Shown here: in pieces, positions 1 through 42,314 of the stretch | How positions within the stretch are numbered: position 1 is the first letter of the stretch | How the letters are laid out: each line of letters begins with the position of its first letter | Virus record (IMG/VR): IMGVR_UViG_3300022539_000297 | Span: 1 to 42,314 of that record | Reading direction: 5' to 3' (one strand) | Length of the DNA stretch: 42,314 nucleotides | From: a virus | Position numbers and translations under genes: made by a program | Notes under the pieces: generated by a model | Databases searched by the model: none | Told to the model about the DNA's origin: nothing | The model's input: only the letters and a program-made list of their open reading frames with translations

Positions 1-188
1 CTGGTAGCGGTTCTACATTAATAGCGGCAATAAATACTAATAGAAAATATTATGGATTTGAAATAAAAAAGGAATTTTATAATTCTGCAAAAGAATGGCT
101 CGAAAATAAAATTAATGACATAAATGATATTAAAAAATATGGGTTTAAAAAAACAACATTGGAAAAAACGGGGGGTATTTTATTTTGA
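1..188 (+). CDS. DNA (adenine/cytosine-N4) methyltransferase, C-terminal fragment
   Basis: Only the last 61 residues are present, read from base 3, and the gene is cut by the left window edge. The fragment opens with GSGSTLIAA, followed by a GFEI segment and an EFYNSAKEW helix. This is the typical end of beta-class N6/N4 DNA methyltransferases, where the SAM-binding motif I (usually DPFxGSGTT) is followed by an acidic residue that binds SAM ribose. The catalytic DPPY/NPPY motif must lie outside the window. The likely role is methylation of phage DNA to evade restriction. The specificity cannot be told. Confidence 0.75.
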   Translation, partial: GSGSTLIAAINTNRKYYGFEIKKEFYNSAKEWLENKINDINDIKKYGFKKTTLEKTGGILF

Positions 189-209
189 ATTTCACACGAT
201 ATAAGAAAG

Positions 210-229
210 GGTTGAATATTAAATGAAGA
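210..229 (+). repeat. 20-nt direct repeat, copy 1 (leader and start codon of the 223 gene)
   Basis: GGTTGAATATTAAATGAAGA occurs identically at 210-229 and 566-585. In this copy the ATG at 223 starts a 110-residue gene. Confidence 0.85.
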
Positions 230-555
230 AAAAATTATATAAAGAATTTATGGTTACCACAATATCTTTGCAGATAAAAATAGATTATGATTTTAAAAAG
301 GAAATAGCTTATTCTTTATTATATTCAATAGGGCGAGGTATAAAAATAAAAGAATTAGGAATAGAAATAATAGCATTAGGGGATAAGAATATAATAGAAA
401 TTAAGACTGAAATGTTTAGATTGATGATTGAGTGTATAAAATTAAAGAAAATGCAATTAAAAGATATTAAAAGATGTGGCTTTATAGATTTACATAAAGA
501 TAGTATAGCGAGAAGAAAATTTGCAGGATGGTATTTTATAGTTAAGAGGAAATAA
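223..555 (+). CDS. Hypothetical protein, 110 aa
   Basis: I do not recognise this gene. It encodes a basic, Lys/Ile-rich protein with no clear motif and no membrane segment. The mix of predicted strands and helices (for example IKIKELGIEIIALG) suggests a small globular fold. The start ATG lies in a 20-nt leader that is repeated downstream, and the purine-rich AAGAAAGGG about 11 nt upstream is a weak ribosome binding site. It follows the methyltransferase tail after 34 nt and may be co-transcribed with it. Confidence 0.6.
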   Translation: MKKKLYKEFMVTTISLQIKIDYDFKKEIAYSLLYSIGRGIKIKELGIEIIALGDKNIIEIKTEMFRLMIECIKLKKMQLKDIKRCGFIDLHKDSIARRKFAGWYFIVKRK

Positions 556-565
556 ATAAAAGCAA

Positions 566-585
566 GGTTGAATATTAAATGAAGA
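566..585 (+). repeat. 20-nt direct repeat, copy 2 (leader without a gene)
   Basis: This is identical to 210-229. Here the ATG at 579 opens only a four-codon frame (MKRR, then TGA), followed at once by a strong GAGGAGGTGA that has no usable start codon at a normal distance. It looks like a duplicated translation start region whose gene was lost, or a mini leader peptide upstream of the 641 gene. Confidence 0.7.
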
Positions 586-640
586 GGAGGTGAAATAAGA
601 TTAAATAGGTTAGTTAAATTAAATTTTAAAGGAGAATATT

Positions 641-1234
641 ATGCAAGGTGTAAAAAATTATGAAGTAACATTAAAAAGTATGACTCCGATTGTATGGGAT
701 AGGGTAACAAGAGATGTGCAAACAGATACAAAAGAAGTTAAAAAAAATGATGTAGATTTATTTTGGGAAAATAACTGGTGGAGAAAAAGTGGTTGTCAAT
801 TAGATGGTGGTAAGGAATATGAAAAAAATTTGAAACAAGAAGTTAATATTTTTTCTGATTGGATTTTAGGAATGTTGACAGCAAGTGCTAAAAAAAGTAG
901 AATAATACCACACAATGCTTCCAGTAAAAAAGCTACTTATACGAGTTATATCCCAAATTTATTATGTGAAAGCAAAGAACCTGTTTGTAATGTTGGTGAT
1001 TTGAAAAGATATGAACGATATGATGTTAATGATAGAGGACAAAAAATATGGAATATATTTCCAACAATTGATAGCTGGGAAACTAAAATCAAAATTATTG
1101 ACACGATAGGCGATATGCTAATAGATGAATTGAAAATATTGTTGAATTATGGTGGTGCTTATATCGGTATCGGAGCGAAACGAAGGTTTAATTTTGGTCG
1201 GTTTGAAGTTAATAATATTAAAGAGATAAAATAA
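641..1234 (+). CDS. Conserved phage-type protein with RAMP-like glycine-rich C-terminal loop
   Basis: The 197-residue protein opens with a strand (YEVTLKSMTPIVWDRVT) and ends with GGAYIGIGAKRRFNFGRF at residues 171-188, then a final strand. Small phage proteins that start with a 'V.L.G.TPLl..R' strand and end with a 'G..IGIG..R..FGRF' loop are common in temperate phages and unnamed. The loop resembles the G-rich loop of RAMP/Cas5-Cas6-Cas7 RNA-binding folds; that link is my inference. No histidine in a Cas6-like active-site position is evident. The AAAGGAG ribosome binding site 8 nt upstream supports the start. Confidence 0.6.
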   Translation: MQGVKNYEVTLKSMTPIVWDRVTRDVQTDTKEVKKNDVDLFWENNWWRKSGCQLDGGKEYEKNLKQEVNIFSDWILGMLTASAKKSRIIPHNASSKKATYTSYIPNLLCESKEPVCNVGDLKRYERYDVNDRGQKIWNIFPTIDSWETKIKIIDTIGDMLIDELKILLNYGGAYIGIGAKRRFNFGRFEVNNIKEIK

Positions 1235-1496
1235 ATTGCTTTTTGTTGAATTGTATTAAATTATATTAAATTAAGTTTAATTGGATTGTGTTAAGTTAAA
1301 AGCCAGTCTTTTGGCTGGCTGGAATTATATATTATTTGTCTTAAGTTATTTTAGATTTCGTTTATTTACTTTGACTTATTTTGAATTAATTTTTGGAATT
1401 ATATGTATTCGATTCATTTAAGTTTGATTAGTTTTTTTTGGATTATATTATATTAAATTAATTTGATTCTTTAAAAATTTAAAACAGGAGGTATTA
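1235..1496. other. T-rich noncoding linker with one hairpin
   Basis: No gene was seen. The stretch is built from degenerate short words of the type TTAAATTA, TTGAATT and TTGGATT. One GC-containing hairpin, AGCCAG at 1301-1306 pairing with CTGGCT at 1315-1320, may be a weak terminator for the 641 gene, although no clean T-run follows. AAACAGGAGG at 1482-1491 is the ribosome binding site of the next gene. Confidence 0.5.
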
Positions 1497-1775
1497 GTGA
1501 TGACTGAGGAAATCATTAAGACACAGAGCAGAGTAGAGCATGACATTTGGCGATTAGCGAAAGAATTTTATGGCGTTCCATTTGGCAGTCTTACTAAAGA
1601 ACAGCAGAATGAAGTTATGCGGATGAAATTAGGACAGAGTTTATTAAAGGAAATTGGCATAGCAAAAAGAGCATTTGAGCATTCTCATATTCGTATAGCT
1701 AAATTGTTGAAAGAAAACAAAGGTGAATTACAAAAACGGATTAAGACAGCATTGCCAGAATATCAAGTTAAATAA
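1497..1775 (+). CDS. Hypothetical protein, 92 aa, helical
   Basis: I do not recognise this gene. The product is mostly helical, and the central LTKEQQNEVMRMKLGQSLLKEIGIAKR region could be a helix-turn-helix or a helical bundle. The strong AGGAGG ribosome binding site ends at 1491 and favours one of two adjacent starts (1497 or 1500). The gene is isolated between two T-rich linkers, and its base composition is more balanced than that of its flanks. It lies upstream of the terminase genes, where packaging or regulatory proteins are common. Confidence 0.65.
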   Translation: MMTEEIIKTQSRVEHDIWRLAKEFYGVPFGSLTKEQQNEVMRMKLGQSLLKEIGIAKRAFEHSHIRIAKLLKENKGELQKRIKTALPEYQVK

Positions 1776-1780
1776 TACTT

Positions 1781-1805
1781 TGACTTGACTTGACTTGACT
1801 TGACT
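1781..1805 (+). repeat. Tandem repeat (TGACT)x5
   Basis: Five perfect copies of TGACT run from 1781 to 1805, right after the stop of the 1497 gene. Each junction creates a TTGACT hexamer, like a sigma-70 -35 box, but no convincing -10 box follows at 16-18 nt. Confidence 0.9.
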
Positions 1806-2027
1806 TGGTTTTTATTTTTTTTGTTTAAATTACTTTTTATTGAATTAAATTACTTTCTGGAATAATATATATTTTGCATTCAGTTTGTTTCATTTTCTTT
1901 TTATTACGTTGGATTAAATTAATTTTGTTTTGGTTAGTTTTGGTTACGTTAATTTAAATTAATTTTTTACTTACCTTAAAAAAAATAAAATAAAAGTGTC
2001 ATATTTCCCATTTTGGTAGCTAATAGG

Positions 2028-2079
2028 TAGAGGGTTATGTTTTTTTAGCATAATCAAATCGAGCTCGGTTATCCCTCTA
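2028..2079 (+). other. Structured inverted-repeat block before terS (candidate packaging site or folded RNA)
   Basis: TAGAGGG at 2028-2034 pairs with CCCTCTA at 2073-2079. Inside lie TTATG (2035-2039) paired with CATAA (2049-2053) around a T-rich loop, and the perfect palindrome CGAGCTCG (2060-2067). The layout looks like a three-stem cloverleaf fragment, but it is too short for a tRNA and has no T-loop. Its position nine bases before terS makes a cos/pac site or a translational control element possible. Confidence 0.4.
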
Positions 2080-2088
2080 TGTGGAATT

Positions 2089-2664
2089 ATGAAAAATAGT
2101 AATATAGAACTTAATGAAAAACAAAACGCATTTTGTAATGAGTATGTAAAGGACTTCAATAGTGCTCAATCCTGTATAAGAGCAGGATATTCAGAAAAAA
2201 CTGCAAGAATAATTGGTTGTAATTTATTAACAAAAGTTAACATTCAGAACAGAATAGTAGAATTATTAAAAAAAATAAGCATGGAGAATCAGATACATGA
2301 AGTTCAAATTATAGCTGAATTAAAAAGAATAGCATTTTCTGATATAGCAAATTATGTTGATGAAGAGGGGCATATTAATTCTTTTAGAGAGATTGATACT
2401 ACTGTAATATCTCAATTAAATACAATGGAAATGGAAAATGAGAAAAAGGGATATACAAGGATAAGTAAAAAAATAAAATTACATGATAAAATTAAAGCAT
2501 TGGAGCTATTAGGAAAATATAAATGTTTGTGGACGGATATACATAAAATTGAACCTGTTGAAAGTAGTCCATTGGCAGAAAGTATTAAAGCATTAAGGGA
2601 GCAATATAAAAATGGTGAAATTGATATTAATGGTATTGATAATGTTAAGCCCAAAACAGATTGA
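2089..2664 (+). CDS. terS: Terminase small subunit
   Basis: The 191-residue protein has the N-terminal signature LNEKQNAFCNEYVKDFN, then AGYSEKTARIIGCNLL, typical of the Terminase_2 family. The start is a DNA-binding helix-turn-helix that recognises the packaging site; the middle helices form the oligomer ring. It is followed directly, with overlap, by the large subunit gene, the usual packaging pair. The ribosome binding site is weak (GGA five bases before ATG), and the start lies just after an inverted-repeat block that may act on packaging or translation. Confidence 0.9.
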   Translation: MKNSNIELNEKQNAFCNEYVKDFNSAQSCIRAGYSEKTARIIGCNLLTKVNIQNRIVELLKKISMENQIHEVQIIAELKRIAFSDIANYVDEEGHINSFREIDTTVISQLNTMEMENEKKGYTRISKKIKLHDKIKALELLGKYKCLWTDIHKIEPVESSPLAESIKALREQYKNGEIDINGIDNVKPKTD

Positions 2665-3916
2665 TTTTTTATTAAATTCTACTCGTGATATTAATATTTG
2701 TAGTGGCAGTATAAGAAGTGGAAAGACTTATGTTAATAATATTAGATTTATTGAAGACCTTGAGAATGATTGCTTGCCTAAGATTGATTGTTTAATTTCC
2801 GGCAGAAAAGTTACAGGTGCTTATAGGAATGTTGTTAATCCATTAATGCAATTAGCAGAAGAAAATGGTATTGGGAATAGATTTATTCATCGATATAATC
2901 CTGAACGTCTTATATACTTACCTAAGAATATTACTTGTTATGTTGAGGGTGCCAATGATGTTGGTAGTGAAGAACGGATACGGGGTATGACAATTCAAAG
3001 GTGGATAGCTGACGAAGTTACTACATATCCTAAGAACTTTGTTATGCAGGCAATAGGGCGATGTAGTGCGGGTAAAAGGTATAAGTATTTAACCTGTAAT
3101 CCTGATAGTCCACAGCATTATATTAAAAAGGAATTTATTGATAGGATTGAGTCCGGTGAGATTGACGGTAAGACATGGTATTTCAATTTAGAAAAAGACA
3201 ATCCCGTCTTGGATAAGGTATATATTGAGAATATTAAAAGGTTATATACCGGCGTATTTTATGAGAGGTATATCATGGGCAGATGGACTTTGGCTGAAGG
3301 AATTATATACGACCGATTTAATCGGAGTTCACATTGCAAATCTATTGATTGGTATAACCAGCGTAAAGACAGGATAGTTGAGTATTGTTTGGGTATTGAT
3401 TGGGGTTATGAAAATGCTATGGCAATTGAGTTATACGCATTCGACGGGGATGGGATAGGGTATTGTATTGGCGAATTATATGTTAATCATGTAGTAGTAG
3501 ACGAAAAAGAATTAAAGCCGCTATTGAGGGATAAGGGCTGGCTTGATATGAAGATTGATTATGCGGTAGCCGATAAGTCACGTCCTGACCTTATTGCCGC
3601 ATTTGAGGATATGACAGGTATTGCTACAATAACAATTAAAGAAAGCGATCCGTCTACGTTGATTATGGAAGTGCAGAAACGATATATAGACAGAGGTAAC
3701 GGTGAGTTTGGGTTATATTACATTGAGAGTAAGTGTCCAAAGATGATTGAGGAGAAAGAGAATTATCGGTGGAAAGAGAATGTCAAGAAAGATGAACCAA
3801 TTAAAAAAGACGACCATGCACAAAACGCCGAGCAGTATCTTATTTATTCACGCAGGAATCAAGTGGATTTTAGTAATATGAAAATGGAAGCAAGTGACCG
3901 GAGTGTATTGATATGA
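2642..3916 (+). CDS. terL: Terminase large subunit (ATPase/nuclease)
   Basis: This is the motor that pumps DNA into the prohead and cuts it. With the start at 2642, Walker A is GSIRSGKT (residues 22-29), Walker B is WIADEV (about 121-126), and the RNase H-like nuclease begins at GIDWG (about 251-255) and ends near the DDHAQNAEQY segment. The length (424 aa) is normal. The start at 2642 gives the family-typical LSPKQ opening and overlaps terS by 23 nt. A start at 2612 has a better AAGGGAG ribosome binding site and would add ten residues, so it is possible. The gene overlaps the portal gene by 4 nt. Confidence 0.93.
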   Translation: MLSPKQIDFLLNSTRDINICSGSIRSGKTYVNNIRFIEDLENDCLPKIDCLISGRKVTGAYRNVVNPLMQLAEENGIGNRFIHRYNPERLIYLPKNITCYVEGANDVGSEERIRGMTIQRWIADEVTTYPKNFVMQAIGRCSAGKRYKYLTCNPDSPQHYIKKEFIDRIESGEIDGKTWYFNLEKDNPVLDKVYIENIKRLYTGVFYERYIMGRWTLAEGIIYDRFNRSSHCKSIDWYNQRKDRIVEYCLGIDWGYENAMAIELYAFDGDGIGYCIGELYVNHVVVDEKELKPLLRDKGWLDMKIDYAVADKSRPDLIAAFEDMTGIATITIKESDPSTLIMEVQKRYIDRGNGEFGLYYIESKCPKMIEEKENYRWKENVKKDEPIKKDDHAQNAEQYLIYSRRNQVDFSNMKMEASDRSVLI

Positions 3917-6237
3917 CATTTAAAGGTGTATATGAAAGAATACATAGCAGGCTAAAACAATTCTTTGTTCGTGAGCCTGTAGCTAAAATGAATCAACCTG
4001 TTGTCAGTGCGACAAGAGACCCTGCACAGAAACAGATATTAACTCGGAGTATGGAAATTAATGCCGGGCTTGAAAGTGAACTTAGGAACCCTGACGCATT
4101 ATTAAATAAAAAGAATTTTGATATTACTATTTATGACACACTTATGTTGGATGATAGAATTCATTTTGCTATTAATCTCAAAAAGACATTGATATTGAGT
4201 GTGCCTAATAAAATTATAGCTGCAAGTGATGAAGAGCGTGATATTGAGATAGCCGATAAGTGCCAAGAGAATTTTGATAATTTAAAGAATCCAGATTGGG
4301 AGGGTTCTCTTGATAACTTGTTGGATTCGTTAATATACGGGTATAAGGTCGGTGAAATTATATGGGGGTTGATTGACGGGTTGTATATGTGGGAACGGGT
4401 AGTATTCGAGCATCCTATTTTATTTGACTTCAAGCAGAAAGAAGACAAGACTTTGGACTATGTTAGATACGGGCATCAATTTGGTGGGCAGGTGGATATA
4501 TCAAAAGAAGAATTTGAGACCAAATTTTTGTATATGGTGTATCCGTATTTGAAGGATGGGAACTGGTATGGGGACAGTGAACTTAGGGAAATTTATTTTG
4601 ATTGGTGGAGTAAGTATAATATTAAACGATTCAGGAATGTATATTTACAGAACTATGGTATGCCTATTCCGGAAGTGAATTATGTTAAATCTGAAATGAG
4701 TGTAGCAGAGCTTGAAGACTTAAGGGATATGTTTAAGACATTTCAGGATAAACAGTATATAATGATTCCGGGTTCACGAGATAAGGAGACAAAAGAAATA
4801 CTTTCAAAATTCAAAATCAACTGGGTGGAGTTAAATACAAAAAGCGGAACTGACCAGTATAATACTACGCTTGATAGATTAGATAAAGGTATTACACGCA
4901 AGATTCTTTTGCCTGACAGATTAGGATTTACAGAAGAGAAAGGCGGGTCATTTGCACAAAGCAAGAAAATATTTGACGTATTGATAATGAGTATAAGAAA
5001 AACACATCGTAGTATAGAAAGTGTGGTTAATCCACATATTAAATATTTTGTTGATTTGAATTTTGCGAATGTTGAACAGTATCCAACATGGGAGTTTGAG
5101 GAGATAGACGAAGGTGTGGCAGAAGAAATGTTGAAGACATTGATAGATAAAGGGGTTATAGATAAAAAAGAGAAATGGATTAGAGCTTATGTTGGTGTAC
5201 CGGAGATAACAGAACGGGAGCAAGAAGAGATAGACAAGCGAAAAGAAGAGGATAGAAAAAACATGCCTTTTCAACCACAGCAACCAGTGGCCCCGGGGCA
5301 GCCACAGGGATTTCCACCTCAACCTGAAAAGAAAATGAAAGCAGGTATGGTGAATTTTAAAAAGATTGAACAACAGTATGATACATACGAGGCGGACTTT
5401 ATCCGTGAGTATAATGAAATAATGATGGAGCAAGGTAGTCGATTAGTCAATCAAATTGAAAGAAAAAAGATTATTGAGAATAAGGATTATACGGCGATTA
5501 AGAAATTAAAGATAATTAAATCGGGTTTGAAGAAACTTCTTAGCCTTTATTATGCTAAATTATATTTAACTGGCAAGGTTGATGCTATTGAAGAGGTGAG
5601 TGGTAGAATGGATGTAAGTGAATTAAGCTATGTGAAGTTTCAAGGTATAGAAGATGAATGGCTTGATAGAAGTTGGATAGATAATTATTTGAAAAAATAT
5701 GGAGCGTTGGGTGTGTTGACGAAAGAAGACAAGGTATATTTAACTGATTTAAGGGATAGGGCTTTTTTTATTACAGGTGAGACTGAGGACAGGGTGCTAA
5801 AGGGGGTTTATCATACATTGGATATAGGGATAAGAAGTGGTACTCCACTAAAAACTACAATAAGCAAGGTTGAGGATTTCTTAAAGACTGATAGGAAAAG
5901 GTACTCCACTACAATTGCAAGGACAAACGCAAGCGATGCGTATAACACGGGTAGAATGAATACTTTTACAGACCCGAAGATTAGTCCGTTTATTGAGGCA
6001 TTCCAGTATAATGCGATACTTGATTCACAGACTACACCGTTTTGTGCATCACATGATGGACAAATTATAAGAGCAAGTGATTCGGAGTTTAGTTCTATAA
6101 ATCCACCGAACCATTATAATTGTCGTAGTTTGTTAACGACTATTATGGTAGGTGAAGATGTTGAGGGTGATACATGGGGAACAGGGATTTCGGGTGAAAG
6201 TACATCAAGTAAACCGGCAAAGGAATTTGGGGGTTAA
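3913..6237 (+). CDS. Portal protein (DUF935/Mu gp29-like) fused to MuF-like minor head domain
   Basis: This 774-residue protein combines two usually separate head proteins. Residues 1 to about 440 match DUF935-type portals (the DNA entry ring; landmarks are the IWG..DGLYMWERVVFEHP strand region and the TRKILLPDRLGFTEEKGGSFA region). A proline/glutamine-rich linker lies near 452-475. The C-terminal part is a MuF/SPP1 gp7 domain with ARTNASDAYNTGR (about 669-681), DSQTTPFCASHDGQ (about 703) and PPNHYNCRS (about 730). MuF proteins go into the head with the portal and may be ejected. ATGA overlap with terL implies translational coupling. I see no extra toxin domain after MuF. Confidence 0.9.
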   Translation: MTFKGVYERIHSRLKQFFVREPVAKMNQPVVSATRDPAQKQILTRSMEINAGLESELRNPDALLNKKNFDITIYDTLMLDDRIHFAINLKKTLILSVPNKIIAASDEERDIEIADKCQENFDNLKNPDWEGSLDNLLDSLIYGYKVGEIIWGLIDGLYMWERVVFEHPILFDFKQKEDKTLDYVRYGHQFGGQVDISKEEFETKFLYMVYPYLKDGNWYGDSELREIYFDWWSKYNIKRFRNVYLQNYGMPIPEVNYVKSEMSVAELEDLRDMFKTFQDKQYIMIPGSRDKETKEILSKFKINWVELNTKSGTDQYNTTLDRLDKGITRKILLPDRLGFTEEKGGSFAQSKKIFDVLIMSIRKTHRSIESVVNPHIKYFVDLNFANVEQYPTWEFEEIDEGVAEEMLKTLIDKGVIDKKEKWIRAYVGVPEITEREQEEIDKRKEEDRKNMPFQPQQPVAPGQPQGFPPQPEKKMKAGMVNFKKIEQQYDTYEADFIREYNEIMMEQGSRLVNQIERKKIIENKDYTAIKKLKIIKSGLKKLLSLYYAKLYLTGKVDAIEEVSGRMDVSELSYVKFQGIEDEWLDRSWIDNYLKKYGALGVLTKEDKVYLTDLRDRAFFITGETEDRVLKGVYHTLDIGIRSGTPLKTTISKVEDFLKTDRKRYSTTIARTNASDAYNTGRMNTFTDPKISPFIEAFQYNAILDSQTTPFCASHDGQIIRASDSEFSSINPPNHYNCRSLLTTIMVGEDVEGDTWGTGISGESTSSKPAKEFGG

Positions 6238-6381
6238 ATGGTAGCGATAATAAAAGATATGAAAAGCAAGAGACAGAAAATAAGGGAAGGTGTAGCTAAA
6301 AGATTTGAGGCGTTATCGAGACCGAAACAGATTTATATGGGAAAAAAAATTATAAAGGAGAAATCAAATGGCAAAGATTGA
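6238..6381 (+). CDS. Small basic protein, 47 aa
   Basis: A short frame starts immediately after the portal stop codon (TAAATG). A G-rich GGGGG at 6229-6233 could serve as ribosome binding site, and re-initiation is likely. The product is Lys/Arg-rich and probably helical (DMKSKRQKIREGVAKRFEAL). It overlaps the next gene by 14 nt. The function is unknown. The tight coupling to the portal gene is the main support that it is translated. Confidence 0.5.
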   Translation: MVAIIKDMKSKRQKIREGVAKRFEALSRPKQIYMGKKIIKEKSNGKD

Positions 6382-6577
6382 AGAATATTTTTTTAAAGTT
6401 ACAATGAGTGATGACAAGAAAGAAGTAAAGTTTGAAGTTAAAGGATTGAGTCCGGTAGAAGTTATCAGTTTATGTGCGGGCACAATTAACACGGCATTAC
6501 AGCAAATGGCAAAACAGAATAATAATAAAATTATTAAACCAACATTGAAAGACGCCATGTGCGTAAATCAGAATTGA
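6368..6577 (+). CDS. Hypothetical protein, 69 aa, in head module
   Basis: A small protein with an N-terminal beta region (EEYFFKVTMSDDKKEVKFEVKG) and a C-terminal helix (VEVISLCAGTINTALQQMAKQ). The ribosome binding site AAAGGAG lies 6 nt before the ATG. It sits between the portal-MuF gene and the protease-scaffold gene. I do not recognise a family. The placement suggests a head assembly accessory. Confidence 0.7.
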   Translation: MAKIEEYFFKVTMSDDKKEVKFEVKGLSPVEVISLCAGTINTALQQMAKQNNNKIIKPTLKDAMCVNQN

Positions 6578-6587
6578 GGAGGTTAAT

Positions 6588-7856
6588 ATGCCAACAGTAA
6601 ATAAAGGTGAAAATAAAAATGATTATATGGCAAGATGTGTGCCTATTGTGATTAAGGAAGGCAATACATCCGAACAGGCAGTAGGGAAATGTAACGGCAT
6701 GTGGGAACAGGCACAGAAGTTACAAATAGACCAAGTAGAGATTAAAGGTGTTGAAATTGCTTATCCCGGAAAGTTTAGTGCGAAAACAGGGAAAGTAATA
6801 TTGACAAAAAAAGATTTAGATGAAATGGTAAAACATTTTGAGGCTGGTTTATATCCACCGTATTTAAATATAGACCATGATGATAAATTAACTAATAAAG
6901 TAAAAGAAAAACATAATGTTTTGAGATTAGGAACAATTTCAAAACTTTACAAAACAGGTGAAAGGCTTATAGCCGATTTTAAAGAAGTACCCAAACAGAT
7001 TGCGGAGTTTATTAACAAAGGTTTAATGAGCCTTCGGTCAATTGAATTTTCATTGAAACATCCGGGAGCTAATGGCGAATTTTATCGGAACGTTTTGAAA
7101 GGGGTCAGTTTTTTTGGAACTGGCGTACCGGCAATTCCAAGTCTGGCGGATATACCTGTTTTATATAAATCAAACGAGCAACAAGATGTGGTTATGTATT
7201 TAGAAAAACAAAGTAAGGAGGTAGTTAAAATGGCTACTATTGACATTGAAAAATCTGAATATGAAGAGCTTTTAAAAAGCAAAGTTCAGGTTGAAAAATT
7301 GGAAATGGATTCTATTTCTAAGGATGAAGCCAATGAATTATTGAAGACCGAGCTTGGAACTGTCAAAGAGGAGAATACTGAATTGCAAAAAGGCAAAGAT
7401 GAAGTTGAAAAAATGAAAGCAGATATAGACAAAGGCAAAGAAGTTGACTTGAAATTGAAAGCGGAAGAATATGTTGACAAGTTAATTGAAGACAAAAAAC
7501 TTTTGCCAAAATTTAAAGATGCTAAAGTCAAAGAATATATCAGGCTTGAAACTGAAAAAGATGAAGATGGCATGAAGCTTTTCAAAGAAGAATTAGAATC
7601 CAGAAATGAAGTTGTTAATTTGACACAGATAACAACTGACAAAAGTAAATTAAATCAGGATGGAAGTATCAATTTCAAAGCTCCTTCCCATGACACAATG
7701 GAGGAAGTTGAAGCTAATACTGAAAAGGATGACAAGGATGCCGATGAGGCGGTTAAAACTCAAATGAAATTGAAAGGATATTTCGGCGAAGATGGTTATA
7801 TAAAGGCGGCTGTTGAGCTTGGGATTCTTGATAAATCTGAAGGAGGTGCGGAATGA
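6588..7856 (+). CDS. Mu gpI-like prohead protease with C-terminal scaffold
   Basis: The 422-residue protein has three parts. Residues 1-44 form a small domain (KGENKNDYMARC ... AVGKCNGMWEQ) often seen at the front of phage proteases. Residues 45 to about 200 resemble the Mu-like I protein protease (FSAKTGKVILTKKDLDEMVKHF, YLNIDHDD, LRLGTISKL, SLRSIEFSL). Residues 215-422 are a charged coiled coil, typical of a scaffold. In Mu the I gene also encodes the scaffold Z from an internal start, and a strong internal start is present here at 7230. The protease would cut the scaffold and itself during head maturation. The good GAGGAGG ribosome binding site at 6577-6583 supports the start. The stop overlaps the next gene by 4 nt. 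Confidence 0.87.
   Translation: MPTVNKGENKNDYMARCVPIVIKEGNTSEQAVGKCNGMWEQAQKLQIDQVEIKGVEIAYPGKFSAKTGKVILTKKDLDEMVKHFEAGLYPPYLNIDHDDKLTNKVKEKHNVLRLGTISKLYKTGERLIADFKEVPKQIAEFINKGLMSLRSIEFSLKHPGANGEFYRNVLKGVSFFGTGVPAIPSLADIPVLYKSNEQQDVVMYLEKQSKEVVKMATIDIEKSEYEELLKSKVQVEKLEMDSISKDEANELLKTELGTVKEENTELQKGKDEVEKMKADIDKGKEVDLKLKAEEYVDKLIEDKKLLPKFKDAKVKEYIRLETEKDEDGMKLFKEELESRNEVVNLTQITTDKSKLNQDGSINFKAPSHDTMEEVEANTEKDDKDADEAVKTQMKLKGYFGEDGYIKAAVELGILDKSEGGAE
7230..7856 (+). CDS. Nested scaffold protein from internal start (Mu Z-like)
   Basis: An in-frame ATG at 7230 (residue 215 of the protease gene) is preceded by a near-perfect AAGGAGGT at 7215-7222 with 8-nt spacing. Such a site would be unneeded inside a coding frame. 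The product, 208 aa starting MATIDIEKSEYEELL, is only the Glu/Lys-rich coiled coil. In phage Mu the scaffold Z is made in the same way inside gene I, which supplies many scaffold copies per protease. I infer the same use here. Confidence 0.78.
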   Translation: MATIDIEKSEYEELLKSKVQVEKLEMDSISKDEANELLKTELGTVKEENTELQKGKDEVEKMKADIDKGKEVDLKLKAEEYVDKLIEDKKLLPKFKDAKVKEYIRLETEKDEDGMKLFKEELESRNEVVNLTQITTDKSKLNQDGSINFKAPSHDTMEEVEANTEKDDKDADEAVKTQMKLKGYFGEDGYIKAAVELGILDKSEGGAE

Positions 7857-8257
7857 GTATTAAAAGAGAACGAACAAAACAAAACTATGTGCAAGATGAC
7901 TCATGCCTGGCTGCCGAAGACTTGACGGCTTTAAATCTGTGTATGGTTAGAGCAACAGGTGCAGCAGCTAATTCGAATATGACTGTATCCGCACCGACAG
8001 GACAGGGTGCATTAGTGTATGCTGTTCTTTTGAATGCTCCTGACGAAGGTGAAATTGCACAGTTAGGTGAAAGTGGAATACAGGAAGTAAGAGCCAACGA
8101 GGCTTTTAATTCAGGTGTCGAGCTTACAGTATCAGGAACGAACGGCCGTGTTGAAGCGGCTGCAAGCGATGACTTTGTATGCGGCACTGCCCGTGAGGCA
8201 AGCGGCGGGTCAGGTCATTGTATAAGCATGACAGTTAAACATTATTACAAACCATAA
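7853..8257 (+). CDS. Capsid decoration/cement protein (DUF2190-like)
   Basis: The 134-residue protein is small, beta-rich and Ala/Gly/Ser-rich, with segments such as CMVRATGAAANSNMTVSAPTG and VELTVSGTNGRVEAAASDD. This composition and its position between the protease-scaffold and major capsid genes fit DUF2190-like or lambda gpD-like cement proteins, which bind the expanded capsid surface. The ribosome binding site GAAGGAGGTG lies within the preceding gene, and the start overlaps its stop by 4 nt. Several cysteines are present, which is unusual for this family. Confidence 0.75.
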   Translation: MSIKRERTKQNYVQDDSCLAAEDLTALNLCMVRATGAAANSNMTVSAPTGQGALVYAVLLNAPDEGEIAQLGESGIQEVRANEAFNSGVELTVSGTNGRVEAAASDDFVCGTAREASGGSGHCISMTVKHYYKP

Positions 8258-8273
8258 AAGGAGGTAAAAAAAA

Positions 8274-9203
8274 ATGGCGATGATATATGATGAAACAATT
8301 CAAGACAATTTTTCTTTCGTAAGAAATTTTGTAACTTCGTATAAACTTGAAAATCCTGTAGCTGATTTTATAGCCCCTCCTTTTCGTGTGAAATTGGAGG
8401 CTGGAAAATATCTTGAATATACAAAAACAGTACTTCGTATATTTGATGATAAAATTTCAGGTGAAGAAGAAGCAAAGGAAATTCAGTGGGACGTTGATGA
8501 AGCAACTTATGCATGTGAAGAGTACGGCATGGGTAAGTTTGTTAGCGATAAAAAGAAAGCACAGGCGATTGCTCCTATAAGACTTGATGTTGATGCAGGG
8601 AAAATGTTAAAACAGTTTCATGCATTAGCGAGAGAATATAGGATTAATGCAATAGCGGGCAACGCTGCTATTGTTACACAGACAGCTCCAATAGCGAGCG
8701 CATGGAATGCAGCAGCAGGATTGCCAATAACTAATTTGTTAACCGCTATTGAAACAATTGCAACAGCAACAGGTAAAATGGCTAATAGTGTTGTTATTCC
8801 GTTACGGGTAGCGATTAAGATGATTCAATGCACCCAGTGGACAGACCAGTTCAAATATACTGAAGCTGGTTTTAAGAATGGACTTTGGCGAGCTATTGAC
8901 GGATTGAAACAGCTCGGTTTGACTGCGTTGGTTACAAATGTTCAAGGTTTAAGCGAATATAAATGTACAGCTTCAGATCCAAAAGCAGAAACTTTGTGGG
9001 ATGACAATGTGCTTGTTTTTTATCGAGAGCCTGTCCCGACAACCGAAACCAGAACGTTTATGTTTAGTCCGTATGTAAAAAAAGATTTTACATATTCAAC
9101 CAGAGTACCAAGACGCCGAGGTGTATACCATGATATTTATAGTGATATAGATGAATTATTGGTAGACGCTCAATGTGCATATTTACTGACGAATTGTCTC
9201 TAA
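8274..9203 (+). CDS. Major capsid protein
   Basis: The 309-residue protein follows the decoration gene after 16 nt with a strong AAGGAGGTAAA ribosome binding site. The N-terminal IQDNFSFVRNFVTSYKLENPVADFIAPPFRV, the ATYACEEYGMGKFVSDKKK segment and the long central helix (ITNLLTAIETIATATGKMANSVVIP) are typical of HK97-fold capsid proteins of Mu-like heads. A terminator lies directly behind the gene, as often seen for the most highly expressed virion gene. I base the call on position, length and composition. Confidence 0.88.
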   Translation: MAMIYDETIQDNFSFVRNFVTSYKLENPVADFIAPPFRVKLEAGKYLEYTKTVLRIFDDKISGEEEAKEIQWDVDEATYACEEYGMGKFVSDKKKAQAIAPIRLDVDAGKMLKQFHALAREYRINAIAGNAAIVTQTAPIASAWNAAAGLPITNLLTAIETIATATGKMANSVVIPLRVAIKMIQCTQWTDQFKYTEAGFKNGLWRAIDGLKQLGLTALVTNVQGLSEYKCTASDPKAETLWDDNVLVFYREPVPTTETRTFMFSPYVKKDFTYSTRVPRRRGVYHDIYSDIDELLVDAQCAYLLTNCL

Positions 9204-9211
9204 AAAATATA

Positions 9212-9238
9212 GCGGGGTGAAACTCCCCGCATTTTTTT
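9212..9238 (+). terminator. Rho-independent terminator after the major capsid gene
   Basis: GCGGGG (9212-9217) pairs with CCCCGC (9225-9230) around a 7-nt loop and is followed by seven T (9232-9238). The next gene is on the same strand, so partial termination would raise capsid transcripts relative to neck and tail transcripts. Confidence 0.85.
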
Positions 9239-9249
9239 AAGGAGTAGTT

Positions 9250-9732
9250 ATGGCATTTAGTACATCAGCACAATTAAGGACAAATGTACCGAGAATTACT
9301 GTTGTGGTTATGCCTGACGTTGATGTTGACGAACGTATAGCGGACGCAGATAAAATTGTCAGGGTTGATTTAGGAAATATAATTGATTTTACATTGGTTA
9401 TCGATACTCCTGCGGGATGTTCAAATTATATAAATAAATTAAGTCAGTATAAAACTGCCGAACGGTCTTTAGTTGCTAAACAAAGTGCAAAACGAATGAT
9501 GGAAGAGATTACTGATTGGCAATATTGGCAGGATGAATATAAAATATTACTTGAAAGTATATTAGCAGGTGAGGTTGATTTGGGTGCGGTAGCGTTAGGA
9601 GGAACGGTTTTTACTAATTCACATCGCGAAGGTATTGAGCCTGCGTTAGGTCAGGGTGAAGAGGGGGAGTATTTGGATGACGACGATATAGAAAGTTCAA
9701 GAAGTGAATACGGAAAACAATATGATGATTAG
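9250..9732 (+). CDS. Head-tail connector (gp36/DUF1320-like)
   Basis: The 160-residue protein sits directly after the capsid terminator with an AAGGAG ribosome binding site. Its features are an N-terminal strand pair (ITVVVMPDVDVDERIADADKIV), then helical DLGNIIDF and YINKLSQYKTAERSLVAKQ segments, and an acidic tail (EYLDDDDIESS). Position and helical, acidic character match the adaptor proteins that bind the portal at the neck (Mu gp36, HK97 gp6 type). The exact family is not certain. Confidence 0.65.
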   Translation: MAFSTSAQLRTNVPRITVVVMPDVDVDERIADADKIVRVDLGNIIDFTLVIDTPAGCSNYINKLSQYKTAERSLVAKQSAKRMMEEITDWQYWQDEYKILLESILAGEVDLGAVALGGTVFTNSHREGIEPALGQGEEGEYLDDDDIESSRSEYGKQYDD

Positions 9733-9895
9733 AGTATGTAAAGATTGCGGATTTGAAAAATTACAGGCCGGATGTGCTAATTGTAATCAATATTGTCCTA
9801 TTTGTGGCGGTAGAATTGAGAAAAGAGATTATGTCCAGCACATGCAGATGAAGGAGATAAAAAAAAATGCCGACGAAAGTAGTCAATCTGGATAG
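9722..9895 (+). CDS. Small zinc-ribbon protein
   Basis: This 57-residue protein carries CKDCGFEKLQAGCANC followed by YCPICGG, giving paired CxxC motifs that should hold zinc. The start is taken at the ATG at 9722, with a GGA 7 nt upstream; a GTG at 9704 is possible. It overlaps the connector gene in front and the next neck gene behind. A zinc ribbon inside a neck module is odd, and its role is unknown; it may be a minor virion or assembly factor. Confidence 0.65.
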   Translation: MMIRVCKDCGFEKLQAGCANCNQYCPICGGRIEKRDYVQHMQMKEIKKNADESSQSG

Positions 9896-10394
9896 GAAGG
9901 GAATTAACACGATAATTAAAGGCTTGAAAAAACCGATTGATAATGCTCGAACTTTTTTCCAGATATTAGGATTAAAGATTGATTCAGTTACACAATTAAC
10001 ATTTAGAGCCGAGGGTGCAAGGGCAGGACATAGGGCTTGGACACCTTTTAGCAGAGATACATTATTCACACGGGCGGGTACATGGAAAATAAGATACGGT
10101 ACTGATTTGAGAGGTCGGCCAAAAGGATCTTATATTCCAGGGAAGTTAAGGAAAGGTGTAAGGCGATATTCTTCAAGTAGTAAATTATTATTGGCAAGCG
10201 GTGGCTTCAGGCGGTCATTTGGAATTATACGGATTACTAATGATTATGTTATGTACGGTATTAAGGGATTACAAATGAGGAAATTAAAAATAGGCAGTAA
10301 ACCGGAACGGCAAGTATTGTTTGTAACCGAACAGGATAAGATTAGATGGGGTGGTGATTTTAAAAATTATTATAGAAAAGGATTAAAATTTTGA
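9867..10394 (+). CDS. Tail completion/virion morphogenesis protein (Mu gpG-like)
   Basis: The 175-residue protein shows the marks of phage virion morphogenesis proteins: F-AEGA(R)AGHRAWTPFSRDTL at about residues 47-66 and LLASGGFRRSFGI at 108-120, followed by a strand ending in YGIKG. In Mu and related phages this protein joins heads to tails. The ribosome binding site AAGGAG lies 10 nt before the ATG. The basic composition fits a neck protein that contacts DNA or the portal ring. The stop overlaps the next gene's TTG start. Confidence 0.77.
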   Translation: MPTKVVNLDRKGINTIIKGLKKPIDNARTFFQILGLKIDSVTQLTFRAEGARAGHRAWTPFSRDTLFTRAGTWKIRYGTDLRGRPKGSYIPGKLRKGVRRYSSSSKLLLASGGFRRSFGIIRITNDYVMYGIKGLQMRKLKIGSKPERQVLFVTEQDKIRWGGDFKNYYRKGLKF

Positions 10395-10834
10395 AAGATT
10401 TAATTAATAACATAGTAACAGCATTTCAAACCGCACAGACAGGTGGTACATTAAGCACTAACAAGGTTTTCAAAGGTTTGCATGATGTGCCGCAGTTAGC
10501 GGCTAATACTGAATTCCCTTACGCTATGGTTGATGACGGTGGTGAACGCACAGAACTTAATGATAGTATGGAATCGCAGACAAGGTTTTATTCCGTTATT
10601 ATTGAAATAGGGACTTATAGTTTGGAAAATGTAACGGAAGCACTTGACCAGATATTAGATATTACAACCGAACTCCAGACTACATTAGAATTGGAAGCTA
10701 ATAGATTTAAGGATGGGTTGATTTGGGGATTGACAATTACACCTTTTGGATGGGATGAAAGTGATAGTTTTTTTAGAGGTAGACAAATTATAATTGAATA
10801 TAATAAATTAGAATTTGCGAGGTTTAAATATTGA
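10391..10834 (+). CDS. Tail terminator/neck protein
   Basis: The 147-residue protein starts with TTG overlapping the previous stop (TTGA) and ends in another TTGA overlap. The alternation of helix (MKDLINNIVTAFQTA) and strands (FPYAMVDDGG, TRFYSVIIEIGTY), then a helix pair and a last strand (RQIIIEYNKL), resembles tail terminators such as lambda gpU or HK97 gp10-like proteins. The place, last in the neck group and before the tail tube, agrees, although 9 kb of carbohydrate genes now lie between. Confidence 0.62.
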   Translation: MKDLINNIVTAFQTAQTGGTLSTNKVFKGLHDVPQLAANTEFPYAMVDDGGERTELNDSMESQTRFYSVIIEIGTYSLENVTEALDQILDITTELQTTLELEANRFKDGLIWGLTITPFGWDESDSFFRGRQIIIEYNKLEFARFKY

Positions 10835-12582
10835 ACGATAAAATTTGGGTTATTAACAAAGGCACAAGTGATTATGATAAGATTGATTTGGATTTAAAGA
10901 GGCACGTAGTGTTGAAACCATTACGGCCTATACAGTTACCGAGATTAATTGCGATGAAATATATAAAGCGAAAAGACATAACGGCATGTAAAGACCCTGA
11001 GAAGTATTTGCAAGGTGAGCCGTTAAATCGATTAATTATTAGAGATGCGGGAATAGGGGACTTGTTATTGCTCGAGCCGATTTTAAGGCAGATGGCGATT
11101 AATAAAAATAAGATTACAATGTTAACCCGATTCCCCGCGGTATATGAAAATAATCCTTATATTGATAAGATTATACAGATGAATAGTAAAGCTGAAATAC
11201 CGAGCAATATAAATCCAAATAGCTGGGATACTTATGATGATTTAAGAAGCTATTCAGAAACTTGTCCTAATAGAGATAAGAAACATCGCACTGATTGTTA
11301 TAACCAAATATTTGATTTGAAAATAGATGATAAAGAGCCTCGATTATATTTTAGCAAAGATGAGAAATCTATATTAAATAAAAAAGAGGGTTATAATTAT
11401 ATCGGTGTGGCGTGTGATGGCAGTCATTTTTTTAGACGGTATTCTTATGGAGTGGAATTAATAAATGAGATTCTTAATAAAAATAAAAAAAATATAGTTG
11501 TTATTTTGGGCGATGGCTGGGAAGATGGACATGGGTATGTAAAGTATAATAAACGGGATAAAAGAGTAATTGATTTACAAGGTAAAACAACTATCAGGCA
11601 AATTATAAATATCATACGAGATTTGGATTTTCTTATTAGTATTGATACAGGATTATTGCATATTGGATTAACTTTACATGTGCCGACGCTTGGAATATTC
11701 AGTATTATAGACCCGGCATTAAGAATTAAATATTATACAGGCCAACATACGATTATATATAAAGATGATTTAAATTGTATCGGATGTGGGTCGTGGCACA
11801 TGGCTAAATGCGAATATGGGGATATAAAACAAGATCCTGATTTCATTCCGCCTTGTCTTGAAATTATTCCACATGAAATAATTGAAAAATTAGATATGCT
11901 TGAAAGAAATAATGAAAAAAGAATATTTGAGAATGAAAAAATTAACGTAAACACTATTAACGTAAACACTATACAAAGAAAATTGGTCATGCCGATTATC
12001 GTCTTGAATGAAGAGAAAAATTTACCACGTTTTATTGAACTGGTTATGAAACACGAGTCAATTGGGCGGGTGATAGCAATAGACGGTGGTAGTGATGATA
12101 GAACGATAGATATATTAAAGAAAGCAGGTGCGGAAGTCTACATGCACTATTATGATAAAAATTATCACGACATGCAGGCTCTACAACGGAATGTATCATG
12201 CAGTTTTGTCAGAGACGGTGAACGGATTATCATAATGGATATTGACGAATGCTTTAGCGATGAATTAAGTAATTATTTATCCTACCTTGCGGAGAGTGAT
12301 ATTGTTTACGGACTGTTATCAAGACGGACATTTGACTATTTTGATGATATAAATAATCCGATGAAACAAATTAAGGACTATCCGGACTATCAGCCGAGAT
12401 TTTTTATTTGGGATAAATGTTTCAAATGGGTTGGAAGTCCGCACCATGAGATTTATAATGCACCTGAACCGATTAGAATGAGGAAGGATATAATACATTT
12501 TGAAAAAGAGGGCAAGGATAGATTGGCACTTGAAAACCAGTGGGCTACAATGCAGGCAAAGTCAAGAGAGGTGTATACATGA
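10831..12582 (+). CDS. Bifunctional glycosyltransferase: GT9-like + GT2 fusion
   Basis: This 583-residue protein opens the carbohydrate cassette, with a TTG start overlapping the neck gene stop. Residues about 70-350 resemble GT9 (heptosyltransferase): RDAGIGDLLLLEPIL near 70, YIGVACDGS, then FLISIDTGLLHIGLTLHVPTLGIF near 266-289. Residues from about 385 form a GT2 domain: PIIVLNEEKNL, IAIDGGSDDRTIDILK and the metal-binding IIMDIDE near 467. Two 15-bp repeats (ATTAACGTAAACACT at 11941-11955 and 11956-11970) encode a doubled INVNT linker between them. A fusion could add two sugars in turn. Acceptor and sugars are unknown. The stop overlaps the next gene (ATGA). Confidence 0.83.
   Translation: MNDKIWVINKGTSDYDKIDLDLKRHVVLKPLRPIQLPRLIAMKYIKRKDITACKDPEKYLQGEPLNRLIIRDAGIGDLLLLEPILRQMAINKNKITMLTRFPAVYENNPYIDKIIQMNSKAEIPSNINPNSWDTYDDLRSYSETCPNRDKKHRTDCYNQIFDLKIDDKEPRLYFSKDEKSILNKKEGYNYIGVACDGSHFFRRYSYGVELINEILNKNKKNIVVILGDGWEDGHGYVKYNKRDKRVIDLQGKTTIRQIINIIRDLDFLISIDTGLLHIGLTLHVPTLGIFSIIDPALRIKYYTGQHTIIYKDDLNCIGCGSWHMAKCEYGDIKQDPDFIPPCLEIIPHEIIEKLDMLERNNEKRIFENEKINVNTINVNTIQRKLVMPIIVLNEEKNLPRFIELVMKHESIGRVIAIDGGSDDRTIDILKKAGAEVYMHYYDKNYHDMQALQRNVSCSFVRDGERIIIMDIDECFSDELSNYLSYLAESDIVYGLLSRRTFDYFDDINNPMKQIKDYPDYQPRFFIWDKCFKWVGSPHHEIYNAPEPIRMRKDIIHFEKEGKDRLALENQWATMQAKSREVYT
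11941..11970 (+). repeat. 15-bp tandem duplication in the inter-domain linker
   Basis: Two perfect copies of ATTAACGTAAACACT encode INVNT twice, exactly between the GT9 and GT2 domains. The duplication keeps the frame and probably only lengthens the linker. Confidence 0.9.
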
Positions 12583-13364
12583 ATGTAGTAATATTTAGTA
12601 AAGATAGAGCGATGCAACTTGAATTATTATTAAGAAGTATTCAAATGTTTTTTATAAATTATGAGGATTCGGACATAAGCATTATTTATACTTATTCAAA
12701 TAATGATTATAAAGCAAGTTATAAAAAATTAGTAAAGATGTATCCTGAATTTGATTTTAAATTAGAATATAATTTTAAGCAGCAATTATGTGATGTTATA
12801 TACGATGAACCTTATACGGTATTTTTTACAGACGATGCGGTATTTAAGTCAAAATTTGATATTGATGAAATTGATAAAGAATTTCATGACAATATATGTG
12901 CATTGAGTTTGATGCTGGGAAAAAATATTAATTATGCTTATGAAGAAGAAAGAGAAATAAAACAACCTCAATTTTATTATCCATATCCGCCTACGCATTT
13001 TCGTCTTGCTTGGGATTGGAAAAGTGCAGACATAGACTTTAATTATCCCATGAGTGTGATAGGATGTATCTGGCGGACAAAAGATATTAAACCGAAATTA
13101 TTAGAACTTGATTATGACAAGGCGTGGAATGTTGAAAGCGCATTGAAGAGTAGCCCAATTGACAAATCGAAGATGACCTGTTATAAAGAAAGCAAGGTAG
13201 TTCATATAGCAAATAATGTTGTCAGTCCGTGTGGGAATAAATCAGGCGGTGGTGATGTTGAAATATTAAATAAGAAGTTTTTAAATGGTGAACGAATTGT
13301 ATGGAAAAAAATAAATAATAATTCAGTGCATTTTGAATGGGAGTATAAATTTGAAAGAAAATAA
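12579..13364 (+). CDS. Putative GT-A type glycosyltransferase
   Basis: The 261-residue protein starts MNVVIFSKDRAMQLELLLRSIQ, as in GT2-like enzymes, and has FFTDDAVF, a likely metal/nucleotide-sugar motif, in the DxD position. Later segments (PPTHFRLAWDWKSADIDF, SVIGCIWRTKDI) may form the acceptor site. The ATG at 12579 overlaps the previous stop (ATGA) and is preceded by AGAGAGG, so it is preferred over the longer in-frame start at 12540. The sugar and acceptor are unknown. Confidence 0.68.
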   Translation: MNVVIFSKDRAMQLELLLRSIQMFFINYEDSDISIIYTYSNNDYKASYKKLVKMYPEFDFKLEYNFKQQLCDVIYDEPYTVFFTDDAVFKSKFDIDEIDKEFHDNICALSLMLGKNINYAYEEEREIKQPQFYYPYPPTHFRLAWDWKSADIDFNYPMSVIGCIWRTKDIKPKLLELDYDKAWNVESALKSSPIDKSKMTCYKESKVVHIANNVVSPCGNKSGGGDVEILNKKFLNGERIVWKKINNNSVHFEWEYKFERK

Positions 13365-13599
13365 GCAAAAATTTAAAAAAGAATTTGAAGAAAAATGGCA
13401 GCAATTTATACAAAGAGAAAATTTAATATATCATGTTGTTAAAATTAGATATATAAGAAAAAAAGATAATTTAGTTTTAATTAAAGTTGGTGGAATAAAT
13501 GAATATATTCAATTACATTTCGATATTATCGATGGACAAATTGAAAAATTATTAGAAGCATTTAAAAATGATGAATATGTAAAAATCAATAAGGAATAA
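13351..13599 (+). CDS. Hypothetical protein, 82 aa, in carbohydrate cassette
   Basis: I do not recognise this gene. It has a Lys/Glu-rich N-terminal helix (KFKKEFEEKWQQFIQRE) followed by strands (VVKIRYIRKKDNLVLIKVGG) and an acidic helix. The likely start is TTG at 13351, with GGGAG 7 nt upstream, overlapping the previous gene by 14 nt. It lies between a glycosyltransferase and the radical SAM enzyme and may assist one of them. Confidence 0.55.
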   Translation: MKENKQKFKKEFEEKWQQFIQRENLIYHVVKIRYIRKKDNLVLIKVGGINEYIQLHFDIIDGQIEKLLEAFKNDEYVKINKE

Positions 13600-13604
13600 A
13601 AATT

Positions 13605-14663
13605 ATGAAAGAATGGATTGATGTATTAAATCCTTTTAACTCGATTAAAATTTTGATATATCGTGAATGGCTTGAGGGATATGCAAAAGAATATTATCGG
13701 CCACCTGTTACGGTTGCGATTGATACGATTAATAATTGTAATTTAAAATGTATTTGGTGTAATGCAAAAAACGTAATAAAAAAAAAGATAAGTAAAATGA
13801 CTATTGATGAAGCGGTTAAGATTGCGAAGTTTATTGATAAATGGGGAGTGCTTGGGACTTGTATAGCAGGTGGTGGTGAGCCATTAATGAATAAACCTGC
13901 TTTTAATACTTTGCTTTTGGAATGTCACAAAAGACATATATCAAATAGTGTGATTACAAATGGCACATTATTGGATACTGAAAGTATAAAAAATATAGCG
14001 GAAACTTGTCGATGGGTTGGGATTTCAGTTGATGCGGGAAGCAAAGAAACATTCAAAAAATTGAAAGGCGTGGATATGTTTGAAAAAGTAATTGAAAATA
14101 TAATAAAAATGAGAAATAAGATTGATAAAATAGGCAGCAAGTGTGAGATAGGGTTTAAGTTTGTATTACATCCTGAAAATCAACATGAGATAGTGAGTGC
14201 AATAAAATGGGCTAAAAAATCGGGTGCGCATGATTTCCATTTACGGCCAGCAGCAAGCAGAATGAAATTAAATTATGATTTTAATTTAATTCAGGAAAAA
14301 TTTAATTTGGGATATATGTATAATGATAAAGATTTCAGAGTATACGGAATAACACATAAATTTGATAATGAATTTAAGTCCACATTTGATTTTGAGTATT
14401 GCCGAGCATGTTCTATTCATCCTGTATTTTGTGCCGACGGTACATTCCAGCTTTGCATCGATAGACGTGGTGAAGATAATTTAACTTTATGCGACTGGTA
14501 TCCCGACCCTGCAAATATTTTGAAATATTGGAATACTGATATACACAGAGAAATATTAAGAAATGTTAATTTTGATGAATGTCCCAAATGTGTATTTAGT
14601 GGATATAATAGGATAATTGAAAAGGTATTTATAGATGACCAAATGTGCAGGAGACATGTATGA
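13605..14663 (+). CDS. Radical SAM enzyme with SPASM/twitch-like C-terminal cluster domain
   Basis: The 352-residue protein has the radical SAM cluster motif C45-x3-C49-x2-C52 (NNCNLKCIWC), then GGGEPLMN (89-96) for SAM binding and VITNGTLL (117-123). The C-terminal part has a cysteine set at 266, 269, 276, 284, 296, 326 and 329 (including FCADGTFQLC and CPKC) that looks like a SPASM or twitch domain holding extra Fe-S clusters. Such enzymes modify peptides, sugars or cofactors by radical chemistry. In this setting a sugar or glycan-linked substrate is likely, but that is inference. It overlaps the next gene (ATGA). Confidence 0.85.
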   Translation: MKEWIDVLNPFNSIKILIYREWLEGYAKEYYRPPVTVAIDTINNCNLKCIWCNAKNVIKKKISKMTIDEAVKIAKFIDKWGVLGTCIAGGGEPLMNKPAFNTLLLECHKRHISNSVITNGTLLDTESIKNIAETCRWVGISVDAGSKETFKKLKGVDMFEKVIENIIKMRNKIDKIGSKCEIGFKFVLHPENQHEIVSAIKWAKKSGAHDFHLRPAASRMKLNYDFNLIQEKFNLGYMYNDKDFRVYGITHKFDNEFKSTFDFEYCRACSIHPVFCADGTFQLCIDRRGEDNLTLCDWYPDPANILKYWNTDIHREILRNVNFDECPKCVFSGYNRIIEKVFIDDQMCRRHV

Positions 14664-15172
14664 TAAAATTAATAAACGGCAGAGGTCAGCTCGGAAGTAT
14701 ACTTAAAAGAAAAATCGAGGGGTTTAGCGATATGGATTGCATTATTTATCATACATGGAATATAGATGACAAATCAGAGGTTACACAGCTAAAAGAATAT
14801 GAAAAATTTAGGGATTTTGTTAATAATAATCATAAAGAAAAAATAGTTTTTATTTCAACTGTTTGTCCCGTAATGGGAAGTTATTTAAAATATAAAATGT
14901 TATCAGAGATTTATTTGTGGGATATATGCGAACAGGGAAAAGTGATACGGTTGCCTGCTTATGTTGGCAAGGGCGGGCTGTATAAACGATGTAAAAAAAG
15001 AATTAAACCAAAATTTGGGAAAATACAATTGAGTACTTTAGACCATGTAAGTGATTTGCTTTTAAATAGTTTATTTAGTAGTAGACGATTAGAAATTATT
15101 GAAGGGGATTGTATTAGTGTTGATATTATTTATGGATTAATTCAATATGGAGTAAAAAATGACAAGAAATGA
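14660..15172 (+). CDS. Short NAD(P)-binding Rossmann protein (SDR-like)
   Basis: The 170-residue protein opens with MIKLINGRGQLGSIL, a short glycine-rich nucleotide loop (G7-R-G9-Q-L-G12), and has IVFISTV (62-68) followed by Y75-x3-K79 (YLKYK), in the order of the SDR active site. RLPAYVGKGG resembles the 'R...YGPG' segment of sugar epimerases/reductases. At 170 aa it is far shorter than usual (about 300), so substrate binding parts are reduced or missing. It might be a sugar reductase with a partner, or a degenerate paralogue. The AGGAG and ATGA overlap support the start at 14660. Confidence 0.6.
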   Translation: MIKLINGRGQLGSILKRKIEGFSDMDCIIYHTWNIDDKSEVTQLKEYEKFRDFVNNNHKEKIVFISTVCPVMGSYLKYKMLSEIYLWDICEQGKVIRLPAYVGKGGLYKRCKKRIKPKFGKIQLSTLDHVSDLLLNSLFSSRRLEIIEGDCISVDIIYGLIQYGVKNDKK

Positions 15173-15665
15173 TTTACCAAGTTTATTGACTAAACCTTAT
15201 TTTATGGCAGAAATCGGTGTTGATAGGGGAGATTTTTTTGATATTTATTATTCTAAAAAGAATGAATATTATTTAATTGATTTATGGGATTCAAATAATG
15301 ATAAATATTATTCAAAAAAACATTATAAAGAAAGTTATAAAATAATTAAAGACAAAACGAAAGAATTAGAAAATATTCATTTAATAAAAATGAGTTCTTT
15401 TAGAGCGGCTAAAAAATATCCTGATAATTGTTTTGATTGGATTTATATTGACGCTCGGCATGGTTATGAAGATGTCAAGCAGGACATAGAAGCATGGTTG
15501 CCAAAACTCAAAGCAAATGGTATTATATCGGGACATGACTATGATCCTTCACCTGAATATCAAAAAAAATATAATTTTGGTGTTAATGAAGCAGTTAAAG
15601 AAATATTTGGTGAATTTAATTTGACAGATGAAGAATATTTTAAATCTTGGTATGTGAGGTTATAA
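15159..15665 (+). CDS. Class I SAM methyltransferase (Methyltransf_24-like)
   Basis: The 168-residue protein reads as a compact Rossmann methyltransferase: MAEIGVDRGDF (motif I variant), YYLIDLWD (motif II acidic end), then FDWIYIDARHGYEDVKQDIEAWLPKLKANGIISGHDY. This last block matches small-molecule and sugar O-methyltransferases of the Methyltransf_24 group, where the Asp and His region binds metal or substrate. It overlaps the SDR-like gene by 14 nt. The likely role is O-methylation of a sugar on the cassette's product; this is inferred from context. Confidence 0.8.
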   Translation: MTRNDLPSLLTKPYFMAEIGVDRGDFFDIYYSKKNEYYLIDLWDSNNDKYYSKKHYKESYKIIKDKTKELENIHLIKMSSFRAAKKYPDNCFDWIYIDARHGYEDVKQDIEAWLPKLKANGIISGHDYDPSPEYQKKYNFGVNEAVKEIFGEFNLTDEEYFKSWYVRL

Positions 15666-16195
15666 TGGGGATATCAATACAATTACATAATGAGGTAGAA
15701 AAATATATTTTTAATGATATAAATATGATCGAACTTGGAAACCAATATTTTTATGTTAATGGAATTCAAAAAGATTTATGCAAACCGTATTTTGAGCAAA
15801 TGGGGATTAAGCATATCTCGATAGATATTAACGGAAAGGATGGTGTTTTAAAATTAAACTTATGTAATAGTATAAATTTAAAACCTGTGGATATTGTAAC
15901 TAATTTTGGGACTTCAGAGCATGTGAAAAATCAGTATATGTGTTTTAAGAATATACATGGATTTTGTAAGCTGGGTGGATTGATAATGCATGAAGTTCCT
16001 GAAGAAGGTAGTTTTCTTAAACATGGATTATATTGGTATATACATAATTTTTTTATAAATATTTATGCTAATCAAAAGATAATTGAACTTAAGAATTTAA
16101 AATATCCCGATGGTAATTTAATATTTTGTATAATAAAAAAAACAAGTGAGGAGTTTGTAAGTGAAAGTTGGTTTAATGATCATAGCAACAAATAA
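15665..16195 (+). CDS. Putative SAM-dependent methyltransferase, degenerate
   Basis: The 176-residue protein has IELGNQYF in place of the usual GxGxG loop, ISIDINGKDGVLKLNL (acidic ribose-binding end and motif III) and DIVTNFGTSEHVKNQYMCFKNIHGFCKLGGLIMHEVP, which matches the motif IV-V region of class I methyltransferases. The missing glycine loop could mean changed cofactor use. The ATG at 15665 overlaps the preceding stop (TAATG) and is preceded by GTGAGG. Confidence 0.68.
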   Translation: MGISIQLHNEVEKYIFNDINMIELGNQYFYVNGIQKDLCKPYFEQMGIKHISIDINGKDGVLKLNLCNSINLKPVDIVTNFGTSEHVKNQYMCFKNIHGFCKLGGLIMHEVPEEGSFLKHGLYWYIHNFFINIYANQKIIELKNLKYPDGNLIFCIIKKTSEEFVSESWFNDHSNK

Positions 16196-16808
16196 ATATA
16201 TTGAGTTTATGCCTGAACTTTATGAATCTTATAAGAAATATTTTTTTAAAAATCATAGTAGGAAATTATTTTTATTTACTGATAAGGAATTTAAAAATGC
16301 TGAAATTATAAAAATTGAACATGAAGCCTGGCCTAATATAACATTAAAAAGATTTGAATATATTTGTAATACCGATTTTGATATTGACTATTTATATTAT
16401 TTAGATGCCGACAGTTTAATTGTCAATAATATCGGGGAAGAAATTTTGGGCGACATGGTTGGAACATTGCATCAAGGATATGTTAATCGGGGATGGAAGC
16501 CATTCGACCAAAATCAAAATTCAACTGCCTACGTTGAAAATGGCGATTATTATACGGGCTGTTTTTGGGGTGGAAAAATTGATAAAATAAAAACAATGTC
16601 TGAAATATTAAAAAATAATATTAATAAAGATAGCGAGATAGGATATGTGGCAAGATGGCATGATGAAAGCCATCTTAATTGGTATTTTAATAAATACCCA
16701 CCCGATAAAAAATTAAGTCCATCATATAATTATAGTGATGATTTTCCAAATGATTATAAACCGATTATAAAATGTTTGAGAAAAAATGTGGAGTATTACA
16801 GAACATGA
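16161..16808 (+). CDS. GT6 family glycosyltransferase (ABO blood-group type)
   Basis: The 215-residue protein shows the GT6 marks in order: VGLMIIATNKYIEF, HEAWPNITLKRFEYI, the metal motif D82-A-D84 (YLDADS), VGTLHQGY, YYTGCFWGG (130-138), WHDESHLNWY (166-175) and LSPSYNY (185-191). These match the catalytic core of the human A/B transferases and alpha-1,3-galactosyltransferases, which move GalNAc or Gal from UDP with retention. It lacks any membrane anchor, as bacterial GT6 proteins do. The bacterial group usually has NxN instead of DxD, so the DAD here is notable. The GTG start has AGGAG 8 nt upstream and overlaps the previous gene by 35 nt. Confidence 0.88.
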   Translation: MKVGLMIIATNKYIEFMPELYESYKKYFFKNHSRKLFLFTDKEFKNAEIIKIEHEAWPNITLKRFEYICNTDFDIDYLYYLDADSLIVNNIGEEILGDMVGTLHQGYVNRGWKPFDQNQNSTAYVENGDYYTGCFWGGKIDKIKTMSEILKNNINKDSEIGYVARWHDESHLNWYFNKYPPDKKLSPSYNYSDDFPNDYKPIIKCLRKNVEYYRT

Positions 16809-17503
16809 TAACAAGTATAATTATACATTACAAACGGCCTGAGAATGTACCACTTTGGATTGAAGGAATACGAAAACAAACTATTGCAAGTAAGATAATC
16901 GTATGGGATAATTCAGGCGACTATCCAAAAGGCAGTGGTGAAGATGTGCTTATAACATCAACAGAAAATTTCTTTTGTCAACCACGTTTTCTTATTGCCG
17001 GTTTTGTGAAAACTAAATATATTTATAATCAGGATGATGACCTTGCAATTAATGACCCGGATTTATTTGAGAAATTTATTGAAGTATCTGAAAAATACCC
17101 TGCTTATGTTATAGGCTGGAATGGGAGAGTTTTTCATAAGGATATTAATTGGGAGAAGGCATATAGTTTTCCCGGTAAGGGATGGGTTGATGCGATGGAT
17201 ATTGAGGATGAAAATAGTATTGATATGATTAATGTCGGAGTATCTTTTTTTCAAACAATACTTATTAACCAGATACCGATTAATCCTTTTCAGCACATTA
17301 CTCCAATTACAGAGCAGGATTATAAATATGGAGACGATATGTGGATAAGCCATTGGTTAAGAAAAAAAAGAGTTATGCCTTTCAAATTACTCGATCATTA
17401 TGATTGGTTGAATGAATATGAAGAACGAAGTGCAGCATTAAGTAAACAGCCTGATCACATGAATCATAGGGATAAATTAGTGCGGAGGTTTTGGCATGAT
17501 TAG
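16805..17503 (+). CDS. GT-A glycosyltransferase (GT2/GT64-like)
   Basis: The 232-residue protein begins MITSIIIHYKRPENVPLWIEGI and has IVWDNSG, then YIYNQDDDLAI with an acidic metal motif, VIGWNGRVFH, INVGVSFFQ and YGDDMWISHWLRKK. The order DNSG, DDD, GxxGR, GDD is that of GT-A enzymes, and the last block recalls the ED(D)I.MN segment of exostosin-like GT64 enzymes. I favour a GT2-related call. The ATG at 16805 overlaps the GT6 stop (ATGA), so the two are translated together. Confidence 0.75.
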   Translation: MITSIIIHYKRPENVPLWIEGIRKQTIASKIIVWDNSGDYPKGSGEDVLITSTENFFCQPRFLIAGFVKTKYIYNQDDDLAINDPDLFEKFIEVSEKYPAYVIGWNGRVFHKDINWEKAYSFPGKGWVDAMDIEDENSIDMINVGVSFFQTILINQIPINPFQHITPITEQDYKYGDDMWISHWLRKKRVMPFKLLDHYDWLNEYEERSAALSKQPDHMNHRDKLVRRFWHD

Positions 17504-18185
17504 TATTATAACACCGACATATAATAGACCGGATTTTTTGAGACAAGTAGTTGATAGTTTTATGGTACAGGATTATAAAGACAAAGAAATGATTATTATT
17601 AATGACGGGGGTAGTGAGGAGCAGAATATTTATGCTATGTTGAAAGACCTATCTCAAATAAAATATTATTGGAAAGACCATGCCAATCAAGCAGTGGCGC
17701 AGAATTATGGTATTGCTAAAAGTAGGGGTGAATTGATTTGCACTTTAGATGATGACGATTTATTTTATGATAAATATTCTTTATCTCAACGTGTGGATTA
17801 TTTCAAACGAAATAAAGATGTAGAAGTTATTTGGACAAATGGGATAGACATTCATTCTGACGGCAATCCTTCAACTGAACATTATTTGAGTGATGGGAAT
17901 CAAATTTGGAATAAGGATGATATATTAATTAATTCGATGATGTGGCGGAAAAGCATTAAGACTGCAATAGGCGGATATTTTTTTGACAGAAATTTGACTT
18001 CTAATGAGGATTGGGATTTTAAAATTCGCTGCATAGCTGAATGCACATGTATGGCAGTTGATATTTTGACGGTCAAACATAGAGTACACGGAGAAATGAG
18101 AAGTAATTTACATAGACAATCGGGAGAACTTTCAAAAAATGCAGAAATTATGTTTAAGAAATTAAAGGAGAAATATAAATGTTAA
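17496..18185 (+). CDS. GT2 family glycosyltransferase
   Basis: This 229-residue enzyme is a clear GT2: ISIITPTYNRPDFLRQVVDS, MIIINDGGSEE (nucleotide binding), NYGIAKSRGELICTLDDDDLF (the DxD metal motif) and SNEDWDFKIRC (the ED catalytic base region). It has no membrane segments, so it acts in the cytoplasm on a soluble or peripheral acceptor. The start overlaps the previous gene by 8 nt, with GGAGG upstream. Confidence 0.88.
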   Translation: MISIITPTYNRPDFLRQVVDSFMVQDYKDKEMIIINDGGSEEQNIYAMLKDLSQIKYYWKDHANQAVAQNYGIAKSRGELICTLDDDDLFYDKYSLSQRVDYFKRNKDVEVIWTNGIDIHSDGNPSTEHYLSDGNQIWNKDDILINSMMWRKSIKTAIGGYFFDRNLTSNEDWDFKIRCIAECTCMAVDILTVKHRVHGEMRSNLHRQSGELSKNAEIMFKKLKEKYKC

Positions 18186-18472
18186 TAGATATTACAAGAA
18201 ACAACAGGAATATTTTGTTATTTAGAACTTATGGATTTATGAGATTTAGATTGAGAGTAATGAATAAATTTGATTTGAGTTTTAGGCAATGCTCGGGTAG
18301 TTGGTTTTATGTATATAATTTATTTCAAATAATTATTAATTGGGGTTTGGGAATAATTTTCGTAAGTATATATCCATTTAATTATGAATGTAAATTTATG
18401 TTTGGATATATGTATATAATACATAATAATAGATTTAAATTTCAAAATGAATTATTAAAGGAGAATTTATAA
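18179..18472 (+). CDS. Small membrane protein, 97 aa
   Basis: I recognise no family. The N-terminal half is basic (RNNRNILLFRTYGFMRFRLRVMNK). Residues about 43-67 (YVYNLFQIIINWGLGIIFVSIYPF) form one likely membrane segment, and the C-terminus is rich in aromatic residues. It overlaps the GT2 stop by 7 nt, with AAGGAG upstream, and ends one base before the next gene. It could anchor cassette enzymes or the glycan at the inner membrane. Confidence 0.6.
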   Translation: MLIDITRNNRNILLFRTYGFMRFRLRVMNKFDLSFRQCSGSWFYVYNLFQIIINWGLGIIFVSIYPFNYECKFMFGYMYIIHNNRFKFQNELLKENL

Positions 18473-19186
18473 ATGAAAATAGCAGTGTCAACAACCTGTT
18501 CTGATGGATATGTAGTTTTACTTGACCACTTAATCAAAAGTGTTTTAAAACATAATCCAAAATTTAATAAAGATTTTCTTATATTTTGTGATGGTAGATT
18601 AAGAAAAGAAAACAGAGATTATTTAAAAAAATTATATAAAAAATTTAAGTTTGTGGATTGCGAATGGGAGACTTACGAGAAAAATTATAAAGGAAGTATC
18701 AAGTATTACAGTATAGAATCCTTTGCACTCCCAAATTATGATAGAGTGATTTACTGGGGTAGTGATATGTTATGCATGAAATCTTTAGATGAATTATTTA
18801 AAGTTGCTGAAACTATTGGAGGGATAGCAATGCCGAAAGAACGTCGGTCAGGAATGTATAATAACGGGTCAATGATAATAGGCAAAGAATATTTAAATGT
18901 TGCTACTTACGGTAATTTGTTGGGGTTTGATATTGGTAAATTTCCCGGACATTTACAAGACCAGAAACTTTATAACTTTTTTTTTAAAGATGTGCAAGAA
19001 ATAGACTTAAAATTTAATACGCTGGTAAGTGAAACCGATTTTATTTCAAAAAATGAAATAGTGTTATTGCATTACATTTATAAACCAACTCAAGAATATG
19101 CGAGGGAGTTTATTCCCGATTGGGCAATAAAAGAATGGGAGCAATACGATAATCCTGGAGATAGGTATGCGGGAATTATTGGTTAA
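18473..19186 (+). CDS. GT8-like glycosyltransferase
   Basis: The 237-residue protein resembles LgtC/glycogenin-type GT8 enzymes: IAVSTTCSDGYVVLLDHLIKSV at the start, ALPNYDRVIYWGSDMLCMKSLDEL (85-108), NNGSMIIGKE, GHLQDQKLYN and LLHYIYKPT with the late histidine that binds metal. The DxD motif expected in the YDRVIYxDxDxL block is changed to GSDM, so only one acidic residue remains. It may be metal-weak, inactive or use another residue. The ribosome binding site AAGGAG overlaps the previous gene's end. Confidence 0.72.
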   Translation: MKIAVSTTCSDGYVVLLDHLIKSVLKHNPKFNKDFLIFCDGRLRKENRDYLKKLYKKFKFVDCEWETYEKNYKGSIKYYSIESFALPNYDRVIYWGSDMLCMKSLDELFKVAETIGGIAMPKERRSGMYNNGSMIIGKEYLNVATYGNLLGFDIGKFPGHLQDQKLYNFFFKDVQEIDLKFNTLVSETDFISKNEIVLLHYIYKPTQEYAREFIPDWAIKEWEQYDNPGDRYAGIIG

Positions 19187-19217
19187 TTTAAAATGTAAAT
19201 TTGCAGGAGGTGACAGG

Positions 19218-19844
19218 ATGGGAGATGAATTTAAGTATATTGAGAAATGGATTAAAGGTGAACACGGAAATATGAAAAAAGGTGTGGATATAGGTTGCGG
19301 TACAAATCGATTGAGCATGGAAGTGCTTGCGATTGATGCTAATCCTATGCGGAAATTTGCTCATGCGGATGTAGTACACAATTGTCATAATTTGGAAGTA
19401 GGAAAAGAAATTATTTTTAATGAGCAGGTATATAAATTCGAAGATAATGAATTAGATTTTATTTTTAGCTCTCATTGTCTTGAAGATTTCGGGGATATTC
19501 CTGTTGTATTTGAGAATTGGTGGAAAAAATTAAAGGTTAATGGATTAATGATTTTACTTTTACCTGACATGGAAATTTGTGATTGTGAAATATGTAAAAG
19601 TGGCCAGCAAAAAGAGTACAGGGAAAAACAGAAAATGTCCGCAAGATATTGGACATTAGAAGATTATAAAAAAACGAATAAAGGAAATCCGACTCATAGA
19701 ACTAATGTCGGCAAAAAGTTTATGACTGATTTGCTGCAAAATTTTAGAGAGAAGGATAAAATAGATTACGAGATATTACAAGAAGATACAGTACCACATG
19801 ACAAAGGCTGTTCGATTGATTTTGTGATTAAGAAAATAAAATAG
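19218..19844 (+). CDS. Class I SAM methyltransferase
   Basis: The 208-residue protein has GVDIGCGTNR (motif I), EVLAIDANPM (ribose-binding Asp), FEDNELDFIFSSHCLEDF (motif IV) and WWKKLKVNGLMILLLPD (motif VI). This is the Methyltransf_11 pattern found in sugar and lipid biosynthesis gene groups. The start at 19218 follows a textbook AGGAGG with 7-nt spacing; the longer frame from 19167 is rejected. It ends the carbohydrate cassette 11 nt before the tail tube gene. Confidence 0.83.
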   Translation: MGDEFKYIEKWIKGEHGNMKKGVDIGCGTNRLSMEVLAIDANPMRKFAHADVVHNCHNLEVGKEIIFNEQVYKFEDNELDFIFSSHCLEDFGDIPVVFENWWKKLKVNGLMILLLPDMEICDCEICKSGQQKEYREKQKMSARYWTLEDYKKTNKGNPTHRTNVGKKFMTDLLQNFREKDKIDYEILQEDTVPHDKGCSIDFVIKKIK

Positions 19845-19855
19845 GAGGTGAGAAT

Positions 19856-20419
19856 ATGGCTAATGTATATAATTTTCTTGGTGATGATAGGGATTTCTTT
19901 ATGAAATCAAGTTGGAAAATGTATACTGACCTTTCGGGTGCTATGCAGTATGTTGGCAAAACCGGAAATGAGAAGAATATCCACAGTGACCCTGAATATG
20001 TCGAATGGTGGGACAATACATCCGGCGTTCAGACATTATATATAACTGACCTTGATAAGATGGGATTTGCAGTTGATTTTAATTTTATGCAGGTTGCTGA
20101 CAGTAACGCATTGGCGGCTGCATTTAATACTGATTGGGACAAGAGTGATCCGAACTGGGAATACCATTTTCTTGGTTCATGTCAAAATGCACTGCGGGAA
20201 GCGACATGGGTTATGATTGGGCAAACTCGGTCGGGACTTGCAGTTGAAACATGGATACGAAAAGGTGTTGTCAAACTAAATGGTGAATGGGCTTCGGGTG
20301 CTCCCGGCGATTATACTAATATTCCGATTACTATTGCCGCTATGCAGGATACAGGTATTTCAAATTGTTTACGGGATTTAGTATATATTCGAATTGAAAA
20401 ACAAACATCGGGAAGTTAA
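19856..20419 (+). CDS. Major tail tube protein
   Basis: The 187-residue, beta-rich protein lies directly before the tail chaperone and tape measure genes, the standard place for the tube protein. Features include an N-terminal VYNFLGDDRDFFMKSS, a central GVQTLYITDLDKMGFAVDFNF sheet and a C-terminal LVYIRIEKQTSGS. The strong AGGAGGTGAGA ribosome binding site fits a highly made protein. No sheath gene is beside it, so the tail is non-contractile. The call rests on gene order and composition. Confidence 0.78.
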   Translation: MANVYNFLGDDRDFFMKSSWKMYTDLSGAMQYVGKTGNEKNIHSDPEYVEWWDNTSGVQTLYITDLDKMGFAVDFNFMQVADSNALAAAFNTDWDKSDPNWEYHFLGSCQNALREATWVMIGQTRSGLAVETWIRKGVVKLNGEWASGAPGDYTNIPITIAAMQDTGISNCLRDLVYIRIEKQTSGS

Positions 20420-20424
20420 AATAC

Positions 20425-20512
20425 AGCACGACAAGAGGATAGTCATTCTATTACTCGGTGTGGTGAGGTTGATCGCTCTTTGCCAATATGATGGACACGC
20501 CCGTGCTTTTTT
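20425..20512 (+). terminator. Long-range hairpin with T-run between tail tube and chaperone genes
   Basis: AGCACG (20425-20430) pairs with CGTGCT (20502-20507), followed by TTTTT to 20512. Inside, AAGAG (20434-20438) can pair with CTCTT (20476-20480), and ATAG/CTAT forms a small hairpin. It may be a branched terminator that lowers transcription beyond the abundant tube protein, or a structured RNA. The next gene starts 12 nt after the T-run. Confidence 0.5.
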
Positions 20513-20523
20513 ATGGAGTTATT

Positions 20524-21291
20524 ATGAATATTATAAGTTCAATTAAGAATAAGTATAATAATTTTATGCTGAGTACCAACAGTATCAATAGACTCCTGAC
20601 ACAAAAGGTTGAGGAGTATATTCTACTCGAAGAGTTACCTATGCAGATAGCGGTGGGTACGAAGAGTATTAGTGTTGGGAATTTTACTTATGATACGCAT
20701 TTAAAATTTTTTCGAGGCTGGGCATTAATTATTTCAGCTCTTTCAGCAAAAATAATTAATATGGAACTAACCAAAGAACGAAAAAAAGAATTATTAATGA
20801 AGGGTGATTTTGATATGCTGACTAACGGGAAATGGATGATGGAATTTTTGTTGATGGATGAATGGCTAAAGAAAGTAATATGTAAATTACTCAAAAAAAC
20901 TTTGTTGAAACAGCAAGGATATATTTTGAATACTAAGACGAAGGAACGAGAATACAAGGAATGGTCGAATTGCAGTTATAGTTATTTCAAAAAGCATATT
21001 AAACTTGAAACACTTATACAGATATGCTGGTTGATTTATTTATATAATTTTGACAGTCAAAAAAAAAGTCTTCGTATGGTGGTGGAAAAAATGAATATAA
21101 ATGCGATGATGGAGACATATATACCATTCTGGCTACAGAATTTGGGTGGTCTGACTGGGAAATTCGACATTGCCCAATCGGGAAATATCGACTCCTTGTT
21201 ACAAGACTTGGAGAGCAGAAAAAATATGCCGTTTCCCCCAAAAGAAAAAAGTATGACTAATAAAAAAGAGGTAAAAAAACGTGGCGACTGA
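20524..21291 (+). CDS. Tail assembly chaperone (unshifted frame)
   Basis: The gene lies between tube and tape measure, where phages encode the chaperone pair lambda G/GT or its equals. The unshifted product is 255 aa, mostly helical in the first 170 residues (MELTKERKKELLMKGDFDML, LKKVICKLLKKTLLK). The ATG at 20524 has GGAG upstream and is preferred to the in-frame ATG at 20488, which lies inside a hairpin. A nine-A run at 21059-21067 lets ribosomes slip to a -1 frame open to 21260. After the A-run this frame has about half G/C third bases, unlike typical genes here. The downstream part of this frame may therefore be noncoding or carried along. Confidence 0.66.
   Translation: MNIISSIKNKYNNFMLSTNSINRLLTQKVEEYILLEELPMQIAVGTKSISVGNFTYDTHLKFFRGWALIISALSAKIINMELTKERKKELLMKGDFDMLTNGKWMMEFLLMDEWLKKVICKLLKKTLLKQQGYILNTKTKEREYKEWSNCSYSYFKKHIKLETLIQICWLIYLYNFDSQKKSLRMVVEKMNINAMMETYIPFWLQNLGGLTGKFDIAQSGNIDSLLQDLESRKNMPFPPKEKSMTNKKEVKKRGD
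21054..21260 (+). CDS. Tail assembly chaperone, -1 frameshift extension
   Basis: In the -1 frame a stop at 21051-21053 is followed by an open frame through the A-run to TAA at 21258-21260. The sequence after the slip includes DIYTILATEFGWSDWEI and KYRLLVTRLGEQKK, which reads like the C-terminal helix block of tail chaperone T domains (LA.EFGW...EI). Third codon positions are about 30 percent G/C, as in neighbouring genes. Slippage at A AAA AAA (21060-21066) would fuse it to the 20524 frame, giving about 244 aa. It has no start codon of its own in a good context. Confidence 0.66.
   Translation, partial: QSKKKSSYGGGKNEYKCDDGDIYTILATEFGWSDWEIRHCPIGKYRLLVTRLGEQKKYAVSPKRKKYD
21059..21067 (+). other. 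Predicted -1 ribosomal slippery site (nine A)
   Basis: The zero frame reads CAA AAA AAA AGT, so A AAA AAA at 21060-21066 is in the correct phase for -1 slippage. It sits in the tail chaperone gene, where programmed frameshifts are widely conserved in long-tailed phages. A long A-run is also prone to sequencing error, which would mimic the signal. Confidence 0.65.
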
Positions 21292-23506
21292 TATTAAGGT
21301 AATGATTAAGGCTATACTTGCTGATAAGGATTTCAAGAAAGGCATGAAAGGCATGCAGACAAGTTTCGGAAAGACTGAAAAGAAATCAAAGAGTTTTTTT
21401 AAAACCATAAAGGCGGGTTGGTTAATAATCGGTGTTGGGGTTCTTGCCGCTGTTAAAGGATTTAAAAGTTTAATAAAAGCAGCAGGAGATGCACAGGAAG
21501 TTTTTTCAAAATTCAATACTGTTTTTAGGGATGTTAGAAAAGAAGCTGATTTGGTTGCTAAAAATCTTGCCAGAAATTTCGGATTAAGTTCAATTAAAGC
21601 AAGAGAATTATTAAGTGATACAGGCGACTTGTTGACAGGATTTGGTTTTACTCAAAAAGCATCATTAGATTTAGCCAAACAAGTAAATGAATTAGCAGTT
21701 GACTTGGCTTCATTTACAAATTTTAGTGGCGGTGCTGAAGGTGCAAGCAAAGCATTAACAAAAGCATTATTAGGAGAACGTGAATCCGTTAAATCTTTAG
21801 GAATATCTATTTTAGAAGCTGATGTTAACGCGAAGGTTCTTTTAAATACACAGAAGGGATTAATATTTGCAAGTGAACGACAAGCTAAAGCGTATGCTAC
21901 TTTAGAGATAGCACAAGAGCAGAGTAAGAATGCACAAGGCGATTTTGCAAGAACACATAAAGATTTTAATAATCAAGTAAGAATATTAAATTCTAATCTT
22001 GAAGAATGGGCTGTAAAATTAGGTTCACGAATTTTGCCGATATTTGCACCGTTTGTTACGGCATTAAATAAAGTATTACAACCTTCAAGGGATATAGAAG
22101 ATATAACAATTGATTTAATTGCAAGTCAAACAAGATATAAAGAGATTGTTGATAAATTAAGTGATAGCCAATTAGATTTAAGTAAATCTGAACGGCAGGT
22201 ATTACAAATTCGACGTGATATTATAGAGCTGGATATTCTTAAAGAAGTCAAAGCATTGACAGAAGAATATCCTAAGCAAACAGAAAAAGTAAAGGAGCTT
22301 AAAGTTACTTCTGATTTTTATAGTAAAGCATTAGATTCATTAAAAGATAAAATAGCAGATTATAAAGACGAAACTATTGAATTAACAAGAGAAGAAATAC
22401 GGCTAACAGGTGTAACTGCTGAAATGGTTAGTGGGTTTGATAGGTCAGGGAAAGGTATAGCAAAATATACGGATGTATTGAAATTTTTTAATGACACTCA
22501 AATAAAAAGTGGTGAAGCAATAAAAAAAACAGATGAAGAAAATTTAAAACTTAAAAACTCTATAACTGGAATAGCAAATGCACTTAATGATGAAATTATA
22601 TTACAATCTCAATTAATGGGATTGAATGAAGAATTATTAGAACAGATACGAGTTCGGCGTGAAGAATTATTATTAGAAGCTCAAACAAAAAAAGAAATTG
22701 TTGAAGTTGTTGAAAAAGAAATTGTAGAAACAAAAATGACAACTCAAGAAGAATGGATGGAATTTATGGGGCAACAGAAAGAACTTGAGTTGGCAAGAGA
22801 ACAGAAAAAATATGAGGAGTTGATTAAGTTTGCAACAAAGAATAATAAAGACCTTGTTAAATTAGAACAACAACATATTAAGAATATAGAAACAATTGAA
22901 AAGAAATATAGAGAAACGTCTTTGAAAGAAGATGAAAAAATGGCGGAAGCAAAACAGTTAATAGCTGGCACATTCGTATCAGGATTTCTGGGTGGGATTG
23001 AAGACATGCAGTCGGGAAGCAAAACTATATTTGCAAGCATGGTGAAACAATTTGCGGCTATGATTTCAGGTCAATTAGGAATACTGGCGGCTAAATATTG
23101 GATACAGGTATTAGGCGGGAATCTTGCATTGATCCCCGCAGCAGTAGGGGCCACTGCTGCGGCAGGGGCAGTAAAACTTGCTGGCAATGTTGCTGCTGCT
23201 GAAATAATGAGTCATCAAGAGGGAATTGAATCCGTACCTGCGACGGGGCTTGCTAATATCCATGCAGGTGAACGAGTTATATCGGCACAAATGAATGTCC
23301 CTGACGTTAGTAATGAGGACTTTGTGCAAGCTGCGATTGCGGGGCTTTCGTTACCTGCTGTTCAGGGCGGAAGTTCAAATGATGACCATAGAAATTATGA
23401 AGATAATAGAAGTTTTAGCTATAACAATGAAGTTATGGAAGGTGCAGGGATGGAGGAATTTTTAGAAATGACAGAAATGATGGATACGAGGTGGAATAGA
23501 AGATAA
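21281..23506 (+). CDS. Tail tape measure protein
   Basis: The 741-residue protein is mostly helical, with Ala-rich and hydrophobic segments (AGWLIIGVGVLAAVKGFKSLIKAAG; a C-terminal run of ALIPAAVGATAAAGAVKLAG) and long coiled coils (residues about 300-570). The segment FSKFNTVFRDVRKEADLVAKN is typical of tape measures. It sets tail length; at roughly 1.5 angstrom per residue the tail would be about 110 nm. The end (SVPATGLANIHAGERVIS) is a common tape measure ending. The start is GTG at 21281 with GAGGT upstream, inside the end of the chaperone zero frame. Confidence 0.92.
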   Translation: MATDIKVMIKAILADKDFKKGMKGMQTSFGKTEKKSKSFFKTIKAGWLIIGVGVLAAVKGFKSLIKAAGDAQEVFSKFNTVFRDVRKEADLVAKNLARNFGLSSIKARELLSDTGDLLTGFGFTQKASLDLAKQVNELAVDLASFTNFSGGAEGASKALTKALLGERESVKSLGISILEADVNAKVLLNTQKGLIFASERQAKAYATLEIAQEQSKNAQGDFARTHKDFNNQVRILNSNLEEWAVKLGSRILPIFAPFVTALNKVLQPSRDIEDITIDLIASQTRYKEIVDKLSDSQLDLSKSERQVLQIRRDIIELDILKEVKALTEEYPKQTEKVKELKVTSDFYSKALDSLKDKIADYKDETIELTREEIRLTGVTAEMVSGFDRSGKGIAKYTDVLKFFNDTQIKSGEAIKKTDEENLKLKNSITGIANALNDEIILQSQLMGLNEELLEQIRVRREELLLEAQTKKEIVEVVEKEIVETKMTTQEEWMEFMGQQKELELAREQKKYEELIKFATKNNKDLVKLEQQHIKNIETIEKKYRETSLKEDEKMAEAKQLIAGTFVSGFLGGIEDMQSGSKTIFASMVKQFAAMISGQLGILAAKYWIQVLGGNLALIPAAVGATAAAGAVKLAGNVAAAEIMSHQEGIESVPATGLANIHAGERVISAQMNVPDVSNEDFVQAAIAGLSLPAVQGGSSNDDHRNYEDNRSFSYNNEVMEGAGMEEFLEMTEMMDTRWNRR

Positions 23507-26500
23507 TGGCAGAAAATTTATTATTACATTATGCAATGAATCGGACTTATAATAATGATGCTGAAAACGTGGTGGGTGCGTCGGTGTTAATACAACGAGA
23601 AGTTACTGACCACACGGATGCTAACAGTATTTATGTGCGAAAATTTGGTACTCAATATGAAATAACAGATGTAACTGATATAAGCGATCCCGTGGACGTT
23701 AATATGACATATAAAATATATGCTTTAGATGGAACGCTTTTGGGGAGTCGAGTCGGCGGCGGTGCATTTGACGGTGAGTCGGGCCCCGTAACAGCCCAAG
23801 GTTGTTATTTGGATATTATTGCTTCGGGCGGTGCAGTTACCGTGCCTGCTAATGTTACACTTGATACGGTGGAGGATCCGGGGGGATTATTAGTTATTTT
23901 GACGGGCGAAGTTATACCGGACGGGACGACGATAAGATTTTATATTGCTTATTCAGGTTCGACATATTATGATAGTGAACTCATGTATGGTGGTGGAAGG
24001 CATACTCCAAACTCAACTTCAAGGTATCCATATTTTGATATTACAACAGCAATTGCAGATCCAGACGTTACGGGGTTTACAATTACAACGGTTTTAGATT
24101 CTGCGGTATATGATGAGCAGTTTGCGATTAGTATTGCAGGGATGATATTGCAAGCAGACGACGGACAGACCCCGAAAATTACTTCGGGCGTGGGTGCGAG
24201 GGTTACAAGGGAAGTTGAGCATGATGGGAATAATTCTGATACAAGATATGTAAGTAAGACGGGGAATGATGGGAATCCGGGGACTTATCAGAGTCCATAT
24301 TTGACAATCCAATTTGCAGAAAATAATATGGGTGGAAAGGCTTATTTGAATATAATGGATAGCGGGATTTATATTGAAGTTTTGATAATTAATATTGCAA
24401 TTACAGTTGAACCACTTTATGGTATGACTCCAACTATAAAATATAATACCGGAACATTTGTAATAAGGCTAACATTAAATGGGATAGTATTAGCAGGCTT
24501 TAATATTGATGGAGATTATGCTAACTCTAATTTATTACGATTAGTTTCAGTGAATCCCGATATTTTAGATTGTTCTTTTTATAATGGAGTTTCATCAATA
24601 TTTAATTCAAATATTTATTTGGACCAATTTGATGGAAGATTTTTAAGAAATCATGTATATAATAATTCAGCTTCATATACTATTTTTCTTGATGCTATAC
24701 CAGCAGGAGAAATTGCTTATAATATTATACATAATAATACAGGAGTAGGGATTTATTCGTATGGGAGGATCGACCATATTAATGATAATATTCATAATAA
24801 TATTATTTATAATTGTTTAAAGGGGATTTACATTAATACGCTTGCAACAAATTTTAATGGAATTATTGAAAATAATATTTGTTATAATAATGTTGTTTAT
24901 GGGTTAGAAGTAAATATTACGGTTCTTACAGGAGTCATAAGAGATATGATTTGTTGGGGGAATGGAACTTTTGATTTATATAAACCCGGGCCGGGTGGGG
25001 CTGTTACAATAACAGAAAGTAATTATGGAACTAATTCAGGGTTTACAATTGGAGCGGGAAACATAACAACTGACCCTGAATTTTGTAAAACTACTACCCC
25101 ATATAAATTGGGTATAAGTGCTAATAGTGGAGCTTATAGAACTGATACTTCTGATGATGATATGGGTGCTCATTTTAGAATAATAGAAATTAATGAAAGC
25201 AATATTGAAATTAATGGATTTAAAATTGATGGACAAGAGCAATATAATAATGGGATTTTTATAAAAGATAATGTTGACCATACGGGAACGAAAATAAAAT
25301 GGTGCGATATTTATGATTTTCAAGGAATTGCTATTGATTTGTTTGGCGATGGGACGGATACCGATGCAGAAATAAAAAATAATAAAATATATTATAATGG
25401 GAATGGAATTAAATTTAATTTCGGTAGGAATATAGTTGAAGAAAATTTAATTTATGGGAATACTATTTACGGTATTCATGCAGATTATACGGGACAAATT
25501 TTTAATCACAATGTTTTTCATAACAATCAATATGGAATTTATTTGGAATCTAATAGTAATGCAATAATAAAAAATTGTATATTTGCTGAAAATAGTATCA
25601 AAGGTATTGACAGTGAAGTTAATATATCGATTACTTATTGCTGTTATACTGACGGTATGAGTAGTACCGTTGATACTTCACATACTTCTAATTTCACAAA
25701 CAATCCATTATTTATTAACACTAATGCAGGTGAAGAAAATTTTAATCTTAAAACCGTCGAGCAAGGATATACAACCAATTCACCTTGTAAAGATTCAAGC
25801 GATACTACAGCATTCCCCGACATCGGCGCTTATGATATTTTAAGGTCATTAGCTGATTATTCATGGAAAAGATACCCGTTCGCATTCAATCCACAGGTTA
25901 GCTGGAATAATAATGCTAAAGGATATTCGAGATTTGAAAATGCAGCAGGTGATGAAGACAATTTTGCTAAGTCTCATAAACGAAGATTCACATTTGATTT
26001 TGGAAAACGAGGCCAGGTATCAACCGAAGAAATCAGACAGAAAATGGAATACTTTGCTACACTTATAAAAACAAAAGAAAATGAAATTACTCAAGATGAA
26101 AAAGTAAAATTTAGATTACATTTTCAACCTGATTCATATCTTGAAACTGGCACATTGGCGACAATATCCGGAACGACCATAATAGACGCCGCTAAGGAAT
26201 GGATTGAAAACCAATGGAAAGGATTTTGGGCTGGAATACGTTGGGAACATGGGACTAACATGGTTATTGACCCCATTTTAAAAACAGGAACGGTGGGCGG
26301 TGCTGCATGGACACCTGACGAATGGATAGGATATTACTCATACATAGATGGATATTATTATTATATCGTATCAAACACGGCGGCAGCACTTACTTTCAGT
26401 GACCCCGACGAAACTTTAGCCGCAGGGTTAGTTAATTGGAATATTGAGAAATATTTCAGAATTGCAAGTAATTCTGTGAATGTACTTTGTGTTCTCGACC

Positions 26501-26655
26501 CCGACGATGAACTCCCAACAGGTGAATATGATTATTACATAGATTTCATAGAGGTTAAAGCATTCACACCGAAATTCCAGTATAGTCAAAAGATGTTTCT
26601 GTATGACAGAGAGCATTCAAAAACAGGATATAAGATTATATTTGAGGAGACTTAA
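23506..26655 (+). CDS. Tail protein with parallel beta-helix repeats (fiber/spike)
   Basis: The 1049-residue protein has three parts. Residues 1 to about 240 are beta-rich (DVNMTYKIYALDGTLLG, Ig-like). Residues about 245-780 hold two right-handed beta-helix runs, opening with RYVSKTGNDGNPGTYQSPYLTI (a DUF1565-type start) and rich in NN-I-x-N-N turns (HNNIIYNCLKGIYI, NNKIYYNGNGIKFN). Residues about 800-1049 look like a distal-tail attachment domain (KRRFTFDFGKRGQVSTEEIRQKM ... YYIDFIEVKAFTP). Beta-helix folds in tails bind or cut surface sugars. No active site could be assigned. It directly follows the tape measure (ATGG overlap). Confidence 0.8.
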   Translation: MAENLLLHYAMNRTYNNDAENVVGASVLIQREVTDHTDANSIYVRKFGTQYEITDVTDISDPVDVNMTYKIYALDGTLLGSRVGGGAFDGESGPVTAQGCYLDIIASGGAVTVPANVTLDTVEDPGGLLVILTGEVIPDGTTIRFYIAYSGSTYYDSELMYGGGRHTPNSTSRYPYFDITTAIADPDVTGFTITTVLDSAVYDEQFAISIAGMILQADDGQTPKITSGVGARVTREVEHDGNNSDTRYVSKTGNDGNPGTYQSPYLTIQFAENNMGGKAYLNIMDSGIYIEVLIINIAITVEPLYGMTPTIKYNTGTFVIRLTLNGIVLAGFNIDGDYANSNLLRLVSVNPDILDCSFYNGVSSIFNSNIYLDQFDGRFLRNHVYNNSASYTIFLDAIPAGEIAYNIIHNNTGVGIYSYGRIDHINDNIHNNIIYNCLKGIYINTLATNFNGIIENNICYNNVVYGLEVNITVLTGVIRDMICWGNGTFDLYKPGPGGAVTITESNYGTNSGFTIGAGNITTDPEFCKTTTPYKLGISANSGAYRTDTSDDDMGAHFRIIEINESNIEINGFKIDGQEQYNNGIFIKDNVDHTGTKIKWCDIYDFQGIAIDLFGDGTDTDAEIKNNKIYYNGNGIKFNFGRNIVEENLIYGNTIYGIHADYTGQIFNHNVFHNNQYGIYLESNSNAIIKNCIFAENSIKGIDSEVNISITYCCYTDGMSSTVDTSHTSNFTNNPLFINTNAGEENFNLKTVEQGYTTNSPCKDSSDTTAFPDIGAYDILRSLADYSWKRYPFAFNPQVSWNNNAKGYSRFENAAGDEDNFAKSHKRRFTFDFGKRGQVSTEEIRQKMEYFATLIKTKENEITQDEKVKFRLHFQPDSYLETGTLATISGTTIIDAAKEWIENQWKGFWAGIRWEHGTNMVIDPILKTGTVGGAAWTPDEWIGYYSYIDGYYYYIVSNTAAALTFSDPDETLAAGLVNWNIEKYFRIASNSVNVLCVLDPDDELPTGEYDYYIDFIEVKAFTPKFQYSQKMFLYDREHSKTGYKIIFEET

Positions 26656-28472
26656 TGAATATTGAGGCTTATTGCAAATTACATAATACGCTTGGCAGTC
26701 TTACCGAAGTACAAAATAGTGCAAAAGGTGTAAACGGAGTACCCAATGGAGTTTTAGAATTCAGGGATGGGAAATTCCATAAAGGAGTATATACAAATAA
26801 TGTTGCAAATTATGTTACATTTGATTATCGACCAGATGAAATAGCGAGTATAATCGAAGTGTGGTTTATAGCCGAAGAAAATAGTGCGGATATACCAAAT
26901 AATAAGTGGCGTGGAATATTTAGTATTGAAATACGTGAGATTATACCGGGCGACCTTAATGAGCTCGCTTTCTATTATTATAAAAATGTTGGAATAGGAC
27001 GATTTGAATTATATATTGGTAATAATATAAATTTTGTTCAATTAAATATCACAAAATCTTTTTCAATTGGAGACGAGATTCATTTTTTTATAGTTTGGGA
27101 TACCGGAGGGATCGCTGGAAGCACGGATATTGTAAGAATTTATATGGATGGAATTCAGAATGCACAAAGTATAATTAATGCTATACCAATATGGGGTATT
27201 AATAAACCATTATTTTATATTATAGGCGACCATCGATTACAGCATTTTTGTGCGAATACTTTAGATAATCTTAAAATTTATAGTGTCCCTTATATAATAC
27301 AAGAATTTATTAATAATATTATTGCCAATATGAATAATGAAGGTTGGGTACCAATTGAAACGGTTGTTTGTGAAAAGACCTTACCACAGATACTTATTCT
27401 TTCTAATGCAATTGATATTTACGATAAAGTGAATAAGATAATTCAAGTGCAGGAAAAGAAAACATTTAGAAGAGATAAGTTAATTGTAAATTCGATTTCT
27501 CAACGAGTTAAGAATTTTGATAATTATTTTAGTGTAGATAATCCTGAAAGTATATTTTCAAATATTAAATGGCGGTTTGATATATTTAAAATTATTAATA
27601 CTGACGGGGAGACTATTTGGGATGGAATTATTCAGGATATAATAAGAAACCATAAAACTAAATATGCAACAATAAAATCAGTCGACCAATTATATAAATT
27701 TCAGAAAATTAAACTTTCTTATGAGAGTTCGGATTGGGAAACACCTGCCGAAGCGTTTAAGAATATTTGTGATCAGGAAGGATTCACGGCTTATAATATA
27801 AAAAGTATACAGGATAGTATCAATCAGCAAGAAGCCAATGCCTGCCGGGTTAAATGTTATTTTGGCAAGGACGATGACACGGCATTTCAACCGGCAATAG
27901 AGAAACTCGGTGATATTGGATGTGCCGACGTATATACGCATAAGAATGAAATTTATTATCAACATTGGCAAGCATTTACGGGCGGAGTTAAAATAAATTT
28001 GACTGAAGATGATATAGAAACCGCACCGATTGTTAGTAGTGGTATTAAAGATATAATAAATGATTATCGAATAGGATATATTCTTGATAAGCATGTGCCT
28101 GCGATTGATTCAGCTAATAATAATATAGGCTCTGTTTCGAGGGATACTTATGGTGTTCATAGTTTGCCGGAAATAGATGGGAGTGCAAATCAACAAATAG
28201 AAATTGAATCATTACCGGCGGCAGTTTATATCGGAGAATGTTATATACGGCGAACACATAAAAATATTGATATTCCAAATGTTATTTCGACTCCACTTAC
28301 AATAATTAATTTTGATATTAAAGAAACTCAACCTGACTGGATAGACTTGCGAACTTATTTTAGTTTGACATTATCTGACGAGGCATGGGATGAAAAAATA
28401 TTTGAGATTTTTGGTACGACAATTAATTATGATAATAACAAAATTAAAATATTAGCTTACGAGGTGGATTAA
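26655..28472 (+). CDS. Tail/baseplate hub-like protein with N-terminal LamG domain
   Basis: The 605-residue protein starts with a LamG/concanavalin-like domain (residues about 1-215; VTFDYRPDEIASIIEVWFIAEE, IVRIYMDGIQNAQ, LDNLKIYSVP), a fold that binds sugars. Residues about 250-605 resemble siphovirus tail hub or Gp37-like proteins (WRFDIFKIINTDGETIWDGIIQDI, YATIKSVDQLYKFQKIKL). The order tape measure, distal tail, hub is standard for siphovirus tail tips. LamG at the front could help recognise the host surface. The start overlaps the previous stop by one base. Confidence 0.68.
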   Translation: MNIEAYCKLHNTLGSLTEVQNSAKGVNGVPNGVLEFRDGKFHKGVYTNNVANYVTFDYRPDEIASIIEVWFIAEENSADIPNNKWRGIFSIEIREIIPGDLNELAFYYYKNVGIGRFELYIGNNINFVQLNITKSFSIGDEIHFFIVWDTGGIAGSTDIVRIYMDGIQNAQSIINAIPIWGINKPLFYIIGDHRLQHFCANTLDNLKIYSVPYIIQEFINNIIANMNNEGWVPIETVVCEKTLPQILILSNAIDIYDKVNKIIQVQEKKTFRRDKLIVNSISQRVKNFDNYFSVDNPESIFSNIKWRFDIFKIINTDGETIWDGIIQDIIRNHKTKYATIKSVDQLYKFQKIKLSYESSDWETPAEAFKNICDQEGFTAYNIKSIQDSINQQEANACRVKCYFGKDDDTAFQPAIEKLGDIGCADVYTHKNEIYYQHWQAFTGGVKINLTEDDIETAPIVSSGIKDIINDYRIGYILDKHVPAIDSANNNIGSVSRDTYGVHSLPEIDGSANQQIEIESLPAAVYIGECYIRRTHKNIDIPNVISTPLTIINFDIKETQPDWIDLRTYFSLTLSDEAWDEKIFEIFGTTINYDNNKIKILAYEVD

Positions 28473-28897
28473 TGGAAGGTGGAAAAGATAGACCGGGAAG
28501 TAATCATTATTTATATAATTTAATAAAACGGTATGATACCGGCTGGATTAATAGAAGTGATTGGACTAATGTTCACATGGGAAGTAATACGGGATTGAAT
28601 GTTGATAGTAATGTCGCACATAATTTAGATGGAAATTTATCTGAACTAATTGTTAAAGTTTTAGTTTCAAGTGATGGGACAGATAATAATAGTTTTGAAA
28701 TAGGGATTGCTCCTTTCACAATAGGCGCAACAGCATATGGAATAGGAATTTATCAAGTGGATGAAAATAATATAAAAGTCCAGACAATGACTAGTGGAAT
28801 ATATTATGTTTTAGATAATGGATTCGGATTAGTAATTGATATACAAAATTGGTATTATAAAATTGTTGTAATGAAAATAAGTTGTAGGGAACATTAA
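28472..28897 (+). CDS. Tail tip-associated protein, 141 aa
   Basis: The protein opens with a basic stretch, then YDTGWINRSDWTNVHMGS, a segment common at the start of small phage tail fiber domains, and continues as beta strands (SELIVKVLVSSDGTDNN, GIGIYQVDENNIKVQTM). It overlaps the hub gene stop by one base and precedes the lysis genes. Probable minor tail fiber or receptor-contacting protein. No enzyme motif was seen. Confidence 0.58.
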   Translation: MEGGKDRPGSNHYLYNLIKRYDTGWINRSDWTNVHMGSNTGLNVDSNVAHNLDGNLSELIVKVLVSSDGTDNNSFEIGIAPFTIGATAYGIGIYQVDENNIKVQTMTSGIYYVLDNGFGLVIDIQNWYYKIVVMKISCREH

Positions 28898-28906
28898 GGA
28901 GGTATC

Positions 28907-29044
28907 ATGGAAGAATTAATTATTAAAATTGCTGTTATTGAAACGAAAGTAAATATGCTTATGTTTATTAATAGTATATTTGCTGGCGGTGTTATAACGG
29001 TATTGATACATAAGATATTTAGAAACGGTAAAAAGAATGGATAA
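28907..29044 (+). CDS. Short holin-like membrane protein (XhlA-like), 45 aa
   Basis: A short frame with a strong AAGGAGG ribosome binding site encodes an N-terminal amphipathic helix (ELIIKIAVIETKVNML), one membrane segment (FINSIFAGGVITVLIHKIF) and a basic tail. This order resembles XhlA-type holin helpers. It overlaps the endolysin gene start by 8 nt. Role inferred: controls release or access of the endolysin, alone or with the two-segment protein at 29431. Confidence 0.6.
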   Translation: MEELIIKIAVIETKVNMLMFINSIFAGGVITVLIHKIFRNGKKNG

Positions 29045-29429
29045 AATAAATTGGAGTAATTATAAATCTTATTTTAAATGCTCTGAATTTGATTCTAAAG
29101 GTGTGGGCGAAAAAGATACCGGATTGAATATGAAAAAAGAGTTTATGGACATGCTGTATAAAGCTCGGACTTTAAGCGATGGGTTTAAGTTTATAATTGA
29201 GTCAGGTTTTAGGACTGACGCTTATAACTTGAGGGTCGGTGGTGTACCAAAATCAAGTCATAGAAAAGGATTGGCTGCGGATATAAGAGCAAGAAATAAT
29301 GAAGAAATATTTTGGATTGTTAGAAGTTTATTATTTGCAGGATTCAAAAGATTACATATAAATCATAAGCGCAAGTTTATTCATGTCGATTGTGATAAAA
29401 GTAAGAAGCAAAATACAATTTGGGATTAA
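29037..29429 (+). CDS. Endolysin, peptidase M15 (L,D/D,D-carboxypeptidase type)
   Basis: The 130-residue protein has the M15_3 motif set: FKCSEFDSKG at the start, SGFRTDAYNLRVGG, then SSHRKGLAADIRA (zinc ligands His and Asp) and FIHVDCD (third ligand His). These enzymes cleave peptide cross-bridges in peptidoglycan. No signal peptide or cell-wall binding domain is present, so export relies on holins, as expected for a compact single-domain endolysin of a diderm host. The ATG at 29037 overlaps the holin-like gene. Confidence 0.9.
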   Translation: MDKINWSNYKSYFKCSEFDSKGVGEKDTGLNMKKEFMDMLYKARTLSDGFKFIIESGFRTDAYNLRVGGVPKSSHRKGLAADIRARNNEEIFWIVRSLLFAGFKRLHINHKRKFIHVDCDKSKKQNTIWD

Positions 29430-29430
29430 T

Positions 29431-29634
29431 ATGAAAGCATTTTTTTATAGCAAAAACAAATTTCAACCAGTTTATTTTTGGATAACTTTATTTTGCAGTT
29501 TGGCATTTGTTATGTTTATGCTAAAATTATTTAAAATAGGCGATATTTCAGATACACTTGTAATCGGGGTCTTGGCTTTTATTGAGGCATGGGTTTTGTT
29601 ATATAATATTGACAAGAAAAATAATCATGGTTAA
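29431..29634 (+). CDS. Candidate holin, two membrane segments
   Basis: The 67-residue protein has predicted membrane segments at about 14-32 (VYFWITLFCSLAFVMFMLKLF) and 42-58 (TLVIGVLAFIEAWVLLY), and a charged tail (DKKNNHG). Size and layout fit class II holins. The start at 29431 comes one base after the endolysin stop; no strong ribosome binding site is present, so coupling is likely. It overlaps the spanin-like gene by 8 nt. Confidence 0.62.
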   Translation: MKAFFYSKNKFQPVYFWITLFCSLAFVMFMLKLFKIGDISDTLVIGVLAFIEAWVLLYNIDKKNNHG

Positions 29635-29848
29635 ATTTTTTAAAAGGCATTGGCTGGAAATTCTGTTATTGATTGTGCTTGTTTTTGTTATCCGATATAA
29701 AAGAAAACCAATTGAGAAAATAATTACAATAGAAAAAGAAATAAAAATATTAGAAAAAAGGAAGGTGAAGCCAAATGATTTTTCGACTTTTAGCCGTGAT
29801 ACTAATATTGTTTCTATCAAGCGAATGCTACGGGCAATTAAGTTTTGA
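29627..29848 (+). CDS. Putative inner-membrane spanin (Rz-like)
   Basis: The 73-residue protein has a short basic start, a membrane segment at about 9-22 (WLEILLLIVLVFVI), then a charged helical stretch (KPIEKIITIEKEIKILEKRKVK). That is the plan of an i-spanin: N-terminal anchor, periplasmic coiled coil. At 73 aa it is short for Rz. The next gene overlaps it by 74 nt in another frame, the classic Rz/Rz1 layout. Call based on architecture and position. Confidence 0.5.
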   Translation: MVKFFKRHWLEILLLIVLVFVIRYKRKPIEKIITIEKEIKILEKRKVKPNDFSTFSRDTNIVSIKRMLRAIKF

Positions 29849-30032
29849 TGAAAATGAAATTGTAAAGATAAGGACTATTGTTTCAAATTATATTATTTTA
29901 CAAGAGCAAAATAAAAGACTAAAAGAAATTAATCAAATGTTGGAAATGACGTGGTGGACTGAAAATAAATTTTATATCGGTATGGGAATAGGGATAAGTT
30001 TTACTGCGGTATTATTTTATTTATTGAAATAA
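29775..30032 (+). CDS. Putative spanin partner with signal-like N-terminus
   Basis: The 85-residue protein begins with a hydrophobic, signal-like segment ending in a cysteine (IFRLLAVILILFLSSECYG), followed by a helical region (IILQEQNKRLKEINQMLEM) and a C-terminal membrane segment (FYIGMGIGISFTAVLFYLL). The cysteine recalls an outer-membrane lipoprotein spanin, but Glu before it makes a poor lipobox and the C-terminal anchor is atypical. It may be a membrane partner of the 29627 protein. The ribosome binding site AAGGTGAAG lies inside that gene. Confidence 0.48.
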   Translation: MIFRLLAVILILFLSSECYGQLSFDENEIVKIRTIVSNYIILQEQNKRLKEINQMLEMTWWTENKFYIGMGIGISFTAVLFYLLK

Positions 30033-30061
30033 AACTTTCTCCTTTAAAATATTTTACTCCT

Positions 30062-30100
30062 GGCGGTGGGTTTTATTCTTTTTAACTCACTGCCCTTTTT
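30062..30100 (+). terminator. Strong Rho-independent terminator, end of late operon
   Basis: GGCGGTGGGTT (30062-30072) pairs over 11 bp (two G-U pairs) with AACTCACTGCC (30084-30094); CTTTTT and a second T-run (30105-30110) follow. It closes the long structural and lysis transcription unit. Confidence 0.9.
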
Positions 30101-30672
30101 ATTGTTTTTTGGGTTAAAATTCATTTTTTTTGGTATGGTGGCTAAAATAACACTGTTTATATATTTTTAGAAAAGTTATAATTTGATATATATATATAAT
30201 TATATAAGATAAATTAAAAAGTCAATTTTCATTAAGCAAATTTTTAGAATTTTGACAACATCTATTATAATGTTATATATATTATTAATTATACGAAATA
30301 GGAAAATGTATATAAGGGCTTTTTTGGAATAGGAGGTATATAGATAAGGGTGAGCCATTTAAAATGCCGTCAGCGTGCTTATATGAAGCCGTTTTATATA
30401 GTCTTTTATATTTTTTTTATAATTGTATATATTGCATAAGATATATAAATTATTAAAAAAGATAATATAATTATAGAAATCAAATTATAAAAATAGCCAG
30501 ACATACGATAAAAATCGTATAATTATATATATGTCATATAATTATAAAAGTCAAATGGTCAGTTTTCAAAAGTCCGAAAAAAAAATCTATAATTTATTTT
30601 CGTCAAATTCTATAATTATATATATACTGGCAATTATAATAAAAAATAATAAAAAATAAATAAAAATAAAGT
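30101..30672. other. AT-rich regulatory gap between late and early genes
   Basis: No gene was seen. The stretch is extremely A/T-rich. A recurring word, ATAATTATATATA or close variants, appears near 30190, 30520, 30538 and 30613. An operator-like element lies at 30146-30160 and a promoter at its right end. Position and composition suit regulation or DNA melting at a replication origin; which one is not decided. Confidence 0.5.
30146..30160 (-). promoter_or_regulatory. Operator-like element (second copy, reverse orientation)
   Basis: AATAACACTGTTTAT on the + strand reads ATAAACAGTGTTATT on the - strand. This shares the core ACAGTGTTATT with the perfect palindrome at 30684-30698. It probably binds the same repressor. 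Confidence 0.55.
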
Positions 30673-30700
30673 TTGACTTTTAAAATAACAGTGTTATTAT
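30673..30700 (+). promoter_or_regulatory. Sigma-70-type promoter for the DUF262 mini-operon
   Basis: A TTGACT -35 box (30673-30678) and a TATTAT -10 box (30695-30700) with 16-nt spacing lie about 50 nt before the first gene of the operon. A palindrome covers the spacer and the -10 box, so a bound regulator would block polymerase. Confidence 0.65.
30684..30698 (+). promoter_or_regulatory. Perfect palindromic operator
   Basis: AATAACA-G-TGTTATT is a perfect 15-nt inverted repeat that overlaps the promoter spacer and -10 box. Its core recurs at 30146-30160. The LexA-like protein encoded at 31921 is one possible binder. Confidence 0.65.
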
Positions 30701-30750
30701 ATAAGTATAATATATTAAGATATATTATAATATTTCATTGGAGGTCAATT

Positions 30751-30984
30751 ATGAAATTTTATATTTTGCCTGAAAACAAACTTGGAGAAAGGACAGTAAT
30801 GGGGAATGGACTTACACCTACTAATATGGATGGGGTTGATATTGTTGAATTGAATTGTCAAGATGAAGATGATTTTTTTGCAGTCGCTGGAAGAGAAGGG
30901 AAAGAATATCCTGCTTATAAAATCGCAAAAGCAATAAACTCAGGACAAATTAAAAAAGAAGATATAACTTTAATAAAAGAATAA
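30751..30984 (+). CDS. Hypothetical protein, 77 aa, first gene of DUF262 mini-operon
   Basis: I do not recognise this gene. The product is acidic and mixed alpha/beta (MKFYILPENKLGE, VDIVELNCQDEDDFFAVAG), and ends in a helix (AYKIAKAINSGQIKKED). The start at 30751 has the ribosome binding site GGAGGTCAATT, shared with the next two genes, so the longer frame from 30673 is rejected. It is transcribed from the operator-controlled promoter at 30673. Confidence 0.65.
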   Translation: MKFYILPENKLGERTVMGNGLTPTNMDGVDIVELNCQDEDDFFAVAGREGKEYPAYKIAKAINSGQIKKEDITLIKE

Positions 30985-30999
30985 AGGAGGTCAATTATT

Positions 31000-31509
31000 A
31001 TGAAATTAAATGATATTAAACAAATGCCACAAGCATATTACAGAATTAATATAGCTTGGAATTATTTGGAATCTTGGTTGGATGGACACTTAAATATGAA
31101 AGTTGATTTAGACCCTGATTATCAAAGAGAATATGTCTGGACATGGGAACAAAAAACACATTATATTGAATGGATACTTAAAGGTGGACTGTCTGGCAAA
31201 GAAATTTATTGGAATTGCCCTGACTGGAATAAAGATTTTAGAGGACCTCTTGAAATTGTTGATGGCAAACAAAGAATAAATGCGGTAATAGAATTCTTGC
31301 ATAATAAAATAAAAGCATTTGGCTACACTCTTTCTGAATTAGGAGGAAGAGAAGCCCTTCATTTTACACATGAATTTATTTTTCATATAGGAAATTTGGA
31401 ATCAAGAAAAGAGATTTTACAGTGGTATATTGATATGAATATTGGGGGTTCCATTCATACTGATGAAGAGATTAAAAAAGTTAAAAAATTATTATCTAAA
31501 GAAAAATAA
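31000..31509 (+). CDS. DUF262 (ParB/Srx-fold) domain protein
   Basis: The 169-residue protein carries the DUF262 marks: DPDYQREYVWTWEQK (38-52) and IVDGKQRINAVIEFL (86-100). DUF262 is the N-terminal domain of GmrSD/BrxU-type restriction proteins and of related nucleotide-hydrolysing folds; the DGxQR segment is the conserved active-site loop. Here the domain stands alone, with no HNH (DUF1524) domain attached. It sits between two small unknown genes with the same ribosome binding site. A defence, anti-defence or nucleotide-sensing role is possible but unproven. Confidence 0.8.
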   Translation: MKLNDIKQMPQAYYRINIAWNYLESWLDGHLNMKVDLDPDYQREYVWTWEQKTHYIEWILKGGLSGKEIYWNCPDWNKDFRGPLEIVDGKQRINAVIEFLHNKIKAFGYTLSELGGREALHFTHEFIFHIGNLESRKEILQWYIDMNIGGSIHTDEEIKKVKKLLSKEK

Positions 31510-31529
31510 ATAATTAAAGGAGGTCAATT

Positions 31530-31826
31530 ATGATTGCAGTAACAAATCAAAATGATGAAGTGGTAGCAAGGGTGGAATATAATTCAGATCTTGACTACTG
31601 GGATGGTAGAAATAATATCTGTGGGTCAGTAGGTAGACACAAAGGAATTACAAGATTGAAAAAGACAAAACAATTTGTGTTGATCCACGGCACACAATGG
31701 CAAGGGGAACGGGATTATGCAGAAATAATTTCTGATAAACAGGCTTATCAGGAAATCGTAAAATCCGGGAATGCCAATTTGTTAAAAAAATATTTTCCTG
31801 ACAGAATGAAATCAGATGAAGAATGA
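31530..31826 (+). CDS. Hypothetical protein, 98 aa, third gene of DUF262 mini-operon
   Basis: The product is beta-rich at the start (MIAVTNQNDEVVARVEYNSDLDYWDG) and has a conserved-looking HKGITRLKKTKQFVLIHGTQWQGERDYAEII block, then a C-terminal helix. I know no family for it. Same ribosome binding site (GGAGGTCAATTATG) as the two genes before it, and followed at once by a two-hairpin terminator. It probably works with the DUF262 protein. Confidence 0.65.
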   Translation: MIAVTNQNDEVVARVEYNSDLDYWDGRNNICGSVGRHKGITRLKKTKQFVLIHGTQWQGERDYAEIISDKQAYQEIVKSGNANLLKKYFPDRMKSDEE

Positions 31827-31904
31827 AGTCAACTAAAATCCTTGCAAGGATGTAATTGACTTCGGCGGGCTGGTCACGGGTCCCCTCCCAACCAGCCTGC
31901 TTTT
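31825..31904 (+). terminator. Two-hairpin element ending the DUF262 mini-operon
   Basis: Hairpin 1: GAAGTCAA (31825-31832) pairs with TTGACTTC (31856-31863), enclosing the perfect palindrome ATCCTTGCAAGGAT (31838-31851). Hairpin 2: GCGGGCTGGT (31865-31874) pairs with ACCAGCCTGC (31891-31900), followed by TTTT. The second is a terminator with a short T-run; the first may protect the transcript or bind a protein. Confidence 0.75.
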
Positions 31905-31920
31905 AAAAAGGAAAAATAAT

Positions 31921-32142
31921 ATGAAAAAACCATTAACAAAATTACAAAACAAATTGTTGGCATTTATCAAATTGAAAATAGAATCGGTTGGTTATCAACC
32001 TTCAATTTATGAAATGTCAAAATATTTTGATGTATATCCGACGGCAATAATAAACCATTTAAAATTGATTGAAAAGAAAGGATATATTAAATTGACGGGT
32101 AAGGCGAGAGCGGTCGAAATTTTAAATTTAAAGGAGAAATAA
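31921..32142 (+). CDS. LexA-like winged helix DNA-binding protein
   Basis: The 73-residue protein matches the LexA N-terminal DNA-binding domain almost throughout: LTKLQNKLLAFIKLKIESVGYQPSIYEMSKYFDVYPTAIINHLKLIEKKGYIKLTGKARAVEIL. LexA's cleavage and dimer domains are absent, so it cannot respond to RecA by self-cleavage. It likely represses or activates early genes, perhaps at the palindromes at 30146 and 30684. Ribosome binding site AAAAGGAA upstream. Confidence 0.85.
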   Translation: MKKPLTKLQNKLLAFIKLKIESVGYQPSIYEMSKYFDVYPTAIINHLKLIEKKGYIKLTGKARAVEILNLKEK

Positions 32143-32143
32143 A

Positions 32144-32278
32144 ATGATAAAAGCATTAGTAAAAATTTTAGATAATTTACGAAGCACAATTAAGGTATTA
32201 ATAAAAACAAATGATTTATTATCAGAACGAATGGATATATTATCAAAAAGAATAGATGATTTAGAAAAGGAGAAATGA
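32144..32278 (+). CDS. Small coiled-coil protein, 44 aa
   Basis: A short frame after the LexA-like gene, with AAGGAG upstream, encodes one long amphipathic helix with leucine/isoleucine heptads (LDNLRSTIKVLIKTNDLLSERMDIL). It may form a dimer or bind a partner. Function unknown. Confidence 0.6.
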   Translation: MIKALVKILDNLRSTIKVLIKTNDLLSERMDILSKRIDDLEKEK

Positions 32279-32279
32279 T

Positions 32280-32459
32280 ATGATGAATGAATTTATGACA
32301 ATAGATGAATGGTATGATATTAATACTGGTTGTGCAAAAGCCGATGGTGAAATTGATAAGGATGAAAGTTGTGAAGGACAATGCAGGGCTTATGGCCGGT
32401 GGTGCAATGGTGAAATTAGTGATTGCAGAGAAAATACAAGTGTATTAAAGGAGAATTAA
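32280..32459 (+). CDS. Small cysteine-rich protein, 59 aa
   Basis: It has five cysteines (CAKADGEIDKDESCEGQCRAYGRWC and a later C) and is acidic. The spacing is not that of a classic zinc ribbon but could bind metal. The start overlaps nothing; AAAAGGAGA lies upstream. It is in the run of small early genes. Function unknown. Confidence 0.6.
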   Translation: MMNEFMTIDEWYDINTGCAKADGEIDKDESCEGQCRAYGRWCNGEISDCRENTSVLKEN

Positions 32460-32460
32460 A

Positions 32461-32637
32461 ATGACATTAACAAAACAGGAAAATGTAGAATATGAAATAG
32501 TAATGGCTACTAATAATATGAAAAATGTTATACCAACATTATTAGCATATACAGATATAAGGGGTAATGATTGTTGGATAATAAGACAGGCAATTGAGAT
32601 ATTAGAGAAAGTAAAATATAATTTTAAGGAGGATTAA
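32461..32637 (+). CDS. Small protein, 58 aa
   Basis: A short frame with AAGGAG upstream encodes a mainly helical protein (NVEYEIVMATNNMKNVIPTLLAYTDI, WIIRQAIEILEKVKYNF). The start follows the previous stop by one base. I recognise no family; it is likely a phage accessory gene. Confidence 0.6.
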   Translation: MTLTKQENVEYEIVMATNNMKNVIPTLLAYTDIRGNDCWIIRQAIEILEKVKYNFKED

Positions 32638-32641
32638 GTAA

Positions 32642-33109
32642 ATGTTAAAAGATTATTGTGGGTTTAATTTTTATGACGAAGTAAAGGAGAGAGCTATTGC
32701 AACAAACAGATTGGTACAATTATATGAGTCCATCAAGGGTTCTTTTCCTGAGGACGTAGAGGGCTCAATAAATATGGATGAACTCGGGTATACTTGCATA
32801 AGGGCTTTTATTTATTTAAAAATAATAGACAATAAAGATTATGCAAGTCAAACGAATACTCGAAAAGCAATTAAATGGTTACAATCTCAATTAATTAAAG
32901 ATAGTCATAATAGAGGAAAGGATTTTAAAAAAATAAAAAGATTTCTTAGAGAAAATACTGGTGATTTTGCGTGGAGATTAAAAAGAATACGAGTTGATAA
33001 TAAGGGTGAATATGAAGAATTAATATTTATAGAAAATGCACATAAAGGGAAATGTAAAATAATAAAAAAAAGAAAAATGCAAACAGTATATGAAACAAAT
33101 TGTAAATAA
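32642..33109 (+). CDS. Hypothetical protein, 155 aa
   Basis: I do not recognise this gene. The N-terminal half is helical (NFYDEVKERAIATNRLVQLYESIKG) and the C-terminal half is strongly basic with alternating strands (RRFL-type segments, GEYEELIFIENAHKGKCKIIKKRK), which could bind nucleic acid. AAGGAGG lies 10 nt upstream. It sits upstream of a zinc-ribbon gene and a recombination-type nuclease gene, so a DNA-handling role is plausible. Confidence 0.65.
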   Translation: MLKDYCGFNFYDEVKERAIATNRLVQLYESIKGSFPEDVEGSINMDELGYTCIRAFIYLKIIDNKDYASQTNTRKAIKWLQSQLIKDSHNRGKDFKKIKRFLRENTGDFAWRLKRIRVDNKGEYEELIFIENAHKGKCKIIKKRKMQTVYETNCK

Positions 33110-33125
33110 AAAGGAGGATATTTAA

Positions 33126-33512
33126 ATGGCACAACAACAAAAAATCGAAGGTCAATTATGTCCTGATTGCGGTCAGGGAAAAATTATTAAAAATCCAAAG
33201 ACGGGAAAATTATTTTGTGAAAAAAAATGCTGGTTAGGGACGGGGCAAACCACAACAACAAAGTATAGCGGCGGTAAAAATAAAGGTGATATTAAAAGTA
33301 TAATATTATCTTATGGAATGAATATGACTAAAGATATGATTCAGGTGGGTCTAATCAAAACTGCAAAAGCCTGTATTGAAACAAGCACAGAGATAGCAGA
33401 CGGGCTAATTAAGTGGTATAAGGAAAGTGGTGAAAAGCCAATAGAAAAACAATCCGCTGCAAAGCAAGAAAGTGAATATAGTGAATTTTCCGGCGAACCA
33501 GAGAATGCTTAA
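33126..33512 (+). CDS. Zinc-ribbon protein, 128 aa
   Basis: The N-terminal CPDCGQGKIIKNPKTGKLFCEKKC motif (residues 12-36) is like the C-terminal zinc fingers of topoisomerase I. The rest is helical (GDIKSIILSYGMNMTKDMIQVGLIKTAKACIE) with a low-complexity acidic tail. It is directly upstream of the RecB/Cas4-like nuclease, 12 nt apart, and may bind DNA for it. The AAGGAGG ribosome binding site supports the start. Confidence 0.7.
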   Translation: MAQQQKIEGQLCPDCGQGKIIKNPKTGKLFCEKKCWLGTGQTTTTKYSGGKNKGDIKSIILSYGMNMTKDMIQVGLIKTAKACIETSTEIADGLIKWYKESGEKPIEKQSAAKQESEYSEFSGEPENA

Positions 33513-33524
33513 AAGGAGGTTAAT

Positions 33525-34274
33525 ATGGGTAAATATATAATTGACGGCGTGGATTATCCCGGAGTTACAACTATATTAGGTGAACTTGCAAAAGGCGACG
33601 GGTTGAAGCAGTGGGCTGTAAATATGGCTATTGAATATATCGAATCATTTTTGAATAAAAATGATAAACCTATGCCTATATATGCTATGGGGGATATATT
33701 ACAAAAAGCAAAATTTGAATGGAAAAACATTAGTGAAAAAGCAAAAGATGTCGGTAGTGAAGTTCATCATTGGATAGAAAATTTTATTAAAAATCCACAT
33801 GAAGTTATTCAAGAATCATTGCCACCTGAAAAAGAAGTTGCTAACGGCATTAAGGCATTCTTAAAATGGGATCAGGAGAATATTAAACGATGGATAAACA
33901 GTGAGCAAGAAGTAGTATGTAAAGAATTTGGATACGCTGGAACGCTGGATGCAATAGCGGAATTAAAAGATGGCAAGATTTGTGTAATAGATTTTAAAAC
34001 TTGTAATTTATATGATAAGAAAGGAAAAAAATATTCTGTATATTTTGATTCAATACTTCAAATCGCACCGTATAAATATGCTTATACTACAAATGCTGAA
34101 TGTATAGCTACTGACGGTATGGGGATATTAAGATTAGATAAAAAAACAGGTGAAAATGATTATACAGATGTTAGTGATAAATACGAAAGGTCAATAGAGG
34201 CATTTCATTATTTAGTAAAATATTATTATGCAGCGAAAACACGAAGGTTAAAAGGAAATGAGTTTGTAAAATAA
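33525..34274 (+). CDS. PD-(D/E)XK nuclease, RecB/Cas4-like
   Basis: The 249-residue protein has the RecB-type nuclease layout: GSEVHHWIE (77-85), then GYAGTLDAIAE with D142, CVIDFKT with D156 and K158 (the catalytic D-xK), and QIAPYKYAYTT with the helix glutamine. No Cas4-type cysteine cluster was seen. In phages these enzymes usually work as exonucleases in recombination or DNA degradation. The AAAGGAGG ribosome binding site and the preceding zinc-ribbon gene suggest one unit. Confidence 0.83.
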   Translation: MGKYIIDGVDYPGVTTILGELAKGDGLKQWAVNMAIEYIESFLNKNDKPMPIYAMGDILQKAKFEWKNISEKAKDVGSEVHHWIENFIKNPHEVIQESLPPEKEVANGIKAFLKWDQENIKRWINSEQEVVCKEFGYAGTLDAIAELKDGKICVIDFKTCNLYDKKGKKYSVYFDSILQIAPYKYAYTTNAECIATDGMGILRLDKKTGENDYTDVSDKYERSIEAFHYLVKYYYAAKTRRLKGNEFVK

Positions 34275-34290
34275 AAAGGAGGATTAAGTT

Positions 34291-34530
34291 ATGGAAAAAT
34301 GTGTAAGGTGTAAAAAAAAATTTGGATTAATTTGGCAAATAGATGATGATATTTGGAAAAAAGTACAAGGCGAAAATAATGATAATTTATGTGCAAATTG
34401 TTTTGATGAAATGGCACGTCAAAAAGGAATAGAATTATATTGGGAAGCAACAGAAAAAGAATATCCAATAAAAAAACTGCGAAAAAATTTTGATAAGTTT
34501 ATAATAAATTTGAGTAAAGAATTAAAATAA
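34291..34530 (+). CDS. Small zinc-finger protein, 79 aa
   Basis: CVRCKKKFGLIW at the start and LCANCFDEM (about residues 35-43) form a four-cysteine zinc site like the treble-clef or HNH-associated fingers. The rest is helical and basic. AAAAAGGAGG lies upstream. Function unknown; perhaps a regulator or nuclease accessory. Confidence 0.65.
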   Translation: MEKCVRCKKKFGLIWQIDDDIWKKVQGENNDNLCANCFDEMARQKGIELYWEATEKEYPIKKLRKNFDKFIINLSKELK

Positions 34531-34531
34531 A

Positions 34532-34639
34532 ATCCCTGCTACTGGAAACAGTAAATAAAACAGGGATAAGTTGCATGATAGTTAGTAGTGGGAGTGGCAA
34601 TGATTAGCCTTGAACTGCCTTGATTTGCCACTTCTTTTT
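34532..34639 (+). ncRNA. Structured noncoding element with intrinsic terminator
   Basis: ATCCCTG (34532-34538) pairs with CAGGGAT (34561-34567) around an ACTG-GAAA-CAGT hairpin with a GNRA tetraloop (34541-34552). Downstream, AGTGGCAA (34593-34600) pairs with TTGCCACT (34625-34632), followed by TTCTTTTT. It lies in the 123-nt gap between two small genes. It could be a small RNA, a leader RNA of the 34654 gene or a two-part terminator; I match it to no known family. Confidence 0.6.
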
Positions 34640-34653
34640 ATGAGGAGGTTTTT

Positions 34654-34878
34654 ATGAAAGTAGAAAATATTAATGGATTTGCATTAAGGAAGGGTAAGAT
34701 TGAATGGTGGTTTAAATTAACGTGGGGAGAACATGGCGGAATGTGGGCTGTTCCATTTGGAGAAGAATATAAACCTGGAGGAATATTTACAAACAGACAA
34801 GGAAATAGAACATTGATTGAATTGGAGAATTATGATATTAAATTATATTTTAATGAGAAGGAGTTAAATTATGAATGA
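34654..34878 (+). CDS. Hypothetical protein, 74 aa
   Basis: A small, mainly beta protein rich in aromatic residues (GKIEWWFKLTWGEHGGMWAVPFGEEYKPGG). I recognise no family. GAGGAGG upstream supports the start. The gene overlaps the next gene by 8 nt. It follows a structured element with a terminator, so it may have its own promoter or be under attenuation. Confidence 0.6.
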   Translation: MKVENINGFALRKGKIEWWFKLTWGEHGGMWAVPFGEEYKPGGIFTNRQGNRTLIELENYDIKLYFNEKELNYE

Positions 34879-35119
34879 ACAAGAATATTGGCAAGAAAGA
34901 TTAAATACTGCTAATTGGTATAGAAGACGAAATGAAGAAATATTATTAGAATACCAAATTAGCCCAGCGGTTATACATAAACCAAAATTATCAATAGATG
35001 GAAATATGTATTGTTTTTTATATGGAGATAATTTACAAGAGGGTGTTTCTGGGTTTGGCAAAAGTCCTGACCTTGCTATGATAGATTTTAATAAAAATTG
35101 GTATAAAAAATTAAAATAA
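34871..35119 (+). CDS. Conserved phage hypothetical protein, 82 aa
   Basis: The second half, KPKLSIDGNMYCFLYGDNLQEGVSGFGKSPDLAMIDFNKNW, follows a pattern found in many phage proteins of unknown function: 'K.P...DGN.WC.L.G.NLQEGV.GFG..P..A..DF...W'. The N-terminus is a helix with basic residues. AGAAGGAG lies upstream within the preceding gene. Function unknown. Confidence 0.7.
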   Translation: MNEQEYWQERLNTANWYRRRNEEILLEYQISPAVIHKPKLSIDGNMYCFLYGDNLQEGVSGFGKSPDLAMIDFNKNWYKKLK

Positions 35120-35146
35120 AAAATCAATAGCAGAAAGGAGTTTATT

Positions 35147-35305
35147 ATGAAAGCGAAAAAAGTAACAGAAAAAGAAATTAGAGAATTAGATAGTGTAGAA
35201 CCTTTTGATGAATTTGATTATTGTGAAATATGCGGTGGCTCGATAGTTGACGGGATATGTAGTGATTGTGGATATAATCCATTTTTATTACTCAATGATG
35301 ATTAA
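35147..35305 (+). CDS. Small zinc-ribbon protein, 52 aa
   Basis: CEICGGSIVDGICSDCG gives a compact two-CxxC zinc ribbon, preceded by an acidic helix. The leader AATAGCAGAAAGGA is shared with the 35546 gene. Probably binds nucleic acid or a protein partner. Function unknown. Confidence 0.65.
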   Translation: MKAKKVTEKEIRELDSVEPFDEFDYCEICGGSIVDGICSDCGYNPFLLLNDD

Positions 35306-35325
35306 ATTTTGTGGGGAGGTGCGAT

Positions 35326-35514
35326 ATGAAAAAGAGTAAAAAGATAATGGTTGAGGTTGATTATGAAAAAAAGGCATGTTATCCTTGTAGATTTGTTTGC
35401 GTTAATTATGGATGGTCTGATTGTGTATTGTTTCAAAAAAAATTAAATGCTGATAAAAGATATAGAACACAATCATTACGTTGCAAAGAATGTATAAAAG
35501 AATTTGGAAAATAA
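35326..35514 (+). CDS. Small cysteine-rich protein, 62 aa
   Basis: The basic protein has CYPCRFVCVNYGWSDC and a later CKEC, six cysteines in all, suggesting a metal site. The start at 35326 has GGGGAGG upstream and is preferred to 35311. Function unknown. Confidence 0.6.
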   Translation: MKKSKKIMVEVDYEKKACYPCRFVCVNYGWSDCVLFQKKLNADKRYRTQSLRCKECIKEFGK

Positions 35515-35545
35515 AAATAAAATTAATAGCAGAAAGGAATTAGAT

Positions 35546-35839
35546 ATGTGGATAAGAAGCCAAAACAAAGAGCAATTAGTTAATTGTAAAAATGTAGGAT
35601 TTAAAGAATTTAAAGATGAAAAACGAGATGATGATATACACTCTAAAAAGTATAGGAGGGTAATAAGTAGCAAGTCAACATTTTTTATTCAAGAAAAAGA
35701 TAAGTACAATTATCAGAATGTTATAATTTTAGGCAAATACAAATCAAAGAAAAGATGTATTGAGGTATTAGATGAAATTGAAAAACATCAAAATGCTTAT
35801 TATATAAATCATATTGTATATCAAATGCCGGATAAATAA
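35546..35839 (+). CDS. Conserved phage hypothetical protein, 97 aa
   Basis: MWIRSQNKEQLVNCKNVGF at the start and ILGKYKSKKRCIEVLDEIEKHQ near the end are marks of a small protein common in phages of low-GC bacteria, with no assigned function. Start chosen at 35546 with AGAAAGGA upstream; the shared leader AATAGCAGAAAGGA supports this over 35504. Confidence 0.7.
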   Translation: MWIRSQNKEQLVNCKNVGFKEFKDEKRDDDIHSKKYRRVISSKSTFFIQEKDKYNYQNVIILGKYKSKKRCIEVLDEIEKHQNAYYINHIVYQMPDK

Positions 35840-35907
35840 ATGAAACCAAATAATTTATTTTTAAGAAAGTTCTTGACTTTATATTTACAAGTATTAGATT
35901 TGTTGAT

Positions 35908-36015
35908 ATGTTGGAATACAAATTCAAAGAGTCAACAAATAGTGAGCCAGAGGAGTTATTGCTTCGGCAATGCTTTCCAAAATGTATTCCAACATCTTTT
36001 CTGGCTTGCTTTTTT
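35908..36015 (+). promoter_or_regulatory. Structured leader of the replication gene, pseudoknot- or attenuator-like
   Basis: ATGTTGGAATACA (35908-35920) is perfectly complementary to TGTATTCCAACAT (35983-35995). AGCCAGA (35945-35951) pairs with TCTGGCT (36000-36006), just before a six-T run (36010-36015). The two helices cross, so they form a pseudoknot or exclude each other. Between them is ATTGC-TTCG-GCAAT (35958-35971), a UUCG-tetraloop hairpin. It fills the 195-nt gap before the 36035 gene, downstream of a TTGACT box at 35873. It may control replication gene expression. Confidence 0.65.
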
Positions 36016-36034
36016 ATATCGGGAGGGCTTACGG

Positions 36035-36781
36035 ATGTCAAAAAGATTCACTTGTACGGATAAATGGAAAAAACGGTTTATAAAAGAACTACCAATTGAG
36101 TATAAGTTATTATGGTTTTACATTCTGGATGATTGCGACCATGCGGGAATATGGCATACAGATTTTGAAATAGCGAGTATAAGAATAGGAGAAACAGTTG
36201 TTGAATCAGAAGCAATAGATTATTTTAAAGACAGGATAGTAATATTTGATAATGGAGAAAAATGGTTTATGCCTTCCTTTGTAGAATTTCAATATGGAGA
36301 ACTTAACCCTAATGTTAATGCTCATAAGAGTGTTATTAATATTCTTAAACATTATAAATTAACTGTTAGGCAACAGATAAAGAACCCTTCATCAAGGGTT
36401 AAAGATAAAGATAAAGACAAGGATAAAGATAAAGATAAAGATAGTAAAAAAATAAAATATTCAGATAACGTCTCTATGACAAAAAAGGAATATGAAAAAT
36501 TAGTAGAAAAATATGGAGAAAGCAGAGTTAGATTATTTGTTAACAAGCTGGATAATTATAAGGGAAGTAATGGGAAAACATACAAGTCGGATTATAGAGC
36601 TATTTTATTATGGGTTGTAGAATCAGTAGTAGCGAAAAAGGAAAAGGAAAAGGATGAACAGTATGAGGTTAAAGTCAAACGGACAAAAGAATGGTTTAAA
36701 GAAAGAGAAAGGCAAAAGGCACAAATGGAAAATAGGCAACATGACAGGGATAAAACAGCAGAGGGAGGTATAGTAAAATGA
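36035..36781 (+). CDS. Phage replication protein, DnaD/replisome organiser-like
   Basis: The 248-residue protein starts MSKRFTCTDKWKKRFIKELPIEYKLLWFYILDDCDHAGIWHTDFEI, typical of phage replication proteins with an N-terminal winged helix. Residues about 122-135 are a DK-repeat linker, then YEKLVEKYGESRVRLFVNKLDNYKGSNGKTYKSDYRAILLWVV, a DnaD-like C-terminal helix block that recruits the helicase. The start at 36035 fits the family and has GGGAGG 9 nt upstream; the frame open from 35840 runs through a structured leader and is rejected. It ends in ATGA overlap with the next gene. Confidence 0.83.
   Translation: MSKRFTCTDKWKKRFIKELPIEYKLLWFYILDDCDHAGIWHTDFEIASIRIGETVVESEAIDYFKDRIVIFDNGEKWFMPSFVEFQYGELNPNVNAHKSVINILKHYKLTVRQQIKNPSSRVKDKDKDKDKDKDKDSKKIKYSDNVSMTKKEYEKLVEKYGESRVRLFVNKLDNYKGSNGKTYKSDYRAILLWVVESVVAKKEKEKDEQYEVKVKRTKEWFKERERQKAQMENRQHDRDKTAEGGIVK
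36383..36442 (+). repeat. Hairpin plus hexamer tandem repeats inside the replication gene
   Basis: AACCCTT (36383-36389) and AAGGGTT (36394-36400) form a perfect 7-bp hairpin. Seven AAAGAT-type units follow (36401-36442; two variants AAAGAC and AAGGAT). They encode the DK linker. Repeats and hairpins inside the initiator gene recall lambda-type origins. Confidence 0.7.
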
Positions 36782-37002
36782 GGGAAATAAATAAAACATT
36801 ATCGAGGTTAAATGTCCGGCTGCAATATGATCGGAAAATGAAAGCTGAAATACCAAATAGAATACCATGCATAATTAGAAATTCTGAAGGTGAATGTCCC
36901 TGCACCGAGCCGCATATAAAATGTGAAGATTCGCCTTGTCCCTATACAGAAAGGGAGCTGTATGTAATGTTACGACGGAAACAAAATATTCGGTGGTATT
37001 AG
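36778..37002 (+). CDS. Small cysteine-rich protein, 74 aa
   Basis: The protein is basic at the front and carries a cysteine set (CIIRNSEGECPCTEPHIKCEDSPC) near the middle that may bind zinc. It overlaps the replication gene stop (ATGA), with GGGAGG upstream. It probably belongs to the replication unit; function unknown. Confidence 0.65.
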   Translation: MREINKTLSRLNVRLQYDRKMKAEIPNRIPCIIRNSEGECPCTEPHIKCEDSPCPYTERELYVMLRRKQNIRWY

Positions 37003-37027
37003 GTGGAAATGAAAAAGGAGAAATAAG

Positions 37028-37405
37028 ATGGAAAAAAAAGAAGTATTTCAAGTGCCTGCAACAATGACAGGTTGTAATGCGTTAGCAAGGGGCACATTAA
37101 AGTTATCGTTTCATACTCAAGAGGGTGTGAGTAGCAAGGCGATGAAAAGGCTATTTGAATTGTATGAAAAAACCGGCTGGCTAAGTTTTAATGTTGAAAC
37201 AATCGAGGCGGAGAATATAGTTAATCTTGAAAAGATAGACCCGAAACAATATGATAGTGGTAAAACTCCGGGTGAAAGGTTGAGGTCGATAATATGGGTA
37301 TTGTGGCATAAGCATGGAGAGGTTGGAGTATTCGAGGATTTTAGAATTAAATGTTATGCCAGATTTGAGAAAATAATAAAAGAGGAAATTGAGAAATTTG
37401 AATAA
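37028..37405 (+). CDS. Conserved phage hypothetical protein, 125 aa
   Basis: The marks TLKLSFHTQEG, then DSGKTPGERLRSIIWVLWHKHGE and FRIKCYARFEKIIKEEIEKF, belong to a small protein often found beside replication genes in phages. It has been seen widely but has no assigned activity that I know. It may act in recombination or replication. AAGGAG upstream. Confidence 0.72.
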   Translation: MEKKEVFQVPATMTGCNALARGTLKLSFHTQEGVSSKAMKRLFELYEKTGWLSFNVETIEAENIVNLEKIDPKQYDSGKTPGERLRSIIWVLWHKHGEVGVFEDFRIKCYARFEKIIKEEIEKFE

Positions 37406-37457
37406 ACAAGGCAGACCAAGAAAAGAGGCGTGATTATGAAATTAAGGAGTATAAAAA

Positions 37458-37673
37458 ATGCAAGAAAAAATGAATGATGAAATTATTAATTCAGAAATAG
37501 GTTCTTTTGAAAAACTTATGGATGGAGCTAAAAAAAATATGGAATTAGGCAAAACCAATAATTTCACAATTGCTCAATTTAAGAAAGGTGAAATAATTGA
37601 AATAAGAGGATTGAAATTTAAAATCAAAACAATTAATGATAAGAAGAAAACAATGTTTATAAAAATGTTATGA
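37458..37673 (+). CDS. Hypothetical protein, 71 aa
   Basis: The N-terminal half is helical and acidic, then IAQFKKGEIIEIRGLKFKIKTINDKKKTMFIKML forms a small beta unit like a SH3-type turn (GEIIEIRGLKFKI). AAGGAG lies 9 nt upstream. A 13-codon frame with its own start precedes it (37437-37478) and overlaps its beginning. Function unknown. Confidence 0.6.
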   Translation: MQEKMNDEIINSEIGSFEKLMDGAKKNMELGKTNNFTIAQFKKGEIIEIRGLKFKIKTINDKKKTMFIKML

Positions 37674-37849
37674 GCCTAAAATATACAAAACGTATTTATG
37701 AATGCAGGAATAAGAATTGTCTTATGAGTAGAGTTGGTGAGACGATAACGATTGAGACGGACGAAGTGAAAAAACACAAGGAATATGGCATGTGCCCAGT
37801 GTGCAAAAAACCAATGACTTTAATAGAGGAGAAAAATGATGTTAAATAA
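37670..37849 (+). CDS. Small zinc-ribbon protein, 59 aa
   Basis: Starts with ATGA overlap at the previous stop. CRNKNCLMSRVGETI and CPVCKKPM form a C-x4-C plus CxxC zinc site. It overlaps the radical SAM-type gene by 14 nt and may be co-translated. Function unknown. Confidence 0.6.
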   Translation: MSLKYTKRIYECRNKNCLMSRVGETITIETDEVKKHKEYGMCPVCKKPMTLIEEKNDVK

Positions 37850-38534
37850 AGCTAAAGGAAATATGTATGGATTTGTTACACACACCTGGAATCCGATTAA
37901 AGGATTATGCCCGCATCAATGCTCCTATTGTTATATGAAAAAAATGTATAAACGGTATAAATGGAATCCAGAATTAAGGCTTGATGAAAAATGTTTTAAT
38001 GATGATTTGAATAAATTAGGTTTTATATTTGTTGGAAGTTCGACCGATATGTGGTCGGAAGAAATTTCGATTGATTGGATTAGGAAAGTATTAAATCATT
38101 GCATGAGTTATGATAATCAATATTTGTTTCAAAGCAAAAACCCTGACAAGTTTTTAGAATATAGAAATTATCATCAATTAAGTTTTCCTGAAAAAATTAT
38201 ATTTGCAACAACGATTGAAACCGATAATCAAGATATTATAAATAAATTTGCTCCAAATGCACCGAGCATTGAGAGTAGGGTGAAGGCAATGAATAAATTA
38301 GGCAAGGCTAAAAAAATGGTGACCCTTGAGCCTCTTATGGATTTCGACCTTGAACAATTTGTATTTATTATTGAAACGACAATTCCTAACCAAGTAAATC
38401 TTGGAGCGGACAGCGGGCATAACAGTTTGCCAGAACCGTCAGCAGATAAAATTCATGCGTTAATAACAGAACTTGAGAAATTTACAAAGGTATATCAAAA
38501 AGATAATTTAAAAAGATTGATGGAGGAGAAATAA
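37836..38534 (+). CDS. DUF5131-like (phage Gp37/Gp68) radical SAM protein
   Basis: The 232-residue protein has HTWNPIKGLCPHQCSYCYM (residues 15-33), with C25-x3-C29-x2-C32, the radical SAM-type cluster of DUF5131 proteins. Later parts (FVGSSTDMWSE, FQSKNPDKFLEY, ATTIETD, VTLEPLMDFDLEQF) fit the rest of that family. The members known to me are common in phages and have no proven substrate. Strong AGAGGAG upstream of the two adjacent ATG codons (37836 and 37839). Confidence 0.83.
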   Translation: MMLNKAKGNMYGFVTHTWNPIKGLCPHQCSYCYMKKMYKRYKWNPELRLDEKCFNDDLNKLGFIFVGSSTDMWSEEISIDWIRKVLNHCMSYDNQYLFQSKNPDKFLEYRNYHQLSFPEKIIFATTIETDNQDIINKFAPNAPSIESRVKAMNKLGKAKKMVTLEPLMDFDLEQFVFIIETTIPNQVNLGADSGHNSLPEPSADKIHALITELEKFTKVYQKDNLKRLMEEK

Positions 38535-38535
38535 G

Positions 38536-38712
38536 ATGATTGAATTAACAGAAAGGGAAAATATGGCTTATGCAAAAGGTGAGGAAGATGAACAAGAACG
38601 GATATTAGGATTGGTTGATGAATTAAAGAGCAATACGGAAAAGGGATGTTATTTTGATGAAGGATACAAGACTTGCAAAAGAGAATTAAAACAAAAGATA
38701 GAGGAGGAATAA
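38536..38712 (+). CDS. Small protein, 58 aa, paralogue 1 of a three-gene set
   Basis: The product contains ERILGLVDELKSN and ends CKRELKQKIEEE. Both segments recur in the next two genes, so this is one of three tandem relatives. It is acidic and helical. GGAGGAG upstream. Function unknown. Confidence 0.65.
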   Translation: MIELTERENMAYAKGEEDEQERILGLVDELKSNTEKGCYFDEGYKTCKRELKQKIEEE

Positions 38713-38713
38713 G

Positions 38714-38959
38714 GTGGAAATAATAGCGACCCAAGAACAGCAAGATAATATGATTTTAAAGATGGGTAAGAATTTAGAAAGGGAACGGATATTGAAATTG
38801 ATTGATAAAATGATAAATCCATATAAAAAGATGTATTGCAAAACATGTTGTTTGAAAAAGAAATTAAAAGAAAAATGTGAAAATGTCAATAATTTGGCAT
38901 TATCGGCTTGTTATGCAAGGTCATTAAAAATATTAAAACAAAAGATAGAGGAGAAATAA
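38714..38959 (+). CDS. Cysteine-containing protein, 81 aa, paralogue 2
   Basis: Starts with GTG, with GAGGAGG upstream. It holds RERILKLIDKMINPY, then CKTCCLKKKLKEKC (candidate metal site) and ends LKILKQKIEEK. The shared start and end with the genes before and after suggest duplication with a swapped middle segment. Function unknown. Confidence 0.62.
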   Translation: MEIIATQEQQDNMILKMGKNLERERILKLIDKMINPYKKMYCKTCCLKKKLKEKCENVNNLALSACYARSLKILKQKIEEK

Positions 38960-38960
38960 G

Positions 38961-39353
38961 ATGGACAAAAATGCTTTTATTGATTATGACCGAGCAGGAG
39001 GAGAAACACATTGTGGGTTATGCGGTGGGGAATTTGGGGACGAACCTTTAATGATTTATAAAATGAATGGCAAAGTTATTTGCCATAGTTGCATGGGCTG
39101 GAGTTATGCTATTTGGTGTGAAACGGGATTGAAAGCAGAAAAACGAGAACGGGAACGGATATTAAGATTGGTTGATGAATTAAAGAATCCTTATCCAAAA
39201 AATATGTTTATAGAGCCAACAAAAAAGCAATGGGAATTATTTCATAAAGTTTTAAAACTGGGTGGTTTAACATTAGATAAATTCAGTGGGATAATCGGTA
39301 GAAGATTATTTGATTCAATTAAAGATGAATTAAAACAAAAGATAGAGGAGTAG
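38961..39353 (+). CDS. Zinc-finger protein, 130 aa, paralogue 3
   Basis: The front half carries a zinc site (HCGLCGGEFGDE and CHSCMGW), followed by RERERILRLVDELKNPYPK and the shared end DELKQKIEE. The family repeats thus flank a new middle part, and a zinc finger has been added in front. AGAGGAG upstream, start one base after the previous stop. Function unknown. Confidence 0.66.
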   Translation: MDKNAFIDYDRAGGETHCGLCGGEFGDEPLMIYKMNGKVICHSCMGWSYAIWCETGLKAEKRERERILRLVDELKNPYPKNMFIEPTKKQWELFHKVLKLGGLTLDKFSGIIGRRLFDSIKDELKQKIEE

Positions 39354-39354
39354 C

Positions 39355-40413
39355 ATGGAAAAAATCGAAAAGAAGATTAAAAAAGTATTGGTGTATCTTG
39401 TTATTATCACCATATTCACTTTACCGTTTTTGATGTATCGGATAGGCAGTAATTTAGAGAAACAGAATAGTAGTGTCAGGTGGCTATACCAAAATACAGA
39501 TTGGAAAAGATTGCCAAAAATCGAAGGGGACTATACCGCTTTTTTATATGATGTAATTAATGCCTTTAGTTCTGATAGTACGCATAATTCTATGAGAAAA
39601 GAAGAACGAATTAAATATGCTCAAATTAATTTTAGATTAGCAAGGGCTTTTAATTATGGATATTTTGATATACCGATTATTCATGCTTTAGAATCAGACT
39701 TCAATCCAAGAAAAGACCACAAGATGTTTAAGGAAATTGGCATCGGCGGGTTTTGGTATGGAACTGCAAAGTATTATCATTTCCTTGCAAAAATGTATAT
39801 GCCGAAAGAGTTATGGAGAAAAGCAAAATTTGATTTTAATAGGAAAACAGATTTACATGATATTGAGAATGCTTTAAAGATGACATATATTTGGGTCTGG
39901 ATTGAGAATTGTAATTATAAAGAAGTTGAAACGTATGTGGTGTCCGGGTATAGATGGGGTAGGTTTCTTAGACCACCTGAAGACGATGATTTATTTCCTA
40001 TTGAATTTAATATAAAGATGAGTAAGACAGGTATAACATATACGTATAATCCTATTGCATATTATTTTACATGGAGAAAAATTAAAAGGTCTTTAGAGGG
40101 TGGGAGTATTGATACCGCAAAGACTATACATAAAAAATGGAAAGACAAAAGAAAAAAATTAATACATAGAGAAATTGAATACCGTAGAGCTATTAAAATC
40201 ATAAAGCGATACCAGAAAGAAATCAAGGAATTAAAATTCAGAATAGATTTTTTGAATAAGCAGTACGAGGTGGTTGATAAGGTTGACAAAAAACAATTGA
40301 GGGTATTAAAGCAGATTGGTGGCGAAGCAAAGAAGCAAGGCTGGAGACCAGAGATATGGAATAAATTTAAGAAATACATAAAGGAAATATTAAAAGCAAA
40401 AGGAGTGAAGTGA
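39355..40413 (+). CDS. Membrane-anchored lytic transglycosylase-like protein
   Basis: The 352-residue protein has an N-terminal membrane segment (residues about 10-28, KVLVYLVIITIFTLPFLMY), then an SLT-like domain. IPIIHALESDFNPRKDHKM places a candidate catalytic Glu at 113 (motif ESxFNP), followed by GIGGFWYGTAKYY. The C-terminal 100 residues form a basic coiled coil (YRRAIKIIKRYQKEIKELKFRIDFL). Such enzymes cut peptidoglycan. It lies in the early region, far from the lysis and tail genes, which is unusual. The domain match is partial. Confidence 0.65.
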   Translation: MEKIEKKIKKVLVYLVIITIFTLPFLMYRIGSNLEKQNSSVRWLYQNTDWKRLPKIEGDYTAFLYDVINAFSSDSTHNSMRKEERIKYAQINFRLARAFNYGYFDIPIIHALESDFNPRKDHKMFKEIGIGGFWYGTAKYYHFLAKMYMPKELWRKAKFDFNRKTDLHDIENALKMTYIWVWIENCNYKEVETYVVSGYRWGRFLRPPEDDDLFPIEFNIKMSKTGITYTYNPIAYYFTWRKIKRSLEGGSIDTAKTIHKKWKDKRKKLIHREIEYRRAIKIIKRYQKEIKELKFRIDFLNKQYEVVDKVDKKQLRVLKQIGGEAKKQGWRPEIWNKFKKYIKEILKAKGVK

Positions 40414-40586
40414 TGTCAAAGAAAGTAGATTTACAGTTATTATCAGATACAGGTATTAATCCGTTTGCTGTAAAATTACTGGTCGAGTCTTTTAAAAGGA
40501 TAAAACCAGAAATCAAAAAAGTTATTCCAACTCCACTTGATTTTGTTTGGGATGGTGTAAGAATTATTATTGAAGAGGTGAAGTGA
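40413..40586 (+). CDS. Small protein, 57 aa
   Basis: The start overlaps the previous stop (TGATG). The product is helical (NPFAVKLLVESFKRIKPEIKK) and ends PLDFVWDGVRIIIEEVK. AGGAGTGAAG upstream serves as ribosome binding site. I recognise no family. Confidence 0.55.
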   Translation: MSKKVDLQLLSDTGINPFAVKLLVESFKRIKPEIKKVIPTPLDFVWDGVRIIIEEVK

Positions 40587-40667
40587 ATGAAAGAAATATC
40601 AGGATTAATGGCCTTTATTTTAATGGCATTGGCATTTATAATTGGTTCGCTTATTGCTGTTTTATAG
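40587..40667 (+). CDS. Very short membrane protein, 26 aa
   Basis: The frame MKEISGLMAFILMALAFIIG... is almost entirely one membrane segment, with a charged start. It begins directly after the previous stop, with GAGGTGAAG upstream as ribosome binding site. Such mini-membrane proteins in phages can modulate host membrane or lysis timing. Expression is unproven. Confidence 0.5.
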   Translation: MKEISGLMAFILMALAFIIGSLIAVL

Positions 40668-40677
40668 GAGCGAAGTG

Positions 40678-40872
40678 ATGAAAATAAAAATAACTATTGA
40701 TTATCAAGGCGAGGATATTAGCAAAGTTTTTCATTATGATGAATTACTGAAAAAGTCAATTATTAAATTTATGGAAAGGCTAAAATTTAGACATATAAAA
40801 CAATCAATATCAGGCCACAAACAACAAGGAAAAATAAAATTTGAAAGTATCGCAAAAAAGGTGCAATTATAA
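40678..40872 (+). CDS. Hypothetical protein, 64 aa
   Basis: Starts at 40678 with TAGGAGCGAAG upstream, preferred to the longer frame at 40642, which lies inside the previous small gene. The product is basic (KIKITIDYQGEDISKVFHYDELL, then HIKQSISGHKQQGKIKF). Function unknown. Confidence 0.58.
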   Translation: MKIKITIDYQGEDISKVFHYDELLKKSIIKFMERLKFRHIKQSISGHKQQGKIKFESIAKKVQL

Positions 40873-40905
40873 CATTATTAAAAAGATTAAAACAGGAGGC
40901 AAGCA

Positions 40906-41238
40906 ATGAGTTTAGAAGATGAATTAAAAGAGGAATACAGTGTTTATTTGAATGGCATAGAAAATGCCGATGCTAATGCTATGGATTATATAGAATGGCT
41001 CAAGACCAAGCTGGAGACAGAACGCAAGGAAACTATTAAGGTGATTAGAGGAGAAGATTTTAGCAAATGGGAATCCTGCAAGTGCGGAAATGTGGGTTGG
41101 TATATGATTGCAAATAAAAATACAGGTGATGCAGAACAACAACAATGTGAATTTTGTTATACAAATAAAAATAGTACATATAATAAGAGAAATGAATTAC
41201 TAACCAAAATCAAAAAAATACAAGAGGTGAAAGAATGA
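40906..41238 (+). CDS. Zinc-ribbon protein, 110 aa
   Basis: A helical, acidic N-terminus is followed by CKCGNVGWYMIANKNTGDAEQQQCEFC, a compact zinc site. AGGAGG upstream supports the start. It overlaps the next gene by 4 nt (ATGA). Function unknown. Confidence 0.65.
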   Translation: MSLEDELKEEYSVYLNGIENADANAMDYIEWLKTKLETERKETIKVIRGEDFSKWESCKCGNVGWYMIANKNTGDAEQQQCEFCYTNKNSTYNKRNELLTKIKKIQEVKE

Positions 41239-41474
41239 AAATAACAAGAAAGTATGAAATATTAAAATCAGTTTATGATGATGGTGAAACAGGAATGAAT
41301 AGCGGAGACGAGGGAATTGATGAATATTGGAAATTGACGAGAGAGGGTTATTTAAGAAGTTTAGTTTCATTTGGATATGATTGGACTTTTAGAATAACTG
41401 GTACAGGAATAGCATTTGTAGAAGAAATAAATGAATTGAAAACGGAGGAATCAGAAAGCGAGATAAACGAATGA
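41235..41474 (+). CDS. Hypothetical protein, 79 aa
   Basis: ATGA overlap with the previous stop. The product has MKITRKYEILKSVYDDGETGM, then GYLRSLVSFGYDWTFRITGTGIAFVEEI, ending acidic. A winged-helix-like or beta fold is possible but not proven. Function unknown. Confidence 0.6.
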   Translation: MKITRKYEILKSVYDDGETGMNSGDEGIDEYWKLTREGYLRSLVSFGYDWTFRITGTGIAFVEEINELKTEESESEINE

Positions 41475-41767
41475 ATATCGGTGAGCAATTAAGGAAAGGA
41501 TTTGAAAGGAAATGGAAAGCAGAAATGAAACACAAATGGATAGGGGGTATCCCCATAAGGTCGGGAGCTAATCCAAGTGAAAAAGAGTATATAGAATATC
41601 TCGAAGTTCAAGTAGAAAGGATATTGGTGATGATTGAAAAATATAAACCTGATAGTTGCGCTGAATGCAGGTTGGGAGAAAAAAAATACAGTGGATTTGT
41701 TGAACATAGAGAATGCATATTGGCAAATTTATTATCAGAAATAATGAGGGGGTTAAAAATTAAATAA
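41471..41767 (+). CDS. Hypothetical protein, 98 aa, with CxxC
   Basis: ATGA overlap with the previous stop. The protein is basic at the front (FERKWKAEMKHKWIGGIPI) with YIEYLEVQVERILVMIEKYKPDSCAECRLGE, and a later HRECIL. A small zinc site is possible. Its stop overlaps the next start by one base. Function unknown. Confidence 0.62.
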   Translation: MNIGEQLRKGFERKWKAEMKHKWIGGIPIRSGANPSEKEYIEYLEVQVERILVMIEKYKPDSCAECRLGEKKYSGFVEHRECILANLLSEIMRGLKIK

Positions 41768-42141
41768 TGGTGTATAGAATAAAAAGTTTTAAATTTGCCA
41801 GGAGCTCCAGTAAGCTGCATAACATACGACAAACTTATGATGGATATACATATGCTTCAAAACTAGAGGCAAAATATGCAATGGATTTGGATTTGAGATT
41901 AAAGGGAAATGACATTAAAGAATGGGAGCGACAAGTAAAAATTGAACTTGACGTAAACGGTGAGCATATTTGTAATTACTATATTGATTTTATTATTACT
42001 CATAATGATGGGATTTTGGAATATGTTGAAGTCAAGGGAATGGAGATGCCGGTATGGCGATTAAAATGGAGACTATTTCAGGCAATTTATAAAGATAAAA
42101 TAGAAAAAGGAGAAATATTATGCACGATAGTAAAAAAGTAG
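41767..42141 (+). CDS. DUF1064 family PD-(D/E)XK nuclease-like protein
   Basis: The 124-residue protein matches DUF1064: GYTYASKLEAKYAMDLDL (E34), IKEWERQVKIEL, YYIDFIITH (D74) and EYVEVKGMEM (E88, K90), the D..ExK nuclease core. Family members are compact nucleases or resolvase-like proteins of phages. It is directly downstream of a small CxxC gene (one-base overlap) and overlaps the next gene. Probable role: DNA branch or end processing. Confidence 0.8.
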   Translation: MVYRIKSFKFARSSSKLHNIRQTYDGYTYASKLEAKYAMDLDLRLKGNDIKEWERQVKIELDVNGEHICNYYIDFIITHNDGILEYVEVKGMEMPVWRLKWRLFQAIYKDKIEKGEILCTIVKK

Positions 42142-42314
42142 AAAATAAAATTGAGGAAGAAAATATAAAATTCATATCTTGTAATTGTCCTCAATGCGGA
42201 TTGACATTTACAGAAACCATTGATAAAAAACAAGAAGAATGTAAACACAATGAAATAACAAGACAACAAAGTGGATTATATTTATGCACCTGCGGGCAAT
42301 TGTTTGAAATAAAA
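42120..42314 (+). CDS. Zinc-ribbon protein, 5' part, cut by window edge
   Basis: The frame starts at 42120 with AAAAGGAG upstream and stays open to the end of the window (65 codons seen). CNCPQCG and CTCG form a zinc-ribbon core. The product is acidic and Lys-rich at the front. It overlaps the DUF1064 gene by 22 nt. The rest and the function are unknown. Confidence 0.62.
   Translation, partial: MHDSKKVENKIEEENIKFISCNCPQCGLTFTETIDKKQEECKHNEITRQQSGLYLCTCGQLFEIK

Follow-up and report, generated by a model that had tools for sequence, protein, structure and literature searches.

The genome of a small uncultured phage carries, inside its virion gene block, a cassette of 13 genes that combines glycosyltransferases and methyltransferases with a radical SAM enzyme of predicted DesII/BlsE-like fold. 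With modest confidence we regard this cassette as a cytoplasmic module that attaches a methylated glycan, altered by radical chemistry, to at least one virion protein of the phage itself. The window, i.e. the whole stretch of DNA that was analysed, comprises 42,314 nt (IMGVR_UViG_3300022539_000297, positions 1 to 42,314). Its relevant features are collected in Table 1, where the cassette genes are numbered g1 to g13.

Composition of the cassette and its flanks

The 13 frames described in an earlier sequence-only reading are all present, intact and co-directional on the + strand, spanning 10831-19844 (about 9 kb). The overlaps reported there were also seen: at 10831-10834, g1 overlaps the gene upstream of it (TTG/TGA), and junctions within the cassette show overlaps of ATGA type; g9 starts at 16805. 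Intergenic gaps within the cassette are at most 11 bp, and overlapping or abutting junctions are more frequent in the cassette (12/14) than elsewhere (19/47; Fisher p = 0.005). No strong terminator was found within the cassette. The G+C content is 28.7%, as compared to 36.0% in the surrounding virion genes (p = 2e-4).

Table 1. Position and sequence evidence of cassette and flanking features
Feature	Position	Strand	Evidence
Fusion of Mu-type portal and Mu F-like head morphogenesis protein	3913..6237	+	Portal_Mu 8e-41, Phage_Mu_F 2e-16
Head maturation protease	6588..7856	+	phrog_976 E 1e-25
Major head protein	8274..9203	+	phrog_1005 E 5e-27
Terminator-like hairpin 3' of major head protein	9212..9230	+	6 G-C pairs, then T run
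Putative tail terminator (neck region)	10391..10834	+	PF23818 E 0.01 (weak), phrog_5185 E 0.006
g1, GT9-GT2 fusion glycosyltransferase	10831..12582	+	PF01075 (GT9) 2e-9, PF00535 (GT2) 7e-6
g2, putative GT-A glycosyltransferase	12579..13364	+	Pfam: no match
g3, 88 aa	13333..13599	+	family match: none
g4, Twitch-type radical SAM enzyme with predicted DesII/BlsE-like fold	13605..14663	+	PF04055 5e-23
g5, putative short SDR-like protein, 170 aa	14660..15172	+	motif order as in SDRs neighbouring related radical SAM genes
g6, methyltransferase	15159..15665	+	PF13578 (Methyltransf_24) 5e-16
g7, possible methyltransferase	15665..16195	+	PF13489 E 0.0017, below cut-off
g8, GT6 glycosyltransferase	16161..16808	+	PF03414 6e-32, phrog_3317 3e-49
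g9, GT64/GT2-like glycosyltransferase	16805..17503	+	PF09258 (GT64) 3.5e-8
g10, GT2 glycosyltransferase	17496..18185	+	PF00535 2e-23
g11, 97 aa, one possible membrane segment	18179..18472	+	hydropathy 1.68; family match: none
g12, GT8 glycosyltransferase	18473..19186	+	PF01501 2e-12
g13, methyltransferase	19167..19844	+	PF13489 1e-6, PF08241 5e-6, motif DIGCG
Gene called 'tail tube' in the sequence-only reading	19856..20419	+	family match: none
Probable tail fibre or spike (beta-helix protein)	23506..26655	+	PF13229 6e-16
Concanavalin/laminin-G-like (lectin-like) protein	26655..28472	+	PF13385 E 0.0026
Endolysin (M15 peptidase)	29037..29429	+	phrog_894 3e-22, PF08291 7e-14

Pfam matched the glycosyltransferase types that had been named from the sequence (GT9-GT2 fusion, GT6, GT2 and GT8). 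About six glycosyltransferases had been counted; five genes have a glycosyltransferase family match (g1, g8, g9, g10, g12), and g2 has none. A comparison of g2 with solved structures gave no match either, and in two related cassettes (L010, L022) its homologues (30-33% identity) immediately precede the radical SAM gene. Two of the three methyltransferases proposed are firm, g6 and g13, while g7 matches weakly and is devoid of the glycine-rich motif I. The GT8 protein g12 does not have a DxD motif.

Judged by family matches, the upstream flank can firmly be assigned to virion genes, namely Mu-type portal/Mu F, head maturation protease and major head protein. On the 3' side, support for virion character is confined to the fibre, lectin-like and lysin genes. 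The genes bordering the cassette directly had been labelled neck and tail tube. The first resembles tail terminators weakly; the second label was not confirmed, with no Pfam or PHROG family match and an unusable single-sequence AF2 model (pLDDT 38).

The radical SAM enzyme and its neighbour

The radical SAM assignment of g4 held, whereas the SPASM part of the earlier description did not. Instead of the SPASM seven-cysteine motif with CX2CX5CX3C (two auxiliary clusters, as defined in PMC6231123), g4 has only four invariant C-terminal cysteines. Both C45/C49/C52 and C266/C284/C326/C329 are invariant in 12 aligned sequences, the C-terminal spacing in the window being 18/42/3. By its sequence, g4 thus reads as a Twitch-type enzyme with CX3CX2C and a single four-cysteine auxiliary site. 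Such a site is likewise found in Twitch radical SAM dehydrogenases of the BtrN type (PMC9012708, PMC6231123), but BtrN itself is barely matched by the g4 sequence profile (E 0.11).

The predicted model of g4 (pLDDT 88) has its best Foldseek matches in DesII (TM 0.70-0.71), with BlsE among the others (TM 0.68/0.72). Agreement with both folds extends beyond the SAM barrel, over 334-390 alignment columns, and the sequence-profile search with g4 also finds DesII (E 1e-10) and BlsE (E 8e-8). With 13-16% identity, the likeness is one of fold, and membership by sequence is not claimed; moreover, the second-cluster motif proposed for BlsE, CxCxxC, differs from that of g4 (PMC3715490). DesII acts on TDP-sugars in the TDP-desosamine pathway (PMC11434129) and BlsE on cytosylglucuronate in blasticidin S synthesis (PMC3715490). 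Because of this predicted fold, g4 more probably acts on a sugar, or on the nucleotide donor of that sugar, than on an oligosaccharide after its assembly.

In the adjacent g5, which is putatively SDR-like, GxxGxxG and YxxxK occur in SDR order. Its score does not rise above that of its own shuffles, since g5 ranks 47th among 1,794 scored sequences, the rest being g5 shuffles (not significant). An SDR lies close to the g4 homologue in five viral relatives (L009-L012, L022) and in one bacterial contig (Omnitrophota, L089). A radical SAM and reductase pair like AprD4/AprD3 (PMC5461906) was considered as a candidate for g4/g5.

Short or degenerate members such as g5, g7 and g12, together with the low G+C content, might be taken to indicate a mixed or decaying block, picked up piecemeal, with several non-functional genes that the late operon tolerates. 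We consider this quite unlikely, given that 13 of 13 frames are intact and tightly packed and that every Fe-S cysteine is retained in g4.

Virion protein, host surface or DNA as possible acceptor

Most of what is known on glycosylated phage virions comes from mycobacteriophages, whose particles are thereby shielded from antibodies. In Mycobacterium phage Firecracker, a Corndog relative, the gene order is portal, O-MT, gp34, GalNAc-T, GT, protease, capsid. The enzymes of cluster O (Corndogvirus) are reported in PMC11600133 to modify capsid and tail tube, and PMC12363180 describes Che8 gp110 and Corndog gp38 as essential for capsid glycosylation; the results of Freeman 2023 are taken as relayed in these two articles and in PMC11256854. 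Firecracker gp33-gp36 and the window are alike in having glycosyltransferase genes inside the head/tail gene block, and in both a methyltransferase accompanies them, an O-methyltransferase in Firecracker and g6 and g13 in the window, which are methyltransferases by Pfam. The Firecracker set differs in comprising four genes without a radical SAM enzyme, in its glycosyltransferase families and in its insertion point (portal to capsid protease). Sequence homology between the glycosyltransferases of the window and those of Firecracker was not detectable (best E 0.016, gp34 versus g9).

The sequence-only reading had placed the glycan on virion proteins or on the cell surface. Its reading of a packed set for glycan building and methylation in the late block is supported, and the virion branch gains from the parallel to Firecracker. 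In the other branch, the infecting phage would use the cassette, with the host flippase and polymerase, to alter glycans of the host surface (LPS, capsule or S-layer), leading to superinfection exclusion or a changed receptor. GT8, GT9 and GT2 families are frequent in envelope polysaccharide synthesis, close g4 homologues occur in bacterial and archaeal genomes, export could be provided by host enzymes, and glycosyltransferases and radical SAM genes in the host recognition cluster of pelagimyophages were interpreted as surface-glycan modification (PMC7029224). However, proteins with at least three membrane segments are absent from all 15 cassettes (the window and 152 genes of 14 relatives), while the controls E. 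coli Wzy and Wzx scored 6 and 9, and an initiating transferase (PF02397) was found in none of the 14 relatives. The cassette thus contains no polytopic flippase, polymerase or membrane glycosyltransferase of Wzx/Wzy or Gtr kind, and it is placed among late virion genes, not in an early or lysogeny gene set. Since flippase, polymerase and initiating transferase are missing from the cassette, we regard a surface role as the less likely branch and, on the whole, as unlikely.

Far less probable still is a hypermodification of the phage DNA, i.e. glycosylated and methylated bases that would protect against host nucleases. To our knowledge, the cassette has more glycosyltransferases and methyltransferases than the known DNA hypermodification systems. 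DNA as a substrate of viral glycosyltransferases is stated to be possible in PMC12619734, and in the faecal phage MT835491 a cluster resembling DNA hypermodification combines a ParB-like gene with radical SAM and GT-A genes. The g4 homologue of this phage is distant, though, with an alignment covering only 38% of g4, and in the scanned part of the window proteins Pfam and PHROGs gave no match to genes of ParB-like, hydroxymethyl-pyrimidine or thymidylate synthase-like type.

In the reading that we prefer, the cassette would have been acquired as one block and would be made together with the virion genes. Host nucleotide sugars would be altered by g4, perhaps assisted by the adjacent SDR-like g5; an NDP-sugar would be dehydrogenated, deaminated or deoxygenated in a radical reaction, comparable to DesII and BlsE acting on nucleotide-linked sugars. 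A first glycosyltransferase would begin the chain on a virion protein, to be extended by the remaining ones, and g6 and g13, perhaps also g7, would methylate the glycan. The likely benefit would be changed surface properties of the particle (shielding, stability, adsorption).

Recurrence of head-linked cassettes in other phages

A close relative of this genome was not found. Single-sequence scans of viral contigs with the 19856 ('tube'), GT6 and radical SAM proteins yielded no relatives, a terminase scan of viral contigs gave one 6 kb fragment only (22%), a tblastn search in phages with the major head protein gave no match, and the GT9-GT2 fusion was not found in phages. Phages with other capsid families also have glycan cassettes that include a radical SAM gene next to head genes, an adjacency that was scored post hoc. 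The order is portal, capsid, cassette in one relative (L013) and portal, cassette, capsid in another (L012); in a third (L020), the cassette sits among exonuclease, helicase and polymerase genes. Proximity of the radical SAM family to the large terminase gene was not enriched (9/21 within 10 kb versus 8.2 expected).

Podovirus ctQWt234 (MW202801, 19640-24303) has radical SAM, glycosyltransferase and methyltransferase genes directly between the major capsid and the SU10-type head-tail adaptor genes, but it also has PhyH and NodB-like genes, and its capsid type differs from that of the window. The radical SAM enzyme of ctQWt234 falls into a deep clade separate from g4, and the cassette was therefore probably assembled independently. 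Cyanophage P-SSM2 encodes a GT6 protein 39% identical to g8 within a glycosyltransferase-rich run. Unlike the window, P-SSM2 is a large myovirus that encodes nucleotide-sugar enzymes of its own, and within the stretch read its cluster adjoins high-light and photosynthesis genes, not capsid genes.

We tentatively put forward the broader proposal, more doubtful than that for the window itself, that several unrelated phages assembled head-linked cassettes independently of one another, and that the radical SAM enzyme of these cassettes, in many cases accompanied by an SDR, produces an unusual sugar (deoxygenated, dehydrogenated or deaminated) for attachment to the virion. No description of such a radical-chemistry class of virion glycosylation was found in the literature searched. 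The gene order provides a search rule, i.e. a radical SAM gene or a glycosyltransferase run adjoining capsid, portal or neck genes. If larger cassettes with radical sugar chemistry are indeed used by uncultured phages of other environments, they would be a source of sugar-modifying radical enzymes, and glycosylated virions would be more common and chemically more varied than assumed.

Layout and gene content of the cassette

The virus record (42,314 bases) is a metagenomic contig, and a search for close relatives of the genome found none. Between its head and tail genes lies the glycan-making cassette of 13 frames (g1-g13, 10831-19844), all intact and on the + strand; that they form a mixed or decaying block is improbable. 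From 10391 to 19856, 12 of 14 gene junctions overlap or abut, as compared to 19 of 47 elsewhere in the window (p = 0.005), and the widest gap between genes is 11 bp. The G+C content of 28.7%, against 36.0% in virion genes (p = 2e-4), fits acquisition as a block. Four small genes separate the cassette from a hairpin which may make capsid protein more abundant than the products of the neck, cassette and tail genes that follow.

Features of the window, with positions where available
Feature	Position	Strand	Remark
Probable DNA methyltransferase, C-terminal end (GSGSTLIAA...NRKYYGFE)	3-188		cut by contig end
Portal, Mu type, fused with Mu F-like head morphogenesis domain	3913-6237	+	single frame; left-half head block
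Maturation protease			left-half head block
Major head protein			left-half head block; phrog_1005
Terminator-like hairpin, strong	9212-9230		directly 3' of major head protein gene
Tail-terminator-like gene	10391-10834		last small gene before cassette; weak match, E 0.01
g1			GT9 + GT2 domains (Pfam)
g4	13605-14663	+	radical SAM (Pfam)
g6, g13			methyltransferases (Pfam)
g8			GT6 (Pfam)
g9			GT64/GT2 (Pfam)
g10			GT2 (Pfam)
g12			GT8 (Pfam)
Beta-helix protein, lectin-like protein, endolysin	after 19856		downstream of cassette
169-aa protein	31000-31509		partial GmrSD_N (DUF262-type) domain, E 2e-13; perhaps truncated or counter-defence form
DUF5131 protein	37836-38534		early region; weak radical SAM match

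The left end of the record is incomplete, since the methyltransferase fragment is cut there. The sequence-only reading had counted three methyltransferases, of which g6 and g13 stand and g7 gives a weak match; in its SDR-like g5 the SDR motifs follow one another as expected but do not stand out against shuffled sequences, and its tail tube gene at 19856 is without support. No family could be assigned to g3 and g11. Likewise g2 matches no protein family, but in two other phages the gene immediately 5' of the radical SAM gene codes for a homologue with 30-33% identity, and g2 is therefore part of the module.

The radical SAM enzyme and its companions

A profile scan for the enzyme (g4) retrieved 80 viral loci, the closest 32-45% identical across most of their length. 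CX3CX2C and four C-terminal cysteines (window spacing 18/42/3) are common to 12 aligned sequences; the four correspond to a Twitch domain and not to the previously claimed SPASM domain, defined by seven cysteines (PMC6231123). The AF2 model (pLDDT 88) best matches DesII (TM 0.70-0.71) and also BlsE (TM 0.68/0.72), and a sequence profile also picks up both (E 1e-10 and 8e-8, respectively). The substrate of DesII is a TDP-sugar, which it deaminates or dehydrogenates (PMC11434129); BlsE acts on cytosylglucuronate by decarboxylation (PMC3715490). RiPP maturases and MoaA match too; such broad matches are expected in a large superfamily, and for g4 a sugar substrate is therefore favoured but not proven.

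An SDR gene adjoins the radical SAM gene, or is at most one gene off, in contigs L009-L012, L022 and the Omnitrophota contig L089. Related cassettes encode NeuB (L014, 8739-9671) and a B12-binding radical SAM enzyme with an HpcH/HpaI aldolase (L011, 11771-13769), which suggests nonulosonic-type or C-branched sugars; together with a 2-hydroxyacid dehydrogenase in L011 they point to unusual sugars.

Position in other phages

In podovirus ctQWt234 (MW202801) the order is capsid, one small gene, radical SAM, GT, PhyH, methyltransferase, NodB-like, GT and SU10-type adaptor; in L013 portal, capsid (phrog_1357) and cassette; in L012 portal (phrog_64), cassette and capsid (phrog_29, an assignment made on the corresponding gene of L009, a near-identical relative). 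Putative head genes lie 5' of the cassette in L011 and L014, with a tail-terminator gene 3' in L011. In L015-L018 it lies upstream of terminase. Cassettes are thus found repeatedly next to capsid or portal genes, in several phages whose capsids belong to different families, an adjacency judged after the loci were seen; as L020 has its cassette among replication genes and 21 contigs showed no enrichment near terminase, we claim recurrence, not a general law. The ctQWt234 and window enzymes fall in different deep clades, which suggests independent assembly of the two cassettes, a suggestion only, given the long branches of the tree.

In the faecal phage L005 (12326-14903), ParB-like, GT-A-like and radical SAM genes adjoin terminase, resembling a DNA hypermodification cluster. 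Viral contig L020 and L098, a contig of a Methanoregulaceae MAG, have 11,922 of 12,068 31-mers in common; a methanogen may therefore be the host of a virus carrying these radical SAM and glycosyltransferase genes.

Probable acceptor of the proposed glycan

No protein with at least three membrane segments was found in the window cassette or the 152 genes of 14 related cassettes (positive controls: E. coli Wzy 6, Wzx 9 segments), nor any initiating sugar-phosphate transferase in the 14 relatives. These absences favour a cytoplasmic acceptor, which would be, for example, a virion protein, over an exported surface glycan; a changed host surface glycan, for which export by the host could be borrowed, is accordingly the less likely product. 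Phage DNA modification is very unlikely, because the usual base-modifying genes are absent among the window proteins scanned.

Cluster O mycobacteriophage enzymes are reported to modify capsid and tail tube (PMC11600133), and Corndog gp38 and Che8 gp110 to be essential for capsid glycosylation (PMC12363180). Firecracker, a Corndog relative of this cluster, has the order portal, O-methyltransferase, gp34, GalNAc-transferase-like gene, glycosyltransferase, protease, capsid; its proteins have no detectable homology to those of the window cassette, yet the logic is the same. Glycosylation of virion proteins with radical-modified, methylated sugars is the preferred, moderately likely role of the cassette.
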